From: Deltaproteobacteria bacterium
Lineage (GTDB): Bacteria; Myxococcota; Myxococcia; Myxococcales; 40CM-4-68-19
Length of the DNA stretch: 49,257 nt
Direction of reading: 5' to 3'
Assembly (NCBI GenBank): GCA_025358085.1
Contig: JANYKT010000189.1
Coordinates: 1-49,257, forward strand
Position 1 is the stretch's first letter, and each line of letters opens with the position of its first letter. Positions 1-49,257 of this stretch are shown in pieces. A model generated the notes under the pieces. It searched no databases. It saw only the letters and a program-made list of their open reading frames with translations, and was not told where the DNA came from. A program made the position numbers and the translations under genes.

Positions 1-987
1 CGCGAGCACGACGGCGCGGTGCTGCACCTGCTCGACCGGCCGCTCGAAACAAACAGCGATCTCGAGTGCACAATCGATTGGTCCCGTCGCCGCGACCATA
101 TGCAACAGCACCACGGCCAGCACCTGCTGTCGGCAATGTTCGACAAAGAGTTGCACGCGCCCACGGTGTCATTTCATCTGGGCGAGACGGTCTGCACGAT
201 CGATCTCGATTTTACGATATCCAGACTCGAATCCAGCGCGCTTCGCAACATCGAGGCGGCGACCAATGACGTCATCTGGCGCAATCTGGCCGTCACCGCG
301 AAGAGCTTCTCCGCCGAAGAGCGCGCGCGGCTCGACCTGCGCAAGGAGGCGGTCAAAGGCGACCGCGTGGTGGTGGTGGAAGGCGTGGACGCCTCCCCTT
401 GCGGCGGCACCCACCCGGCGCGCACGGGCGATGTCGGCGCAATCGCCATCCTGCGGGCGCAGCGGTGGGGACAGGGCCAGGCGCGCATTGAGTTCATCTG
501 CGGGGACCGAATCGTCCAGCGGCTCACGTCCGCGGAAAGCGCAATTGCGCAGGCGAGCGACGCGCTCAAGTGCGCCGCGCACGATCTCCCCGAAGCGGCC
601 AGGCGCACCGCGGCCGATTCGCAGCAGCGGCGCAAGACCGTCGAGGCGCTGCTGCATGAACTGGCGCAGCACGAAGCGGCGCGGCTCGAAACAGCGCAGC
701 CCGGTCCGGTAATCGCCAAAGTCGAGCGCGGCGCGACCATGGCGCGCGCCGTCGCCGCTGCGCTTGCCGATCGAGGACGCATCGCGCTCATCGCCTCGGT
801 GGACGAAGGCCGCGCGCATCTCTGCTTCGCACGCCCGAAAGGTGACGGCCCGGCGCTGAACGCGCTGCTCCAGGAGGCGGTGCTGCTGCTCTCCGGCAAA
901 GGCGGCGGCAGCAAGGATTTCGCGCAGGGCAGCGGCGACCCGGCGCGGCTCGACCAGGCGCTGGCAGCGGCGCGCGCGCGGTTATGA
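1..987 (+). CDS. Alanyl-tRNA editing protein (AlaX/AlaRS editing domain plus DHHA1), 5' end outside window
   Basis: The frame is open from the first base, so the gene begins before the window; the first in-frame start-like codon here is GTG at 19, too close to the edge to be trusted. The product matches the free-standing AlaRS editing family, which hydrolyses Ser- or Gly-mischarged tRNA-Ala in the cytoplasm. Seen: the zinc-site pair HxxxH (HHGQHLLSA, near bases 109-135) and CGGTH (near 400-414), typical of the second additional domain, then a charged Ala/Arg-rich linker and a C-terminal DHHA1-like segment with the glycine-rich GKGGGSKDFAQG motif. There is no sign of an AlaRS catalytic core in the visible part. 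It ends 19 bp from the convergent DUF4139 gene. The family call is firm; the N-terminus cannot be described. Confidence 0.9.
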   Translation, partial: REHDGAVLHLLDRPLETNSDLECTIDWSRRRDHMQQHHGQHLLSAMFDKELHAPTVSFHLGETVCTIDLDFTISRLESSALRNIEAATNDVIWRNLAVTAKSFSAEERARLDLRKEAVKGDRVVVVEGVDASPCGGTHPARTGDVGAIAILRAQRWGQGQARIEFICGDRIVQRLTSAESAIAQASDALKCAAHDLPEAARRTAADSQQRRKTVEALLHELAQHEAARLETAQPGPVIAKVERGATMARAVAAALADRGRIALIASVDEGRAHLCFARPKGDGPALNALLQEAVLLLSGKGGGSKDFAQGSGDPARLDQALAAARARL

Positions 988-1006
988 GCGCGAGCGGAGT
1001 GACCGA

Positions 1007-2527
1007 TCAAAACGCGGCTTGATAGCTCGATGGCACGTCGACGTGGAAGGCCAGGTCGAGTTGCGTTTTCTCGCCGGCATCAAGCGACAACTTCCAGCGC
1101 AGGATCCCGTCGAGTGGCACCCGCTCATAGCCGGGCGTGGTGCGGTCTTCGATCTCGACCTGCACGTCGTCGAGTTCGCTGACCGGCACCTGCTCGGTGA
1201 CTTCGACCAACACTTTGGCCGAACTCTCGAACTCGTATCGATAGGAGTAATGAAAGCGCTGGTTGTTCTTGAAGAGCCCCGTGTCGCGCTTGATCTCGTC
1301 GAGAACGATTCGCTTCACCTTGATCCCTTCCTCGAGACCGAAGCTGAGGTGAAACTTGCCGCCTTGCGGAACCCGCTCGAGCGGGTTGGTGCCCAGATAG
1401 GCGCCGCGGCGGAACAGCAATACCGGCCCCGGCAGCAGCGGAAATGGCGCTGAATTGACCAGCTCCGCAACCTGAAAAACATAAGGCAGCTGCCGCGGCA
1501 CCGTGCGCAGTACGAACTCCGCGGAAAGTTCTGCTCTCCCAACGAAGAGCCGCGCCGGGGTTGAATCGCCGGCGACGTCGGCCACGCCCTTGACCGCGAG
1601 CTGCACCGAGAGGCCTTGGTCGCTGGCATTCATTCCAATGGCTCCTGCATTCGAGTTGGCACCTGCCTCGGCGTGGCGCTGCACCTCGTCGCGGCGGACC
1701 AGTACTTTCCTGGGCGGCTCGCGCGGGGCGGCAAAGACGCGCAGCGGCTCGACTTCGGGCGGCGTCGCGTCGGAGGACGGCAGCGCGGTCGAGAGCACGA
1801 GGCGCGCGCCCTCCCACGATTCGCCCGTGGCCTGGCGCACCGTCGCGAAGAGCGACAGCGCTACCGTCTTTTCCCCGGCGCGCGCTTCATAGGCGGGCTG
1901 CCAGGAGACGGCGCCCACCTGGTAGGTCAGCTCGACCTGGGCCGACCGCCCAATCGCGCACGAGACCCGTACGCGCGTTTTTCGCTCGCGCCTGTCAGCA
2001 GCCTGTCCCAGCCGTACGCGCTGCTGATACAGCTCGGCTTGCCGGCGTCGCAGCTCGCGCTCACGCGGCAGCGTGGCTGAGCGTTCCTGCGAGGCGACGA
2101 GCCGCGCCTGCAGCGTCTGCTCGAATGCGGAGCGCCACGACTTGACGTCGGGCGCCGGGTCGGTGGCCATCTCGGTCGAAAGCTGCGCCACCGCCACCTC
2201 GGCCAGCCGTCCAGCGAGCCGGGTTGCCTCGTCGGCGCGCGCGCGCTCGCTTTGCAGGTCGTTCAGCTGCGCTTCGATCACGCGCAGCTGCGCGTCAAGA
2301 GTTGCTGTCCCGAAGCCTTCGTTGAGCGCCTCTTCACTGTTGTCGAGCGATACCACCGCGCCCTCGCTCGTGATCGCTCGGGCGGATTGCGCGCCGGGCG
2401 GTAGCGCCCCGAAGGTCACTTCCCCCGAAGTGCCGGTGCAGGAGAGCTGCGCCACACGGGTCACTTGCGCCCGGTCGGGATAGACGACGACGCGCGCAAT
2501 CTGGGTAGCTAAAAGCAATGCAATCAT
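1007..2527 (-). CDS. DUF4139 (mucoidy inhibitor MuiA-like) protein, downstream copy
   Basis: A 506-residue protein of the MuiA-like family: a short N-terminal DUF4140-like strand region (VVVYPDRAQVTR), a helical/coiled middle (about residues 85-190, Glu/Arg/Ala-rich), then the beta-rich DUF4139 body with the characteristic YQVGAVSWQPAYEAR segment and the SWEGARLVLSTA motif. No catalytic motif is known for the family; its members are envelope proteins of unclear role. The start at 2527 is chosen because ATG overlaps the TGA of the upstream gene as ATGA (2524-2527), implying translational coupling. This start gives only about 11 residues of hydrophobic leader ([11 protein letters not shown]), short for a signal peptide, so the export route is uncertain. 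A longer in-frame start at 2650 would overlap the neighbour by over 100 bp and encodes an unlikely N-terminus. Confidence 0.85.
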   Translation of the reverse strand: MIALLLATQIARVVVYPDRAQVTRVAQLSCTGTSGEVTFGALPPGAQSARAITSEGAVVSLDNSEEALNEGFGTATLDAQLRVIEAQLNDLQSERARADEATRLAGRLAEVAVAQLSTEMATDPAPDVKSWRSAFEQTLQARLVASQERSATLPRERELRRRQAELYQQRVRLGQAADRRERKTRVRVSCAIGRSAQVELTYQVGAVSWQPAYEARAGEKTVALSLFATVRQATGESWEGARLVLSTALPSSDATPPEVEPLRVFAAPREPPRKVLVRRDEVQRHAEAGANSNAGAIGMNASDQGLSVQLAVKGVADVAGDSTPARLFVGRAELSAEFVLRTVPRQLPYVFQVAELVNSAPFPLLPGPVLLFRRGAYLGTNPLERVPQGGKFHLSFGLEEGIKVKRIVLDEIKRDTGLFKNNQRFHYSYRYEFESSAKVLVEVTEQVPVSELDDVQVEIEDRTTPGYERVPLDGILRWKLSLDAGEKTQLDLAFHVDVPSSYQAAF

Positions 2528-4464
2528 TGGTGCACCCGGAAGCCCTTGGGCCGCTTGAGCTGGTAAATGAAGCCGAGCTTGACCTTCTCCGCCGGCGCCA
2601 CCTGCAGCGTCCAGGTGAGCTTGCCGATGGCTTTGTCCACCTGCGCGCACGGCGCCTCCAGCAGCTCGACCTCCATATGGTTATCACCGGTCAATGGGTA
2701 TTGATCGATGACCCGCAGGGAGACGGCCGCCGGGTAGGGATTGGCGACTTCAATGGTCACCAGATAGCGAGTGACGTCGTCTTTGCTGAAGAGGCCTTGC
2801 TCGCTCTGCACCTGCGCGACGTTGCGCTGCGTGTGAATGGCGCGGTCCACGCCGAGCGGCAGCTCAACCTCCACGCCCGGCCGCATGAGCGGCAAAAGCG
2901 CGATGCCGGCGAGGTCCTGGCCCACGGTCAGCTGCGCATTCGCGCGCGGGAGGATGCGCAGCGAAGGATTCTTGATACGCGCGATCAAATAGGCATCGCT
3001 GGACACGCCTGGGTAAAGCACTCTCTCCGCGGCAACTGGCCAGGTCTCGGAGAAGAGCAGGACCCGGCGGAGACCCCTGCCGCTCTGGATGGTCTCCGGG
3101 CGGAGCGACGAATACTCGAGTTGATAACCCCCGGCTGCGTCCGCCGGAGAGCCAGGTGAAGGCTGCGGAGGTGTCCAGGACGGCGGCGGCGCAATCGCAA
3201 ACTCGCTGTCTGGTGCCAACTCTTTAGCTGGTTCATCACTTCCGCTGTTGACCACGACTTCTTCTGGCGCTCTTCCCCTCTCTTTACGGGTCACCATAAC
3301 GGCATCCGGCGTCGGTCCCTGAGCGGTCTTTCGGATCCTTGACCCGGTGACCACGATTTCTTCCCCGGCAGACTTTTCCTCCGCGACTTCCGGCGCAGGG
3401 GGCGGCGGAGGCGCCGGAAAGAGCGCAGCCGCCGGAAGGGGCGGAGGCGGCGAAAACGCTGGCTTCTGGGAAGCCGCGCGCGCGAGCAGGTCCTTTCGCA
3501 ACGCGTCGCTCGCCTCCGCCTGTGGCTCGGGCTTGGGCGGCCATTGAGGCCCCGATACAAGCCCCGATACAAGCCCCGGCTGCGGCCGCGGCGGAAAAGT
3601 GCGCCGGGTCTGCGGCAGGAATCGCTCGCGATCCCCGATCTTCCAGGTCGCGATCTCCGGCAGCGCGCGCTCGGTCGCAGGGACAGCGGTGCTGAGCGTG
3701 AGCCGCGCGTTCGTCCAATCCTCGCCGCTCTCCTGCGAGACGGCGCCGCTGAAGGCCACGCGCACTGACTTCTGATCTTTCAATAGCTGCAGATCATATC
3801 CCGGCATCCAGCGCGCGTGACCGACAAGATAGGTGAGAATCAAGTGCGCGGCGTGGGCGCCGGACAACCACGCGGTCACGCGAAAGCCCGAGCGCCTCCG
3901 CGCGCCGCCCAGGAGGAACGCCCGCGCCGCAAGCTGCTGGCGCTCGCGTCCCAGCTCGTCGAGCTGCTGGGCCAGCTGGCGAACGTGCGCGTCATTCTCC
4001 TGCAGAGCCGAGCGCTCGAAGCTGAAACCCGCGTTCCAGCCGCGCGGATTGAGGCGTGGCGGCGGTTTCAATGAATCCGACGGAAGCCGCGGCGCAATCT
4101 TGCGCAACGCCTCAAGCTGGTGCCCGTAGTCGTCGCGCTGGCCGGTCATCAGTGCGATGCGGTCGTCCATCCTCTCCAGCCTTTCCAGCAGCGCTCGCGC
4201 CTCGTCGGCGGGGAACGCGTCCGGCTCGACGTGGGCGATGTCGATGCGCTGGAGTTCCGCCGCCTGTGCGCTGCTGTCGTCGCCCGCGACTGCGACGCGG
4301 ATGCTCGACGGATCGACCGCATCGGGCAGAAGCGGGAACTCGGCGCCCAGAGCACCCGCCGGCGCAATGGCGGTGCGGACCACGCGGGCGCGGTCGCTGA
4401 ATACGGTGACCTGTGAAACGGCCGACTGCAACACGGCGGCTGCCGCGACCAGCACAAATGTCAT
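2524..4464 (-). CDS. DUF4139 (MuiA-like) protein with Pro-rich insert and TonB-plug-like motif
   Basis: A 646-residue secreted protein. The chosen ATG at 4464 follows a GGAGA ribosome site and begins a clean signal peptide ([17 protein letters not shown]) running straight into [13 protein letters not shown], the same N-terminal strand as in its partner. It has the helical middle, the [18 protein letters not shown] and [14 protein letters not shown] motifs of DUF4139, and a beta-rich C-terminus. Unlike the partner it carries a low-complexity Pro/Ala/Glu insert at about residues 290-430, inside which lies [10 protein letters not shown] (368-377, bases 3334-3363), a string normally found just before the plug of TonB-dependent receptors; a degenerate EEVVVNSG follows. 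A 12-bp duplication near 3550-3580 encodes a repeated GLVS. It is divergent from bioB across 76 bp. The family call is secure, the function unknown. Confidence 0.85.
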
Positions 4465-4540
4465 TCGTTCTCCAACGCGGGACGCGTGGGTTCGATCCGT
4501 GGCTTTGATACTACAGAAGGGCGTGCTAATCCGGCGGACC

Positions 4541-5497
4541 ATGGACCTTCGTCATGACTGGACGCTGCCCGAAGTGCGCGCGTTGCACGACCTTCCGCTG
4601 CTCGAGTTGGTCTATCGGGCGCAGGGAGTGCACCGGGAAGTCTTCACCGAACAGCAAGTCCAGTTGTGCTCTCTGTTGTCGGTCAAGACCGGCGGCTGCG
4701 CGGAAGATTGCGCCTATTGCCCGCAGGCGGCGCGCTATGACACCGGCGTGAAAGCAGAGGCGCTGTTGCCGGTGTCCGAGGTGCTGGCGTCGGCGGCCAA
4801 GGCGCGCGAGGCCGGCGCGTCGCGCTTCTGCATGGGCGCTGCCTGGCGCGAGGTCAAGGACGGCCCGCAATTCGACCGCGTCCTGGATATGGTCCGCGGC
4901 GTGCGCGCGCTCGGACTCGAGGCCTGCTGCACCTTGGGCATGTTGACGGCCGGGCAGGCGGCGCGGCTGAAAGATGCCGGCTGCTCGGCTTATAATCACA
5001 ACCTCGATACCAGCCGCGAGGCTTATGGCGACGTCATTACCACTCGCACCTATGACGATCGCCTCGAGACGCTGCGCCGGGTGCGCGAGGCGGGCATCAC
5101 CATCTGCTCGGGCGGCATCATCGGGCTCGGCGAATCCGTCGATGATCGCTGCCGGCTGTTGATTACCCTCGCCGCGCAGGATCCGCACCCGGAATCGGTG
5201 CCCATCAATATGCTGGTGCGGGTGCAGGGAACGCCGCTGGCGCAGGCGGCGCCTGTCTCTACATTGGAAATGGTCCGCATGATCGCGACCGCGCGTATCC
5301 TGATGCCCTGCGCGATGGTGCGGCTGAGCGCAGGCCGCCTGCAGATGAGCGGCGAGGCGCAATTGCTCTGCATGATGGCAGGCGCGAACTCGGTCTTCTT
5401 CGGCGAGAAGCTGTTGACCACCGGCAATCCCGAATACCAGCAAGATATGGCGCTGTTCGAGAGCGCCGGTATCCGCCCGCTGGAGCCGCGGCCGTGA
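4541..5497 (+). CDS. bioB: Biotin synthase
   Basis: Radical-SAM enzyme that inserts sulfur into dethiobiotin in the last step of biotin synthesis (cytoplasm). The product is 318 residues, the usual size. The radical-SAM cluster motif CxxxCxxC is at Cys53, Cys57 and Cys60 (CAEDCAYC); further conserved elements are the YCPQ segment, CMGAAWRE, the CCTLGM segment, the YNHNLDTS motif, [11 protein letters not shown] and the C-terminal Arg of RLSAGR, which in the family ligates or flanks the auxiliary 2Fe-2S cluster. ATG at 4541 is preferred; an in-frame GTG at 4523 lies too close to the nearest AGAAGG. No other bio gene is nearby; a transporter follows after 58 bp. GATACT at about 4506-4511 could serve as a -10 element in the divergent 76-bp spacer. 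Confidence 0.97.
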
Positions 5498-5517
5498 ACT
5501 TGATGGAGGGAGCATTC

Positions 5518-5539
5518 GATTCTTGACCGATTCTTGACC
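5518..5539. repeat. Tandem 11-bp direct repeat between bioB and the EamA gene
   Basis: Two perfect head-to-tail copies of GATTCTTGACC fill much of the 58-bp spacer. Each contains TTGACC, which resembles a -35 hexamer, but no matching -10 element precedes the ATG at 5556 at a standard distance. It may be a binding site for a regulator or a replication-slippage duplication. Confidence 0.7.
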
Positions 5540-5555
5540 CTTTGATTGAGCGACG

Positions 5556-6584
5556 ATGGCTGGGCGGACGAAGGCGACACTGTTGGGCTTGCTAGCGGCC
5601 GCGCTCTTTGGAGCGGGCGCTCCGCTGGCGAAGCTGCTGCTGCCAGGGGCAGGTCCAGTGCTGCTGGCGGGCCTGCTGTATCTGGGAGCCGGCGCTGGGC
5701 TGTTGCCGCTGCGTTCGCGCCAGGAGGCGAAGCTTTCACGCAGCGACGCGCCCGCGCTGCTGGGTGTCGTTCTCTTTGGCGGGGTCGCGGGACCCGCTCT
5801 GCTTCTCTGGGGCCTCGCGCGGATGAGCGCCGTATCGGCGTCGCTGTTGCTCAATCTCGAGGCGCCGTTGACCATCGCGCTCGCCGTTGCGCTCTTTGGC
5901 GAGCACCTCGCGCGGCTGGAGATCCTGGGCGCACTGTTCATCGTCTTCGGGGGCGCCCTGCTGGGGGTCGCGCCCTCCCAGCCCTCTGCAGCCGCCGCAA
6001 TCGCCATTGCTCTCGCGTGCGCCTGCTGGGCCATCGATAACAACCTCACGCAAAAGCTATCGATGAAAGATCCGCTGCAGGTGGTGAGAATCAAATCGTT
6101 GGCTGCCGGCACCGTGAATCTCACGCTGGGAGTCGCGGCCGGAGCGGCCTTGCCTGGACCGCGCGTGCTCGCGGCCGCGCTCGCACTTGGCGCGGTGAGC
6201 TACGGCGCAAGCCTCGTCTTTCACCTGAAAGCACAGCGGGCGCTGGGAGCGGCGCGCCAGTCAGCGCTCTTCGCCACCGCGCCGTTCGTGGGAGCGCTGG
6301 TCGCGGTTCCACTGCTCCGCGAGCGCCTGGGCACTCTCGACCTTGCCGCTGGCACGCTCATGCTTGCGGGCGTTTTCGCGCTCGTGCGCGCCCGGCATGG
6401 TCACGCGCATACCCATGCGCCGCTCGAGCATGAGCATCTGCATCTCCACGACGAGCACCACCAGCACCAGCACCAGCACCCGGACCCGGTTTCGCTCAGC
6501 CCGCACTCGCATCCGCACCAGCACGACCCGCTCACGCACGAGCACCCGCATGTCTCGGACGCGCACCACCGGCACAAGCACTGA
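5556..6584 (+). CDS. EamA/DMT-family transporter with histidine-rich C-terminal tail
   Basis: An inner-membrane protein of 342 residues with about ten hydrophobic helices and two EamA-type repeats (roughly residues 5-145 and 150-285). Typical features are the N-terminal FGAGAPLAKLLL and the mid-protein ALFIVFGGALLG and VFALVRARHGHAH ends of helices. From about residue 287 the chain is a hydrophilic tail made mostly of His, Asp, Glu and Pro (HEHLHLHDEHHQHQHQH, then HSHPHQHD and HEHPHVSD), ending in HHRHKH. The tail should bind divalent metal, but whether the transporter moves a metal or the tail only senses or buffers it cannot be told. The family exports or imports small metabolites. It begins 58 bp after bioB, so biotin-related transport is conceivable but unsupported. 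A PfkB remnant follows directly. Confidence 0.88.
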   Translation: MAGRTKATLLGLLAAALFGAGAPLAKLLLPGAGPVLLAGLLYLGAGAGLLPLRSRQEAKLSRSDAPALLGVVLFGGVAGPALLLWGLARMSAVSASLLLNLEAPLTIALAVALFGEHLARLEILGALFIVFGGALLGVAPSQPSAAAAIAIALACACWAIDNNLTQKLSMKDPLQVVRIKSLAAGTVNLTLGVAAGAALPGPRVLAAALALGAVSYGASLVFHLKAQRALGAARQSALFATAPFVGALVAVPLLRERLGTLDLAAGTLMLAGVFALVRARHGHAHTHAPLEHEHLHLHDEHHQHQHQHPDPVSLSPHSHPHQHDPLTHEHPHVSDAHHRHKH

Positions 6585-6600
6585 CGCGCGAAGCCAGACG

Positions 6601-6972
6601 CCGCTCGAATTCGAGCCCGCAAAGAGTGACCCGTGTCCGCTGCCACAGGGCGCGGAAGAGTCTATCGATTACCTCAAAGCCAGCCGCGACGAGGCATTGC
6701 TGCTCGACATTCCGTGGCTGCGCGAGCGCTTGACGCTGCTGATCACCGATGGTGCCCGCGGCGCAACGCTCTTGACCCGCTCGGACGAGACGCACGTACC
6801 CGCGGTCCCGGCGACGGAGGTAGACGCGACCGGCGCGGGCGACTGCTTCCTGGCCGGCTTCGCCGTCGCGCTCTCGCGGGGAGTCGGGCCGCTCGCGGCC
6901 ATGGACTTTGCCAACCATTGCGGCGCGCTCGCGGTGGCGCAGGTCGGCCTGCCGCGGAGCCTTCCGCTGTAG
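6601..6972 (+). pseudogene. Truncated PfkB-family carbohydrate kinase (C-terminal third only)
   Basis: The readable frame encodes a clear C-terminal piece of a ribokinase/PfkB kinase: SIDYLKASRDEA (substrate-domain helix), LLITDGARGATLL, and the PfkB signature 2 VDATGAGDCFLAGF with its catalytic Asp in the DATGAGD motif, followed by the usual FANHCGALAVAQVG. The family is about 300 residues and this piece supplies only about 120. The N-terminal substrate and Mg-ATP domains are absent: upstream lies the His-rich end of the transporter, whose stop is at 6584, and the same frame there is only a shadow. No good start codon or ribosome site is seen. I infer a deletion remnant left at the transporter's 3' end rather than a functional short protein. 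Confidence 0.75.
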
Positions 6973-7001
6973 GCGTGCGCTGTCGTGCTATTTAAATCGC
7001 C

Positions 7002-7766
7002 GTGACCGGCTGGCGCCTCGCAATGCTGTTGACCGGAACTGTGGCGGCCTCCATCGGCGCGGCGGTCGTGTTTACCAGACGGCCCGATCCAGCCGCGGTC
7101 GATCCCGTGCTTCAGCCGGACGCCGGGCTCCCGCCGGTGGACGCGACCCAGATCGCCTCGGGACGGCTCGCGATGGCGCGAATGCCGAGCGAGGTCGGCA
7201 GTTCGCTGGAAATGTTCTCCGACGAGATCGTGCGCAATGCCGAGGCTCTCGAGACGCGGCAGGCCAGAATCACTGGCACCTGCGCACCAGGGTCCGCCAT
7301 TCGCGTCATCAGCGAGGACGGCACCGTGCGCTGCCAGGCGCTGCCGAAAGGCGTGGTTTCGGTCTCGGCCCTGGCGGCGATCCCGCGGCTTTCGAGCACC
7401 AGCACCGAAGGCTCCAGCATCACGGGGGGCGCCGGAAGATACCAGTCCGCGGGGCCCGATGATTACCTCGCGATCGCGATCGCGCTCCCCGACGGCGCTA
7501 TGATTACCTCCTTTTCTTATACGTATCTGGACGACTCGCCCGAGGTTGATACCGCGGCATTCCTCTACCGGTCCGACGACCAGCCGCTGGCCTCAGTCGT
7601 AAGCTCCGGAGCCGACGGCCGCGTGCGCAGCGGCGCAACCGAAGTCATTCAATTCAGGAAAATCGACAACGCCCGCCATTCCTACTTCGTCTATTTCCAG
7701 GTCTCAGCGCGGGCGGGCTTTCGCATCATGCCGATCTCCGCCTCGGTCGCGTACCGGATTCCCTGA
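7002..7766 (+). CDS. Uncharacterised membrane-anchored or secreted protein
   Basis: A 254-residue protein starting at GTG 7002. Residues about 5-24 form a single hydrophobic helix (signal anchor or uncleaved signal), followed by a Pro/Asp-rich stretch, a helical region (about 45-82), and a CAPGSAIRVISEDGTVRC segment. That Cys-flanked pattern occurs in many secreted or tail-fibre-like proteins, where the two Cys probably form a disulfide. The rest looks like a beta-sandwich (SFSYTYLDDSPEVDTAAFLYR and FFVYFQVSARAGFRI type strands). I do not recognise a named family. The last 63 bp overlap the 3' end of the convergent DUF885 gene. Confidence 0.65.
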   Translation: MTGWRLAMLLTGTVAASIGAAVVFTRRPDPAAVDPVLQPDAGLPPVDATQIASGRLAMARMPSEVGSSLEMFSDEIVRNAEALETRQARITGTCAPGSAIRVISEDGTVRCQALPKGVVSVSALAAIPRLSSTSTEGSSITGGAGRYQSAGPDDYLAIAIALPDGAMITSFSYTYLDDSPEVDTAAFLYRSDDQPLASVVSSGADGRVRSGATEVIQFRKIDNARHSYFVYFQVSARAGFRIMPISASVAYRIP

Positions 7767-9473
7767 GGCTGGGGCTGCGGCTGAAGCTGGCGCCAAAGCT
7801 TTTGGCGAGGCCGAGGACCACCCGACGCCGGGAACCTCTTCACTGTTGCCGGTCAGCTCCCAGCGCAGCAAGGACACGGGAATCAGCCCCGCGGCGTCCT
7901 TCTCGTCCATGAACCGCCGAAGCGTGAACTCCTTGCCCAGCTGCGCCGCGCGCGCGGCGATGAGCTTGTCGATCTCCTGCTTTCCCAGCACATAGCTCGT
8001 CCCATATCCGGGCTGCTGCAGGAACAGGTGCTGCTCGAACCAGAGCGTCGACCCCGACAACCGCAGCCAGCCGCGGGGCGTCAGCGCGGCGGTGTCCCGG
8101 GCGGCCTCCTCCAATGAGCGCTGGTTTGCGTGCATATGCAGGTCTCCGAGCGCCCGCGCGCCACGCTGCGCCAGCAAGACAAAAATCAGCTCGCGCGAGC
8201 GCGGACGCGCGTCGCACATGCCCTCTTCCATCATCAACTCTTCCATCGCGGTGGCGAAGCCCTCGGTCCGCGTATTGAAGATGTTGTAAAGCAGCGGGCC
8301 GCGCCGGATGGGGCTCTGGTTCGGGTCGTCCCTCATCCGCGCCAGATCGATCCAGTGATAGCCATGCGTTCGCATGATCTCCGGGTCGCGATAGTCAGCC
8401 TCGGCAAAGAACTCCAGCGGCCGCTTGCCGGTATAGGTCCCGATATGATCGCGCAAGGCAGGCTCCATGTCGGGCCGCAGGGTCAATACCTGATGCTCTT
8501 TCAGGAACTGCATGTATTCAGTCACGCCCGCATTGAAGCGCTGCTTGAACTCCTCCGCGCTGCTCAAAGGTACCTGCTCGGGCAGCGCGCGGTTCTTTTG
8601 CTCTTCCAGGGCGAGCGCCGATCGAGCGCGCGCAAGCTCCCGCTGCACCAGCAGCACTTCATCGGCCCAGGTGTAGGGGAGAAGCTGGACATTGGCTAAA
8701 TACCAATCGTAATTAGCGATACCAACGCCCGAATGGCCCTTTTTGGACGGAGCCTGCGCTTCCAGCCACCGGACATACTCGTCAGTGGCCCCCTGTGCCC
8801 GCTTCACGGCTTCCGCCAGCGCCGGGTAGGCCCGCGCCCTTTCACCAAGCCCGGCGAGGATCTCCTGCTGCTGTTTCACAGCCTTGATTCCGAAGATCCA
8901 GAGATCCTTTGCATCTCCAATCAGGTTGCCGCGCGCCTGCCGCAGCAGCGCCGGAATGGGCCCCAGGCCAGTGGCAATGGAGTCAGCCGACTTCCCGTCC
9001 AACGAAGCCGGATAAGCCCAAAGCTCCACGGCCCCCCGCGCAAACGGCCCTTCGCGCGCGGGCTGATCGCTCTCTTCATCGAAGACGGTGACATAGAAGG
9101 CAGGGTTGCGCGCCCACGGCCGCAGGACGCGGTGATCAAATGCGAGGCCGTTCATTTCGGCGCGAATGATATGAAAATCGACCTGCTGGGGGATGGGCCA
9201 CGCGCGCGGCTCGAGCGCGCGCAAACGCTCTTGCCAGAGAGCGAGCTCGCGCTGCTGCACTTCCATGGCGGGGGTTGTGTAGTCGGGAGCGCCGTCGGCG
9301 CCGGGCTTCGGCTTCTGGAATTCGCGCCATCCTTTAAAGAGGGTCACCAGATCCGCGTAGGTTCCTCCTTCCGGCGGCTGCCGCTGTTCCGCCCGCGCTG
9401 GTGGTCCATCACTCGCGGGGAGGGTGGTTGCGCTTACTGCGACGAGGAACAGCGAGGCGATGATGAATTGCAT
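7704..9473 (-). CDS. DUF885 family secreted protein
   Basis: A 589-residue protein with an N-terminal signal peptide (MQFIIASLFLVAVSATTLPAS). The largely helical body shows the DUF885 layout: QVDFHIIRAEMNGLAFDHRVLRPWARNP in the first third and an EGFATAMEELMMEEGM segment near residue 420, where other DUF885 members have their Glu-rich, often His-containing, putative peptidase motif. The HEGxPGH motif of metal-dependent relatives is not present here; TRTEGFATAMEE replaces it, so catalysis is doubtful or different. The C-terminal 20-30 residues are basic and low-complexity and overlap the convergent gene's 3' end (7704-7766), suggesting a late run-on of the stop. Function unknown. Confidence 0.8.
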   Translation of the reverse strand: MQFIIASLFLVAVSATTLPASDGPPARAEQRQPPEGGTYADLVTLFKGWREFQKPKPGADGAPDYTTPAMEVQQRELALWQERLRALEPRAWPIPQQVDFHIIRAEMNGLAFDHRVLRPWARNPAFYVTVFDEESDQPAREGPFARGAVELWAYPASLDGKSADSIATGLGPIPALLRQARGNLIGDAKDLWIFGIKAVKQQQEILAGLGERARAYPALAEAVKRAQGATDEYVRWLEAQAPSKKGHSGVGIANYDWYLANVQLLPYTWADEVLLVQRELARARSALALEEQKNRALPEQVPLSSAEEFKQRFNAGVTEYMQFLKEHQVLTLRPDMEPALRDHIGTYTGKRPLEFFAEADYRDPEIMRTHGYHWIDLARMRDDPNQSPIRRGPLLYNIFNTRTEGFATAMEELMMEEGMCDARPRSRELIFVLLAQRGARALGDLHMHANQRSLEEAARDTAALTPRGWLRLSGSTLWFEQHLFLQQPGYGTSYVLGKQEIDKLIAARAAQLGKEFTLRRFMDEKDAAGLIPVSLLRWELTGNSEEVPGVGWSSASPKALAPASAAAPASGNPVRDRGGDRHDAKARPR

Positions 9474-9582
9474 CCGCCCATACTACTCGCGCTGATTGGA
9501 ACTTGTCGCCGAGAGCGGCACACCGGGCGTTCGACGCCTGGTGCGCGGGCACCCTGCGCGAGGTGGCGGCTGGCACCCTGGG

Positions 9583-11058
9583 TCACTTGCGCTTGAGCGC
9601 GTCCGCGACAGCCTTCATGACTTTCACCCGCGCATAGCGCTTGTCGTTGGCTTCAACCAGGACCCATGGCGCCGCGGTGGTGGAGGTCTTTTCGAACACT
9701 TCAAGCGCCGCAGTCTCATAGGCGTCCCACTTTGCGCGATTGCGCCAATCCTCTTCGGTGATCTTGTATTGCTTGTAAGCGATCTCTTCGCGTGCCTTGA
9801 ACCGGCGCAGCTGCTCTTCAGGGCTGATGACGAGCCAGAACTTGAGGACGATGGTGCCGAATGCGGCCAACTGCTCCTCGAAAGAATTGATCTCGGCATA
9901 AGCACGCTTCCAATCCTCTGGAGTGCAGAAGCCCTCGACCCGCTCGACCAGGACCCGGCCATACCAGGACCGGTCATAGATGGTGACGTGGCCCTGCCGC
10001 GGCAAATGGCGCCAGAACCGCCACAGATAGGGATGCGCGCGCTCCTCATCGGTCGGCGCGGCAACCGAGATGACGTCATAAGTTCCGGCGTCCATGGCTC
10101 GAGTGACCCTTCGAATGGCGCCGCCCTTCCCCGCCGCATCCGGCCCCTCGAAGACCAGGATCACCGAGCGCTTCTCCACGGCCAGGGCGCGCGTCCGCAG
10201 GGCGATGCGCTCCTGCAACCGGGCGGTTTTCTCTTCATAGCTCTTGTCGTAGAGCTTGCGAGTCAGATCCAGAGTGGACAGCAACGTCTTCTGCCGCGCG
10301 CCGCGCCGCCGCGTGGGCTGATCCGCCTTTTGCGGCGACGCTTCTTTCGGTTCGTCGAGCCTCGCGCGCAGGGCGACGAGCAGGGTCCGGGCCGCGGTCA
10401 GCGCCCGGTGGTGCGGGTCCTCCGCCTCGATGATGTGCCACGGCACCGCGCCAGTGCTGGTCTTGCGGATGGCGTGCTCCGAGACCGCGCGAAATTTGTC
10501 GTACCGATCCAGGTAGCGCCAGTCGCGCTTGCCGACCCGGAAGCGGGTGAGCTTGTCCTTCTCGAGCGCGTGCAGCCGCTGCTTTTGCGCCTTTTTAGAG
10601 AGGTGCATCCAGAGCTTCACGACAATGGTGTGCTCGCGGTGCAGCATCTCCTCGAACTCGACGATGCGATCGAGGCTCTGATCGAAGGCAGCCGGCGAGC
10701 AGCGGCCAAAGACCCGGTCGACAATGGGATGCGTGTACCAGGTGCCAAACAGCGCCGTGGTCCGGCCGGTGGGCGGCAGCACATTCCAGAAGCGCCACAT
10801 TTCCGGGCGATGCCGCTCTTCATCGGTTGGCTCGCGCATCGCATGCGCCCGGATGCCGCGCGGGTCCATCCATTCGAGTAGCAGATTGACGGTTTCGCTC
10901 TTGCCTGCTCCCTCGACTCCCGAGAGCAGCACCGCGCAGGAGTATGGCGACGCGCGCAAGTCTTCCTGCGCTTTCAACAGGGCGGCGCGGAGCTTCGGAA
11001 CTTCCTTCTCGTATTCTTCCTTGGATACTTTCGCACCCAGCTCGGCTGTCTCGAACAT
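9583..11058 (-). CDS. pap: Polyphosphate:AMP phosphotransferase (two-domain PPK2, class II)
   Basis: Transfers phosphate from polyphosphate to AMP, making ADP in the cytoplasm. At 491 residues it is the expected size for the fused two-domain form. Domain 1 (about 1-240) has a P-loop-like SGVEGAGKS and PTDEERHRPEMWRFW; domain 2 (about 270-491) has EGPDAAGKGG, PTDEERAHPYLWRFW and the Walker-B-like IYDRSWYGR. In domain 1 the corresponding segment reads LFGTWYTHP, so the DRSWY aspartate is missing and the N-terminal half is probably structural, as in characterised two-domain members. The ATG at 11058 begins the conserved MFETAELG start. It is flanked by DUF885 (same strand, 109 bp away) and short intergenic DNA; no ppk1 is in view. 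Confidence 0.93.
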   Translation of the reverse strand: MFETAELGAKVSKEEYEKEVPKLRAALLKAQEDLRASPYSCAVLLSGVEGAGKSETVNLLLEWMDPRGIRAHAMREPTDEERHRPEMWRFWNVLPPTGRTTALFGTWYTHPIVDRVFGRCSPAAFDQSLDRIVEFEEMLHREHTIVVKLWMHLSKKAQKQRLHALEKDKLTRFRVGKRDWRYLDRYDKFRAVSEHAIRKTSTGAVPWHIIEAEDPHHRALTAARTLLVALRARLDEPKEASPQKADQPTRRRGARQKTLLSTLDLTRKLYDKSYEEKTARLQERIALRTRALAVEKRSVILVFEGPDAAGKGGAIRRVTRAMDAGTYDVISVAAPTDEERAHPYLWRFWRHLPRQGHVTIYDRSWYGRVLVERVEGFCTPEDWKRAYAEINSFEEQLAAFGTIVLKFWLVISPEEQLRRFKAREEIAYKQYKITEEDWRNRAKWDAYETAALEVFEKTSTTAAPWVLVEANDKRYARVKVMKAVADALKRK

Positions 11059-11309
11059 GCGCTGTGACTATCCCATGAAGCTCCCTGTCGAAAAGCCTTT
11101 ACCAAAGAGGATGACCCGGGGCCGACAGAGGAGCTTGGCCGCCTGCCTCCCCGCCTGGCGCCGGGCGAACAGCGCTATGTCACTGCCCGAGGGCCTCGCG
11201 GCGATGAAGGCCGAGTTGGCGACTTTGCCCGAGCTTCGCGGCGCGCGCAGCTGTTGCTTGCGACCCTTGCCGCCGTAACCGTTGCGGGATACGTGTTGAC
11301 CATCGAGCC

Positions 11310-11519
11310 ATGTCCCAGGCGGCAATCCAAATCATGGCCGAGGTTCTCCTCGAGGGAGGACGAGTTCAGGCGACTCTGCTCCTCGCCTGCGGCTGCACCG
11401 TGAATTGCGTTGTCGCCGGGAGCCGAATCGTCGAGACCGAGGACGGCCGACGCTTCGCGGCCGGCAAGTATCCCTGTCCCGCAGGCCATCCTGTGCGTCC
11501 TCCGTCAATTGGCGAATGA
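11310..11519 (+). CDS. Small cysteine/histidine protein, possibly zinc-binding
   Basis: A 69-residue protein; an internal in-frame ATG at 11334 is an alternative start and neither has a clear ribosome site. After a hydrophobic/beta N-terminus it has LACGCTVNC, then ETEDGRRFAAGKYPCPAGHPVRPP. The spacing of CxCxxxC and CPxGH suggests a single metal knuckle, and the string reads like a conserved small protein rather than noise, but I cannot name a family. It lies in the spacer between the PAP gene and the acyl-CoA dehydrogenase, in the same direction as the latter and 98 bp upstream of it. Confidence 0.4.
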   Translation: MSQAAIQIMAEVLLEGGRVQATLLLACGCTVNCVVAGSRIVETEDGRRFAAGKYPCPAGHPVRPPSIGE

Positions 11520-11617
11520 GCCCGCGCCACAACTTCAGGCGTTCGCGGTCTATCGCCCGCACCGATTCCTGCTTCAAACACTTTGACAACAGGGCCCCGG
11601 CAGCCTAGGCCGCTCCC

Positions 11618-13333
<1,716 letters not shown>

Positions 13334-13334
13334 A

Positions 13335-16300
13335 TTAGTTGCCTTTCACCGTCATATAGATCGGCGCCGACGTCTGCAGGCCGTCACTCACCACGAGCTC
13401 CAACTCGTAGGTGCCCTTGACGTCGAGTGCGAGCGTGGGCTTGGCAGCCATGGGACTGGTGATCAACGCGCCACTGCCGGGCGGCAAGGCATAAATGGAC
13501 CATTGATAAGTCAATGGACCCGCGCAGGCGCTGTTCGGATCCACCAGGAGCGCGCCTGCGTTGTTGAATGTGCCATCGAATTGCAAGTTGGGTTGCCCTG
13601 CAGTCGCGAGGGTGAAGCTGCCCAGGTCCGTCGGACCGGACGGGTCCCTGCTGATTGCGAGCGCGCCGTTGCCGCCGCCGCCAGGAGGAGCGCCCGCCCC
13701 GCTGAGCACCTCTTTCGCACCCGGAGACAGCGCCACGCTGCCGCAGGGGCCGGTCGTAAAGGTGGAGGTGGTGCTGGCAGTAGCGCCGCTCACCAGATCG
13801 GTGACGGTGAGCCGCACAATCCATGTCCCCTTGGGTTGGTCGAGCAGGAAGCTGGGATTGGAGCTGGTGGGCGCATTGAAGGCCGAGCGGCTCCCGGCGG
13901 GCAATGAATCGAACGACCACTGGAAAGCGACGGCAGGCTGGAGCGCAGGTACGCAGGCGATGGGGAACGCGACCACGCTCGTGACCCGCTGCTGCGTCCC
14001 GATGTTGAGCAAGCCCCCGGCAGGGAAAGGCGTGATTGAAGCCGTCATCGCGCAGCTCACGGCCTGGACGGCTGCGCCGGTGCCCACCCCCTGATTGCCG
14101 AGCGCATCCGTGACGACGACGTTGTACTGATATTGATTCACCGCGCCAACACCTGTGACAATGTCGGGAATGAAGCTGGCCTGGGCGTTGCGCGGCGAAG
14201 CGAGAACAGCCGTCGAGGTAGAAGCAGCGCCGCCCGGCAGCGTCAGTGACCAGGCATAGCTGTACGGCGCCGTCGTCGGCGCGCCGCCGCACCCAAGGTT
14301 CGCATCGGCAGTCACGGCCGCGTTGAGCAGCACGCCCCGGCCAATTTCCGCGGTAGCGACTGAAGCAGTGGCAATCACGCTCGGGCTGGCGTTGCACCCG
14401 CTCACCGGAATGGCGACGGTCGCGAAGCCGCTGTTGCCAATCGAGTCGGTCGCCTTGACCGAGAGCACATAGCTGCCGCCCACGTCGGCGACAAAGCTTG
14501 CGACGGTGGCGGTGGGGTCGGCGATGCTCGCCTGGCTCTGCGGCGGGCGCGCCAGCATTGCCCATTGATAGGTATAGGCATAGGCGGGGGCTACGCACGC
14601 AGCAGCATTGGGGTTTGCAAGAGTCGGTGTCACGGTGATCGGATTGGGGCTGCCGGGATTGAGGCTCACGGTCGGAGATCCCGAGATGATGAGCGGCGCC
14701 AGCGAGAGCGGCTGGTTGCACGGGTTAGCGACGTTGACCTGATTCCGGAACGTGCCGACGTTGCCGAGGGTAGTAGTGACGACGGCCTGGATTGAATAGG
14801 CGCCGGTAAGGTCAGGCACGAAGCTGGGCGCCGCGGCGACCGCGCTGTTGAGCTGCGCACGACTGCCGACAGGCAAGCCGACGATCTGCCAGGCATAGCT
14901 GAAGATATTGAGCGGCACTGCGGGGCAGCCCGCGACACCGGCATTCGGATCGGCCAAGGTGCCGACGCTCACGATAACGGGCTGACCGGCGCCGGAGACC
15001 CCGGTGGCTTGCGCGGTTCCTGTCAGCGGCTGGGAGCAGCCGCCAACGGCGATGACCCCCGAGTCGAAGGGAGCGCTGGCGATTCCGAGGGCGTCAGTCA
15101 CCACCACGCGGACCACATACTCCTGCCCGGGCGAGGTGATCACGTCAGGAACGAAGCTCGGGTTCGAGGCATTGGCATTGTTGAGCGTGGCGTGGCTGCC
15201 GTTGGGCTGGCGCACGAGCGACCAGCGAAAAGTCACCAGCGCATTGGTCAACGAGCAGCCCTGCGTGTTGCTGTTGAGATTGAGATCGGTCCAGCTCGCG
15301 CTGAGCGAAAGTGGAACGCCAGTGCCGAGGGGAGCCGCGGGCACGACAATCTTGTTGATGGTCACCGGCTGCGTGCAGCTGCCCACGTTCGGCACGTCGA
15401 GCTGCACAGGCAACGAAACGTTGCCGCCCGCGTCGGTAACGATGAGCTGTACGCGATAGTTGCCAATGACGTCGGGGGTGAAGCTCGGGGCCACACCAAC
15501 AGCGCTATTGAGCTGCGCGAAGCTGCCCGCGGGCTGGTTCACGATGGACCATGCATAAGAGTAGGACGCGCTGATGAACGCAGGACAGCCAGTCGTGTTC
15601 TTGTCGCCGATGACCGCCGCGAGCGTCACTGGCGCGCCGGTTTCGGGACCGCCGTCGGTGAGCAGACCGCCTCCCACCGGGGTGATCGGCGCGACCGAGA
15701 AGCTGAGGACGGCGGTGGGTGCTTGATTGCAATTGACAGCGGTAACGACTGCGGGTGCGGCAATCGCCTTGAGGCCCAATTGATCAGTAACGGCGAGGCC
15801 AATGGTGTAATCGCCAGCCAGGTCCGGGCTCAGGCTGGGCGATGCGGCCGGCGAAACCCCCGCACCGTTGGTGCCGGAGAGCGCGGACTTGCTTCCCTTC
15901 GGTGCGCTGACAATGGACCATGCATAAGTGAAGGGCCGCGCGACAAGTGGCGTCGCGGAACAGCTATCATTGGAATCAACGACGGTCGCGGTCATGGAGA
16001 AGGGGGTTCCTGTCGCGGCCGCTGACGGGGGCACAATGGCAGCGGTGATGGGCACGGAGCCGCAGGCGAGCGCGGTCACGGTGACGAACGCAGGCGCGCT
16101 GGCGTGACCGGTGGAGGCAGCGGCGACGACCGAGAGCCCATAGCTGCCCTGCACATCGGCGAGAAAGGAAGGATTCGAGAGACCGGCATTGTTCAGCAAT
16201 GCCTTGCTGCCGAGGGGCGCGGAGACAAGCGTCCAGCGATAAGAGTAATTGAGCGGCAGATTGCAGGCTCCAGCAGCGGGGCTGCCGACTGGAGGACCAC

Positions 16301-17444
16301 CGGCGGTATCGGTCCCGTCATAAGCGGGATTGTCCGCGTCGGTCACGGCGGTGTGCAGCTGCACCGAGGTGCCGGTCGCAACCGACGCTACGGCGAGGAC
16401 GGCGGCGGTGGGCGTTGCGTCGCCGCAGCCGGTGGTGGCGAGGGTCTGTTTGAAGAGCTGGCTCTGGCGGCCGAGGTTGTCAGTGACGATCAGGCCGACG
16501 ACATAGCTGCCGTGCAGGTCCGGCGTGAACGAGGGCGCGCGGATGGCCGCGTTGTTGAGGCGCGCCGCGGAGCCGGCGGGCAGCTCGAGCAGCGACCAGC
16601 CATAGGAGAAGGTGCGCTTCAATCCGCAGCTGCCGGCCGGGTCTGAGTCCGCGTCGGCGACCACTGCGCTGAGCGCCACCTGCGCTCCGACATCAGGGTT
16701 TTGGGGCGCGGCGGAAATCGATTGAACCACCGGCCCGTTGTCCCCGCAAGGCTGGGTGCTGTAGGTCAGGTGGGCCTTGGGGTCGCTGTTGTCGCTCTGC
16801 AGGCCGAATGAATCGGTGACCTGCACCAGAAGGTCATAGTAGCCGCGCAGATCGGGAGCGAATGAAGGCGTGGCCGTGCTCGGCAGCTGGATGGTGGCGC
16901 GGCTGCCGGGCGGCGCGGCGGCGACAACCCATTGCCAGGCGACGATGGTGCTCCCGCCACAGGTGGTCCCCGGGGTCGCACTGATTGCAGCCGTCTGACC
17001 AATCTGCGGCTTCTCGGGCGATTGGGAAAGCGCGGCAATGGTGGGCCGGCAATCGTCAGTGACGACCACGTCCACCGAGGCCGAGCTGGCAAGGAGGCCG
17101 TCATCCACGGTCAGGAGCAATGAATAGGTGCCCACCCGGTCGGGAATGAATGAAGGCTTGACGAGGTGAGGATCATTGAGGGCCGCCTTGCTCCGGGGGG
17201 GTAACGCGGTAAAGGCCCAGGCATAGGTCAGCGGGTTGCTCGCCCGCAGCGAGATGCTGGCCGAGCCGTCGAGTTGCAACGCAACGCCGACGTGCGCGGC
17301 CGGCACCGCTGCCACGGAGGCCAACGGCGGATTCACCTTCGAGGCGCAGCCGGCCGCGAGCGTGAGGCAGAGTGCTGCCTTGAGCACAGGCTCAATCGCC
17401 GAACGGATAGTACTTGAGGCCTGTGGTGAGCGCATACGAAACAT
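13335..17444 (-). CDS. Giant lipoprotein with 12 Ig/PKD-like repeats (copy 2)
   Basis: A 1369-residue exported protein. The ATG at 17444 has a GGGAG site five bases upstream and yields a lipoprotein signal with lipobox LAAGC (Cys33). The rest is twelve tandem repeats of about 95-120 residues. Each starts after a conserved Cys (CGDATP, CGSVP, CNQAP, CTQPV and so on), has a second Cys mid-repeat, then YxWSLVxxPxGSxAxLNNA, PSFxPDxxGxY and VTDxxG. This beta-sandwich pattern matches PKD/Ig-like folds; the paired Cys probably form one disulfide per repeat. There is no catalytic domain. It overlaps the 3' end of the upstream paralogue by 53 bp and ends one base from the acyl-CoA dehydrogenase. Probable role: outer-surface scaffold or adhesin; that is inference. 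Confidence 0.85.
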   Translation of the reverse strand: MFRMRSPQASSTIRSAIEPVLKAALCLTLAAGCASKVNPPLASVAAVPAAHVGVALQLDGSASISLRASNPLTYAWAFTALPPRSKAALNDPHLVKPSFIPDRVGTYSLLLTVDDGLLASSASVDVVVTDDCRPTIAALSQSPEKPQIGQTAAISATPGTTCGGSTIVAWQWVVAAAPPGSRATIQLPSTATPSFAPDLRGYYDLLVQVTDSFGLQSDNSDPKAHLTYSTQPCGDNGPVVQSISAAPQNPDVGAQVALSAVVADADSDPAGSCGLKRTFSYGWSLLELPAGSAARLNNAAIRAPSFTPDLHGSYVVGLIVTDNLGRQSQLFKQTLATTGCGDATPTAAVLAVASVATGTSVQLHTAVTDADNPAYDGTDTAGGPPVGSPAAGACNLPLNYSYRWTLVSAPLGSKALLNNAGLSNPSFLADVQGSYGLSVVAAASTGHASAPAFVTVTALACGSVPITAAIVPPSAAATGTPFSMTATVVDSNDSCSATPLVARPFTYAWSIVSAPKGSKSALSGTNGAGVSPAASPSLSPDLAGDYTIGLAVTDQLGLKAIAAPAVVTAVNCNQAPTAVLSFSVAPITPVGGGLLTDGGPETGAPVTLAAVIGDKNTTGCPAFISASYSYAWSIVNQPAGSFAQLNSAVGVAPSFTPDVIGNYRVQLIVTDAGGNVSLPVQLDVPNVGSCTQPVTINKIVVPAAPLGTGVPLSLSASWTDLNLNSNTQGCSLTNALVTFRWSLVRQPNGSHATLNNANASNPSFVPDVITSPGQEYVVRVVVTDALGIASAPFDSGVIAVGGCSQPLTGTAQATGVSGAGQPVIVSVGTLADPNAGVAGCPAVPLNIFSYAWQIVGLPVGSRAQLNSAVAAAPSFVPDLTGAYSIQAVVTTTLGNVGTFRNQVNVANPCNQPLSLAPLIISGSPTVSLNPGSPNPITVTPTLANPNAAACVAPAYAYTYQWAMLARPPQSQASIADPTATVASFVADVGGSYVLSVKATDSIGNSGFATVAIPVSGCNASPSVIATASVATAEIGRGVLLNAAVTADANLGCGGAPTTAPYSYAWSLTLPGGAASTSTAVLASPRNAQASFIPDIVTGVGAVNQYQYNVVVTDALGNQGVGTGAAVQAVSCAMTASITPFPAGGLLNIGTQQRVTSVVAFPIACVPALQPAVAFQWSFDSLPAGSRSAFNAPTSSNPSFLLDQPKGTWIVRLTVTDLVSGATASTTSTFTTGPCGSVALSPGAKEVLSGAGAPPGGGGNGALAISRDPSGPTDLGSFTLATAGQPNLQFDGTFNNAGALLVDPNSACAGPLTYQWSIYALPPGSGALITSPMAAKPTLALDVKGTYELELVVSDGLQTSAPIYMTVKGN

Positions 17445-20400
17445 GGGTGCTCCCGAGTGGCGTGAGGATGAACGAGCTGTGCCCGTCGTCCACGCCGTGA
17501 TCGATGTCGAAATACTGGAAAGAGTTGCCGGACTGGATGGCGTAGCGAAGGATTCGATTGGCGCTGTCGATATAGGTGACGTGCGCCTGGCTCTGCGCGT
17601 CGTACTGCAAGGAAGGGAAATAGTTGCCCGCGGTCAGCGTGGCGATATCAATCGTGGTCCAGTTCGAGGCCGTGGCGCAGGCGCTCTTGCAGGTGACCAG
17701 CTGCACCTGGTTCGTGGTGCCGTTTTCGAAAGCCACCCCTGCGAGGCCGTTCGGGGCAACCGCCATGGTGCTCCAGAAACCAACCCCAAGGGTGTTGTTC
17801 GGGGCGCCGCCGCCCGCGATCAAAGTCACCAGCGACCAGGCCCCCGTGCCGGCTGCGCAGGAGCCGTTGCATTCGGCGTAGTGCAGCGAGTGAGTATTGT
17901 CGTCCTGGTAGGCGAGGCGGGGCAGCTTGCTGACCGGGCTTACGAACGCGGTCATGTAATGACCAGCATTGCCAACGGCATCGACGTCCTGCTTTGTCCA
18001 GGCGCTATTGAGGCCCGTGGTGCAGCCCGCGGCGCAGGCGGCATACCTTGCGGTCGGATTCGCCGGACCGTGGGTGTGATAGGCGACCGCCGGAAGGTTG
18101 AGCGCGCCGACGAACATGAGCTGGATTTCGCCGTGCTCGCCTGAACAGTTGACGTCGAGCGCGTCGATTCGGCTGATGTTCCAGCTGGCGCCATTCAGGA
18201 CCGCATAGTGCATCTCGCAGGTCGAGTCGTATCGATAGGCGACCACCGGGGTACCCGTGCCGGGCAGGAACTTGAGTGACACCTGCGCAGTGGCTGCATT
18301 GCCATTCTTGACGTCGATAGCGTCCGCCTCGATGGTGCTGAAGATCCAGCTGGGCGAACCGGTCGAGCAGCCTCCGGAACAGCGGGCGAATCGGAGGTCA
18401 TAAAAGGTACCGGCGACATTCTTCTCATAGAAGGCGATGGACGGATTGGCGGTGGGCGAAGTGGGATCAGGCTCGGCGTCGTTCCAGAGCACGCCTCGCG
18501 AGGCAGCAGCAGGCAGTATGGAGTCGGCCAGCGGATCGGAGACGGTGATGTGGAGGAAGCTGGGCGCGCTGGTGAAGCGGCCGTCGCCGACGCCGAGCTG
18601 AAAGATGTAGTCGCCGGCAACATCGGGGGTGAAGACCGGCTTGGCAGCTGTCACCGGATACAGCGCGGCGGTGCTGTTGGGCGGCGTCGAATACGTGCTC
18701 CAGGCGAAAGTCAGCGGGCCGGTGCACGCAGCGGCGGGATCGGCGCTGCGCGTGCCGTCGAGCTGCAATTGATAGTTGGGCAGGTATTGAATCGTTGACC
18801 CGGCCGCCGGGTCGGGCTGGGGAGTCGAAACCGAGACCGGAAACGGCAGCGAGATGCCCGCCGTCGCATAGGGCAGTGAGCTGCCGCAGGAGCCGCTGGT
18901 CACGGTTCGCGTACTGGAAGTCTTTGCACCGGTGATTGAATCGGTGAGCGTCAGCCGCGCGACCCAGGTGCCGTTCGGGACATCAACCGTGAATGACGGA
19001 GTCCTGCCGGCGGCGTTGTTGAAGCGCGCGTTGCTGCCAATGGGCAATGAGTCGAACGACCACGCATAAGTGAATGGCTGAGAGCAGGCCGTAGTGCCGG
19101 CGCCGACCAGCTGGACCTGGCTGTAAGTCAGCTGGTTTGCGCCCACCGCCACTATACCGGGCACAAGCGTGCAGTTGAAGGCCGTCACGGATCCAGAGCC
19201 GAGGGGCGCGGCCCGGTAGCCGAGCGCGTCGGTGACGGTGACTGTGAAACCATAGACGCCGGCGAGATCCGGGACAAAGTTTGGCTGAGCACTATTCGAA
19301 TTCAACAGAATTGCATTGCTGCCCGCAGGGACGGTGAGCGACCACGTATAAGTATACGGTGCCGTCGCCTGGTTCGCGCACGACAGCGAGTTGGAGTCGT
19401 TGACCACCGCGGCGAGGACCGTGCGCTGGCCCAGTTCGGGGCTGGCGGTGATGGCGGAGACGGCGACTTGAAGGGAGCTGCCGGAGTTGTTACCGCAGCC
19501 CATCGCCACGACGGTCGTGGTGGCGCTGCCCCGGTTCCCGAGCGTGTCCGTGACCAGCAGTGTTGCCACGTAATCGCCGGGCAGGTCGGGGACGAAATGC
19601 GTAGGTATCGAGAACGGGAGGTCCAGCGCCGCGGTAGAGCCGGCCGGTTTCGAGATCAGGGTCCAGGCGTAGCTGAGCGTGGGTATGCCGCAACTCGTGT
19701 CCTGGGCATCATTGGTGGTCGCGGTCAGTGTGACGGTTGCAAGGGTCTTTGCGCCGAGCGGCGCCGTGATGCTGACGGCGACGGGCGCAGCGCAATTCGC
19801 AACCGTTATATCGGCGGTCTGCTGCGCACTGCGATTTCCCGCAGCGTCGATGACGCGGAGGCTGACTGAGTAGGTTCCAGCGGCATCGGGCGTGAAGCTG
19901 GGCGAGAAGGCGGCGCCATTGTTGAGCGCGGCAACGCTGCCCGCGGGACGCGCGATGAGTGACCAATCATACGCATACGGGGTGATTCCGGCCGTGCAGG
20001 CGCCGCCTGAATTCAAATCGCTTACCGAAGCGCTGAGTGCAACGGGCAAGCCGGTCACGCCTCCGACGACGGCGATAGAGATTATTGTGGGCGGGGCCGT
20101 GCAGTTGGCGACCGCGACTTTGCCATTGACCGGTGCGCTGGCGTTGCCCGCTGCGTCGATGACCAGGAGGCTGACCAGATAAGCGCCGGCGAGGTCGGGG
20201 ACGAAACTGGGGGAGGACACTCCCGGGTTGTTCAGGCTGACCGTGCTGCCCGCGGGCGCATTGACCAGCGACCATTGATATCGAAGTGGCGCTACCACCG
20301 AGCAGCTGGCATTTGGATCGGTGACGAGCGCGCTGAGGAGCAGTGGCTGCCCGGTGAGGCCGCTCGTGTCGGGCACCAGCACAGTCAGCTTTGCATTGCA

Positions 20401-22365
20401 GCTCGTTACATCGACGGTTGCGACCGAGGCGAGGCTTTGATTGCCTGCCGAATCGCTGACGACGAGCCGCATCGTATAGCGACCGGCAATGGTGGGGATG
20501 AAGCTGGGCGCTGCGTCGGCTGCGTTGTTCAGCTGCGCTGTTCCTCCGCTCGGCTGTCCGAGTAAAGCCCAGGAATACGAGACGAGCGGCGTGACCAGTG
20601 GACACGCGGGCCCGAGATTTGGATTGAAGGGAGCCGCGTGCAGCTGCAGCGGCTGGCTGGTCACGGCGCCGGCGGGCGCGGTGATGACGGCGGTCAGGGG
20701 CGCGCTGCACTGCGCGACGGTGACGGTGCGGGAGGCCGGGACACTCGCGAGGCCGAGCGCATCGACAACGACAACCTGGACGGTGTAGTCGCCGGAGACG
20801 TCGGGGACCAGGCTTACCGCGGCCTGCCGCGAGTCGCCGGCGGCCGTGATGCCCGAAAGCCGCGCCGCCGAGCCAGCGGGCGCGCTGCGCAGTGTCCAGC
20901 TGAATCGGTACGGCGCGGTTGGCTTGCAGGCGTTGGCGCTGTCGTCGACCGAGGGCGACAGGAGAACGGGCAGGCCGGTGCTCGCGCCATTGACCGCATT
21001 GATGGTGACGGAAGGAGGGACGCTGCCGCAGACCGATGCCTGCACGGTCACCAGCGCGGGATCACTGACCTTGCCGGTCGAAGCGGTGACCGTGATCGAG
21101 AAGACATAAGTGCCCGGCGCGTCGGCGCTGAAGCTCGGGTTCATCAAGCCCGTGCCGTTGAGCTGGGCCCGGCTCGCGAGCGGCGCCGCGACGATTCGCC
21201 ACGAGTACGCATAGGTCGCGGGAGCTGCCCCGCAGGGCGAGGGAGGGCCGTCGGGATCCTGCACCAGCGAGAGCAGCTGCACGGTGTCGCCGGTTGCAAT
21301 GGCGTTCGCACTCGAGGTTGCGGCGACCACCGGCACGGCCCCGCCGCACGGACTCGCATGGACGGTCACGGTCTGGCGAACGCTGCCGCGGCCCAGCTGG
21401 TCGGTCACGATCAGCGCCAGCACATAGTCGCCGGCCACGTCGGGGACGAGCGTTGGTGTCTGGGAGGTGCGGCTGCCAAGCAGGGCTTTTGAACCAGCGG
21501 GCGCCGCGGCAACTGACCAGCTGTAAGAAAGAGATCGCGGGAGCGCGCAGGGCGGCTGCGAGTCGGCGTCGGTCACTTGTGCCCTGAATTGCACCGCCGC
21601 GCCGATATCGGGTGCGGCCGGCGAGGCTACGAGTGTGTCCACCGACGGTGCATTGTCTCCGCAGGCCATGGCGATGATGACGACATGCGCGAGCGCGCTT
21701 TCGAGGCCGAGCGCATCGGTGGCCTTGAGCGCGAGGTCATAGCTGCCGCGCACATCTGGCACAAAGGAGGTGTCGAGTTGGCCCGACGCGACGATCTGGG
21801 CCGTGCTGCCGGCGGGCGCGGCGGCGACCACCCAACTCCAGGCGACGAGCGCATCGCCACCGGCCGCGGTGGCGCAGGGAGCCGCCTGGGCTATGCCGGT
21901 GAGTGCGACGGGTTGCGAGACGTTGACCGATGCAGGAGTTGCGACAGCCGAGGAGACGATGGGAGCGCAGTCGGCGGTGGCTTGAATCGCGGCCTGAACT
22001 GGCATGCTCGCGTTGGCAAAGTCGCGGACGATCAGCTGCACCAGATAGGTTCCGGCGAGGTCGGGCAGGAAGCGCGGCCGCGGACCGGTGGCGCCGTCAA
22101 GGTGAGCCGTGCTTCCGCCGGGCTGGACGACGAGACTCCACTGGTAGGTGACAGGCAGCGACTGCGGGTCGGGCAGGTCGGCCGATGGTGCGCTCCTGCT
22201 TCCGTCGAGCTGCACCGGAAGACCCACGTGCGCGTTGGCAGGAGAATCGATGGCCGCGGTGGGGGCCAAGGGCTTCTTCGCGCATCCGAGAGCGGCCACC
22301 AGCAGAAGCGCCGCAAGGCGACTGTTTTTGTAAAGCGATGAACGGGAGGCGCCGGACAGGAACAT
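17392..22365 (-). CDS. Giant lipoprotein with 12 Ig/PKD-like repeats plus C-terminal propeller-like domain (copy 1)
   Basis: A 1657-residue exported protein. I choose ATG 22365 over an upstream TTG (22413) because it gives a signal peptide with a basic start and a hydrophobic core ending AALGC (Cys28), a relaxed lipobox. Twelve repeats of the same Cys-paired Ig/PKD type follow to about residue 1278. The last 375 residues differ: a series of short blocks with CSGGC, CAAGC, CNGSC and CKSAC pairs and recurring Tyr/Trp-rich strands (LRFARC, ARYAAC, LHYAEC, VQLVTC, LRYAIQ), suggesting a beta-propeller or sialidase-like repeat domain. The repeats match copy 2 in order. It lies 75 bp downstream of the GT39 gene on the same strand and overlaps copy 2 by 53 bp, so the three are probably one transcript. 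Confidence 0.85.
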   Translation of the reverse strand: MFLSGASRSSLYKNSRLAALLLVAALGCAKKPLAPTAAIDSPANAHVGLPVQLDGSRSAPSADLPDPQSLPVTYQWSLVVQPGGSTAHLDGATGPRPRFLPDLAGTYLVQLIVRDFANASMPVQAAIQATADCAPIVSSAVATPASVNVSQPVALTGIAQAAPCATAAGGDALVAWSWVVAAAPAGSTAQIVASGQLDTSFVPDVRGSYDLALKATDALGLESALAHVVIIAMACGDNAPSVDTLVASPAAPDIGAAVQFRAQVTDADSQPPCALPRSLSYSWSVAAAPAGSKALLGSRTSQTPTLVPDVAGDYVLALIVTDQLGRGSVRQTVTVHASPCGGAVPVVAATSSANAIATGDTVQLLSLVQDPDGPPSPCGAAPATYAYSWRIVAAPLASRAQLNGTGLMNPSFSADAPGTYVFSITVTASTGKVSDPALVTVQASVCGSVPPSVTINAVNGASTGLPVLLSPSVDDSANACKPTAPYRFSWTLRSAPAGSAARLSGITAAGDSRQAAVSLVPDVSGDYTVQVVVVDALGLASVPASRTVTVAQCSAPLTAVITAPAGAVTSQPLQLHAAPFNPNLGPACPLVTPLVSYSWALLGQPSGGTAQLNNAADAAPSFIPTIAGRYTMRLVVSDSAGNQSLASVATVDVTSCNAKLTVLVPDTSGLTGQPLLLSALVTDPNASCSVVAPLRYQWSLVNAPAGSTVSLNNPGVSSPSFVPDLAGAYLVSLLVIDAAGNASAPVNGKVAVANCTAPPTIISIAVVGGVTGLPVALSASVSDLNSGGACTAGITPYAYDWSLIARPAGSVAALNNGAAFSPSFTPDAAGTYSVSLRVIDAAGNRSAQQTADITVANCAAPVAVSITAPLGAKTLATVTLTATTNDAQDTSCGIPTLSYAWTLISKPAGSTAALDLPFSIPTHFVPDLPGDYVATLLVTDTLGNRGSATTTVVAMGCGNNSGSSLQVAVSAITASPELGQRTVLAAVVNDSNSLSCANQATAPYTYTWSLTVPAGSNAILLNSNSAQPNFVPDLAGVYGFTVTVTDALGYRAAPLGSGSVTAFNCTLVPGIVAVGANQLTYSQVQLVGAGTTACSQPFTYAWSFDSLPIGSNARFNNAAGRTPSFTVDVPNGTWVARLTLTDSITGAKTSSTRTVTSGSCGSSLPYATAGISLPFPVSVSTPQPDPAAGSTIQYLPNYQLQLDGTRSADPAAACTGPLTFAWSTYSTPPNSTAALYPVTAAKPVFTPDVAGDYIFQLGVGDGRFTSAPSFLHITVSDPLADSILPAAASRGVLWNDAEPDPTSPTANPSIAFYEKNVAGTFYDLRFARCSGGCSTGSPSWIFSTIEADAIDVKNGNAATAQVSLKFLPGTGTPVVAYRYDSTCEMHYAVLNGASWNISRIDALDVNCSGEHGEIQLMFVGALNLPAVAYHTHGPANPTARYAACAAGCTTGLNSAWTKQDVDAVGNAGHYMTAFVSPVSKLPRLAYQDDNTHSLHYAECNGSCAAGTGAWSLVTLIAGGGAPNNTLGVGFWSTMAVAPNGLAGVAFENGTTNQVQLVTCKSACATASNWTTIDIATLTAGNYFPSLQYDAQSQAHVTYIDSANRILRYAIQSGNSFQYFDIDHGVDDGHSSFILTPLGSTHVSYALTTGLKYYPFGD

Positions 22366-22440
22366 CTCGCTACCGTAAAGTGGAATACCGGCACGGAGCA
22401 AGAAAGCTCCCAAACGGGCGATGCGCGTGAACGGATGCTG

Positions 22441-23904
22441 CTATTGGTAGTGCCGGGTCGTTGGCCAGACCTTTTGCAGGGATGCTTTCGGCGTCCGGCA
22501 GATCCAGATGGAAAGCGCGTCCTCATAGGGCATGACCAACGGATTGTGCGGCAGGCGCGCCACCTCGCGCACGTCGGCGAAGGCCCGGCGGTGGCTCTCG
22601 GGCTGGCCGCCCACAATGATCCAGGGCCCGTCGTCCCGCCCTGGACCCCAGAGAAAATAGTTGTTGTGCCCGCTGGCGACTTTCGGAAACGGCCCGCCGA
22701 GGAGCTCGATGGCCGCGGCCTCACCATAGTTCTGCGTATAGATGGTAGAGCGCGCGCTTTCTCCGGGCGGCAAAGCGCGGACCAGAGTCGCCACGGTCTG
22801 CGCCAGCTTTTCCCAGCCGTGCTGGTCGGCATAGACTTGCGGCAGCACGCCGTACTCCATCTTCTCCAGGTGGCGGGGGGCCATCCCGAGCTTCGCCTGG
22901 TATTGAATGAAGGCTGCTTCGGGAAGCAAGGGGATGGCCAGCGGTGCGAACGCGAGCCCCTCCGAGACCACCAGCACCGGCAACAGGAAGCGCGCGCGCG
23001 ATCGCCAGGCACTCTCGAGCGCTACCGCGCCGCCCGCGAAAAGAATGGGAATGACCGGCGCGGCGTAATACGCCTTCGCCTGCAGGGTGAATAAGAGAGC
23101 GAGCAGGAAGACGCAGGCGAGACCGATGGAGAGCCGTTTGCGGAGGAGCCAGAGAACGCCCGGTATCCACACCAGCGCGTGCAGCGGACCCAGATCGGTC
23201 AGAAGCTCGAGAAAGAATTGCGCAGCTTCAAAGTCCGCGTTCTTGTGAAGCCGCCCGTTGCGGAGAAGCTCGAGCATGGGAAATCCGTTCCGCCATTGCC
23301 AGAGGAGATGCGGAGCAACGATCAAGAGAGCCAACAGCGCGGCCGCGGGCAGCCAGCGCGTCCTCAACAGCCGCGGCGCGCCAACTACAGTACCCACCAG
23401 CAAACAGATGACGAAGAACGCCATCGAGTGCTTGTTGAGCATTCCCACCCCCGCGAGCGCGCCGGCCGCGAGCCAGAGGCGCACGTTGCCTCCGTCAAGC
23501 AGCTTCAACAACACCGCGGCGCAGCCGAGCCAGAGCAACGGCTCCAGCGCATTGACGGTCATCAGATGACCGAGGGCGAGGAGCATTGGCGAGGTAGCGA
23601 CGCAGAGTCCAGCGAGGGCCACCGCGAAAGCACCGCCGCCCAGCCGTCGCGCGAAGAGCCCCGCGCCGAGCGATACCGCGGCGTGGATGAGCGCAGCCGG
23701 CAGCCGGAACAATAGAACCGACCCATGCGCGGCGTGAAAAGACAAGGCCGCCAGGGCGGGGAAGAGCGGCGGCTGGTCGACGAATCCCCAGGCCAGGCGC
23801 TGGCCGCAGACCACGAAGTAGAGTTCGTCGCGAAAGAAGCCATAGCGGGACGCGGCGGCGAGGTGCAGCAGCAACGCGAGCAAGGGACCTGCGAGCAATG
23901 GCAT
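22441..23904 (-). CDS. GT39-family (PMT/ArnT-like) membrane glycosyltransferase
   Basis: A polytopic inner-membrane enzyme of 487 residues with about ten hydrophobic helices in the first 330 residues and a soluble C-terminal part. The first loop holds YGFFRDELYFVVCGQRLAW and GFVDQPPL; the Asp of RDELY is the catalytic position of GT-C enzymes that transfer sugar from a polyprenyl-phosphate donor. GHNNYFLWGPG in the C-terminal region is also typical of this bacterial subgroup. ATG 23904 has an AGGAG site five bases upstream. The acceptor is unknown (lipid, glycan or protein). Its position directly upstream of two exported repeat lipoproteins allows protein glycosylation as a hypothesis. It is divergent from the FabH-like gene across 84 bp. 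Confidence 0.9.
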   Translation of the reverse strand: MPLLAGPLLALLLHLAAASRYGFFRDELYFVVCGQRLAWGFVDQPPLFPALAALSFHAAHGSVLLFRLPAALIHAAVSLGAGLFARRLGGGAFAVALAGLCVATSPMLLALGHLMTVNALEPLLWLGCAAVLLKLLDGGNVRLWLAAGALAGVGMLNKHSMAFFVICLLVGTVVGAPRLLRTRWLPAAALLALLIVAPHLLWQWRNGFPMLELLRNGRLHKNADFEAAQFFLELLTDLGPLHALVWIPGVLWLLRKRLSIGLACVFLLALLFTLQAKAYYAAPVIPILFAGGAVALESAWRSRARFLLPVLVVSEGLAFAPLAIPLLPEAAFIQYQAKLGMAPRHLEKMEYGVLPQVYADQHGWEKLAQTVATLVRALPPGESARSTIYTQNYGEAAAIELLGGPFPKVASGHNNYFLWGPGRDDGPWIIVGGQPESHRRAFADVREVARLPHNPLVMPYEDALSIWICRTPKASLQKVWPTTRHYQ

Positions 23905-23988
23905 GGGCGCTCCTACGAATGGATGAAGAGCCTATTTCCCGGGGCCAGACTGCTTGTGTGGCGGCTTCGATAGCGCTAGAGCGCTGCC

Positions 23989-25041
23989 ATGCGCACGCAA
24001 ATCATCGGCACCGGATTCGTGACGGGCGAGCACCTGGTCAAGAACGAGGACCTGGCGAAGCTGATGGATACCTCGGACGCCTGGATTCGTGAGCGATCGG
24101 GGATCGAGCAGCGGTATTACGTCGAGGCCGGGACCGCCACGAGCGATCTGGGCCTCGGCGCCGCGGAGAAGGCCATCGCCGACGCCGGCATCGACAAGGG
24201 CGAGATTGATTACATCGTCTTCGCCACCATGACGCCCGACCACTACTTCCCCGGCTGTGGCGGCCTGCTGCAGCACAAGCTCGGGCTCAAGACCATTCCT
24301 GCGCTTGATATCCGTCAACAATGCACCGGCTTCATTTATGGACTGCAAATCTGCGATGCGCTGGTGCGCTCGAAAGTGGCGCGCACGGTGCTGCTGGTTG
24401 GCGCCGAGGTCCACTCGGGCTTCATGCCCTGGACTCAATGGGACCACCTGTTCGGCCGCGAAGGCCCCGCGCCCACGGCCGGGGAGAAAGATTGGAACTC
24501 GAAGTTCCGGGACCGCACCGTGCTGTTCGGGGACGCGGCGGGGGCGGTGGTGCTCCAGGCCGGCGAAGGCGAGAGCGGACTGCTGGGCTTCAAGCTGCAT
24601 TCGGACGGCAGTGACTTCAAGAGCCTTTATGTCCCCTCTGGCGGTTTTGCCTCCCGGCCCTATGTCTCCGATACCGATTTCAAAGCGGGGCGGCATATCC
24701 CGGAGATGGACGGCCGCGCGGTCTTCAAGATGGCGGTGAAGCGCATGCCGGAAGTGGTCCGCGAGGTCTGCGGCGAGAGCGGATATGGAGTGGAGCAGAT
24801 CGATCTGCTGATTGCTCACCAGGCGAATCTGCGCATCTGCGAGGTGGTGCAGAGGTCGCTTGGCCTGGCGGATGAGAAGGTTTTCAACAACATCCAGCGC
24901 TATGGAAACACCACCGCGGCAACTATTCCAATCGCGCTGGACGAAGCGCGCAAGGCAGGCCGGGTCAAGCAGGGCGCACTGGTCTGCTTCGTGGGGCTGG
25001 GGGCGGGCTTCCACTGGGGCGCTGCGCTGCTCCGCGCGTAA
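23989..25041 (+). CDS. 3-oxoacyl-ACP synthase III family protein (FabH-like)
   Basis: Thiolase-fold ketosynthase that condenses an acyl-CoA starter with malonyl-ACP or a related acceptor. The triad is intact: Cys112 in RQQCTGF, His in LLIAHQANLRI, and Asn in RYGNTTAATIP; the C-terminal GLGAGFHWGAALL is also typical. It is 350 residues, longer than housekeeping FabH (about 320), owing to a hydrophilic insertion near residues 145-175 (PWTQWDHLFGREG region) just before the DGAG-like LFGDAAGAVVL. This suggests a specialised branch rather than the housekeeping starter enzyme, so I give no symbol. No other fatty-acid or polyketide gene is adjacent. Confidence 0.88.
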   Translation: MRTQIIGTGFVTGEHLVKNEDLAKLMDTSDAWIRERSGIEQRYYVEAGTATSDLGLGAAEKAIADAGIDKGEIDYIVFATMTPDHYFPGCGGLLQHKLGLKTIPALDIRQQCTGFIYGLQICDALVRSKVARTVLLVGAEVHSGFMPWTQWDHLFGREGPAPTAGEKDWNSKFRDRTVLFGDAAGAVVLQAGEGESGLLGFKLHSDGSDFKSLYVPSGGFASRPYVSDTDFKAGRHIPEMDGRAVFKMAVKRMPEVVREVCGESGYGVEQIDLLIAHQANLRICEVVQRSLGLADEKVFNNIQRYGNTTAATIPIALDEARKAGRVKQGALVCFVGLGAGFHWGAALLRA

Positions 25042-25156
25042 TCACTTGCACTGTGGTGACCAGGCTCGGGACGGCCAGGACCGCGCTTTGAAAGCGGCCG
25101 AAGACCGCACCTTCGGACGATAAGAATGAGGTAACCTCGCTACGGCGAAGGGGACA

Positions 25157-26500
25157 ATGGTGAAAACGCAGGTCATTCAGGAGCGCGCGGTGTTGTCCGC
25201 CCAGGTACAGCTTGCGCCGGCGGCGGCCAGTTTTGAAAGAGCAGTGCAGCTCGCGCCGGACGATGTCACGCTGCGACAGCGGCTCGCCGATGTGTACCTG
25301 CGGCTGGGCCGCAAAACCCAAGCCATTCGCGAGCTGCAGCAGGTGGCGGATCGATACGCCAGGGTCGGGCGGCTCCTGCGCGCCATCGCCATCGGCAAGG
25401 TCATCCTCGATCTCGACCCCGGACACCAGCAGACGCAAGAGGCGCTGGCTTCTTTATACGCGCGGCAAAGCGAGACCTTGCCGTTTCACGAGCCCCGGCC
25501 GGTGAGCCTGGCTTCGGGAACGCACGAGTTTGTCGAGACGGCGCCCATCGATCTCGAGTCGCTGGCGGTCTTTCGCAGCGCGCTGGAAGGCCGCGTGGCC
25601 TTGCCGTTCGGCGACGACGACAGCGAGGCGGCCACGGGCGCGGGGCCCGAGATGTCCGCCATCGACGTGGGCGCCCTGCCGGGCTCGCCGCTCTTTTCCG
25701 CGCTCGACCACGCGTCTTTCAACGCCGTTGTGGAACGGCTGACCCTGCGCTGGATGACTGCGGGAGAAACGCTCATTAGAGAAGGCGACCACGGCAACTC
25801 CATGTTCGTGGTCGTGCAAGGCACCGTGAATGTGTTGCGCGGCCAACCTGGCGCCGACCGGCTTCTCGCGCTGATGACCGAAGGAGCCTTCTTCGGCGAG
25901 ATGGCCGTCATGACCGATTCGCCGCGACTCGCGAGTGTCATCGCCGCCACGGACGGCTTGCTCTTCGAGATTCATCGCGATGCGCTCGCGGAGATTGTCG
26001 CCGTGCACCCCTCGGTCAAAGAAGTGTTGGCGCAGTTCTACCAGCAGCGAATGCTGGAGAACCTGCTCCGCGTGAGCCCGCTGTTTCATCCCTTCTCGCT
26101 GGAAGCAAAGCAGGAGATCGGTGAGTGCTTCGTCCGCCACAGCCTCCCGCCCGAGACCGTGATTCTCGAGCAGGGCAAGCCGGGCGCGGGCCTCTGCGTG
26201 CTGCTGCGCGGTCAATGCAAGGTCTTCCACCGCGACGCCGAGGGCCAGCCACTGCCGCTGCCGCCGCTGCGCGAAGGCGAGGTCTTCGGCGAGATCTCGC
26301 TGCTGCTCGACGGCCCGTGCACCGCCACTGTCCAGACGCAAGGCTATTGCGAAGTCCTCGAGTTGCCGGCCGGCGACTTCAAGCGGCTGGTGCTACCCAA
26401 CGACGAGGTGCGCGCAATGATTCGCCGCATCGTCAGCGAGCGACTTTCACGCACCGCCGACCTGCTCGACGGCCGCGTGCTGCCCGACTTCATCGTCTGA
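25157..26500 (+). CDS. TPR-like plus tandem cyclic-nucleotide-binding domain protein
   Basis: A soluble 447-residue sensor-type protein. Residues about 20-105 look like two or three TPR helices (ASFERAVQLAPDDVTLRQRLADVY and following). CNB domain A spans about 180-295 with the phosphate-binding cassette FFGEMAVMTDSPRLASV, including the Arg (R257) that contacts the cyclic phosphate. CNB domain B spans about 308-430; its cassette reads VFGEISLLLDGPCTATV, so the Arg is lost (Cys388) and this domain probably does not bind cAMP in the normal way. There is no HTH, so this is not a CRP-type transcription factor. The gene for a class III cyclase with an FHA domain starts 5 bp after its stop. I infer a ligand-controlled adaptor working with the cyclase. 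Confidence 0.9.
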   Translation: MVKTQVIQERAVLSAQVQLAPAAASFERAVQLAPDDVTLRQRLADVYLRLGRKTQAIRELQQVADRYARVGRLLRAIAIGKVILDLDPGHQQTQEALASLYARQSETLPFHEPRPVSLASGTHEFVETAPIDLESLAVFRSALEGRVALPFGDDDSEAATGAGPEMSAIDVGALPGSPLFSALDHASFNAVVERLTLRWMTAGETLIREGDHGNSMFVVVQGTVNVLRGQPGADRLLALMTEGAFFGEMAVMTDSPRLASVIAATDGLLFEIHRDALAEIVAVHPSVKEVLAQFYQQRMLENLLRVSPLFHPFSLEAKQEIGECFVRHSLPPETVILEQGKPGAGLCVLLRGQCKVFHRDAEGQPLPLPPLREGEVFGEISLLLDGPCTATVQTQGYCEVLELPAGDFKRLVLPNDEVRAMIRRIVSERLSRTADLLDGRVLPDFIV

Positions 26501-26505
26501 CCCAG

Positions 26506-27483
26506 ATGACTGATTTTGACCAGGTCACGCTCACCGAGCTGATCCAGCTGCAGACGCAGCTGGGCGAGACGCTGCGCCGTCGATTCGAGAAGCAGCTCTG
26601 TCTCGCCTTCAGCGACGTGGTGGGCTCGACCGCTTACTTTGCTGCGTTCGGGGACGCCGCGGGAAAGAGGCTGCAGCAGCGCCACTTTGACGTGCTCACG
26701 CGGGTGCTGCAGAAGCACGGCGGCCGGCTGGTGGACACCGCCGGCGACGGCGCCTTCATGGTCTTTCCACAAGTCGATGCGGCGGCTGCGGCGTTTGTCG
26801 AGGGCGAGGAGCTGATCTCGGCGCAGAACGCGGGCTACGCGCGCGAACACCAGCTCATCATCCGGGTGGGCCTGCACTTCGGCCCCGCCCTCACCGACGG
26901 CACGCTGGTCAGCGGGGACGCCGTCAACCTCGCCGCGCGGGTCTGCAGCTCGGGCGGACCGGGCGAGGTACGGCTCTCCAAGGCGGCGTTTCGCGAGTTG
27001 GGCAAGGACTTGCGATTGCGTTGCCGCGGGCTCCAGCCGCTGCTGCTCAAGGGTGTTCCCGAGCCGCAGGAGCTGGTGGTGCTGGAGTGGCGCGATCGGT
27101 CGCTCTTTGTCTCGAAGATACGCGTGCTCGAAACCGGCGAAGAGATCGCGCTGCCGGCGCAAGACACCATCACCTTCGGCCGGCTGCTCGAGCGCAATGG
27201 AATCGTGGCGAACGACATCGTGCTGACGCTGCCCGACCCGGAGAAGGCGCGGCAGATCAGCCGCTGGCACTTCGAGCTGCGGCGGCGTGCCGACGGATTC
27301 GTGCTGCGCTCGGTGACGGACCAGAGCACGGTGCTGGACGGCGTCTCACTCGCCAAGGGAGACGAGCGGCGCGTGCTCCCGGGAGCGACGGTGCAGCTGG
27401 CAAAGGTCATGACGGTAGAGCTGGTTGGCGAGGCGGTGAAGTCACCGGATGACGACGGCAGCGAGACTCATTACAACGAATAG
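26506..27483 (+). CDS. Class III nucleotidyl cyclase with C-terminal FHA domain
   Basis: A soluble 325-residue protein; ATG 26506 follows the CNB gene's stop by 5 bp. The cyclase homology domain spans about 30-195: metal-binding Asp37 (FSDVVGST) and Asp81 (AGDGAF), the DAVNLAAR segment with transition-state residues Asn141 and Arg145, and the closing LKGVPEPQEL. The usual adenine-selecting Lys before TxGD is Asp77 (VDTAGDG), while Asp138 is present, so the nucleotide made cannot be predicted with confidence. The FHA domain spans about 200-310, with GR (225-226) and SRWH (252-255), the phosphothreonine-binding signature. An FHA tail implies recruitment by a Ser/Thr-kinase-phosphorylated partner. 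It ends 16 bp from the convergent anchor protein. Confidence 0.92.
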   Translation: MTDFDQVTLTELIQLQTQLGETLRRRFEKQLCLAFSDVVGSTAYFAAFGDAAGKRLQQRHFDVLTRVLQKHGGRLVDTAGDGAFMVFPQVDAAAAAFVEGEELISAQNAGYAREHQLIIRVGLHFGPALTDGTLVSGDAVNLAARVCSSGGPGEVRLSKAAFRELGKDLRLRCRGLQPLLLKGVPEPQELVVLEWRDRSLFVSKIRVLETGEEIALPAQDTITFGRLLERNGIVANDIVLTLPDPEKARQISRWHFELRRRADGFVLRSVTDQSTVLDGVSLAKGDERRVLPGATVQLAKVMTVELVGEAVKSPDDDGSETHYNE

Positions 27484-27499
27484 ACTCAATCGCTCGCCT

Positions 27500-28597
27500 T
27501 CAATTGAATTCAGTCGCGCGAAACGCGGCGGTGGGCGGCAGCTGCACGATGGGCTCGGCCTCCTGCGGCGGGAAGGCGTCGACTTGCTGGAAGCGCAGGT
27601 TGCGGATCAGATAAGGACCGTCGAGCCCGCTGTCGCGCACCATGGCGCCGCCGAAAAAAATTGATAGCAGGCGATCACCCGCGGGCAGCCGCTCGAAACG
27701 ATCCCGCCCGAAGGCGATCGGAGTATTGAACTTTTCGCCGCCCCAGAGTTCCGCATACATCCAATAGGTGCCCGGCCGATCGATCCCGGCGGAAATCTCC
27801 AGGACCAGATTTCCCCCGCGACGCTGCACGCGCGCACTGGCGGCGTCGAGATGGCCGCCGGTCGAATGCACCAGAAAACTGCCGGCCGCGGTGCGCGTGA
27901 AGGCATCGCCGAGGTATTGGCCGCGCGCCTGCACGACGTAATCAAAGATGACGGGCGCATTTGACGGCGTCTCGGGACCTGGCGCCTTGAAGCGCAGGAC
28001 GAATTCGTTGGGCTCGGGCGCGAGCGGCTGCGCTGGGCCTGGGCTACCGCCGCGGCGAGCGATCAGGGCGACCACCTCTTCCGGGACCACCGCGCCACCC
28101 TGCTCGCCGGTCAGCGTCGCGTGGATGGCGACCTCGGCGTAAGCCTGGACTCGAATGGTCGGCACCCAGATGGTGAGTGTGGGAACACCGCCGGTCGAGC
28201 TGACGCGAGTGGTGACTTCGCCGCCCGCGGGTGTCGCGTTGGGGGAGAGGCGGCCGGAGCGCCCCTCATAGCGTTCGATGGCAGGACCCGGGCCGGGATC
28301 GTCGGCGCCCGGCAGGGGCGGCGGCGCCGGAGTTGAGATGTCCGGCAAGGGTTTTACGTCCGGGTTTGCGTCGCTCGTCAAGACAGCGGCGATTGCAGAG
28401 AGCGGGTCCGCCTCGGGACCGTCGGCGGCTTCAGGCAACGCGGGTCCGGACAACGCAGGGTTGAGCGCCGCGGGACGGGGCGATTCAGGCTGCGCCGATC
28501 GCTCCGGCGCCTTGCGGCCGGCGGAGTTCTGATTTCCCTCCGCCAGCCAGAAGAGCAATGCGATCACCACCGCCGCCAGGACCGCGGCGCGCTTCAT
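27500..28597 (-). CDS. Membrane-anchored beta-rich protein (choice-of-anchor-X-like), partner of the hydrolase
   Basis: A 365-residue protein. The ATG at 28597 overlaps the TGA of the upstream hydrolase as ATGA (28594-28597), implying coupled translation. Residues 1-20 form an N-terminal hydrophobic anchor (MKRAAVLAAVVIALLFWLA), followed by an Ala/Pro/Ser/Asp-rich linker to about residue 125, then beta-rich domains. The final domain has PGTYWMYAELWGG, PIAFGRDRFERLPAGDRLLSIFFGG and LDGPYLIRNLRF, the pattern annotated as choice-of-anchor-X in surface proteins of related bacteria. Length and layout (anchor, linker, folded domain) resemble membrane-tethered periplasmic helpers. Function is unproven; the coupling makes a role in secreting, folding or displaying the hydrolase the first hypothesis. 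Confidence 0.75.
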   Translation of the reverse strand: MKRAAVLAAVVIALLFWLAEGNQNSAGRKAPERSAQPESPRPAALNPALSGPALPEAADGPEADPLSAIAAVLTSDANPDVKPLPDISTPAPPPLPGADDPGPGPAIERYEGRSGRLSPNATPAGGEVTTRVSSTGGVPTLTIWVPTIRVQAYAEVAIHATLTGEQGGAVVPEEVVALIARRGGSPGPAQPLAPEPNEFVLRFKAPGPETPSNAPVIFDYVVQARGQYLGDAFTRTAAGSFLVHSTGGHLDAASARVQRRGGNLVLEISAGIDRPGTYWMYAELWGGEKFNTPIAFGRDRFERLPAGDRLLSIFFGGAMVRDSGLDGPYLIRNLRFQQVDAFPPQEAEPIVQLPPTAAFRATEFN

Positions 28598-29658
28598 TGC
28601 AGCGACAAGCCGTAGGCCCCGATATACGACCCGGGCCAATAGCTGGTGGAGATTCCGCGGATGTTGTCCGTGAGCGGCCGCGACAAGTCGTCGAGCCGCG
28701 AGTGCTCGTGGTTGTGATCCATCCGCACCCAGTCGCGCCGGGCGCCCTGGACCCATTGCCCATTCACCCAGTTCTTCGTGCCCCAGGTCGGGTTGGTGCC
28801 GCTGCCCGACTCGCGGTAGAGCCCCGCACCCGCGCTCTCGAAGACCACGCCATCGCCGGGCACGGTCGAGACCCACGGCTGGTACCAGTGGCTCACGTAG
28901 CCGAGGCAGTCCCAGGCGCCGCTGAGCAGGGTGTCCGCCACGTCGCCGGTGCCCGAGTCCCAGCGCCGCGTGGCCATGGTGTAGAGCGTCTTCGAGCGGC
29001 CCGCGTCGCCCATCCAGCTGCCGCTCGCGGAGCCATATTCGAGCTGCAGGGTCTCCAGCCAATAGGTCGAGCCATCGCGCGCGCCCAGCCAGCCCGCGAG
29101 CGTGCCGACGAAGTTGCCGCAGATGGTGTCGCTGTTGCCATAGACCGCGTCGGCGAGAGGCGATCCGAGATGCGCGCCTGAAACACTGATGATGTAGCGA
29201 GTCTTGCGCGCAATGGTCGCGTAGTCACCATTGTAGTTGTAATAGGCCGATCCGCCGACGCCGTTGTTGACGATCCAGCGCGCCACCACGCCGCCCATCG
29301 AGTGGGCAATCAGGATCAGCTGGCCATCGGGAATCGAATTCTGGGTAATGAATTGATTGAGCTGCTGCGCGACAGCGCCGGAGGCCACGCTGTCAAAAAA
29401 GCCCGCGGTGCCGTCATAGCCGGCGACCAGAACCGTGCAGCCCCGGTTGAGCCCTGAATAGAGGACGAAGTCGCCGAAAGTATCGCTGGTACCATTGCGC
29501 CAGTAATTGCGCCGGTCGTTATCAGTGGCGCCCGAACCGGGCGTGAGGTTCGCGAGTCCAGTCTGCTTGTTCAGCTTTCCGTGGATATAGGCGACATAGC
29601 AGGTCGCCTGGGCCGTGAGAGGAAACGAGAGAACCGCTGCGAGAATCATTGCGCGCAT
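28594..29658 (-). CDS. Secreted alpha/beta hydrolase (lipase-like)
   Basis: A 354-residue exported protein. ATG 29658 is chosen because GGAGG sits four bases upstream and a signal peptide follows (MRAMILAAVLSFPLTAQA, then TCYVAYIHG). The nucleophile elbow is LIAHSMGGVVAR, an AxSxG version of GxSxG. Candidate acid and base are the Asp in PGDGVVFES and the His in RMDHNHEHSRLDD. The strand before the elbow (CTVLVAGYDG) and four cysteines that could pair fit an exported lipase or esterase. The family is broad, so substrate is open. The gene overlaps the anchor protein by 4 bp. Confidence 0.82.
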   Translation of the reverse strand: MRAMILAAVLSFPLTAQATCYVAYIHGKLNKQTGLANLTPGSGATDNDRRNYWRNGTSDTFGDFVLYSGLNRGCTVLVAGYDGTAGFFDSVASGAVAQQLNQFITQNSIPDGQLILIAHSMGGVVARWIVNNGVGGSAYYNYNGDYATIARKTRYIISVSGAHLGSPLADAVYGNSDTICGNFVGTLAGWLGARDGSTYWLETLQLEYGSASGSWMGDAGRSKTLYTMATRRWDSGTGDVADTLLSGAWDCLGYVSHWYQPWVSTVPGDGVVFESAGAGLYRESGSGTNPTWGTKNWVNGQWVQGARRDWVRMDHNHEHSRLDDLSRPLTDNIRGISTSYWPGSYIGAYGLSLQ

Positions 29659-29768
29659 GCAACCTCCGAAGGAGGCGCATCCCAGCAAATGCAACCCTGG
29701 CAATCAACTGGGTGCGATACGCCAGAGGCACAAATGCACATTGACGCAATGCGCTTCGACTTTTGTCG

Positions 29769-30161
29769 TCAGAAGCGGTCGACCACGCCCAGCCCCGGCG
29801 CGCTGCGCTGGCCTACATCGACGAAGGTCATTCCCAGCCCCAGCCTGGGGGCGGTCTGTCGGCTTTTGACCGGCTCGACGATGCCATGCGGCAGGGGAGT
29901 TTGGTTGGGCGCAGTCGCGATGGCGGGGATGCCGTGCGCCAGCAGCGCGCTCACCAAGGCGGTGTAGACCGCAGCGGCGATGGGGAAGCACCGGGGCCAA
30001 TCCGCTGATACTGCTGCCCTGTCCACAGGCGTGGGCGGCGCGCGGGGCGGCGGCGAGGAGTGAGCAGTGCGAGGAAGGCGGCGAGGAGTGAGCAGTGCGA
30101 GGGCGGCGGCGAGGAGTGAGCGCTTGCAGATCCTCGAGAGCAAGGTGCGGGCCCGCCTCAT
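29769..30161 (-). CDS. Possible small exported protein (weak)
   Basis: The frame could encode about 130 residues from ATG 30161. Its C-terminal half (AAAVYTALVSALLAHG, then APRLGLGMTFVDVGQR and GLGVVDRF) reads like a real envelope protein. Its N-terminal half, however, crosses the 28-bp tandem repeat at 30052-30130, whose period is not a multiple of three, so the apparent signal sequence SLLAAALALL comes from repeat DNA. A GTG near 30026 is an alternative start. There is no clear ribosome site. The remaining 563-bp spacer between the hydrolase and the NTF2-like gene holds nothing else I recognise. Confidence 0.22.
   Translation of the reverse strand: MRRARTLLSRICKRSLLAAALALLTPRRLPRTAHSSPPPRAPPTPVDRAAVSADWPRCFPIAAAVYTALVSALLAHGIPAIATAPNQTPLPHGIVEPVKSRQTAPRLGLGMTFVDVGQRSAPGLGVVDRF
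30052..30130. repeat. 28-bp tandem repeat, about 2.7 copies
   Basis: Units begin with GGCGAGGAGTGAGC at 30052, 30080 and 30108, exactly 28 bp apart. Copies 1 and 2 agree over their first 23 bases; copy 3 is partial and diverges after 14. There are no spacers, so this is a minisatellite-like array and not a CRISPR. Confidence 0.85.
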
Positions 30162-30221
30162 TGCAGAGGGAGGCGGGCGCGGGCGTAACACCGAAAGCGC
30201 AACAGCGTTACAGTCGGCTCC

Positions 30222-30578
30222 ATGACCGCAACCGAGCTCGCGCGCAAGTGGATGGACTGCTTTGAGAAGAAGGACGCCAGGACGCTGGTTGCCCTCTATG
30301 CCGAGGGCGCGCGCCACACCTCGCCCAAGCTGCGCGCGCTCCGGCCTGAGTCCGGCGGTTCGATTACCGGCCGCGCCGAGCTGCACAAATGGTGGGCCGC
30401 CGCCTTCGCGCGCCTGCCGGACCTGCGATACGTCGAGCGCAGCATCACCGTCGGCGACAGCCGCGTGGTCCTCGAATACCTGCGCTTCGCCATGGGCGAC
30501 CCGGACATGCCCGTGGCCGAGGTGCTGGAGATCGGTCAAGACGGGCTCATCACCGCAAGTCGCGTCTACCACGGCTGA
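30222..30578 (+). CDS. NTF2-like (SnoaL-type) small protein
   Basis: A 118-residue cytoplasmic protein with the cone-shaped NTF2 fold pattern: an N-terminal helix (ELARKWMDCFEKKDARTLVALYAEGARHTSP), GSITGRAELHKWWAAAF, and strands ending VAEVLEIGQDGLITASRVYHG. Members act as small hydrolases/isomerases or bind small ligands; active-site residues vary too much to assign one here. The ABC exporter starts 17 bp after its stop, so the two are probably co-transcribed. Confidence 0.85.
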   Translation: MTATELARKWMDCFEKKDARTLVALYAEGARHTSPKLRALRPESGGSITGRAELHKWWAAAFARLPDLRYVERSITVGDSRVVLEYLRFAMGDPDMPVAEVLEIGQDGLITASRVYHG

Positions 30579-30595
30579 TCGGCATCCAAAGAACC

Positions 30596-32341
30596 ATGGC
30601 CACCAACAAGAAGACCACCACGCTGCGGCGGCTGCTGCAGCTCGCGCGGCCCGAGTCGCGCTCCATCGCGCTCGGCACCCTCTTCCTCGCGGTGGGCAGC
30701 GGCATGGGACTGCTTTACCCGCAGGGCCTGCGCATCATCGTCGACGGCGTGCTGGGCGGAAAGAAGCTGGAGCTGATTGACCGCGCCGCGCTGGCCATGG
30801 TGGCCATCGCACTCGTGCAAGGGGTCGCCATCGCGCTGCGGGCCCTGCTCTTCAGCATCGCCGGCGAGCGCATCGTGGCGCGGCTGCGGGAGCAGCTGTT
30901 TGCCAGCATCCTTTCGCAGGAGATTGGCTTCTTCGACGAGAGCCGCACCGGCGAGCTGACGAACCGTCTGGCCTCCGACACAACGGTGCTGCAGAGCGCG
31001 GTCAGCGTGAACATCTCCATGGGTCTGCGCAGCGTGGCCCAGGTGATCGGCGGGATCGGATTTCTCTTATGGACCTCGCCGGTGCTGACCGCGCTGATGC
31101 TCGCCATCGTACCGGCGGTCGCGGTGGGCGCGGTGTTGTACGGCCGGCGCATTCGCAAGCTCTCCAAAGAAGTGCAGGACGCGCTGGCGAAATCGAGCGA
31201 GGTGGCCGAGGAGGCCATCTCCGGCATTCGTACGGTGCGCTCCTTCGCCGCCGAGGAGAGCGAAGTGCGGCGCTACGGGGCGCGCGTGCAGCATTCATTT
31301 GAATTGGCAAAAAAGCGCAGCCAGGCGGCGTCGGTCTTCTTCGCGTTCGCCTCCTTCGCCGCTTATGCCTCGGCGGCGCTGGTGTTCTGGTATGGCGGCC
31401 ACCTGGTAGTCAAAGGCGCGATGACGGTCGGCGGACTGACCTCCTTCCTCGTCTACACGCTGCTGGTGGCCATGTCGCTCGGCACCATCGCTGATATCTG
31501 GGCCGACTTCATGAAGGCGCTGGGCGCGGCTGAGCGGGTCTTTGAACTGGTCGATCGCAAGCCGGCAATGGCGCCGCGGGGAGGTATCGAGCTCACTCCC
31601 GTGCGTGGCGCCATTGAACTCAGGCACGTTCGCTTTGCCTATCCCACTCGCAAGGATGTCGTGGTCGCCGATGATGTCAATCTGCGCCTCGACCCGGGAG
31701 AGATCGTCGCGGTGGTGGGACCCTCGGGCGCCGGAAAATCCACGCTCGCGGCGCTGATTGCGCGGCTCTACGACCCGGACGCAGGCTCGGTGCTGCTCGA
31801 CGGGCACGACTTGCGCGAGCTCGACCCTTCCTTCGTACGCCGGCAGATCGGCACCGTGGCGCAGGAGCCCATTCTCTTCTCGACCAGCATTGCCGAGAAC
31901 ATCCGCTACGGGCGGCCGGGCGCCACGCGCGCCGAGATCGAGGACGCCGCACGCACCGCCAATGCGCACGCGTTCGTCTCGTCGTTTCCGCAAGGCTTCG
32001 AGACCCTGGTGGGCGAGCGCGGCGTACAACTGTCGGGCGGACAGAAGCAGCGCGTGGCCATTGCGCGCGCGGTGCTGAAAGACCCGCGCATTCTGGTATT
32101 GGACGAAGCCACCTCCGCGCTCGATGCCGAGAGCGAGCACCTGGTGAAAGACGCGCTCGACAAGTTGATGCAGGGGCGGACGACTCTCATCATCGCGCAC
32201 CGGCTATCCACGGTCATCAATGCCAATCGCGTCGTGGTCATTGACGGCGGCAAGGTGGTGCAAAGCGGCGCGCATCAAGCGTTAATGACCGAGGGCGGGC
32301 TTTACAAACGGCTGGTCGAGCGGCAGTTTGTCGCCGCCTGA
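30596..32341 (+). CDS. ABC exporter, fused transmembrane and ATPase domains (MsbA-like half-transporter)
   Basis: A 581-residue inner-membrane protein working as a homodimer or heterodimer. Residues about 15-320 form the type I exporter transmembrane domain (six helices), and about 335-575 the ATPase. Seen: Walker A GPSGAGKST (near 375-383), a Q-loop within GTVAQEPILFS, the signature LSGGQKQR (near 479), Walker B ILVLDEATSALD (near 498-509) and the H-loop IIAHRLST. All key residues are present. The substrate is unknown; the lipid-A flippase MsbA is the closest well-known relative by layout, but drug, lipid or peptide export are equally possible. ATG 30596 is preferred; an upstream open frame only overlaps the NTF2 gene. 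The exonuclease gene follows after 28 bp. Confidence 0.93.
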   Translation: MATNKKTTTLRRLLQLARPESRSIALGTLFLAVGSGMGLLYPQGLRIIVDGVLGGKKLELIDRAALAMVAIALVQGVAIALRALLFSIAGERIVARLREQLFASILSQEIGFFDESRTGELTNRLASDTTVLQSAVSVNISMGLRSVAQVIGGIGFLLWTSPVLTALMLAIVPAVAVGAVLYGRRIRKLSKEVQDALAKSSEVAEEAISGIRTVRSFAAEESEVRRYGARVQHSFELAKKRSQAASVFFAFASFAAYASAALVFWYGGHLVVKGAMTVGGLTSFLVYTLLVAMSLGTIADIWADFMKALGAAERVFELVDRKPAMAPRGGIELTPVRGAIELRHVRFAYPTRKDVVVADDVNLRLDPGEIVAVVGPSGAGKSTLAALIARLYDPDAGSVLLDGHDLRELDPSFVRRQIGTVAQEPILFSTSIAENIRYGRPGATRAEIEDAARTANAHAFVSSFPQGFETLVGERGVQLSGGQKQRVAIARAVLKDPRILVLDEATSALDAESEHLVKDALDKLMQGRTTLIIAHRLSTVINANRVVVIDGGKVVQSGAHQALMTEGGLYKRLVERQFVAA

Positions 32342-32369
32342 AGACCGCGCGGCGAAAGGAGCACATGCA

Positions 32370-33227
32370 ATGCGAGTGCACCTGATCGACGGAACGTTTG
32401 AACTCTTCCGCGCTCACTTCTCCAAGCGGCCCGACCGGCCCCTCAAGGCCGCGGTCGGCTTGGCCGGGCAGCTGATCACGCTCTTGCACTCGCGGGAAGA
32501 GCAGGTCACGCACGCGGCCATCGCCTTCGACAACCCGATTCGATCATTCCGCAATGACCTCTTTGCCGGCTACAAGACCGACGAGGGTGTTCCTCGGGAA
32601 CTGTTGGCGCAATTCGACGCCGCGGAAGAGGCCGCCAGCGCGCTCGGCCTTACGGTCTGGTCAATGAAGCAATACGAGGCCGATGACGCGCTGGCCACCG
32701 GCGCGAAACGCTTTCGCGACCAGGTCGAGCAGGTCCGCATCCTTACGCCCGACAAAGATCTGGGACAGTGCCTGATCGACGAGCGCGTGGTGCAGGTGGA
32801 CGTTCTGCGCAAGACGGTGACCGGCGAGCAGGCGCTCCTCGGGCGGCGCGGAATCCTTCCGCGGAGCGTTCCGGACTGGCTTGCGCTGGTGGGTGACACC
32901 GCCGATGGCATTCCGGGTCTGCCGGGCTTCGGCGAGAAGAGCGCGGCCGCGCTCCTGGCGCGCTATCCCCATCTGGAAGAGGTTCCTCTCGACCCCCGTC
33001 TTTGGCCTTCGTCGATGCGCTCCCCGGACAAGCTTGCTGCCACCTTCAAAGCGCACCTGAGCGACGCCCTTCTCTATCGTCGCCTTGCGACGCTGATTGA
33101 AGACGTACCGCAACCGCAGTCCCTGGAAGACCTGCGCTGGGCGGGCGTGCCGCGCGCGCAGTTTTCCGCCTTCTGCGCCAGATACGAGGCGCCCGAGCTC
33201 GCGTCCCGCGCTGTTCGATGGGCCTGA
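32370..33227 (+). CDS. 5'-3' exonuclease (FEN/PIN-type flap nuclease)
   Basis: A stand-alone nuclease of 285 residues, without a polymerase domain, homologous to the N-terminal domain of Pol I. The start at ATG 32370 has AAAGGAG eight bases upstream and gives MRVHLIDGTFELFR. Acidic residues for the two-metal site are all present: Asp7, the YEADDA cluster (Glu103, Asp105, Asp106), the LTPDKD pair (Asp128, Asp130) and VGDTADGIPG (Asp176, Asp179), followed by the helix-hairpin-helix GLPGFGEKSAAALL that grips DNA. It should remove flaps or RNA primers in replication or repair. It sits in a plus-strand run and shares no obvious role with its neighbours. Confidence 0.92.
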   Translation: MRVHLIDGTFELFRAHFSKRPDRPLKAAVGLAGQLITLLHSREEQVTHAAIAFDNPIRSFRNDLFAGYKTDEGVPRELLAQFDAAEEAASALGLTVWSMKQYEADDALATGAKRFRDQVEQVRILTPDKDLGQCLIDERVVQVDVLRKTVTGEQALLGRRGILPRSVPDWLALVGDTADGIPGLPGFGEKSAAALLARYPHLEEVPLDPRLWPSSMRSPDKLAATFKAHLSDALLYRRLATLIEDVPQPQSLEDLRWAGVPRAQFSAFCARYEAPELASRAVRWA

Positions 33228-33269
33228 CTTTGGGTTGCGCGTGGGCTCGCCACGGGGTACCCAAGAAAG

Positions 33270-34205
33270 ATGACGCCAGCCCGACTCGCCTGCGCCCTCG
33301 CACTTTTGCCTCTCGCCGCTTCTGCCGCCCCGGAGCGGCGGTTTGATATCGTGCAGACCATCGCGGTTCCGCCGCAGTCGGGCGAGGTCAACCTCTTTAT
33401 CCCGCTGCCGCACGACGACGAGTGGCAGAAAATCAGCGCGGTCAAGCTGCCCGATGGCGCCCAGTCAGGCAAGGATGCGCTGGGAAACACTTTTGCGCGC
33501 CTCACCGTTCCCGCCAAAGGCGGCGAGGTAAAAGTCTCGTTCCAGGTCGACCGGCGCGAGCGAACCGTCGATCTGTCCAAAGCGACCGGCAAGGCAGACG
33601 CAGGGTCCGCTGCAGCCTGGCTGAAGGACGACAGGCTGGTCAAGGTAAACGACCGCATCCGCAAGATCGCCGCCGAGAACACCAAGGGCGCGAAAACGCC
33701 TCTCGACAAGGCCCGCGCGCTCTACGCCTATGTGCTGTCGACGATGAAGTACCAGAAGACCGGCGACGGCTGGGGCAATGGCAGCATCGTCTGGGCCTGT
33801 GACGCGAAGTATGGCAACTGCACAGATTTTCATGCGCTGTTGATTGGCCTCTTGCGCGCCGAAGGCATTCCCGCGCGCTTCGAAATCGGCCGCAGCGTCC
33901 CGCCCGCGTCCGGTGCGGTGGCGGGCTATCACTGCTGGGCAGACTTCTGGATCGACGGCGCGGGTTGGGTGCCGGCCGACGCCAGCGAAGCCTGGAAGCA
34001 CCAGGAAAAGAAGGACTACTTCTTTGGCCATCACGACGACGACCGATTTGCGATCTCGCAAGGCCGCGACCTGATGCTGCCGGGTATGAAGGGCGAGCCG
34101 CTCAATTACTTCGTTGATCCAATTGGCGAGCTGACAGACGGCGCCCGCGCCCTGGGTATCAAGCAGACCACCTCGGTAGCGGCGCTCCAGCTCTCGTCGC
34201 GCTGA
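33270..34205 (+). CDS. Secreted transglutaminase-like (cysteine protease superfamily) protein
   Basis: A 311-residue exported protein with a signal peptide (MTPARLACALALLPLAASA). Residues about 20-105 form a beta-sandwich of the type found before many bacterial transglutaminase domains. The core carries the triad Cys184 (YGNCTDFHALL), His221 (YHCWADFW) and Asp237 (VPADAS). The preceding LYAYVLSTMKYQKTGDGWG is also family-typical. Bacterial members are mostly peptidases or crosslinkers in the periplasm; the substrate is not predictable. A small zinc-ribbon gene begins 4 bp after its stop. Confidence 0.9.
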   Translation: MTPARLACALALLPLAASAAPERRFDIVQTIAVPPQSGEVNLFIPLPHDDEWQKISAVKLPDGAQSGKDALGNTFARLTVPAKGGEVKVSFQVDRRERTVDLSKATGKADAGSAAAWLKDDRLVKVNDRIRKIAAENTKGAKTPLDKARALYAYVLSTMKYQKTGDGWGNGSIVWACDAKYGNCTDFHALLIGLLRAEGIPARFEIGRSVPPASGAVAGYHCWADFWIDGAGWVPADASEAWKHQEKKDYFFGHHDDDRFAISQGRDLMLPGMKGEPLNYFVDPIGELTDGARALGIKQTTSVAALQLSSR

Positions 34206-34209
34206 GCCA

Positions 34210-34527
34210 ATGGGACGTAAGGGACGGCGCGACGACGCTCCCGCAAGCTGGGAGAGCGAGCGCACCATGGCCGCCGCCGAGGAGGATGCGCGCGAGCAGG
34301 GCAGCCCCACGCAGACGGGGGCAGTGCGGTGCGCGTGTGGTTCGGATTCGATGCTGTTGCAGGCGTTCGTCCAGATCGTTGATGGGCGGCCGCAGCCCGG
34401 CTTCGTCGAGGCAGAGACGCTGACCTGCCCCGAATGCAGCCGCGAGTACGAGCCGATCCAGACCGACGACGGCCGTGTGCTGCGCGGCGACTTTCTCGGC
34501 TACTTCGACGCCGGCGAGGGCGAGTAA
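34210..34527 (+). CDS. Small zinc-ribbon-like protein
   Basis: A 105-residue hydrophilic protein beginning 4 bp after the transglutaminase stop. After a charged N-terminus it has CACGS (near residues 42-46), a strand pair (LLQAFVQIVDGRPQPGFVEAETLT) and CPECSREYEPIQTDDG, so four Cys in a CxC and CxxC arrangement that could bind one zinc. This resembles small rubredoxin-like or ribbon proteins of unknown role, such as many annotated only as hypothetical. The acidic tail DFLGYFDAGEGE is unremarkable. Confidence 0.65.
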   Translation: MGRKGRRDDAPASWESERTMAAAEEDAREQGSPTQTGAVRCACGSDSMLLQAFVQIVDGRPQPGFVEAETLTCPECSREYEPIQTDDGRVLRGDFLGYFDAGEGE

Positions 34528-34566
34528 CCAAAACCAGCGCGCGAGCCTCCGACTTGACCGGCGCGA

Positions 34567-34647
34567 GGCAGGTCCTGCGCCGCGAGAGGCGTGCGGCCGG
34601 AGAGAGTCAGGTCCTGCGCCGCGAGAGGCGTGCGGCCGGAGAGAGCA
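34567..34647. repeat. 39-bp tandem direct repeat
   Basis: Two head-to-tail copies of a 39-bp unit start at 34567 and 34606; the first 38 bases of each are identical, and a third copy begins (CAGG) at 34644. The period is 13 codons. It occupies most of the 207-bp spacer between the zinc-ribbon gene and the PilZ gene. A short open frame through it exists but has no ribosome site, so I do not call a gene. Confidence 0.88.
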
Positions 34648-34734
34648 GGAAGACTCGTCGACTGGCTTGCATTTGAGCCTTCCCGGCTTGAATGCTGGCC
34701 ACTTGCGCAACCGAGCGCCTGACCCGCAGTGTGA

Positions 34735-35334
34735 ATGATCGTGCGCAGAGCAATGGCATTTCCGGTTCGCTATATCGCCTGCAAGCGATTGAACGACACC
34801 TATGCCCGCGAGTTGGGCGAGCGCGGCGTCAGGCTCGCCTGCACGGAGCCGCCGCCAACGGGCACCATCATCGGCATGCAGCTGTTCTTGCCCGGCGGCC
34901 TCACCTGCGCGGCCACTGGCGTGGTCGCTGAGGAACCCGGTGGTGCAAACCGGGGACCCGGGCTGCGATCCTTCTGGGCCGAGTTCACCGGCGTCACTGG
35001 CGACAGCGAGGCGGTCGTTGCGGCGCTGCTGGCCAACGTGCAGCGCTCCTCGCGGCGTCCCGCCGTGAATTTCAAGCTCTCGTGCCGGACGGGCGAGTCG
35101 CTGCTGTACGAGTCGGTGGAAAACATCAGCCTGGGCGGCGTGTTCGTCCGGGCGCAATCGTCGCCGGCAGTGGACGTCATCCTTGATGCGCACCTCGAGC
35201 TTCCTGACGACGGACCGCCGGTGGAGATACGCGGCCGGGTGGCGCACGCTTCGCGGAAAGGATTCGGCCTGCAGTTCCTCGACGGAGAGCCGGGATTTCG
35301 CGGCCGCGTCGAGACGCTGGTCGCGGGTCGGTAA
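34735..35334 (+). CDS. PilZ-domain protein
   Basis: A 199-residue cytoplasmic protein. The C-terminal half (about 108-195) is a recognisable PilZ domain: ENISLGGVFVRAQSSPAVD, LELPDDGPPVEIRGRVAH and GFGLQFLD. Of the c-di-GMP motifs, the (D/N)xSxxG signature is present as NISLGG; the RxxxR arm before it is not clear. The N-terminal half (MAFPVRYIAC, TGTIIGMQLFLPGGLTC, SFWAEFTGV) reads like a divergent second PilZ-type barrel. ATG 34735 or ATG 34753 may be the start; the second begins directly with the folded domain. Confidence 0.85.
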   Translation: MIVRRAMAFPVRYIACKRLNDTYARELGERGVRLACTEPPPTGTIIGMQLFLPGGLTCAATGVVAEEPGGANRGPGLRSFWAEFTGVTGDSEAVVAALLANVQRSSRRPAVNFKLSCRTGESLLYESVENISLGGVFVRAQSSPAVDVILDAHLELPDDGPPVEIRGRVAHASRKGFGLQFLDGEPGFRGRVETLVAGR

Positions 35335-35381
35335 CCTCGACGCCGGGGGTCCAACTGGCAACGCGTGCCTATGATGATTCA

Positions 35382-36251
35382 ATGCGCTGGACACCGGGCG
35401 GAGAGAGCGGAGACATCGAAGACCGTCGCGGCGACTCGGGGGGCGGCGGGGGGTTCGGCTTGCTCGGTGGCCGCTCGCTGGGCCTGGTGGGCACGGTGGT
35501 GGTGTTGGGGCTGTCGCTGCTCTTTCACCAGAACTTCTTCGCGCTGCTCGGCGGAAGCGGAAGCGGCGGTGCGCTCGACCAGAGTGCCCAGCCGTCCGCG
35601 CCCGCTCAATCCTCCCCCGCGCTGGACAAGCAAGTTCAATTCGTTTCCTTCGTCATTGACGACGTTCAGGACTCGTGGACTCGCATGCTGCCCGCGGCGG
35701 GGGTGCTGTACCAGCGCGCGAAGCTCGTGCTCTTTCGCAACGGTATCCGCTCGGGCTGCGGCGATGCCCGGTCATCGATGGGACCCTTCTATTGCCCGAC
35801 CGACCGCAAGGTCTATCTGGACCTCGGCTTTTTTGATGAATTGCGCGGGCGCTTCGGCGCGCCGGGCGAGTTCGCGGAAGCCTACGTCATCGCGCACGAG
35901 GTCGGACATCATGTGCAGAACCTGCTGGGCATCGAGAGCAAGTTGCAGCGGGCGCGCGAGGCGCATCCCGAGCAAGCCAACGCGCTCTCGGTGCGGCTGG
36001 AGTTGCAAGCAGACTGCTTCGCGGGTGTCTGGGGTCACTCGACTGAACAACGGAACCTGCTTGAAAAGGGTGATGTCGAGTCGGGTCTCGCGGCCGCAGC
36101 GGCGGTGGGGGACGACAGGCTGCAAAAGCAGGCAACCGGGCAAGTCCATCCTGAATCCTGGACGCATGGCTCATCGCAGCAACGGGTCGAGTGGTTCAAC
36201 CGCGGTTTAAAGTCGGGCAACATCGACGACTGCAACACCTTCGCGCGATAG
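35382..36251 (+). CDS. ypfJ: YpfJ-type neutral zinc metallopeptidase
   Basis: A 289-residue membrane-anchored protein. A hydrophilic Gly-rich N-terminus (about 1-30) is followed by one hydrophobic helix (about 33-50) and a periplasmic or cytoplasmic-facing peptidase domain. The metal site is HEVGHH (His172, Glu173, His176), with LQADCFAGVWGH downstream, where the Glu/Asp of ELQADCFAG supplies the third ligand in this family. Short conserved segments MGPFYCPTDRKVYLDLGFFDEL and HPESWTHGSSQQRVEWFNRG complete the match. Its substrates are not established. The ATG at 35382 lies 47 bp after the PilZ gene. The C-terminus ends CNTFAR, as in homologues. Confidence 0.92.
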   Translation: MRWTPGGESGDIEDRRGDSGGGGGFGLLGGRSLGLVGTVVVLGLSLLFHQNFFALLGGSGSGGALDQSAQPSAPAQSSPALDKQVQFVSFVIDDVQDSWTRMLPAAGVLYQRAKLVLFRNGIRSGCGDARSSMGPFYCPTDRKVYLDLGFFDELRGRFGAPGEFAEAYVIAHEVGHHVQNLLGIESKLQRAREAHPEQANALSVRLELQADCFAGVWGHSTEQRNLLEKGDVESGLAAAAAVGDDRLQKQATGQVHPESWTHGSSQQRVEWFNRGLKSGNIDDCNTFAR

Positions 36252-36476
36252 ATATCGAACTACGACTCTTTCTTCCTCGCGGCATTCGCCCGGCCTTTTT
36301 GCGGCCGCCACCGCGCTCTTCTTGTTCGCCGGACTCAGCTTGTGAGCGGGCTTGCCTGCAGGGCCGCTTATCCCACGGATCTTTCCTGGCTGGCATTTCG
36401 CAAAGTTGGAGTTGAGCGGGCACTGTGCAAAGCCCTGCTCCCGAAAAGGGAGCAAGAAAAAAACGCGCCGCGAAGC

Positions 36477-37120
36477 CCGCGGCCTGGCAGCCGCTGCAGC
36501 TGGGATACGGCAGCGAGGAATACTTGATGTTGCTGAAAGAGCCGCTCGTATAGTGGCTGTGGTACGCGCAGTACTGCAGCGCGGGCCCGCCGCACGACGT
36601 ACCACCGCCCTGCGACGAATAAGACGCCGGCGGCAGGTATACTGAATAGATGGCTGGCGTCGAAGGTTCCGCCGCGGGTGGTCAGGTATTTGGTCACTTC
36701 CTGCTGCACGATGGCGTCGGTGACGTTGGTGGGCGGCGTGCTCGAGCCGAACCAGGCCGTGTTGCCGAGGTTGGTGGTCTGGATGCTGCCGGTGCTGTCG
36801 TAGTACTGGGTAATGGTCGCATAATGAGTGCTGGTACCGAACTGGCCGATGAAGCCAATCTCATGCTGGGCAGTGGCGTTGTCCGCGCCGCCGGTTCCCC
36901 ACGAAGGGCCCCAGAAGATGGCCACCACGTGCGCTGAGTGAATGACCGGACCACCATGGTTGGTGAGTCCGCTGGAGGTCCGGGCGCCGCCGGTGGCCTT
37001 GGCGTCCTTGTGGAGCATCTTGTGAACGTTATTCAACTCGGTGGAGGGGTCGGCCAGCGCGTTCTGGGCGCCGAATGACACGGCTGCCACGACACCGAGA
37101 CCGATAAGAATCTTCTTCAT
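36477..37120 (-). pseudogene. Phosphate-induced-protein (PHI-1/EXORDIUM)-like gene, frameshifted and truncated
   Basis: From ATG 37120 (AGGAG site eight bases upstream) the frame encodes a signal peptide (MKKILIGLGVVAAVSFGAQNALA) and an EXORDIUM-like domain: NHGGPVIHSAHVVAIFWGP, YYDSTGSIQTTNLG and PPTNVTDAIVQQEV. At about 36652-36654 one extra base shifts the frame. The original protein continues in the +1 frame with IYSVYLPPASYSSQ, CGGPALQYCAYHSHY and YPSCSGCQAAGF, all conserved in the family. After about 36477 the expected QNFEHFACHE region is absent and unrelated basic sequence follows. So the gene has at least one frameshift and a lost C-terminus. A sequencing error could explain the frameshift but not the missing end. 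I call it a decaying gene. Confidence 0.75.
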
Positions 37121-37141
37121 GTCGAGTACTCCTGGTGACAT

Positions 37142-37412
37142 TTCCGGAAGCCGGAGATTGGGGGGCCAGCCAGCGCAGGTTGTGAAGTTTCGCAGCTGAC
37201 GTCAGTCGTGCAGTGCGTTAAGTAAAAGAATAATTTGACCTGCATGTAACGTTTGATATCGCACCCTGTCGAGCAAGGCTTTGGCAATTCAACAGGATGA
37301 CAAACATTAAAATTGTTTTGTTGAAGCGAGCACAGCGGCATTTAATTCGTCATCAATGCTCGCACCGATGCGAAGTCGACTGCCTGCTCGCGCGCGAGTA
37401 AGCACGCACTCC
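37142..37412. promoter_or_regulatory. AT-rich divergent intergenic region
   Basis: About 270 bp between the PHI-like gene (minus) and the hotdog gene (plus) are clearly less GC-rich than the rest, with AGTAAAAGAATAATTTGACC near 37221-37240 and AACATTAAAATTGTTTTGTTG near 37304-37324. CTGACGTCAG at 37196-37205 is a perfect 10-bp palindrome. No hexamer pair at a good spacing stands out, so I mark it only as a likely promoter region. Confidence 0.35.
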
Positions 37413-37901
37413 ATGGACTCGCCTCTGCCTCTGCCTCTGGACGGAACCCTCTTCGGCCTCGATCAGCCCTGCTTCGGCTGCGGCCCGCGCCATCCCGCCG
37501 GCTTCCGGCTCTCCTTCGTCGAGGACGGCGAGGATGTCGTGACTCACTTCACCCCGGACGATCGGTACCAGGGGCCGCCGGGCGTGATGCATGGAGGCCT
37601 CGTCTTCACGCTGGCCGACGAACTCGCAGCCTGGGTGTTGATTGCGCGACTGGGAAAATTCGGCTTCACTGCGCGCTTCGAGGGAAAGCTGCAGGCCCCC
37701 ACCCGGCTCGGCGTCGAGCTGGAGGGCCGCGCCCGCATTACGCGCTCGACGTCGCGCACCGCGGAAGTCACGGCGCAGCTCTCGCAGGCGGGACGACAAG
37801 TCTTTGAAGCGAGCTTGACTTTCGCGCTGCTCGACCGCGGCGCCACCGAAAAGCTGCTGGGCCGCGCGCTGCCGAAAGAGTGGGAGGGCTTCGCACGATA
37901 A
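37413..37901 (+). CDS. Hotdog-fold thioesterase (PaaI-like)
   Basis: A 162-residue cytoplasmic enzyme that should hydrolyse acyl-CoA thioesters. ATG 37413 is chosen since it begins just before the conserved CFGCGPRHPAGFRL segment; an earlier ATG (37356) would add a basic leader. The core PPGVMHGGLVFTLADELAAWV holds the family's HGG motif and the catalytic acidic residue (Asp/Glu in LADELAAW). FGFTARFEGKLQAPTRLG and FEASLTFALLD form the remaining strands. Substrate length is unknown. It is followed after 45 bp by pirin. Confidence 0.9.
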   Translation: MDSPLPLPLDGTLFGLDQPCFGCGPRHPAGFRLSFVEDGEDVVTHFTPDDRYQGPPGVMHGGLVFTLADELAAWVLIARLGKFGFTARFEGKLQAPTRLGVELEGRARITRSTSRTAEVTAQLSQAGRQVFEASLTFALLDRGATEKLLGRALPKEWEGFAR

Positions 37902-37946
37902 CCGTTCGAGCGAGCTGCTCCGCGCCGGACTATCCTCCTGCAATCC

Positions 37947-38864
37947 ATGCAACTGCCGCTCGAATACTTCACCGCCGACGCGGCGCCCGAGGCCGTCATC
38001 GTCGCCCCCGCGCGCGACCTGGGCGGCTTCACCGTCCGCCGCGCCCTGCCCTCGGCGCACCGCCGCATGGTGGGACCGTTCGTCTTCTTCGATCAGATGG
38101 GCCCCGCAATCTTCCGCTCGGGCGAGGGCCTCGACGTCCGGCCGCATCCGCACATCGGACTCGCTACCGTCACTTATCTCTTCGAGGGCGAGATCCTGCA
38201 CCGCGACAGCCTCGGCACCGTGCAGCTCATCGAGCCGGGTGCGGTGAACTGGATGACCGCGGGCCGCGGCATCGTGCACTCCGAGCGGACGCCAGCAGCG
38301 AATCGCGGCGGCCGGCTTTTCGGCGTCCAGCTCTGGGTGGCGCTACCCGCGGGCCAGGAGGAAGTGGCGCCTGCTTTCGCCCACACCAAGGCGAGCGCGT
38401 TGCCGGTGCTCGAGGACCAAGGCGTGCACCTGCGGCTCATCCTGGGCAGCCTCTACGGCGACCGCTCCCCGGTGCAGGTGCACTCGGAGCTGTTCTACGC
38501 CGCAGCCACGCTGGACGCCCGCGCGCGCCTGCCGCTGCCGCCCACGCACGAGGAGCGGGCCGCTTATGTCGCGCAGGGCGCGATTGAAGTGTCGGGCGAC
38601 ACGTTCCGCGAGGGCGAGCTGCTGGTGTTCCGGCCCAGGGACGCGGTCGTCATCCGGGCGCTCGCGCAGACGCGACTGCTGCTCTTGGGCGGTGCGCGCG
38701 CCGACGGCCCGCGCCACCTCTGGTGGAACTTTGTCTCCAGCTCGGCCGACCGGATCCGCCAGGCGGCGGATGACTGGCGCGAAGGCCGCTTCGCGCCGGT
38801 TCCCGACGAGACGGAACGCATCTCGCTGCCAGACCAGCCACCGCTGCCGACCCGGCTGCGGTAA
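37947..38864 (+). CDS. Pirin family protein
   Basis: A 305-residue bicupin. The N-terminal cupin metal site is intact: His67 and His69 (RPHPHIG), His111 and Glu113 (GIVHSERT). The N-terminal [10 protein letters not shown] and the mid-protein [11 protein letters not shown] are diagnostic. Known members act as quercetin dioxygenase-like enzymes or redox-responsive regulators; neither can be chosen from sequence. The C-terminal segment [22 protein letters not shown] is standard for bacterial pirins. The start at ATG 37947 agrees with homologues. Confidence 0.93.
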
Positions 38865-38931
38865 GCTGGAAATGATTGCGCTCGCCCGGACGTTCGGCGA
38901 GGAGCTATCGAAAGCGGTCGGAGGAAGTTCA

Positions 38932-41070
38932 ATGCCCCACGCCTGGAAGTTCTATCGAATGGGCGGCCTCGATCAGGTCGCGCTTGCGAATGGCCAGGAC
39001 CTCGCCGCGCTCGGGGCGCTGGACCAGAAGTTGTGGGTCGCGCTGAGCTGCCCCACCAAAGGTCTCGAGATGGATCGCCGCACCCTCGACCTCCTCGATC
39101 TGGACAAGGACGGGCGCGTGCGCGCTTCCGAGATCCTGGCCGCCATCGAGTGGTGCAGGCCCCGCCTGCGCGATCTCGGCGCGCTCATCCCCGCGGGCGA
39201 CGCGCTGCCGCTGACCGCCATCGATCACGGCACCCCGGAGGGCCAGGCGCTGCTCGGCGCGGCCCGGCAAATCCTCGCGCACCGCGGCAGCAAAGACGCG
39301 CAGGAGCTGACTTGTGTCGACGTCGCCGACGTCAGCCATGTCTTTGACGGCACGCCCTTCAACGGCGACGGCATCGTGCCGCCCGATGCGGCGACCGATC
39401 CCGCGATCGGACAGATCATCGCCGACGCCATTGCCTGCGAGGGCGGCCTCGTGGATCGCAGCGGCAAGCTCGGCATCGATCGCACGCGGCTCGGGACTTT
39501 CTGGACCAGCCTCACCGCGTATGCCGACTGGTATCGCCAGGGGGCGGTCGAGGGAGTGCTCGCCATCGGCAAGGACACCGGTGCCGGCTACGAGGCGGTC
39601 AAGGCGGTGCGGGTCAAGGTCGAGGACTACTTCAATCGCTGCCGCATCGCCGCGTTCGACCCGCGCGCGGGAGTGATCGTCAACCGCGCCGAGTCTGAAC
39701 TGGTGGCGCTCGCCGCCAAGGACCTGTCGTCCCCGGGCGAGGACCTGCGGACGCTGCCGCTCGCGCATGTCGAAGTGGGCGCGCCGCTGCCGCTGCTCGA
39801 GCGCACGAATCCCGCCTGGTCGGGCGCGCTGACGACGCTTCACCGCACCGCCATCGTGCCGGTCTTCGGTCCGCAGAAAACGCATTTGACACCCGCCGAA
39901 TGGGAGCAGATCCAGCCCCGGTTCGCTGCCTATGAAGCGTGGACCGCGGCCAAGCAGGGCGCGAGCGTGGAGCCTCTGGGCTTCGCGCGGGTGGAGGCCT
40001 TGCTGGCGAGCGGCGCGCGGCCCGCGATCGAGGCGCTGCTGGCACAGGACGAAGCGCTCGCCGCCGATGCGAACGCCGTCGCCGACGCCGTACGGCTTTT
40101 GCATTACCGCCGCGACTTGTTCACGCTCGTGAAGAATTTCGTCTCGTTCCATGATTTTTACGACATGGGAACGCACGCGGTCTTCCAGGCGGGCACGCTC
40201 TACCTCGACAGCCGCAGCTGCGATCTCTGCGTGCGCGTGGACGATCCCGCGGCTCACTCGACCCTCGCCAGCCTGTCGCGCATGTACATCGCTTACTGCG
40301 AATGCCGGCGTCCGGGCGGCGAGACCATGAAGATCGCCGCCTGCTTCACGCAGGGCGATTCCGACTATCTGATGGTCGGCCGCAACGGCGTCTTCTATGA
40401 CCGCGCCGGCATAGACTGGGACGCGACGATTGTCAAGCTGGTGGAAAATCCCATCAGCATCCGGCAGGCATTCTTCGCACCCTACAAGAAGTTCCTTCGC
40501 ATCATTGAAGAACAGGTGCAGCGGTTTGCCGCCGCCAAAGAAAAAGAGTCCGACGCGCGGATGGCCGCGGCCGCGGCCTCGGCGACCACCGGGGAGCATG
40601 CGCCAAAAGTGGCGCCCACCGCGGCGGTGGACGTCGGCAAGATGGTCGGCATCATCGCCGCGCTCGGCGTGGGCGTCGGCGCCATCGGCGCGCTCTTTGG
40701 CGGCTTCGTGTCTGGCTTCATGAACCTGCAGCCGTGGTGGGCGAAGCCGGTGGCGCTCTCGGGCGTGGTGCTCGCGATCTCGGGCCCGTCGATGCTGTTG
40801 GCCTGGCTCAAGCTGCGCCAGCGCACGCTCGGCCCGGTGCTCGAGGCAAATGGCTGGGCCATCAACGGCCGCGTGCGGGTGAACACCTTGCTCGGCGCGG
40901 CGCTGACCGACCTCAAGACGCTGCCGCCGGGGTCGACGCGCTCGCTCGACGATCCGTTCGAGGACAAGGCTGCGCGCAGGCGGCGGCGCATCGGCTGGAT
41001 GGCCGCGTTGCTGCTCGGGGCAGCGGTCTTCGCCGCGAGGCACTTCCACCGCTGGCCATTCGGTCGCTGA
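38932..41070 (+). CDS. Large EF-hand membrane protein of unknown function
   Basis: A 712-residue protein. ATG 38932 is set by GGAGGAAG about six bases upstream. Residues 56-67 form a perfect EF-hand loop (DLDKDGRVRASE: Asp56, Asp58, Asp60, Glu67), and FNGDGIVPPD near 140 looks like a second degenerate loop. A long soluble mixed helical body follows (about 150-610), with FVSFHDFYDMGTHAVFQAGTLYLDSRSCDLC and CECRRPGGETMKIAACFTQGDSDYLMVGRNGVFYDRAG as its most distinctive segments. The C-terminus has three hydrophobic helices (about 618-645, 652-680 and 690-705). Similar proteins beginning WKFFRxGGxDQV are found in several phyla and are annotated only by the EF-hand. Function unknown; calcium dependence is likely. 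Confidence 0.88.
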   Translation: MPHAWKFYRMGGLDQVALANGQDLAALGALDQKLWVALSCPTKGLEMDRRTLDLLDLDKDGRVRASEILAAIEWCRPRLRDLGALIPAGDALPLTAIDHGTPEGQALLGAARQILAHRGSKDAQELTCVDVADVSHVFDGTPFNGDGIVPPDAATDPAIGQIIADAIACEGGLVDRSGKLGIDRTRLGTFWTSLTAYADWYRQGAVEGVLAIGKDTGAGYEAVKAVRVKVEDYFNRCRIAAFDPRAGVIVNRAESELVALAAKDLSSPGEDLRTLPLAHVEVGAPLPLLERTNPAWSGALTTLHRTAIVPVFGPQKTHLTPAEWEQIQPRFAAYEAWTAAKQGASVEPLGFARVEALLASGARPAIEALLAQDEALAADANAVADAVRLLHYRRDLFTLVKNFVSFHDFYDMGTHAVFQAGTLYLDSRSCDLCVRVDDPAAHSTLASLSRMYIAYCECRRPGGETMKIAACFTQGDSDYLMVGRNGVFYDRAGIDWDATIVKLVENPISIRQAFFAPYKKFLRIIEEQVQRFAAAKEKESDARMAAAAASATTGEHAPKVAPTAAVDVGKMVGIIAALGVGVGAIGALFGGFVSGFMNLQPWWAKPVALSGVVLAISGPSMLLAWLKLRQRTLGPVLEANGWAINGRVRVNTLLGAALTDLKTLPPGSTRSLDDPFEDKAARRRRRIGWMAALLLGAAVFAARHFHRWPFGR

Positions 41071-41119
41071 TCTGCGGCGGGCCCTCCCCAGCGGAACGTG
41101 CAGTGGTCATCCTTTCCGG

Positions 41120-41698
41120 ATGGGAAGGACCAGGCTGCTGGCTTTCGCATTTGTGCTGGTCGCGACGCGCGCGGGCGCGACCTCGCGCTCGAAGCAAGTT
41201 CCTTCCCAAGGCACGTCGGTCGGCGGCCGCATCGCGCGCGCCGCCTCGCGTTTCGTCGGCGCGCGCTCGCTTCCCATCGGCCGCGACGACTGCTCGGGCT
41301 TCGTCGAGAACATTTACGGCCACGCCCAGGTCCCGCTCGACGGCAGTTCGCAGGAGCTGTACCGGACCGCCGCCCGGCGTCACGCGCTACGCCGCGGCCG
41401 CGCCAGCCCTGGCGACCTGGTCTTCTTCCGCGACACCATCGCGGGCCGGCGCGGCATCACCCATGTGGGCATCGTGGACTCGGTGGCGCGCGACGGCGAG
41501 GCGACCTTCGTGCACCGCGCTGGCGAGGGCGTGGTGCGATCGCGGCTTGACCTGCGCCGCCCACACACCGGCCTCGACAGTCGCGGCTCGGTGCACAACG
41601 ACATCCTGCGGCGGGCTCGCGGAGGCGTGCGGGCCCGGCTCTCGGGCGAGCTGTTCGCCGGGTTTGCCTCCGCCGGCCGCCTCGCGCGCGCGAGATGA
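41120..41698 (+). CDS. NlpC/P60-like secreted peptidase
   Basis: A 192-residue exported protein with an N-terminal signal (MGRTRLLAFAFVLVATRAGA). The catalytic Cys58 lies in RDDCSGFVENIYG, followed by the SPGDLVFFRD segment, His115 in GITHVGIVDSV and His132 in TFVHRAGEGVV, so the Cys-His-His triad of NlpC/P60 cell-wall endopeptidases is complete. The C-terminal tail is basic and Gly/Arg-rich. It should cleave peptidoglycan stem peptides or a related substrate. ATG 41120 lies 49 bp after the EF-hand gene. Confidence 0.87.
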   Translation: MGRTRLLAFAFVLVATRAGATSRSKQVPSQGTSVGGRIARAASRFVGARSLPIGRDDCSGFVENIYGHAQVPLDGSSQELYRTAARRHALRRGRASPGDLVFFRDTIAGRRGITHVGIVDSVARDGEATFVHRAGEGVVRSRLDLRRPHTGLDSRGSVHNDILRRARGGVRARLSGELFAGFASAGRLARAR

Positions 41699-41763
41699 TG
41701 ACCAGGTACGCGGAACCTGTGACGCCTATTTGAGCGCGGCTCGGCATCGACCCGCCGCGTACT

Positions 41764-41784
41764 CTCGGGCGCAGCGAGCCCGAG
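41764..41784. terminator. Hairpin between convergent genes
   Basis: CTCGGGC, a seven-base loop (GCAGCGA) and GCCCGAG form a perfect seven-pair stem in the 128-bp gap between the NlpC/P60 gene (plus) and the charged small protein gene (minus). No T-run follows on either strand, so termination is only a possibility. Confidence 0.35.
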
Positions 41785-41826
41785 CGCAGCGAGGTCGTGA
41801 GCGCGCTCGCGGAGTCGGCGGCCCGC

Positions 41827-42183
41827 TCAGTGGCGCCAGCGGCCATCGCGCTCGTGCTCTTCGCGTCTCTCGAGCTCTTCGCGTCGCTCGTGGCCGCTCC
41901 GGCGCGCGAGTTCGTCACGCCTATGATTGTACCAGCGCTCGAATCGGACGCGCCGCCACGGATTGCCGTGCCAGCTGGAATAGAAACGCTCGCGCTCATT
42001 GGCCAGCTCACGCCACTGTTCATCGAGTTCGCGCTGCTCGCGCCACTCGTGCCCCCTCCCGCGCTGCTCGCGGCCTTCCCCGTAATGCTCGCGAAACTCA
42101 TGGCCGTCTGCGCGCGCGGCCGTCGAAGCCAGCGCGACCGCCGCAGCGCCGCAAATCACCAGGGTACGGATGAGCTTTCTCAT
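41827..42183 (-). CDS. Small secreted protein rich in Arg, Glu and His
   Basis: A 118-residue exported protein; ATG 42183 is set by AGGAGG nine bases upstream. A signal peptide (MRKLIRTLVICGAAAVALASTAARA) is followed by a highly charged mature part: Arg, Glu, His and Trp dominate (EFREHYGEGREQRGRGHEWREQREL, SSWHGNPWRRVRFERWYNHRRDEL, HERREELERREEHERDGRWRH). It is predicted to be helical at both ends. No family is recognised; similar charged periplasmic proteins exist in other soil bacteria. The repeated CTCGCG and GCTCTTCGCG tracts of the DNA follow from the repeated Arg/Glu codons. Confidence 0.7.
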   Translation of the reverse strand: MRKLIRTLVICGAAAVALASTAARADGHEFREHYGEGREQRGRGHEWREQRELDEQWRELANERERFYSSWHGNPWRRVRFERWYNHRRDELARRSGHERREELERREEHERDGRWRH

Positions 42184-42282
42184 GGCTGTCGTCCTCCTGC
42201 GAGATCGACCGCTCCGCAGGGCGCAATATTTTCCGCGCAACAATTCGCAACGCAGCGACCGGACGCGCCTTACACTCTGAGA

Positions 42283-42705
42283 ATGATCCTTACCTGCCTC
42301 GCGTGTTCGAAGGCGAATCGCGTCCCGGCCGCGCGGGTGCTCGACAAGGCGAAGTGCGCTGCCTGCAAGGCCCCCCTGCTCCCGCTGCGGAGGCCGGTGC
42401 CGGTGGCGAGCGCGGCCGACTTCGACGAGCTGGTCCGCAGCGCGCCGGTGCCGGTGCTGGTGGACTTCTGGGCTGCCTGGTGCGGGCCGTGCCGCGTGGT
42501 CGCGCCCGAACTGGAAAAGATCGCGGAGCAGCGCCCAGGCCAACTCTTGATTGCGAAGGTGGACACTGAATCGCTCGGCGAAGTGGCCGCGCGCTTTGCC
42601 ATTCAAAGCATCCCGACCCTGGTGCTCTTCCGCAACGGCGCCGAGGCCAATCGCCTGAGCGGCGCCATGAGCGCGAGCGCGATCCTCTCGGCGTTCGCGC
42701 TCTAA
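42283..42705 (+). CDS. trxC: Thioredoxin 2 (TrxC type)
   Basis: A 140-residue cytoplasmic disulfide reductase. The N-terminal zinc-binding module has Cys5, Cys8, Cys25 and Cys28 (CLACSKAN and CAACKAP), which is the hallmark of TrxC rather than TrxA. The thioredoxin fold follows with active site WCGPC (Cys67, Cys70), cis-Pro segment SIPTLVLFRNG, and Asp/Lys positions typical of the family. ATG 42283 begins MILTCLACSKANR. The stop codon overlaps the palindrome at 42704-42752. TrxC is often oxidative-stress induced elsewhere; nothing here shows that. Confidence 0.95.
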   Translation: MILTCLACSKANRVPAARVLDKAKCAACKAPLLPLRRPVPVASAADFDELVRSAPVPVLVDFWAAWCGPCRVVAPELEKIAEQRPGQLLIAKVDTESLGEVAARFAIQSIPTLVLFRNGAEANRLSGAMSASAILSAFAL

Positions 42706-42752
42706 TCTGGGGACACCCTACGGAAACTAATTCCGTAGGGTGTCCGCAGATT
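42704..42752. terminator. Long REP-like palindrome, probable terminator of trxC
   Basis: Left arm GGACACCCTACGGAA (42711-42725), loop ACTAA, right arm TTCCGTAGGGTGTCC (42731-42745) are perfectly complementary. After one mismatch (42710/42746) the pairing continues to 42704/42752, so each arm is 22 bases. A T-rich tract (TTTATATTTT) follows on the plus strand, fitting a terminator for trxC; the left arm overlaps its TAA. The GGGGACACCCTAC...GTAGGGTGTCC sequence resembles REP elements mobilised by RAYT transposases, which is inference from memory of such elements. Confidence 0.85.
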
Positions 42753-42758
42753 TATATT

Positions 42759-44552
42759 TTACGCGCCGTGGTCGCGGCCGTGGAGGTCGCTCGAGGCGCT
42801 CGCGTCCTGGACTCGCTGCGCGAGTCGCTTGTGCTCGGTGTGGATGGCCTCGGGTACGTGCAGGCCGAAGGTCTCGAAGAATTGCTCCTGGCCCTGGACC
42901 GCCTCAGCCCATTCGGCCGGGTCGACGAGGAGCAGCTTCGCCAGTGCCGGGCCGCTCAAGTCGATGCCCTTGAGATCCAGCGCGCCCGGCGTCGGTGTCT
43001 CACCGATAACCGTGTCCATGGCGGAGCCTTTGCCGGCGCAGCGCTCGAGGATCCACTTGATCACGCGCAGGTTTTCCCCGAAGCCGGGCCACAAATACTT
43101 GCCGTTCTCGTCGGTGCGGAACCAGTTGGTCCGGAAGATGCGCGGCGGATCGCTGAGCGCCTTGCCGACCTTCAGCCAATGCGCCCAGTAGTCGGCCATG
43201 TTGTAGCCAGCAAAGGGGAGCATGGCCATGGGGTCGCGGCGCAGCACCCCGACCTTGCCGGTGGCAGCCGCGGTGGTCTCGGACGAGAGCGTGGCGCCGA
43301 GGAAGACACCGTGCTGCCACGAGCGCGACTGGTATACGAGAGGCACCACGCGCTGGCGGCGCGCGCCGAACAGCATCGCCGTGATGGGGACGCCATTCGG
43401 ATTGTCGATCTCGGGCGAGATCGACGCGCACTGTTTTGCGGGCGTGGTGAAGCGGCTGTTCGGGTGCGCCGCCTTGTCGGTCGAGGCCGGCGTCCAGGGC
43501 CGTCCCTGCCAGTCGATGGCCTTGGCCGGCGGCGGGTCGTCGTGACCTTCCCACCACGGCGTGTTGTCGGGTCGCAGCGCGACGTTCGTATAAATGGTGT
43601 TTGTCTGGATCATCTCCATGGCGTTGGGGTTCGTTTTCCGGCTGGTGCCGGGGACGACACCAAAGAAGCCCGCCTCGGGATTGACCGCATACAACCGGCC
43701 GTCGTCGCCGGGCCGCAGCCAGGCGATGTCGTCGCCGATGGTGGTCACCTTCCACCCCGGCATCGAGGGCGGCGGCACCAGCATGGCGAGGTTGGTCTTG
43801 CCGCAAGCGCTGGGGAAGGCGCCGGTAATGTATTGGACCTCGCCGCCGGGAGGCTGCACGCCGAGAATCAGCATGTGCTCGGCGAGCCAGCCTTCCTTTT
43901 GGCCCAGGTAGCTGGCGAGCCGCAGCGCCAGGCACTTCTTGCCCAGCAGGGCGTTGCCGCCGTAGCCCGAGCCGACCGACCAGACCGCGTTGTCGGCCGG
44001 GAAGTGACAGATGAAGCGGCGCTCGGGACTGAGGTCTCCGAGCGAGTGCAGGCAGCGCGTGAAATCATTGGAAGTGCCCAACTGATCAAGCGCGATCTTT
44101 CCGGCGCGCGTCATGATCATCATATTGAGTACGACATACTTGCTGTCGGTGATCTCGACTCCGATCTTGGAGAAGCGCGAGTTCGGCGGCCCCATCATGA
44201 ATGGGATCACGTACATCGTCCGGCCCTTCATCGCTCCCTGGTAGAGCGCGGCGAGCTTGGTACGCGCGTCGGCGGGTGCCATCCAATTGTTGTTGGGGCC
44301 GGCCGCTTCCTTCTCAGGCGTGCAGACGAAGGTCAGATGCTCGGTCCGCGCCACGTCGTGCGCGGCGCTGCGGTGCAGATAGCAGCCGGGCATCTTCTGC
44401 TGGTTCAATTCAATCAACTCGCCTGTCAGCAGGCACTCCTTGACCAGCGAATCCCATTGCCCCGGTGACCCGTCGCAATAGACGACCTGATCCGGAGTCG
44501 CGAGCTTCCGGACTTCGTCGACCCAACCCCGCAACGCCTCGTTCTCCGCCAT
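42759..44552 (-). CDS. pckG: Phosphoenolpyruvate carboxykinase (GTP)
   Basis: Converts oxaloacetate plus GTP to PEP, CO2 and GDP at the start of gluconeogenesis. The product is 597 residues, the usual length. Seen: the kinase-1a P-loop with reactive Cys, GAFPSACGKTNLAML, the preceding HMLILGVQ, metal-site segment GDDIAWLRPG, the VNPEAGFFGVVPGTS region, and the FRTNWFRTD and GFGENLRVIKW motifs. The ATG at 44552 is preferred over 44558 because AAGGAG lies six bases upstream of it and touches the earlier one. The gene is convergent with trxC and its 3' end lies 6 bp beyond the palindrome. Confidence 0.97.
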   Translation of the reverse strand: MAENEALRGWVDEVRKLATPDQVVYCDGSPGQWDSLVKECLLTGELIELNQQKMPGCYLHRSAAHDVARTEHLTFVCTPEKEAAGPNNNWMAPADARTKLAALYQGAMKGRTMYVIPFMMGPPNSRFSKIGVEITDSKYVVLNMMIMTRAGKIALDQLGTSNDFTRCLHSLGDLSPERRFICHFPADNAVWSVGSGYGGNALLGKKCLALRLASYLGQKEGWLAEHMLILGVQPPGGEVQYITGAFPSACGKTNLAMLVPPPSMPGWKVTTIGDDIAWLRPGDDGRLYAVNPEAGFFGVVPGTSRKTNPNAMEMIQTNTIYTNVALRPDNTPWWEGHDDPPPAKAIDWQGRPWTPASTDKAAHPNSRFTTPAKQCASISPEIDNPNGVPITAMLFGARRQRVVPLVYQSRSWQHGVFLGATLSSETTAAATGKVGVLRRDPMAMLPFAGYNMADYWAHWLKVGKALSDPPRIFRTNWFRTDENGKYLWPGFGENLRVIKWILERCAGKGSAMDTVIGETPTPGALDLKGIDLSGPALAKLLLVDPAEWAEAVQGQEQFFETFGLHVPEAIHTEHKRLAQRVQDASASSDLHGRDHGA

Positions 44553-44643
44553 CCGCATCTCCTTGCTGGTTCCTGCCCACGCCGGCCTGTTTACACCTCG
44601 CCGCGCCGAATCGCACGGCTGGTTGCCGCGGCTGTCCGGATCC

Positions 44644-47600
44644 TTATGCTGTCCGCGGAAGGGGGCGCTGTTTCCAAAGGAGGTACAGCGCCGGGTAGAC
44701 GACCAGCTCCAGCAGCGCGGAGGTGACGATGCCGCCCACCATGGGCGCCGCGATGCGCTTCATCACGTCGGCCCCGGCGCCGTGCGACCACAGCACCGGC
44801 AGCAGGCCGGCAAGGATGGTGAACACGGTCATCATCTTCGGGCGGATGCGTTTCACCGCACCGTGCAGCACGGCCTCGCGCGCCTCGTCGCGCGTCGCCG
44901 GTTTTCGCTCACGCCAGGAGAGGTCGAGATAGAGGAGCATGACGATTCCTGTCTCGGCGTCCAGGCCTGCCAGGGCGATCAGGCCGACCCAGACGGCGAC
45001 CGACAGGTGGTACTCAAGGAGCCAGAGCAGCCAGAAGGCGCCCACCAGCGAGAACGGCACCGCCAGCATCACCAACAGCGCTTCCACCGCGCTCCCGGCA
45101 TTGAAATAGAGGAGCAGGAAGATCAGCAGCAAGGTGAAGGGCACCACCAGCTTGAGCCGCTCCTTGGCGCGCTCGAGATATCGATATTGCCCCGCCCATT
45201 CGAGTCGATAACCGGGCGGCAGCGCGATTTGTGCCACCGCCTTCTTGGCATCGCGCACGTAATCATCGATAGGGCGAGCGGTATCGGCAAAGACATAGCC
45301 TGCCAGCTGGCCATTCTCGTCGCGCAGCATCGAAGGGCCGGTTCGCAGTTTGAGCTCCGCGACCTGGCCGAGCGCCACCTGCGCGCCGTCCGCGGCAGCC
45401 ACCCGCACGCGCTTGAGTGATTCCAGATCGGAGCGGAAGTCGCGCGCATAGCGCACCGTGATTGGATAGCGCTCGCGGCCCTCCACCGCGGTCGACACGG
45501 TCACCCCGCCAATCGCGCTCTCGACCGCATCGTTGACGTCCCCCACATTGAGGCCGTAGCGCGCGGCGCGGGCGCGATCGATATCAAAGTCGAGGAAGTA
45601 TCCGCCGGAGACGCGCTCGGAGAAGGCGCTGCGCGTCCCTTCCACTTTTTGCAGCGCGGATTCGATTTCGCGGCCCAGGCGATCGATCTCGTGCGTTTCC
45701 GGCCCCAACACCAATATGCCCAGCGGGCTGCGAATGCCCGTCGCCAGCATCTCGGTGCGTGTCTGGATTGGCATCCACCAGATGTTGGGCATGCCGGTGA
45801 AGCGCATTGCGCCATCAAGCTTCTTCACCAGCTCATCCTGGTCGGCGATACCAGGCTTCAGCGTCACGATGGTTTCAAACATGTTCAAAGGGGCGGGGTC
45901 GGTGGGCGAGTCGAACCGGCCCGCCTTGCCGAAGACCCGCTCCACCTCGGGAAACGTTTTAAGGACTTGGTCCTGCCGCTGCAGCACGTCGCGCGCCGCG
46001 GCATCGCTCATGCCCGGGACCGCGGTGGGCATGTAAAGGAGCGTTCCCTCATTCAGAGGCGGCATGAACTCGCTGCTCAATCGGCGAGCGATTGGAATGG
46101 TCATGGCCATCAACGCGAGCGCGGCGACAATGACCGCCAGAGGAAAGCGCAGCGCAAACCGGCAGACCGGATCGTAAAGCTTCCCCAGCACGCGCGTGAT
46201 TGGATTCTGGTCTTCGTGGCGGATGCGGCCGCGAATAAACGTCGCCGCGATCGCGGGCACCAGCGTCACGGAGAGCAGCGCGGCGAACCCCATTGAAAAA
46301 GTCTTGGTGAAAGCCAGCGGCGCGAACAAGCGCCCTTCTGTTCCCTCCAGGGTGAAGACCGGCAGGAAGCCGACGGTGATCACCAGCAGCGAGAAGAAAA
46401 TGGGCCGGCCGACTTCCTGCAATGCAGCCAGCACGATCTCAGCGCGCGGCTCGCGCGAGCCCTCGCGCTCCCACCGCTCCAGGCGCTGGTGCACGTTTTC
46501 GACCACGATGATGGCCGCGTCCACCATGGCGCCGATGGCAATGGCGATACCGCCCAGCGACATGATGTTGGCGGTGAGCCCCAGCTGCTTCATCGGAATG
46601 AAGGCCAGCAGCACCGCGACCGGCAGCAGCAGCACTGGAATCAGCGTGCTGCGCAGGTGCAGCAGGAAAACCAGGATGACCAGCGTGACCACCGCCAGCT
46701 CCTCCAGCAGCGTGCGCCGGAGTGTGCCGATGCTGGCGCGAATCAGGGTCGAACGATCGTAAGTGGTGATGACTTCGACGCCCGGCGGCAACGTCTTCGC
46801 GAGATCTGCGATACGCGCCTTGACCGCATCGATGACCTCCAGCGCATTAGTGCCGGATCGGGCGATCACCACGCCGCCCACCGTTTCGCCCAGGCCGTCC
46901 AGGTCGGCGAGTCCCCGGCGCTGCGCGGGTCCGATGCGCACCGTGCCCACTTCGCGGAGCAGGACCGGCGTTCCTTTTTGTGACCCGAGCACGACCTGTT
47001 CCAGGTCTTTGACGCCGTGGACATAGCCGCGCCCGCGCACCGAATGTTCGGTGCCTCCGATTTCCAGCACGCGCCCGCCGACGTCGGCATTGGAAGCGCG
47101 AACCGCGTCCATGACCTGCTTCGTCGAGATGCCGAATGAGGCCAGCCGGTCGGGGTCCAGATTGATTTGATACTCTTTGACGAAGCCTCCCACGCTCGCG
47201 ACCTCGGCCACGCCTGGCACGGCCTGCAGCGCGTACCGCACCGTCCAGTCCTGCGCTGATTGCAGCTCTTGCAACGAGACTTTTCCGCTCTTGTCAACCA
47301 GCGCGTACTCGAAGACCCAGCCCACGCCGGTGGCATCGGGACCGAGCACCGGCGAAACTCCGGTGGGCAGTCGCGCCGCGCTGCTCGACAGCTTCTCCAG
47401 GACGCGGCTGCGCGCCCAGTACAGGTCGGTGCCCTCCTCGAAAACGACGGTCACGAACGACATGCCGAACATCGACTGTCCGCGCACGGCCGATACCCGC
47501 GGCGCGCCAATCAAGGAAGTCACGATCGGATAGGTGATCTGATCCTCAATCAAATCGGGCGAGCGGCCCACCCATTCCGAGAAGATCACCACCTGCACGT

Positions 47601-47730
47601 CCGAGAGGTCGGGGATGGCGTCGAGCGCGGTGTTCTTCAGCGACCACGCGCCCACGCCCGCCGCCAGGCCCACCAGCAGCAAAGTGGCCAACGCATTCTT
47701 CGAACACCAGGCAATCAGCCGCGCGATCAT
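44644..47730 (-). CDS. cusA: Copper/silver efflux RND inner-membrane pump (CusA type)
   Basis: A 1028-residue HAE1/HME-type proton-driven transporter with the standard two blocks of transmembrane helices and two large periplasmic loops. The three methionines that bind Cu(I)/Ag(I) in CusA are all present: LLYMP, DPAPLNMFET and TEMLATGI, which favours monovalent metals over the zinc/cobalt CzcA branch. Other family markers are SEWVGRSPDLIEDQITYPI near the start, GGIAIAIGAMVDAAIIVVEN in helix 4 and LAGLDAETGIVMLLYLD near the C-terminus. It starts at ATG 47730, overlapping cusB's TGA as ATGA (47727-47730). No outer-membrane cusC is visible; it may lie beyond the window. Confidence 0.95.
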   Translation of the reverse strand: MIARLIAWCSKNALATLLLVGLAAGVGAWSLKNTALDAIPDLSDVQVVIFSEWVGRSPDLIEDQITYPIVTSLIGAPRVSAVRGQSMFGMSFVTVVFEEGTDLYWARSRVLEKLSSSAARLPTGVSPVLGPDATGVGWVFEYALVDKSGKVSLQELQSAQDWTVRYALQAVPGVAEVASVGGFVKEYQINLDPDRLASFGISTKQVMDAVRASNADVGGRVLEIGGTEHSVRGRGYVHGVKDLEQVVLGSQKGTPVLLREVGTVRIGPAQRRGLADLDGLGETVGGVVIARSGTNALEVIDAVKARIADLAKTLPPGVEVITTYDRSTLIRASIGTLRRTLLEELAVVTLVILVFLLHLRSTLIPVLLLPVAVLLAFIPMKQLGLTANIMSLGGIAIAIGAMVDAAIIVVENVHQRLERWEREGSREPRAEIVLAALQEVGRPIFFSLLVITVGFLPVFTLEGTEGRLFAPLAFTKTFSMGFAALLSVTLVPAIAATFIRGRIRHEDQNPITRVLGKLYDPVCRFALRFPLAVIVAALALMAMTIPIARRLSSEFMPPLNEGTLLYMPTAVPGMSDAAARDVLQRQDQVLKTFPEVERVFGKAGRFDSPTDPAPLNMFETIVTLKPGIADQDELVKKLDGAMRFTGMPNIWWMPIQTRTEMLATGIRSPLGILVLGPETHEIDRLGREIESALQKVEGTRSAFSERVSGGYFLDFDIDRARAARYGLNVGDVNDAVESAIGGVTVSTAVEGRERYPITVRYARDFRSDLESLKRVRVAAADGAQVALGQVAELKLRTGPSMLRDENGQLAGYVFADTARPIDDYVRDAKKAVAQIALPPGYRLEWAGQYRYLERAKERLKLVVPFTLLLIFLLLYFNAGSAVEALLVMLAVPFSLVGAFWLLWLLEYHLSVAVWVGLIALAGLDAETGIVMLLYLDLSWRERKPATRDEAREAVLHGAVKRIRPKMMTVFTILAGLLPVLWSHGAGADVMKRIAAPMVGGIVTSALLELVVYPALYLLWKQRPLPRTA

Positions 47731-49031
47731 GGCGCTGCATTCCAGCGCGGCAGCGCATCTCGTAATTGCGCCTCGCTCGAGAGCAGGAAGGTCGCCTGCG
47801 TCGCAACCTCGTCGCCTTCGGAGAGGCCACTCTGCACCTCGTCATAGTCGCCGGCCCGCGCGCCCAGCTTGACCTCGACGGCCTGCAGCCGGCCTTCGCC
47901 GCGCTTGACGAATGCATAGCGGTGCTCGCCCGAAGCCAAAAGCGCGCTGTCAGGTACGGCGAGCCGCGTGCCGAGCGGAACCTCGATCTCGGTGTCCACA
48001 TACATGCCGGGCTTGAGCGCGAGGCGCGCGGTCGGGAATGCAAGTCTTGCCTTGATTGAACGCGTCTTCTCATCGACGGTTGGATAAATGAATGAGACGA
48101 TTCCTTTGATTCCCTTTGAATCCCACGGCACGGACAAGGTCGCCGGAAGTCCGACGCGCAGATAAGGCGCATCCGACTCAAACAGATCCGCCAAGACCCA
48201 GATCCGGCCCAGGTTGCCGATTCGATAGAGCACGCTCCCGGCCATCACGCGCGAGCCCGGCAGGACGCTCTTTTCCAGCACCGTACCGGCGATGGGACTG
48301 CGGATGGTGACGCGCGCCTGCGCTTTTCCTGCGCTCGTCAGCTCGGCAATCTGCGTCGACGACAGCCCCCACAGCCGCAGCCGCTCCTGCGCCGCGCTGG
48401 TGAGCGGCTGGTTGCGGGTCTTCAAAGCGACCAGCAGATCCTGCTCACTCGCGAGAAGGTCGGGGCTATAGATGGTGAGCAGCGGGTCGCCTGCTTTTAC
48501 GTGCTGGCCCGTCTTCGAGACATAGAGCTTCTCGGCATAGGCGTCGGACTTGAGAACCACCTCGGACACTTGCGTCTCGTCCACGTCCACGCGGCCGCTC
48601 GCGCGCAGGCTCAAGGACAGCGGCCGGCGCTCAACCTTGCCGTAGACAACGCCGATGAGCTGCTGCCGCTCGGGGCTGACCGCGATTCCCTGCGCTCTCT
48701 CGCTGGTCGCCCCGGTGGTCTCAATCGTGTAGCCCTTGCGGCCGGTCGATACCTTGAAGCGCAGCTCGACCGGAGCGTGACCCGGAGCCTCGATGGCAAG
48801 GGTCAGCCCCCAATCGCCAATCATCGGCAGCGAATAGGTCACTTGATAGTTCCCATCTTCGAGGATGCGAGTGTCGCCAGCGCCCTTCATCTCCGCCATC
48901 GAGCCCATCGCGGGCATGTCGTAGACGAAGCCGACCTTCGCGCCACCCACCGGTTTGCCGCCGGCACCGACCTGCACACCAAGCATGTTCTCTCCGGCGA
49001 CCGGCGGGTCCGGCTCGAGTCGCAGCTGCAC
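47727..49031 (-). CDS. cusB: Copper/silver efflux RND adaptor (CusB type) with N-terminal YtkA-like domain; 5' end uncertain
   Basis: Periplasmic membrane-fusion subunit of the efflux pump. Residues about 1-100 from GTG 49031 form a YtkA/FixH-like domain with a Met-rich MPAMGSMAEMKG loop suited to Cu(I). Then come the CusB-type beta-barrel, lipoyl and hairpin parts: DAYAEKLYVSKTGQHVKAGDPLLTIYSPDLLASEQDLL, ARVTIRSPIAGTVLEKSVLPGSRV, and YPTVDEKTRSIKARLAFP. GTG 49031 is a poor start: the same frame stays open upstream to the window end and, just before it, encodes RRGAVCALLLAVAC, which looks like a lipoprotein signal with lipobox LAVAC. No ATG, GTG or TTG occurs in that open stretch, so the true start lies beyond 49257 or an indel lies in the G-rich tract at 49149-49173. 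Confidence 0.88.
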   Translation of the reverse strand: MQLRLEPDPPVAGENMLGVQVGAGGKPVGGAKVGFVYDMPAMGSMAEMKGAGDTRILEDGNYQVTYSLPMIGDWGLTLAIEAPGHAPVELRFKVSTGRKGYTIETTGATSERAQGIAVSPERQQLIGVVYGKVERRPLSLSLRASGRVDVDETQVSEVVLKSDAYAEKLYVSKTGQHVKAGDPLLTIYSPDLLASEQDLLVALKTRNQPLTSAAQERLRLWGLSSTQIAELTSAGKAQARVTIRSPIAGTVLEKSVLPGSRVMAGSVLYRIGNLGRIWVLADLFESDAPYLRVGLPATLSVPWDSKGIKGIVSFIYPTVDEKTRSIKARLAFPTARLALKPGMYVDTEIEVPLGTRLAVPDSALLASGEHRYAFVKRGEGRLQAVEVKLGARAGDYDEVQSGLSEGDEVATQATFLLSSEAQLRDALPRWNAAP

Positions 49032-49139
49032 CTCAAAATCGCCGGCGTGCAGCGCCTCTGCCGGCTTTGTTTTCGCGCACGCGACTGCGAGCAGCAGCGC
49101 GCAGACCGCACCGCGGCGCGCTGCCCCCGGCCGCGATCC

Positions 49140-49257
49140 TTCGTACGCGGGGGGGCTCAGGGGGGCGAGGGGGTCCGCGGCGCGGTCGTACGGTTCGTAC
49201 GAATTGAGCGATTTGAGCGCCGTTGATCGGCCTCTATCGCAATGCGTTTCGTACGAA
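49140..49257. promoter_or_regulatory. Three TTCGTACG palindromes at exact 54-bp spacing upstream of cusBA
   Basis: TTCGTACGAA is perfect at 49194-49203 and 49248-49257, and TTCGTACGCG occurs at 49140-49149; the starts are exactly 54 bp apart. A fourth half-match, TCGTACGG, precedes the middle site at 49186-49193. The sequences between sites differ, so this is not a simple tandem duplication. The palindromes look like operators for a dimeric regulator. The 54-bp period is close to five helical turns, so the sites would lie on one face of the DNA. The window cuts off at the last site. Function is inference. Confidence 0.45.

Follow-up and report, generated by a model that had tools for sequence, protein, structure and literature searches.

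The window (the whole 49,257-nucleotide stretch of Myxococcales DNA that was analyzed) carries on its minus strand two consecutive, overlapping genes for giant lipoproteins. Gene B, the first of the pair (17392..22365), encodes a 1657-aa lipoprotein with 12 PKD repeats and a predicted C-terminal propeller; gene A, the second (13335..17444), encodes a 1369-aa lipoprotein that has no further domain besides its 12 PKD repeats and that we call a plain stalk. The overlap is 53 bp (17392..17444, minus strand), so that the last codons of B contain the start and the signal-peptide n-region of A; both reading frames and their overlap had been placed correctly in an earlier note on this DNA. We took the ATG at 22365 as the start of B; a TTG at 22413 could give a longer protein. 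Lipoboxes were assigned by inspection, in B at Cys28 (AALGC28, in LVAALGC followed by AKK; nucleotides 22282-22284, minus strand) and in A at Cys33 (LAAGC33, in LTLAAGC followed by ASK; nucleotides 17346-17348, minus strand), and inspection likewise finds a lipobox and its Cys in nearly all relatives. Residue +2 is Ala in both proteins, with no Asp; Ala at this position gives no argument for inner-membrane retention.

The best Pfam match of both proteins is PF22352, K319L-like_PKD (E=1.7e-55 for B and 5.2e-39 for A), and the scores of the pair, 132.6 and 185.4 bits against a curated cut-off of 27, place them in this family. A hidden Markov model built from their own repeats counts 12 in A and 12 in B, the same after one iteration, just as the earlier note had counted. 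In each protein, the cysteines comprise the lipobox Cys followed by 11 pairs, one in each of repeats 2 to 12, with repeat 1 free of Cys. The one probable disulfide per repeat that had been proposed thus applies to 11 of the 12 repeats and fails for the first. Across 45 two-repeat rows taken from A, B, and the relatives of both in genome G018, the columns that hold these cysteines are either invariant or conserved at >90%, and we infer that these pairs form one disulfide per repeat. An AlphaFold2 model of the two-repeat unit has a pLDDT of 95, and it has structure matches among bacterial adhesin and Ig-type stalks. The repeats themselves are diverged, with cross-repeat identities mostly of about 30-50%.

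The C-terminal domain of B (17395..18537, minus strand; 381 aa) is predicted to be a seven-bladed beta-propeller with a fold like that of the PLL/PHL lectins. Its AlphaFold2 model, made from two sequences, is of moderate confidence (pLDDT mostly 70-90); in VIA-align comparisons, it superimposes on Photorhabdus PLL/PHL lectins with Z of about 30-32 and rmsd of 2.4-2.7 over about 310 residues, at a sequence identity of only 7-10% (7-12% to lectins overall). The model thus assigns B the propeller fold, and a fold shared with lectins does not establish sugar binding. Because of this extra domain, A and B are not equivalent proteins. The earlier note, which had read them as a two-component pair, overlooked the tip domain, whereas its view of the genes as a pair finds support below. 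Tips related to the B propeller occur in arrays of G102, G010, and G018:C46 and, weakly, in G024; one long tail is common to the arrays of G013 and G018:C55, and a different one is found in G003.

A PMT_2-type glycosyltransferase gene (22441..23904, minus strand; PF13231, E=3.2e-19) lies 75 bp upstream of B on the same strand and is possibly co-transcribed with it; this gene is not kept beside the G018 pair, and comparison of neighborhoods in relatives found no conserved neighbors of the window pair. Elsewhere in the window, two consecutive, mutually overlapping genes encode DUF4140/DUF4139 domains (1007-4542, minus strand), and the gene at 25157-26500 (plus strand) encodes a TPR protein that also has two cyclic-nucleotide-binding domains.

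Positional homology and a second overlapping pair

The earlier note had proposed that repeat divergence came first and duplication of the whole array second, pointing to five motif pairs shared at the same ordinal positions, and all five are present at those positions. Scored along the diagonal, the A-versus-B comparison gives 2034, as against a mean of 1225 (s.d. 102) for permuted repeat orders, and none of 100,000 permutations scored as high. The signal is not spread evenly over the arrays. Within the N-terminal block of repeats 1 to 5, which includes the Cys-free first repeat (A, 15732..17348; B, 20710..22284; both minus strand), the A-B matching is the maximum of the 120 possible orders, and within the C-terminal block of repeats 10 to 12 (A, 13338..14396; B, 18538..19497; both minus strand) it is the maximum of the 6. 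In the variable middle, repeats 6 to 9 (A, 14397..15731; B, 19498..20709; both minus strand), positional matching is not significant (0.17), and here B6, B7, and B8 are most like one another.

The window pair has a counterpart in another Myxococcales family. On contig C127 of G018, two genes that we call B' and A' follow one another in this order on one strand; B' carries the propeller, which is 44% identical to that of B and shares its final residues, TTGLKYYPFGD, and the ATG of A' falls at the corresponding point of B', so that this overlap, too, is 53 bp long. Since pair, order, overlap, and propeller all recur, the A and B genes are supported as a unit. Gene order, overlap, and propeller also argue for a pair that either predates the split from G018 or moved by transfer of both genes together. 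Quartet likelihoods were used to place the A-B duplication before or after that split and gave no date: most quartets did not resolve, and no order won consistently. A fragment in G006, a genome of the same family as the window genome, matches positions 1 to 3 and represents a third, truncated member.

A tree of 58 repeats, from A, B, and their two G018 relatives, returns groups of four at positions 1, 2, 3, 4, 10/15, 11/16, and 12/17. Support is 87/86 for position 1, 92/88 for position 4, and 95-100 for the other groups; position 5 groups weakly, with one extra row, and the middle repeats do not sort by position. Positional matching reaches z values of 4.8-6.3 among A, B, A', and B' and is mostly <2.6 against other arrays, so positional homology as a trait of all such arrays was rejected. 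Taken together, the sequence comparisons support a duplication of an array whose repeats had already diverged, with their order kept at both ends. The proposal of a whole-array duplication therefore stands for positions 1-5 and 10-12 (8 of the 12) and does not extend to the middle. Clustering of repeats within a protein rather than by position, which the earlier note had named as the contrary outcome, is not seen at these eight positions and is seen in part in the middle.

Both G018 proteins have 17 repeats, the A' repeat with a long insertion being counted once, and the five extra ones sit in the middle, between conserved ends. Repeats 7 to 13 of A' form a clade of their own that contains no B' repeats (95/96), and A' and B' show no positional matching in the middle block, where the diagonal falls at the 61st percentile. 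The 17/17 equality is thus not simply that of an old copy, and plain recent copying of one array onto the other does not explain it; the middle has expanded in G018, in A' at least through duplications within that array. The most similar cross-pair between A' and B' is repeat 5, at 60% identity. The plain arrays of G024 and G019 also have a long insertion, rich in Asp, Ala, and Gly, in their repeat 4 (L048 and L049; about residues 449-541); the long insertion in repeat 4 of A' sits elsewhere in the domain. The G018 pair is preceded on its own strand, at a distance of about 240 bp, by PilY1-like and PilW-like genes (L060:1142-7688, G018:C127).

Repeat numbers in tandem pairs and a linked barrel family

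The wide genome search for relatives used a three-repeat query; in plasmid records, only distant PKD proteins were found. The earlier note had raised the possibility that homologues occur singly and with varying repeat number. This is true of the wider family, in which single arrays have 3 to 18 repeats, whereas inside the countable tandem pairs of the order the numbers are equal in four of four cases (12/12, 17/17, 10/10, and 11/11). A fixed 12-repeat format is rejected by the last three of these pairs. Each pair consists of a plain stalk and a stalk with a C-terminal domain. In G024:C36, a plain array of 10 repeats is followed by a tipped array of 10, and the two are mostly not collinear. 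In G013:C167, a plain array precedes one with a 944-aa tail, at 11 versus 11; the plain count is gap-corrected, that is, it counts the pieces visible across runs of N, and one repeat of the partner is internally shortened. These N-runs fall inside repeats and have the same 10-23 bases on both flanks (L047:8439-10115), which marks them as false scaffold gaps; the gene only looks interrupted in the assembly. The fifth pair, in G010:C5, runs off the end of its contig and was left out of the equality count. Partnership of the A/B type is not obligatory, since single arrays occur and one of them, G019:C83, is plain.

Two arrays drawn at random from the family agree in repeat number with a probability of 0.14-0.19, so that four equal pairs out of four would be drawn with a probability of 4e-4 to 1.2e-3, a null that is too harsh if pairs begin as equal duplicates; when the plain members of the four pairs are instead reassigned among the tipped ones, the chance is only 1/24. 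The equality test was devised after the data had been seen, on four pairs, three of them taken from MAGs, whose repeats may be misassembled. Because it is post hoc, because duplicates start equal, and because MAG assemblies can distort repeats, we regard length matching within pairs as a strong lead and not as a result.

A second element linked to the arrays is a protein whose C-terminal domain, about 212 residues long, is similar to outer-membrane barrels (PF13505, below the cut-off) and is conserved from genome to genome in alignment. In G018, its gene comes a few bases after A', and across the order it adjoins a Cys-PKD array in 15 of 19 places. Of the remaining four places, three are at contig ends, and the fourth is on contig C24 of the window genome, G000. 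All 16 genomes with Cys-PKD arrays, from six families, have the barrel, a count inflated by the relatedness of the genomes; only one barrel genome, G004 (contig end), shows no array, and none of the phylum sample outside the order yielded a barrel. Among nine barrel proteins scanned, there was no Slam/DUF560 Pfam match and three had weak TPR matches; NCBIfam returned only below-threshold or repeat-driven matches. The family is not annotated in Pfam or NCBIfam.

The contig of the window pair contains no barrel gene, beside the pair or elsewhere. The earlier note was in no position to see the barrel that goes with the family. The window genome has one array-linked barrel and one orphan. The former is on the minus strand of G000:C58:1-12000 (L011), where a PEGA/TPR protein that ends in this barrel (6945-10070) precedes a third giant Cys-PKD array (2-6883) of 17 repeats, whose glycine-rich C-terminal region is cut by the contig end. 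The orphan gene (G000:C24:6921-8285; L145) is followed by a gene for a hybrid histidine kinase (8680-15999) with about 15 HAMP domains and GAF and receiver domains; this neighbor was considered as an alternative partner array and rejected, being a multi-HAMP hybrid kinase. The orphan barrel (G000:C24:7656-8279) is a candidate to serve the window pair from another locus, and this is a guess, since the barrel tree does not group it with the G018:C127 barrel.

A possible two-stalk adhesin

That A and B form a two-component surface fiber or adhesin pair, as the earlier note suggested, is plausible and is favored by the lipoboxes, the rod-like repeats, and the modeled lectin-fold tip. The reading that we tentatively prefer is a two-stalk adhesin, anchored in the outer membrane and matched in length, with a lectin-like domain on one tip and with the small barrel assisting in its display. 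A and B would be made together from the overlapping genes as outer-membrane lipoproteins, anchored by their lipidated N termini, with the PKD rods, one disulfide per domain, pointing outward. The B propeller would stand at the far, C-terminal end, where it may engage glycans of prey, of other cells, of the matrix, or of self, and the end of A would be bare. With equal domain numbers, the stalks would reach the same height above the membrane. They would probably stand side by side, aligned with each other in the two conserved blocks, near the membrane (repeats 1-5) and near the tip (repeats 10-12); changes of length would fall in the middle and affect both stalks alike. The equality in number, the conservation of both end blocks, and the gene overlap suggest joint production and action at the same height, perhaps as a paired stalk. 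In the wider family, the barrel probably assists in moving the lipidated stalk to the cell surface or in keeping it there, a display or anchoring role proposed by analogy to Slam (PMC9090332, PMC5449769). That all this amounts to a class of myxobacterial devices, defined by an in-register matched double stalk with co-changing domain numbers, one C-terminal tip (a lectin-type propeller in B), and a dedicated small barrel, we consider doubtful.

The alternative that survives best, although we think it somewhat unlikely, is that A and B are two independent lipoprotein adhesins which arose by tandem duplication, make no contact, and are equally long simply since each has to extend beyond the same surface layer, LPS or capsule. 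The G024 pair, with equal numbers and little collinearity, fits such a shared reach better than it fits domain-by-domain pairing; single arrays exist, and partners differ in loop insertions (A4 and A6, and the long one in A' repeat 4). Shared reach alone, however, does not explain the conserved 53-bp overlap or the plain-plus-tipped composition, and single arrays differ in length from the pair within one genome, as in G018, where the arrays have 11, 17/17, and 18 repeats. It is less probable still that the equal numbers are historical, left by whole-gene duplication with gene conversion or unequal exchange between neighbors and devoid of functional meaning. The positional homology of A and B would follow from such a history, which would also accommodate the high similarity of A' and B' at repeat 5 and quartet tests that allow a duplication before or after the split; it does not account for the G024 arrays, which are equal yet mostly not collinear, and the separate A' clade and lack of an A'-B' middle signal argue that the middles were not recently copied. 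The idea that A and B are not adhesins and instead serve as scaffold or stalk in some other surface machinery, such as a type IV pilus-associated complex, is prompted by the PilY1-like and PilW-like genes in G018 and is very improbable, since no PilY1 gene lies near arrays in other genomes and no pilus genes lie beside the pair in the window; a type IV pilus link was rejected as seen only in G018.

The length-matched two-stalk reading finds its nearest concept in the periscope proteins SasG, Aap, Rib, and Sgo_0707, in which domain number sets reach (Whelan et al. 2021, PMC8201768). A and B likewise consist of tandem folded domains, 12 in each, which may form a rod, with a propeller in B only as a putative ligand-binding end; domain number varies between relatives, here between families of the order. 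Periscope proteins, however, are single, mostly anchored to Gram-positive walls, and built of near-identical repeats with an N-terminal ligand domain (PMC8201768), whereas A and B are lipoproteins with diverged, Cys-paired PKD repeats, a C-terminal tip, and two number-matched genes; their repeats are not near-identical. The only solved relative of the repeats by sequence is human KIAA0319L (PDB 6nz0 and 7ti5; E=3.3e-8), a eukaryotic receptor with few PKD domains; the arrays here are bacterial lipoproteins of 12-17 domains, with one Cys pair to each. The PLL/PHL lectins, the closest solved folds to the B tip, are free and soluble, whereas the B domain caps a lipoprotein stalk. TraA of Myxococcus is, to our knowledge, not a PKD array; TraA/TraB is comparable in that a surface receptor of a myxobacterium and its partner protein in the outer membrane are encoded together, there for outer membrane exchange (PMC3325183). 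Like Slam (type XI; PMC9090332, PMC5449769), the barrel protein combines a barrel with an N-terminal periplasmic part and is encoded beside the lipoprotein that it would serve; unlike Slam, its barrel has about 212 residues and lacks a Slam/DUF560 match. Our literature search found no paper on PKD arrays in myxobacteria and no described system that combines the parts named here, in agreement with the earlier note, which knew of none. The parts (PKD repeats, surface lipoproteins, and propeller lectins) are known; as far as we found, the combination is apparently undescribed.

The repeat number of surface stalks is usually taken as free to vary. Neighboring genes that keep an equal number despite turnover of the middle would indicate joint selection on stalk length, and a number-matched pair would offer a natural test of two stalks acting as one fiber. 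For the surface display of giant lipoproteins in myxobacteria, the barrel family offers a concrete candidate.
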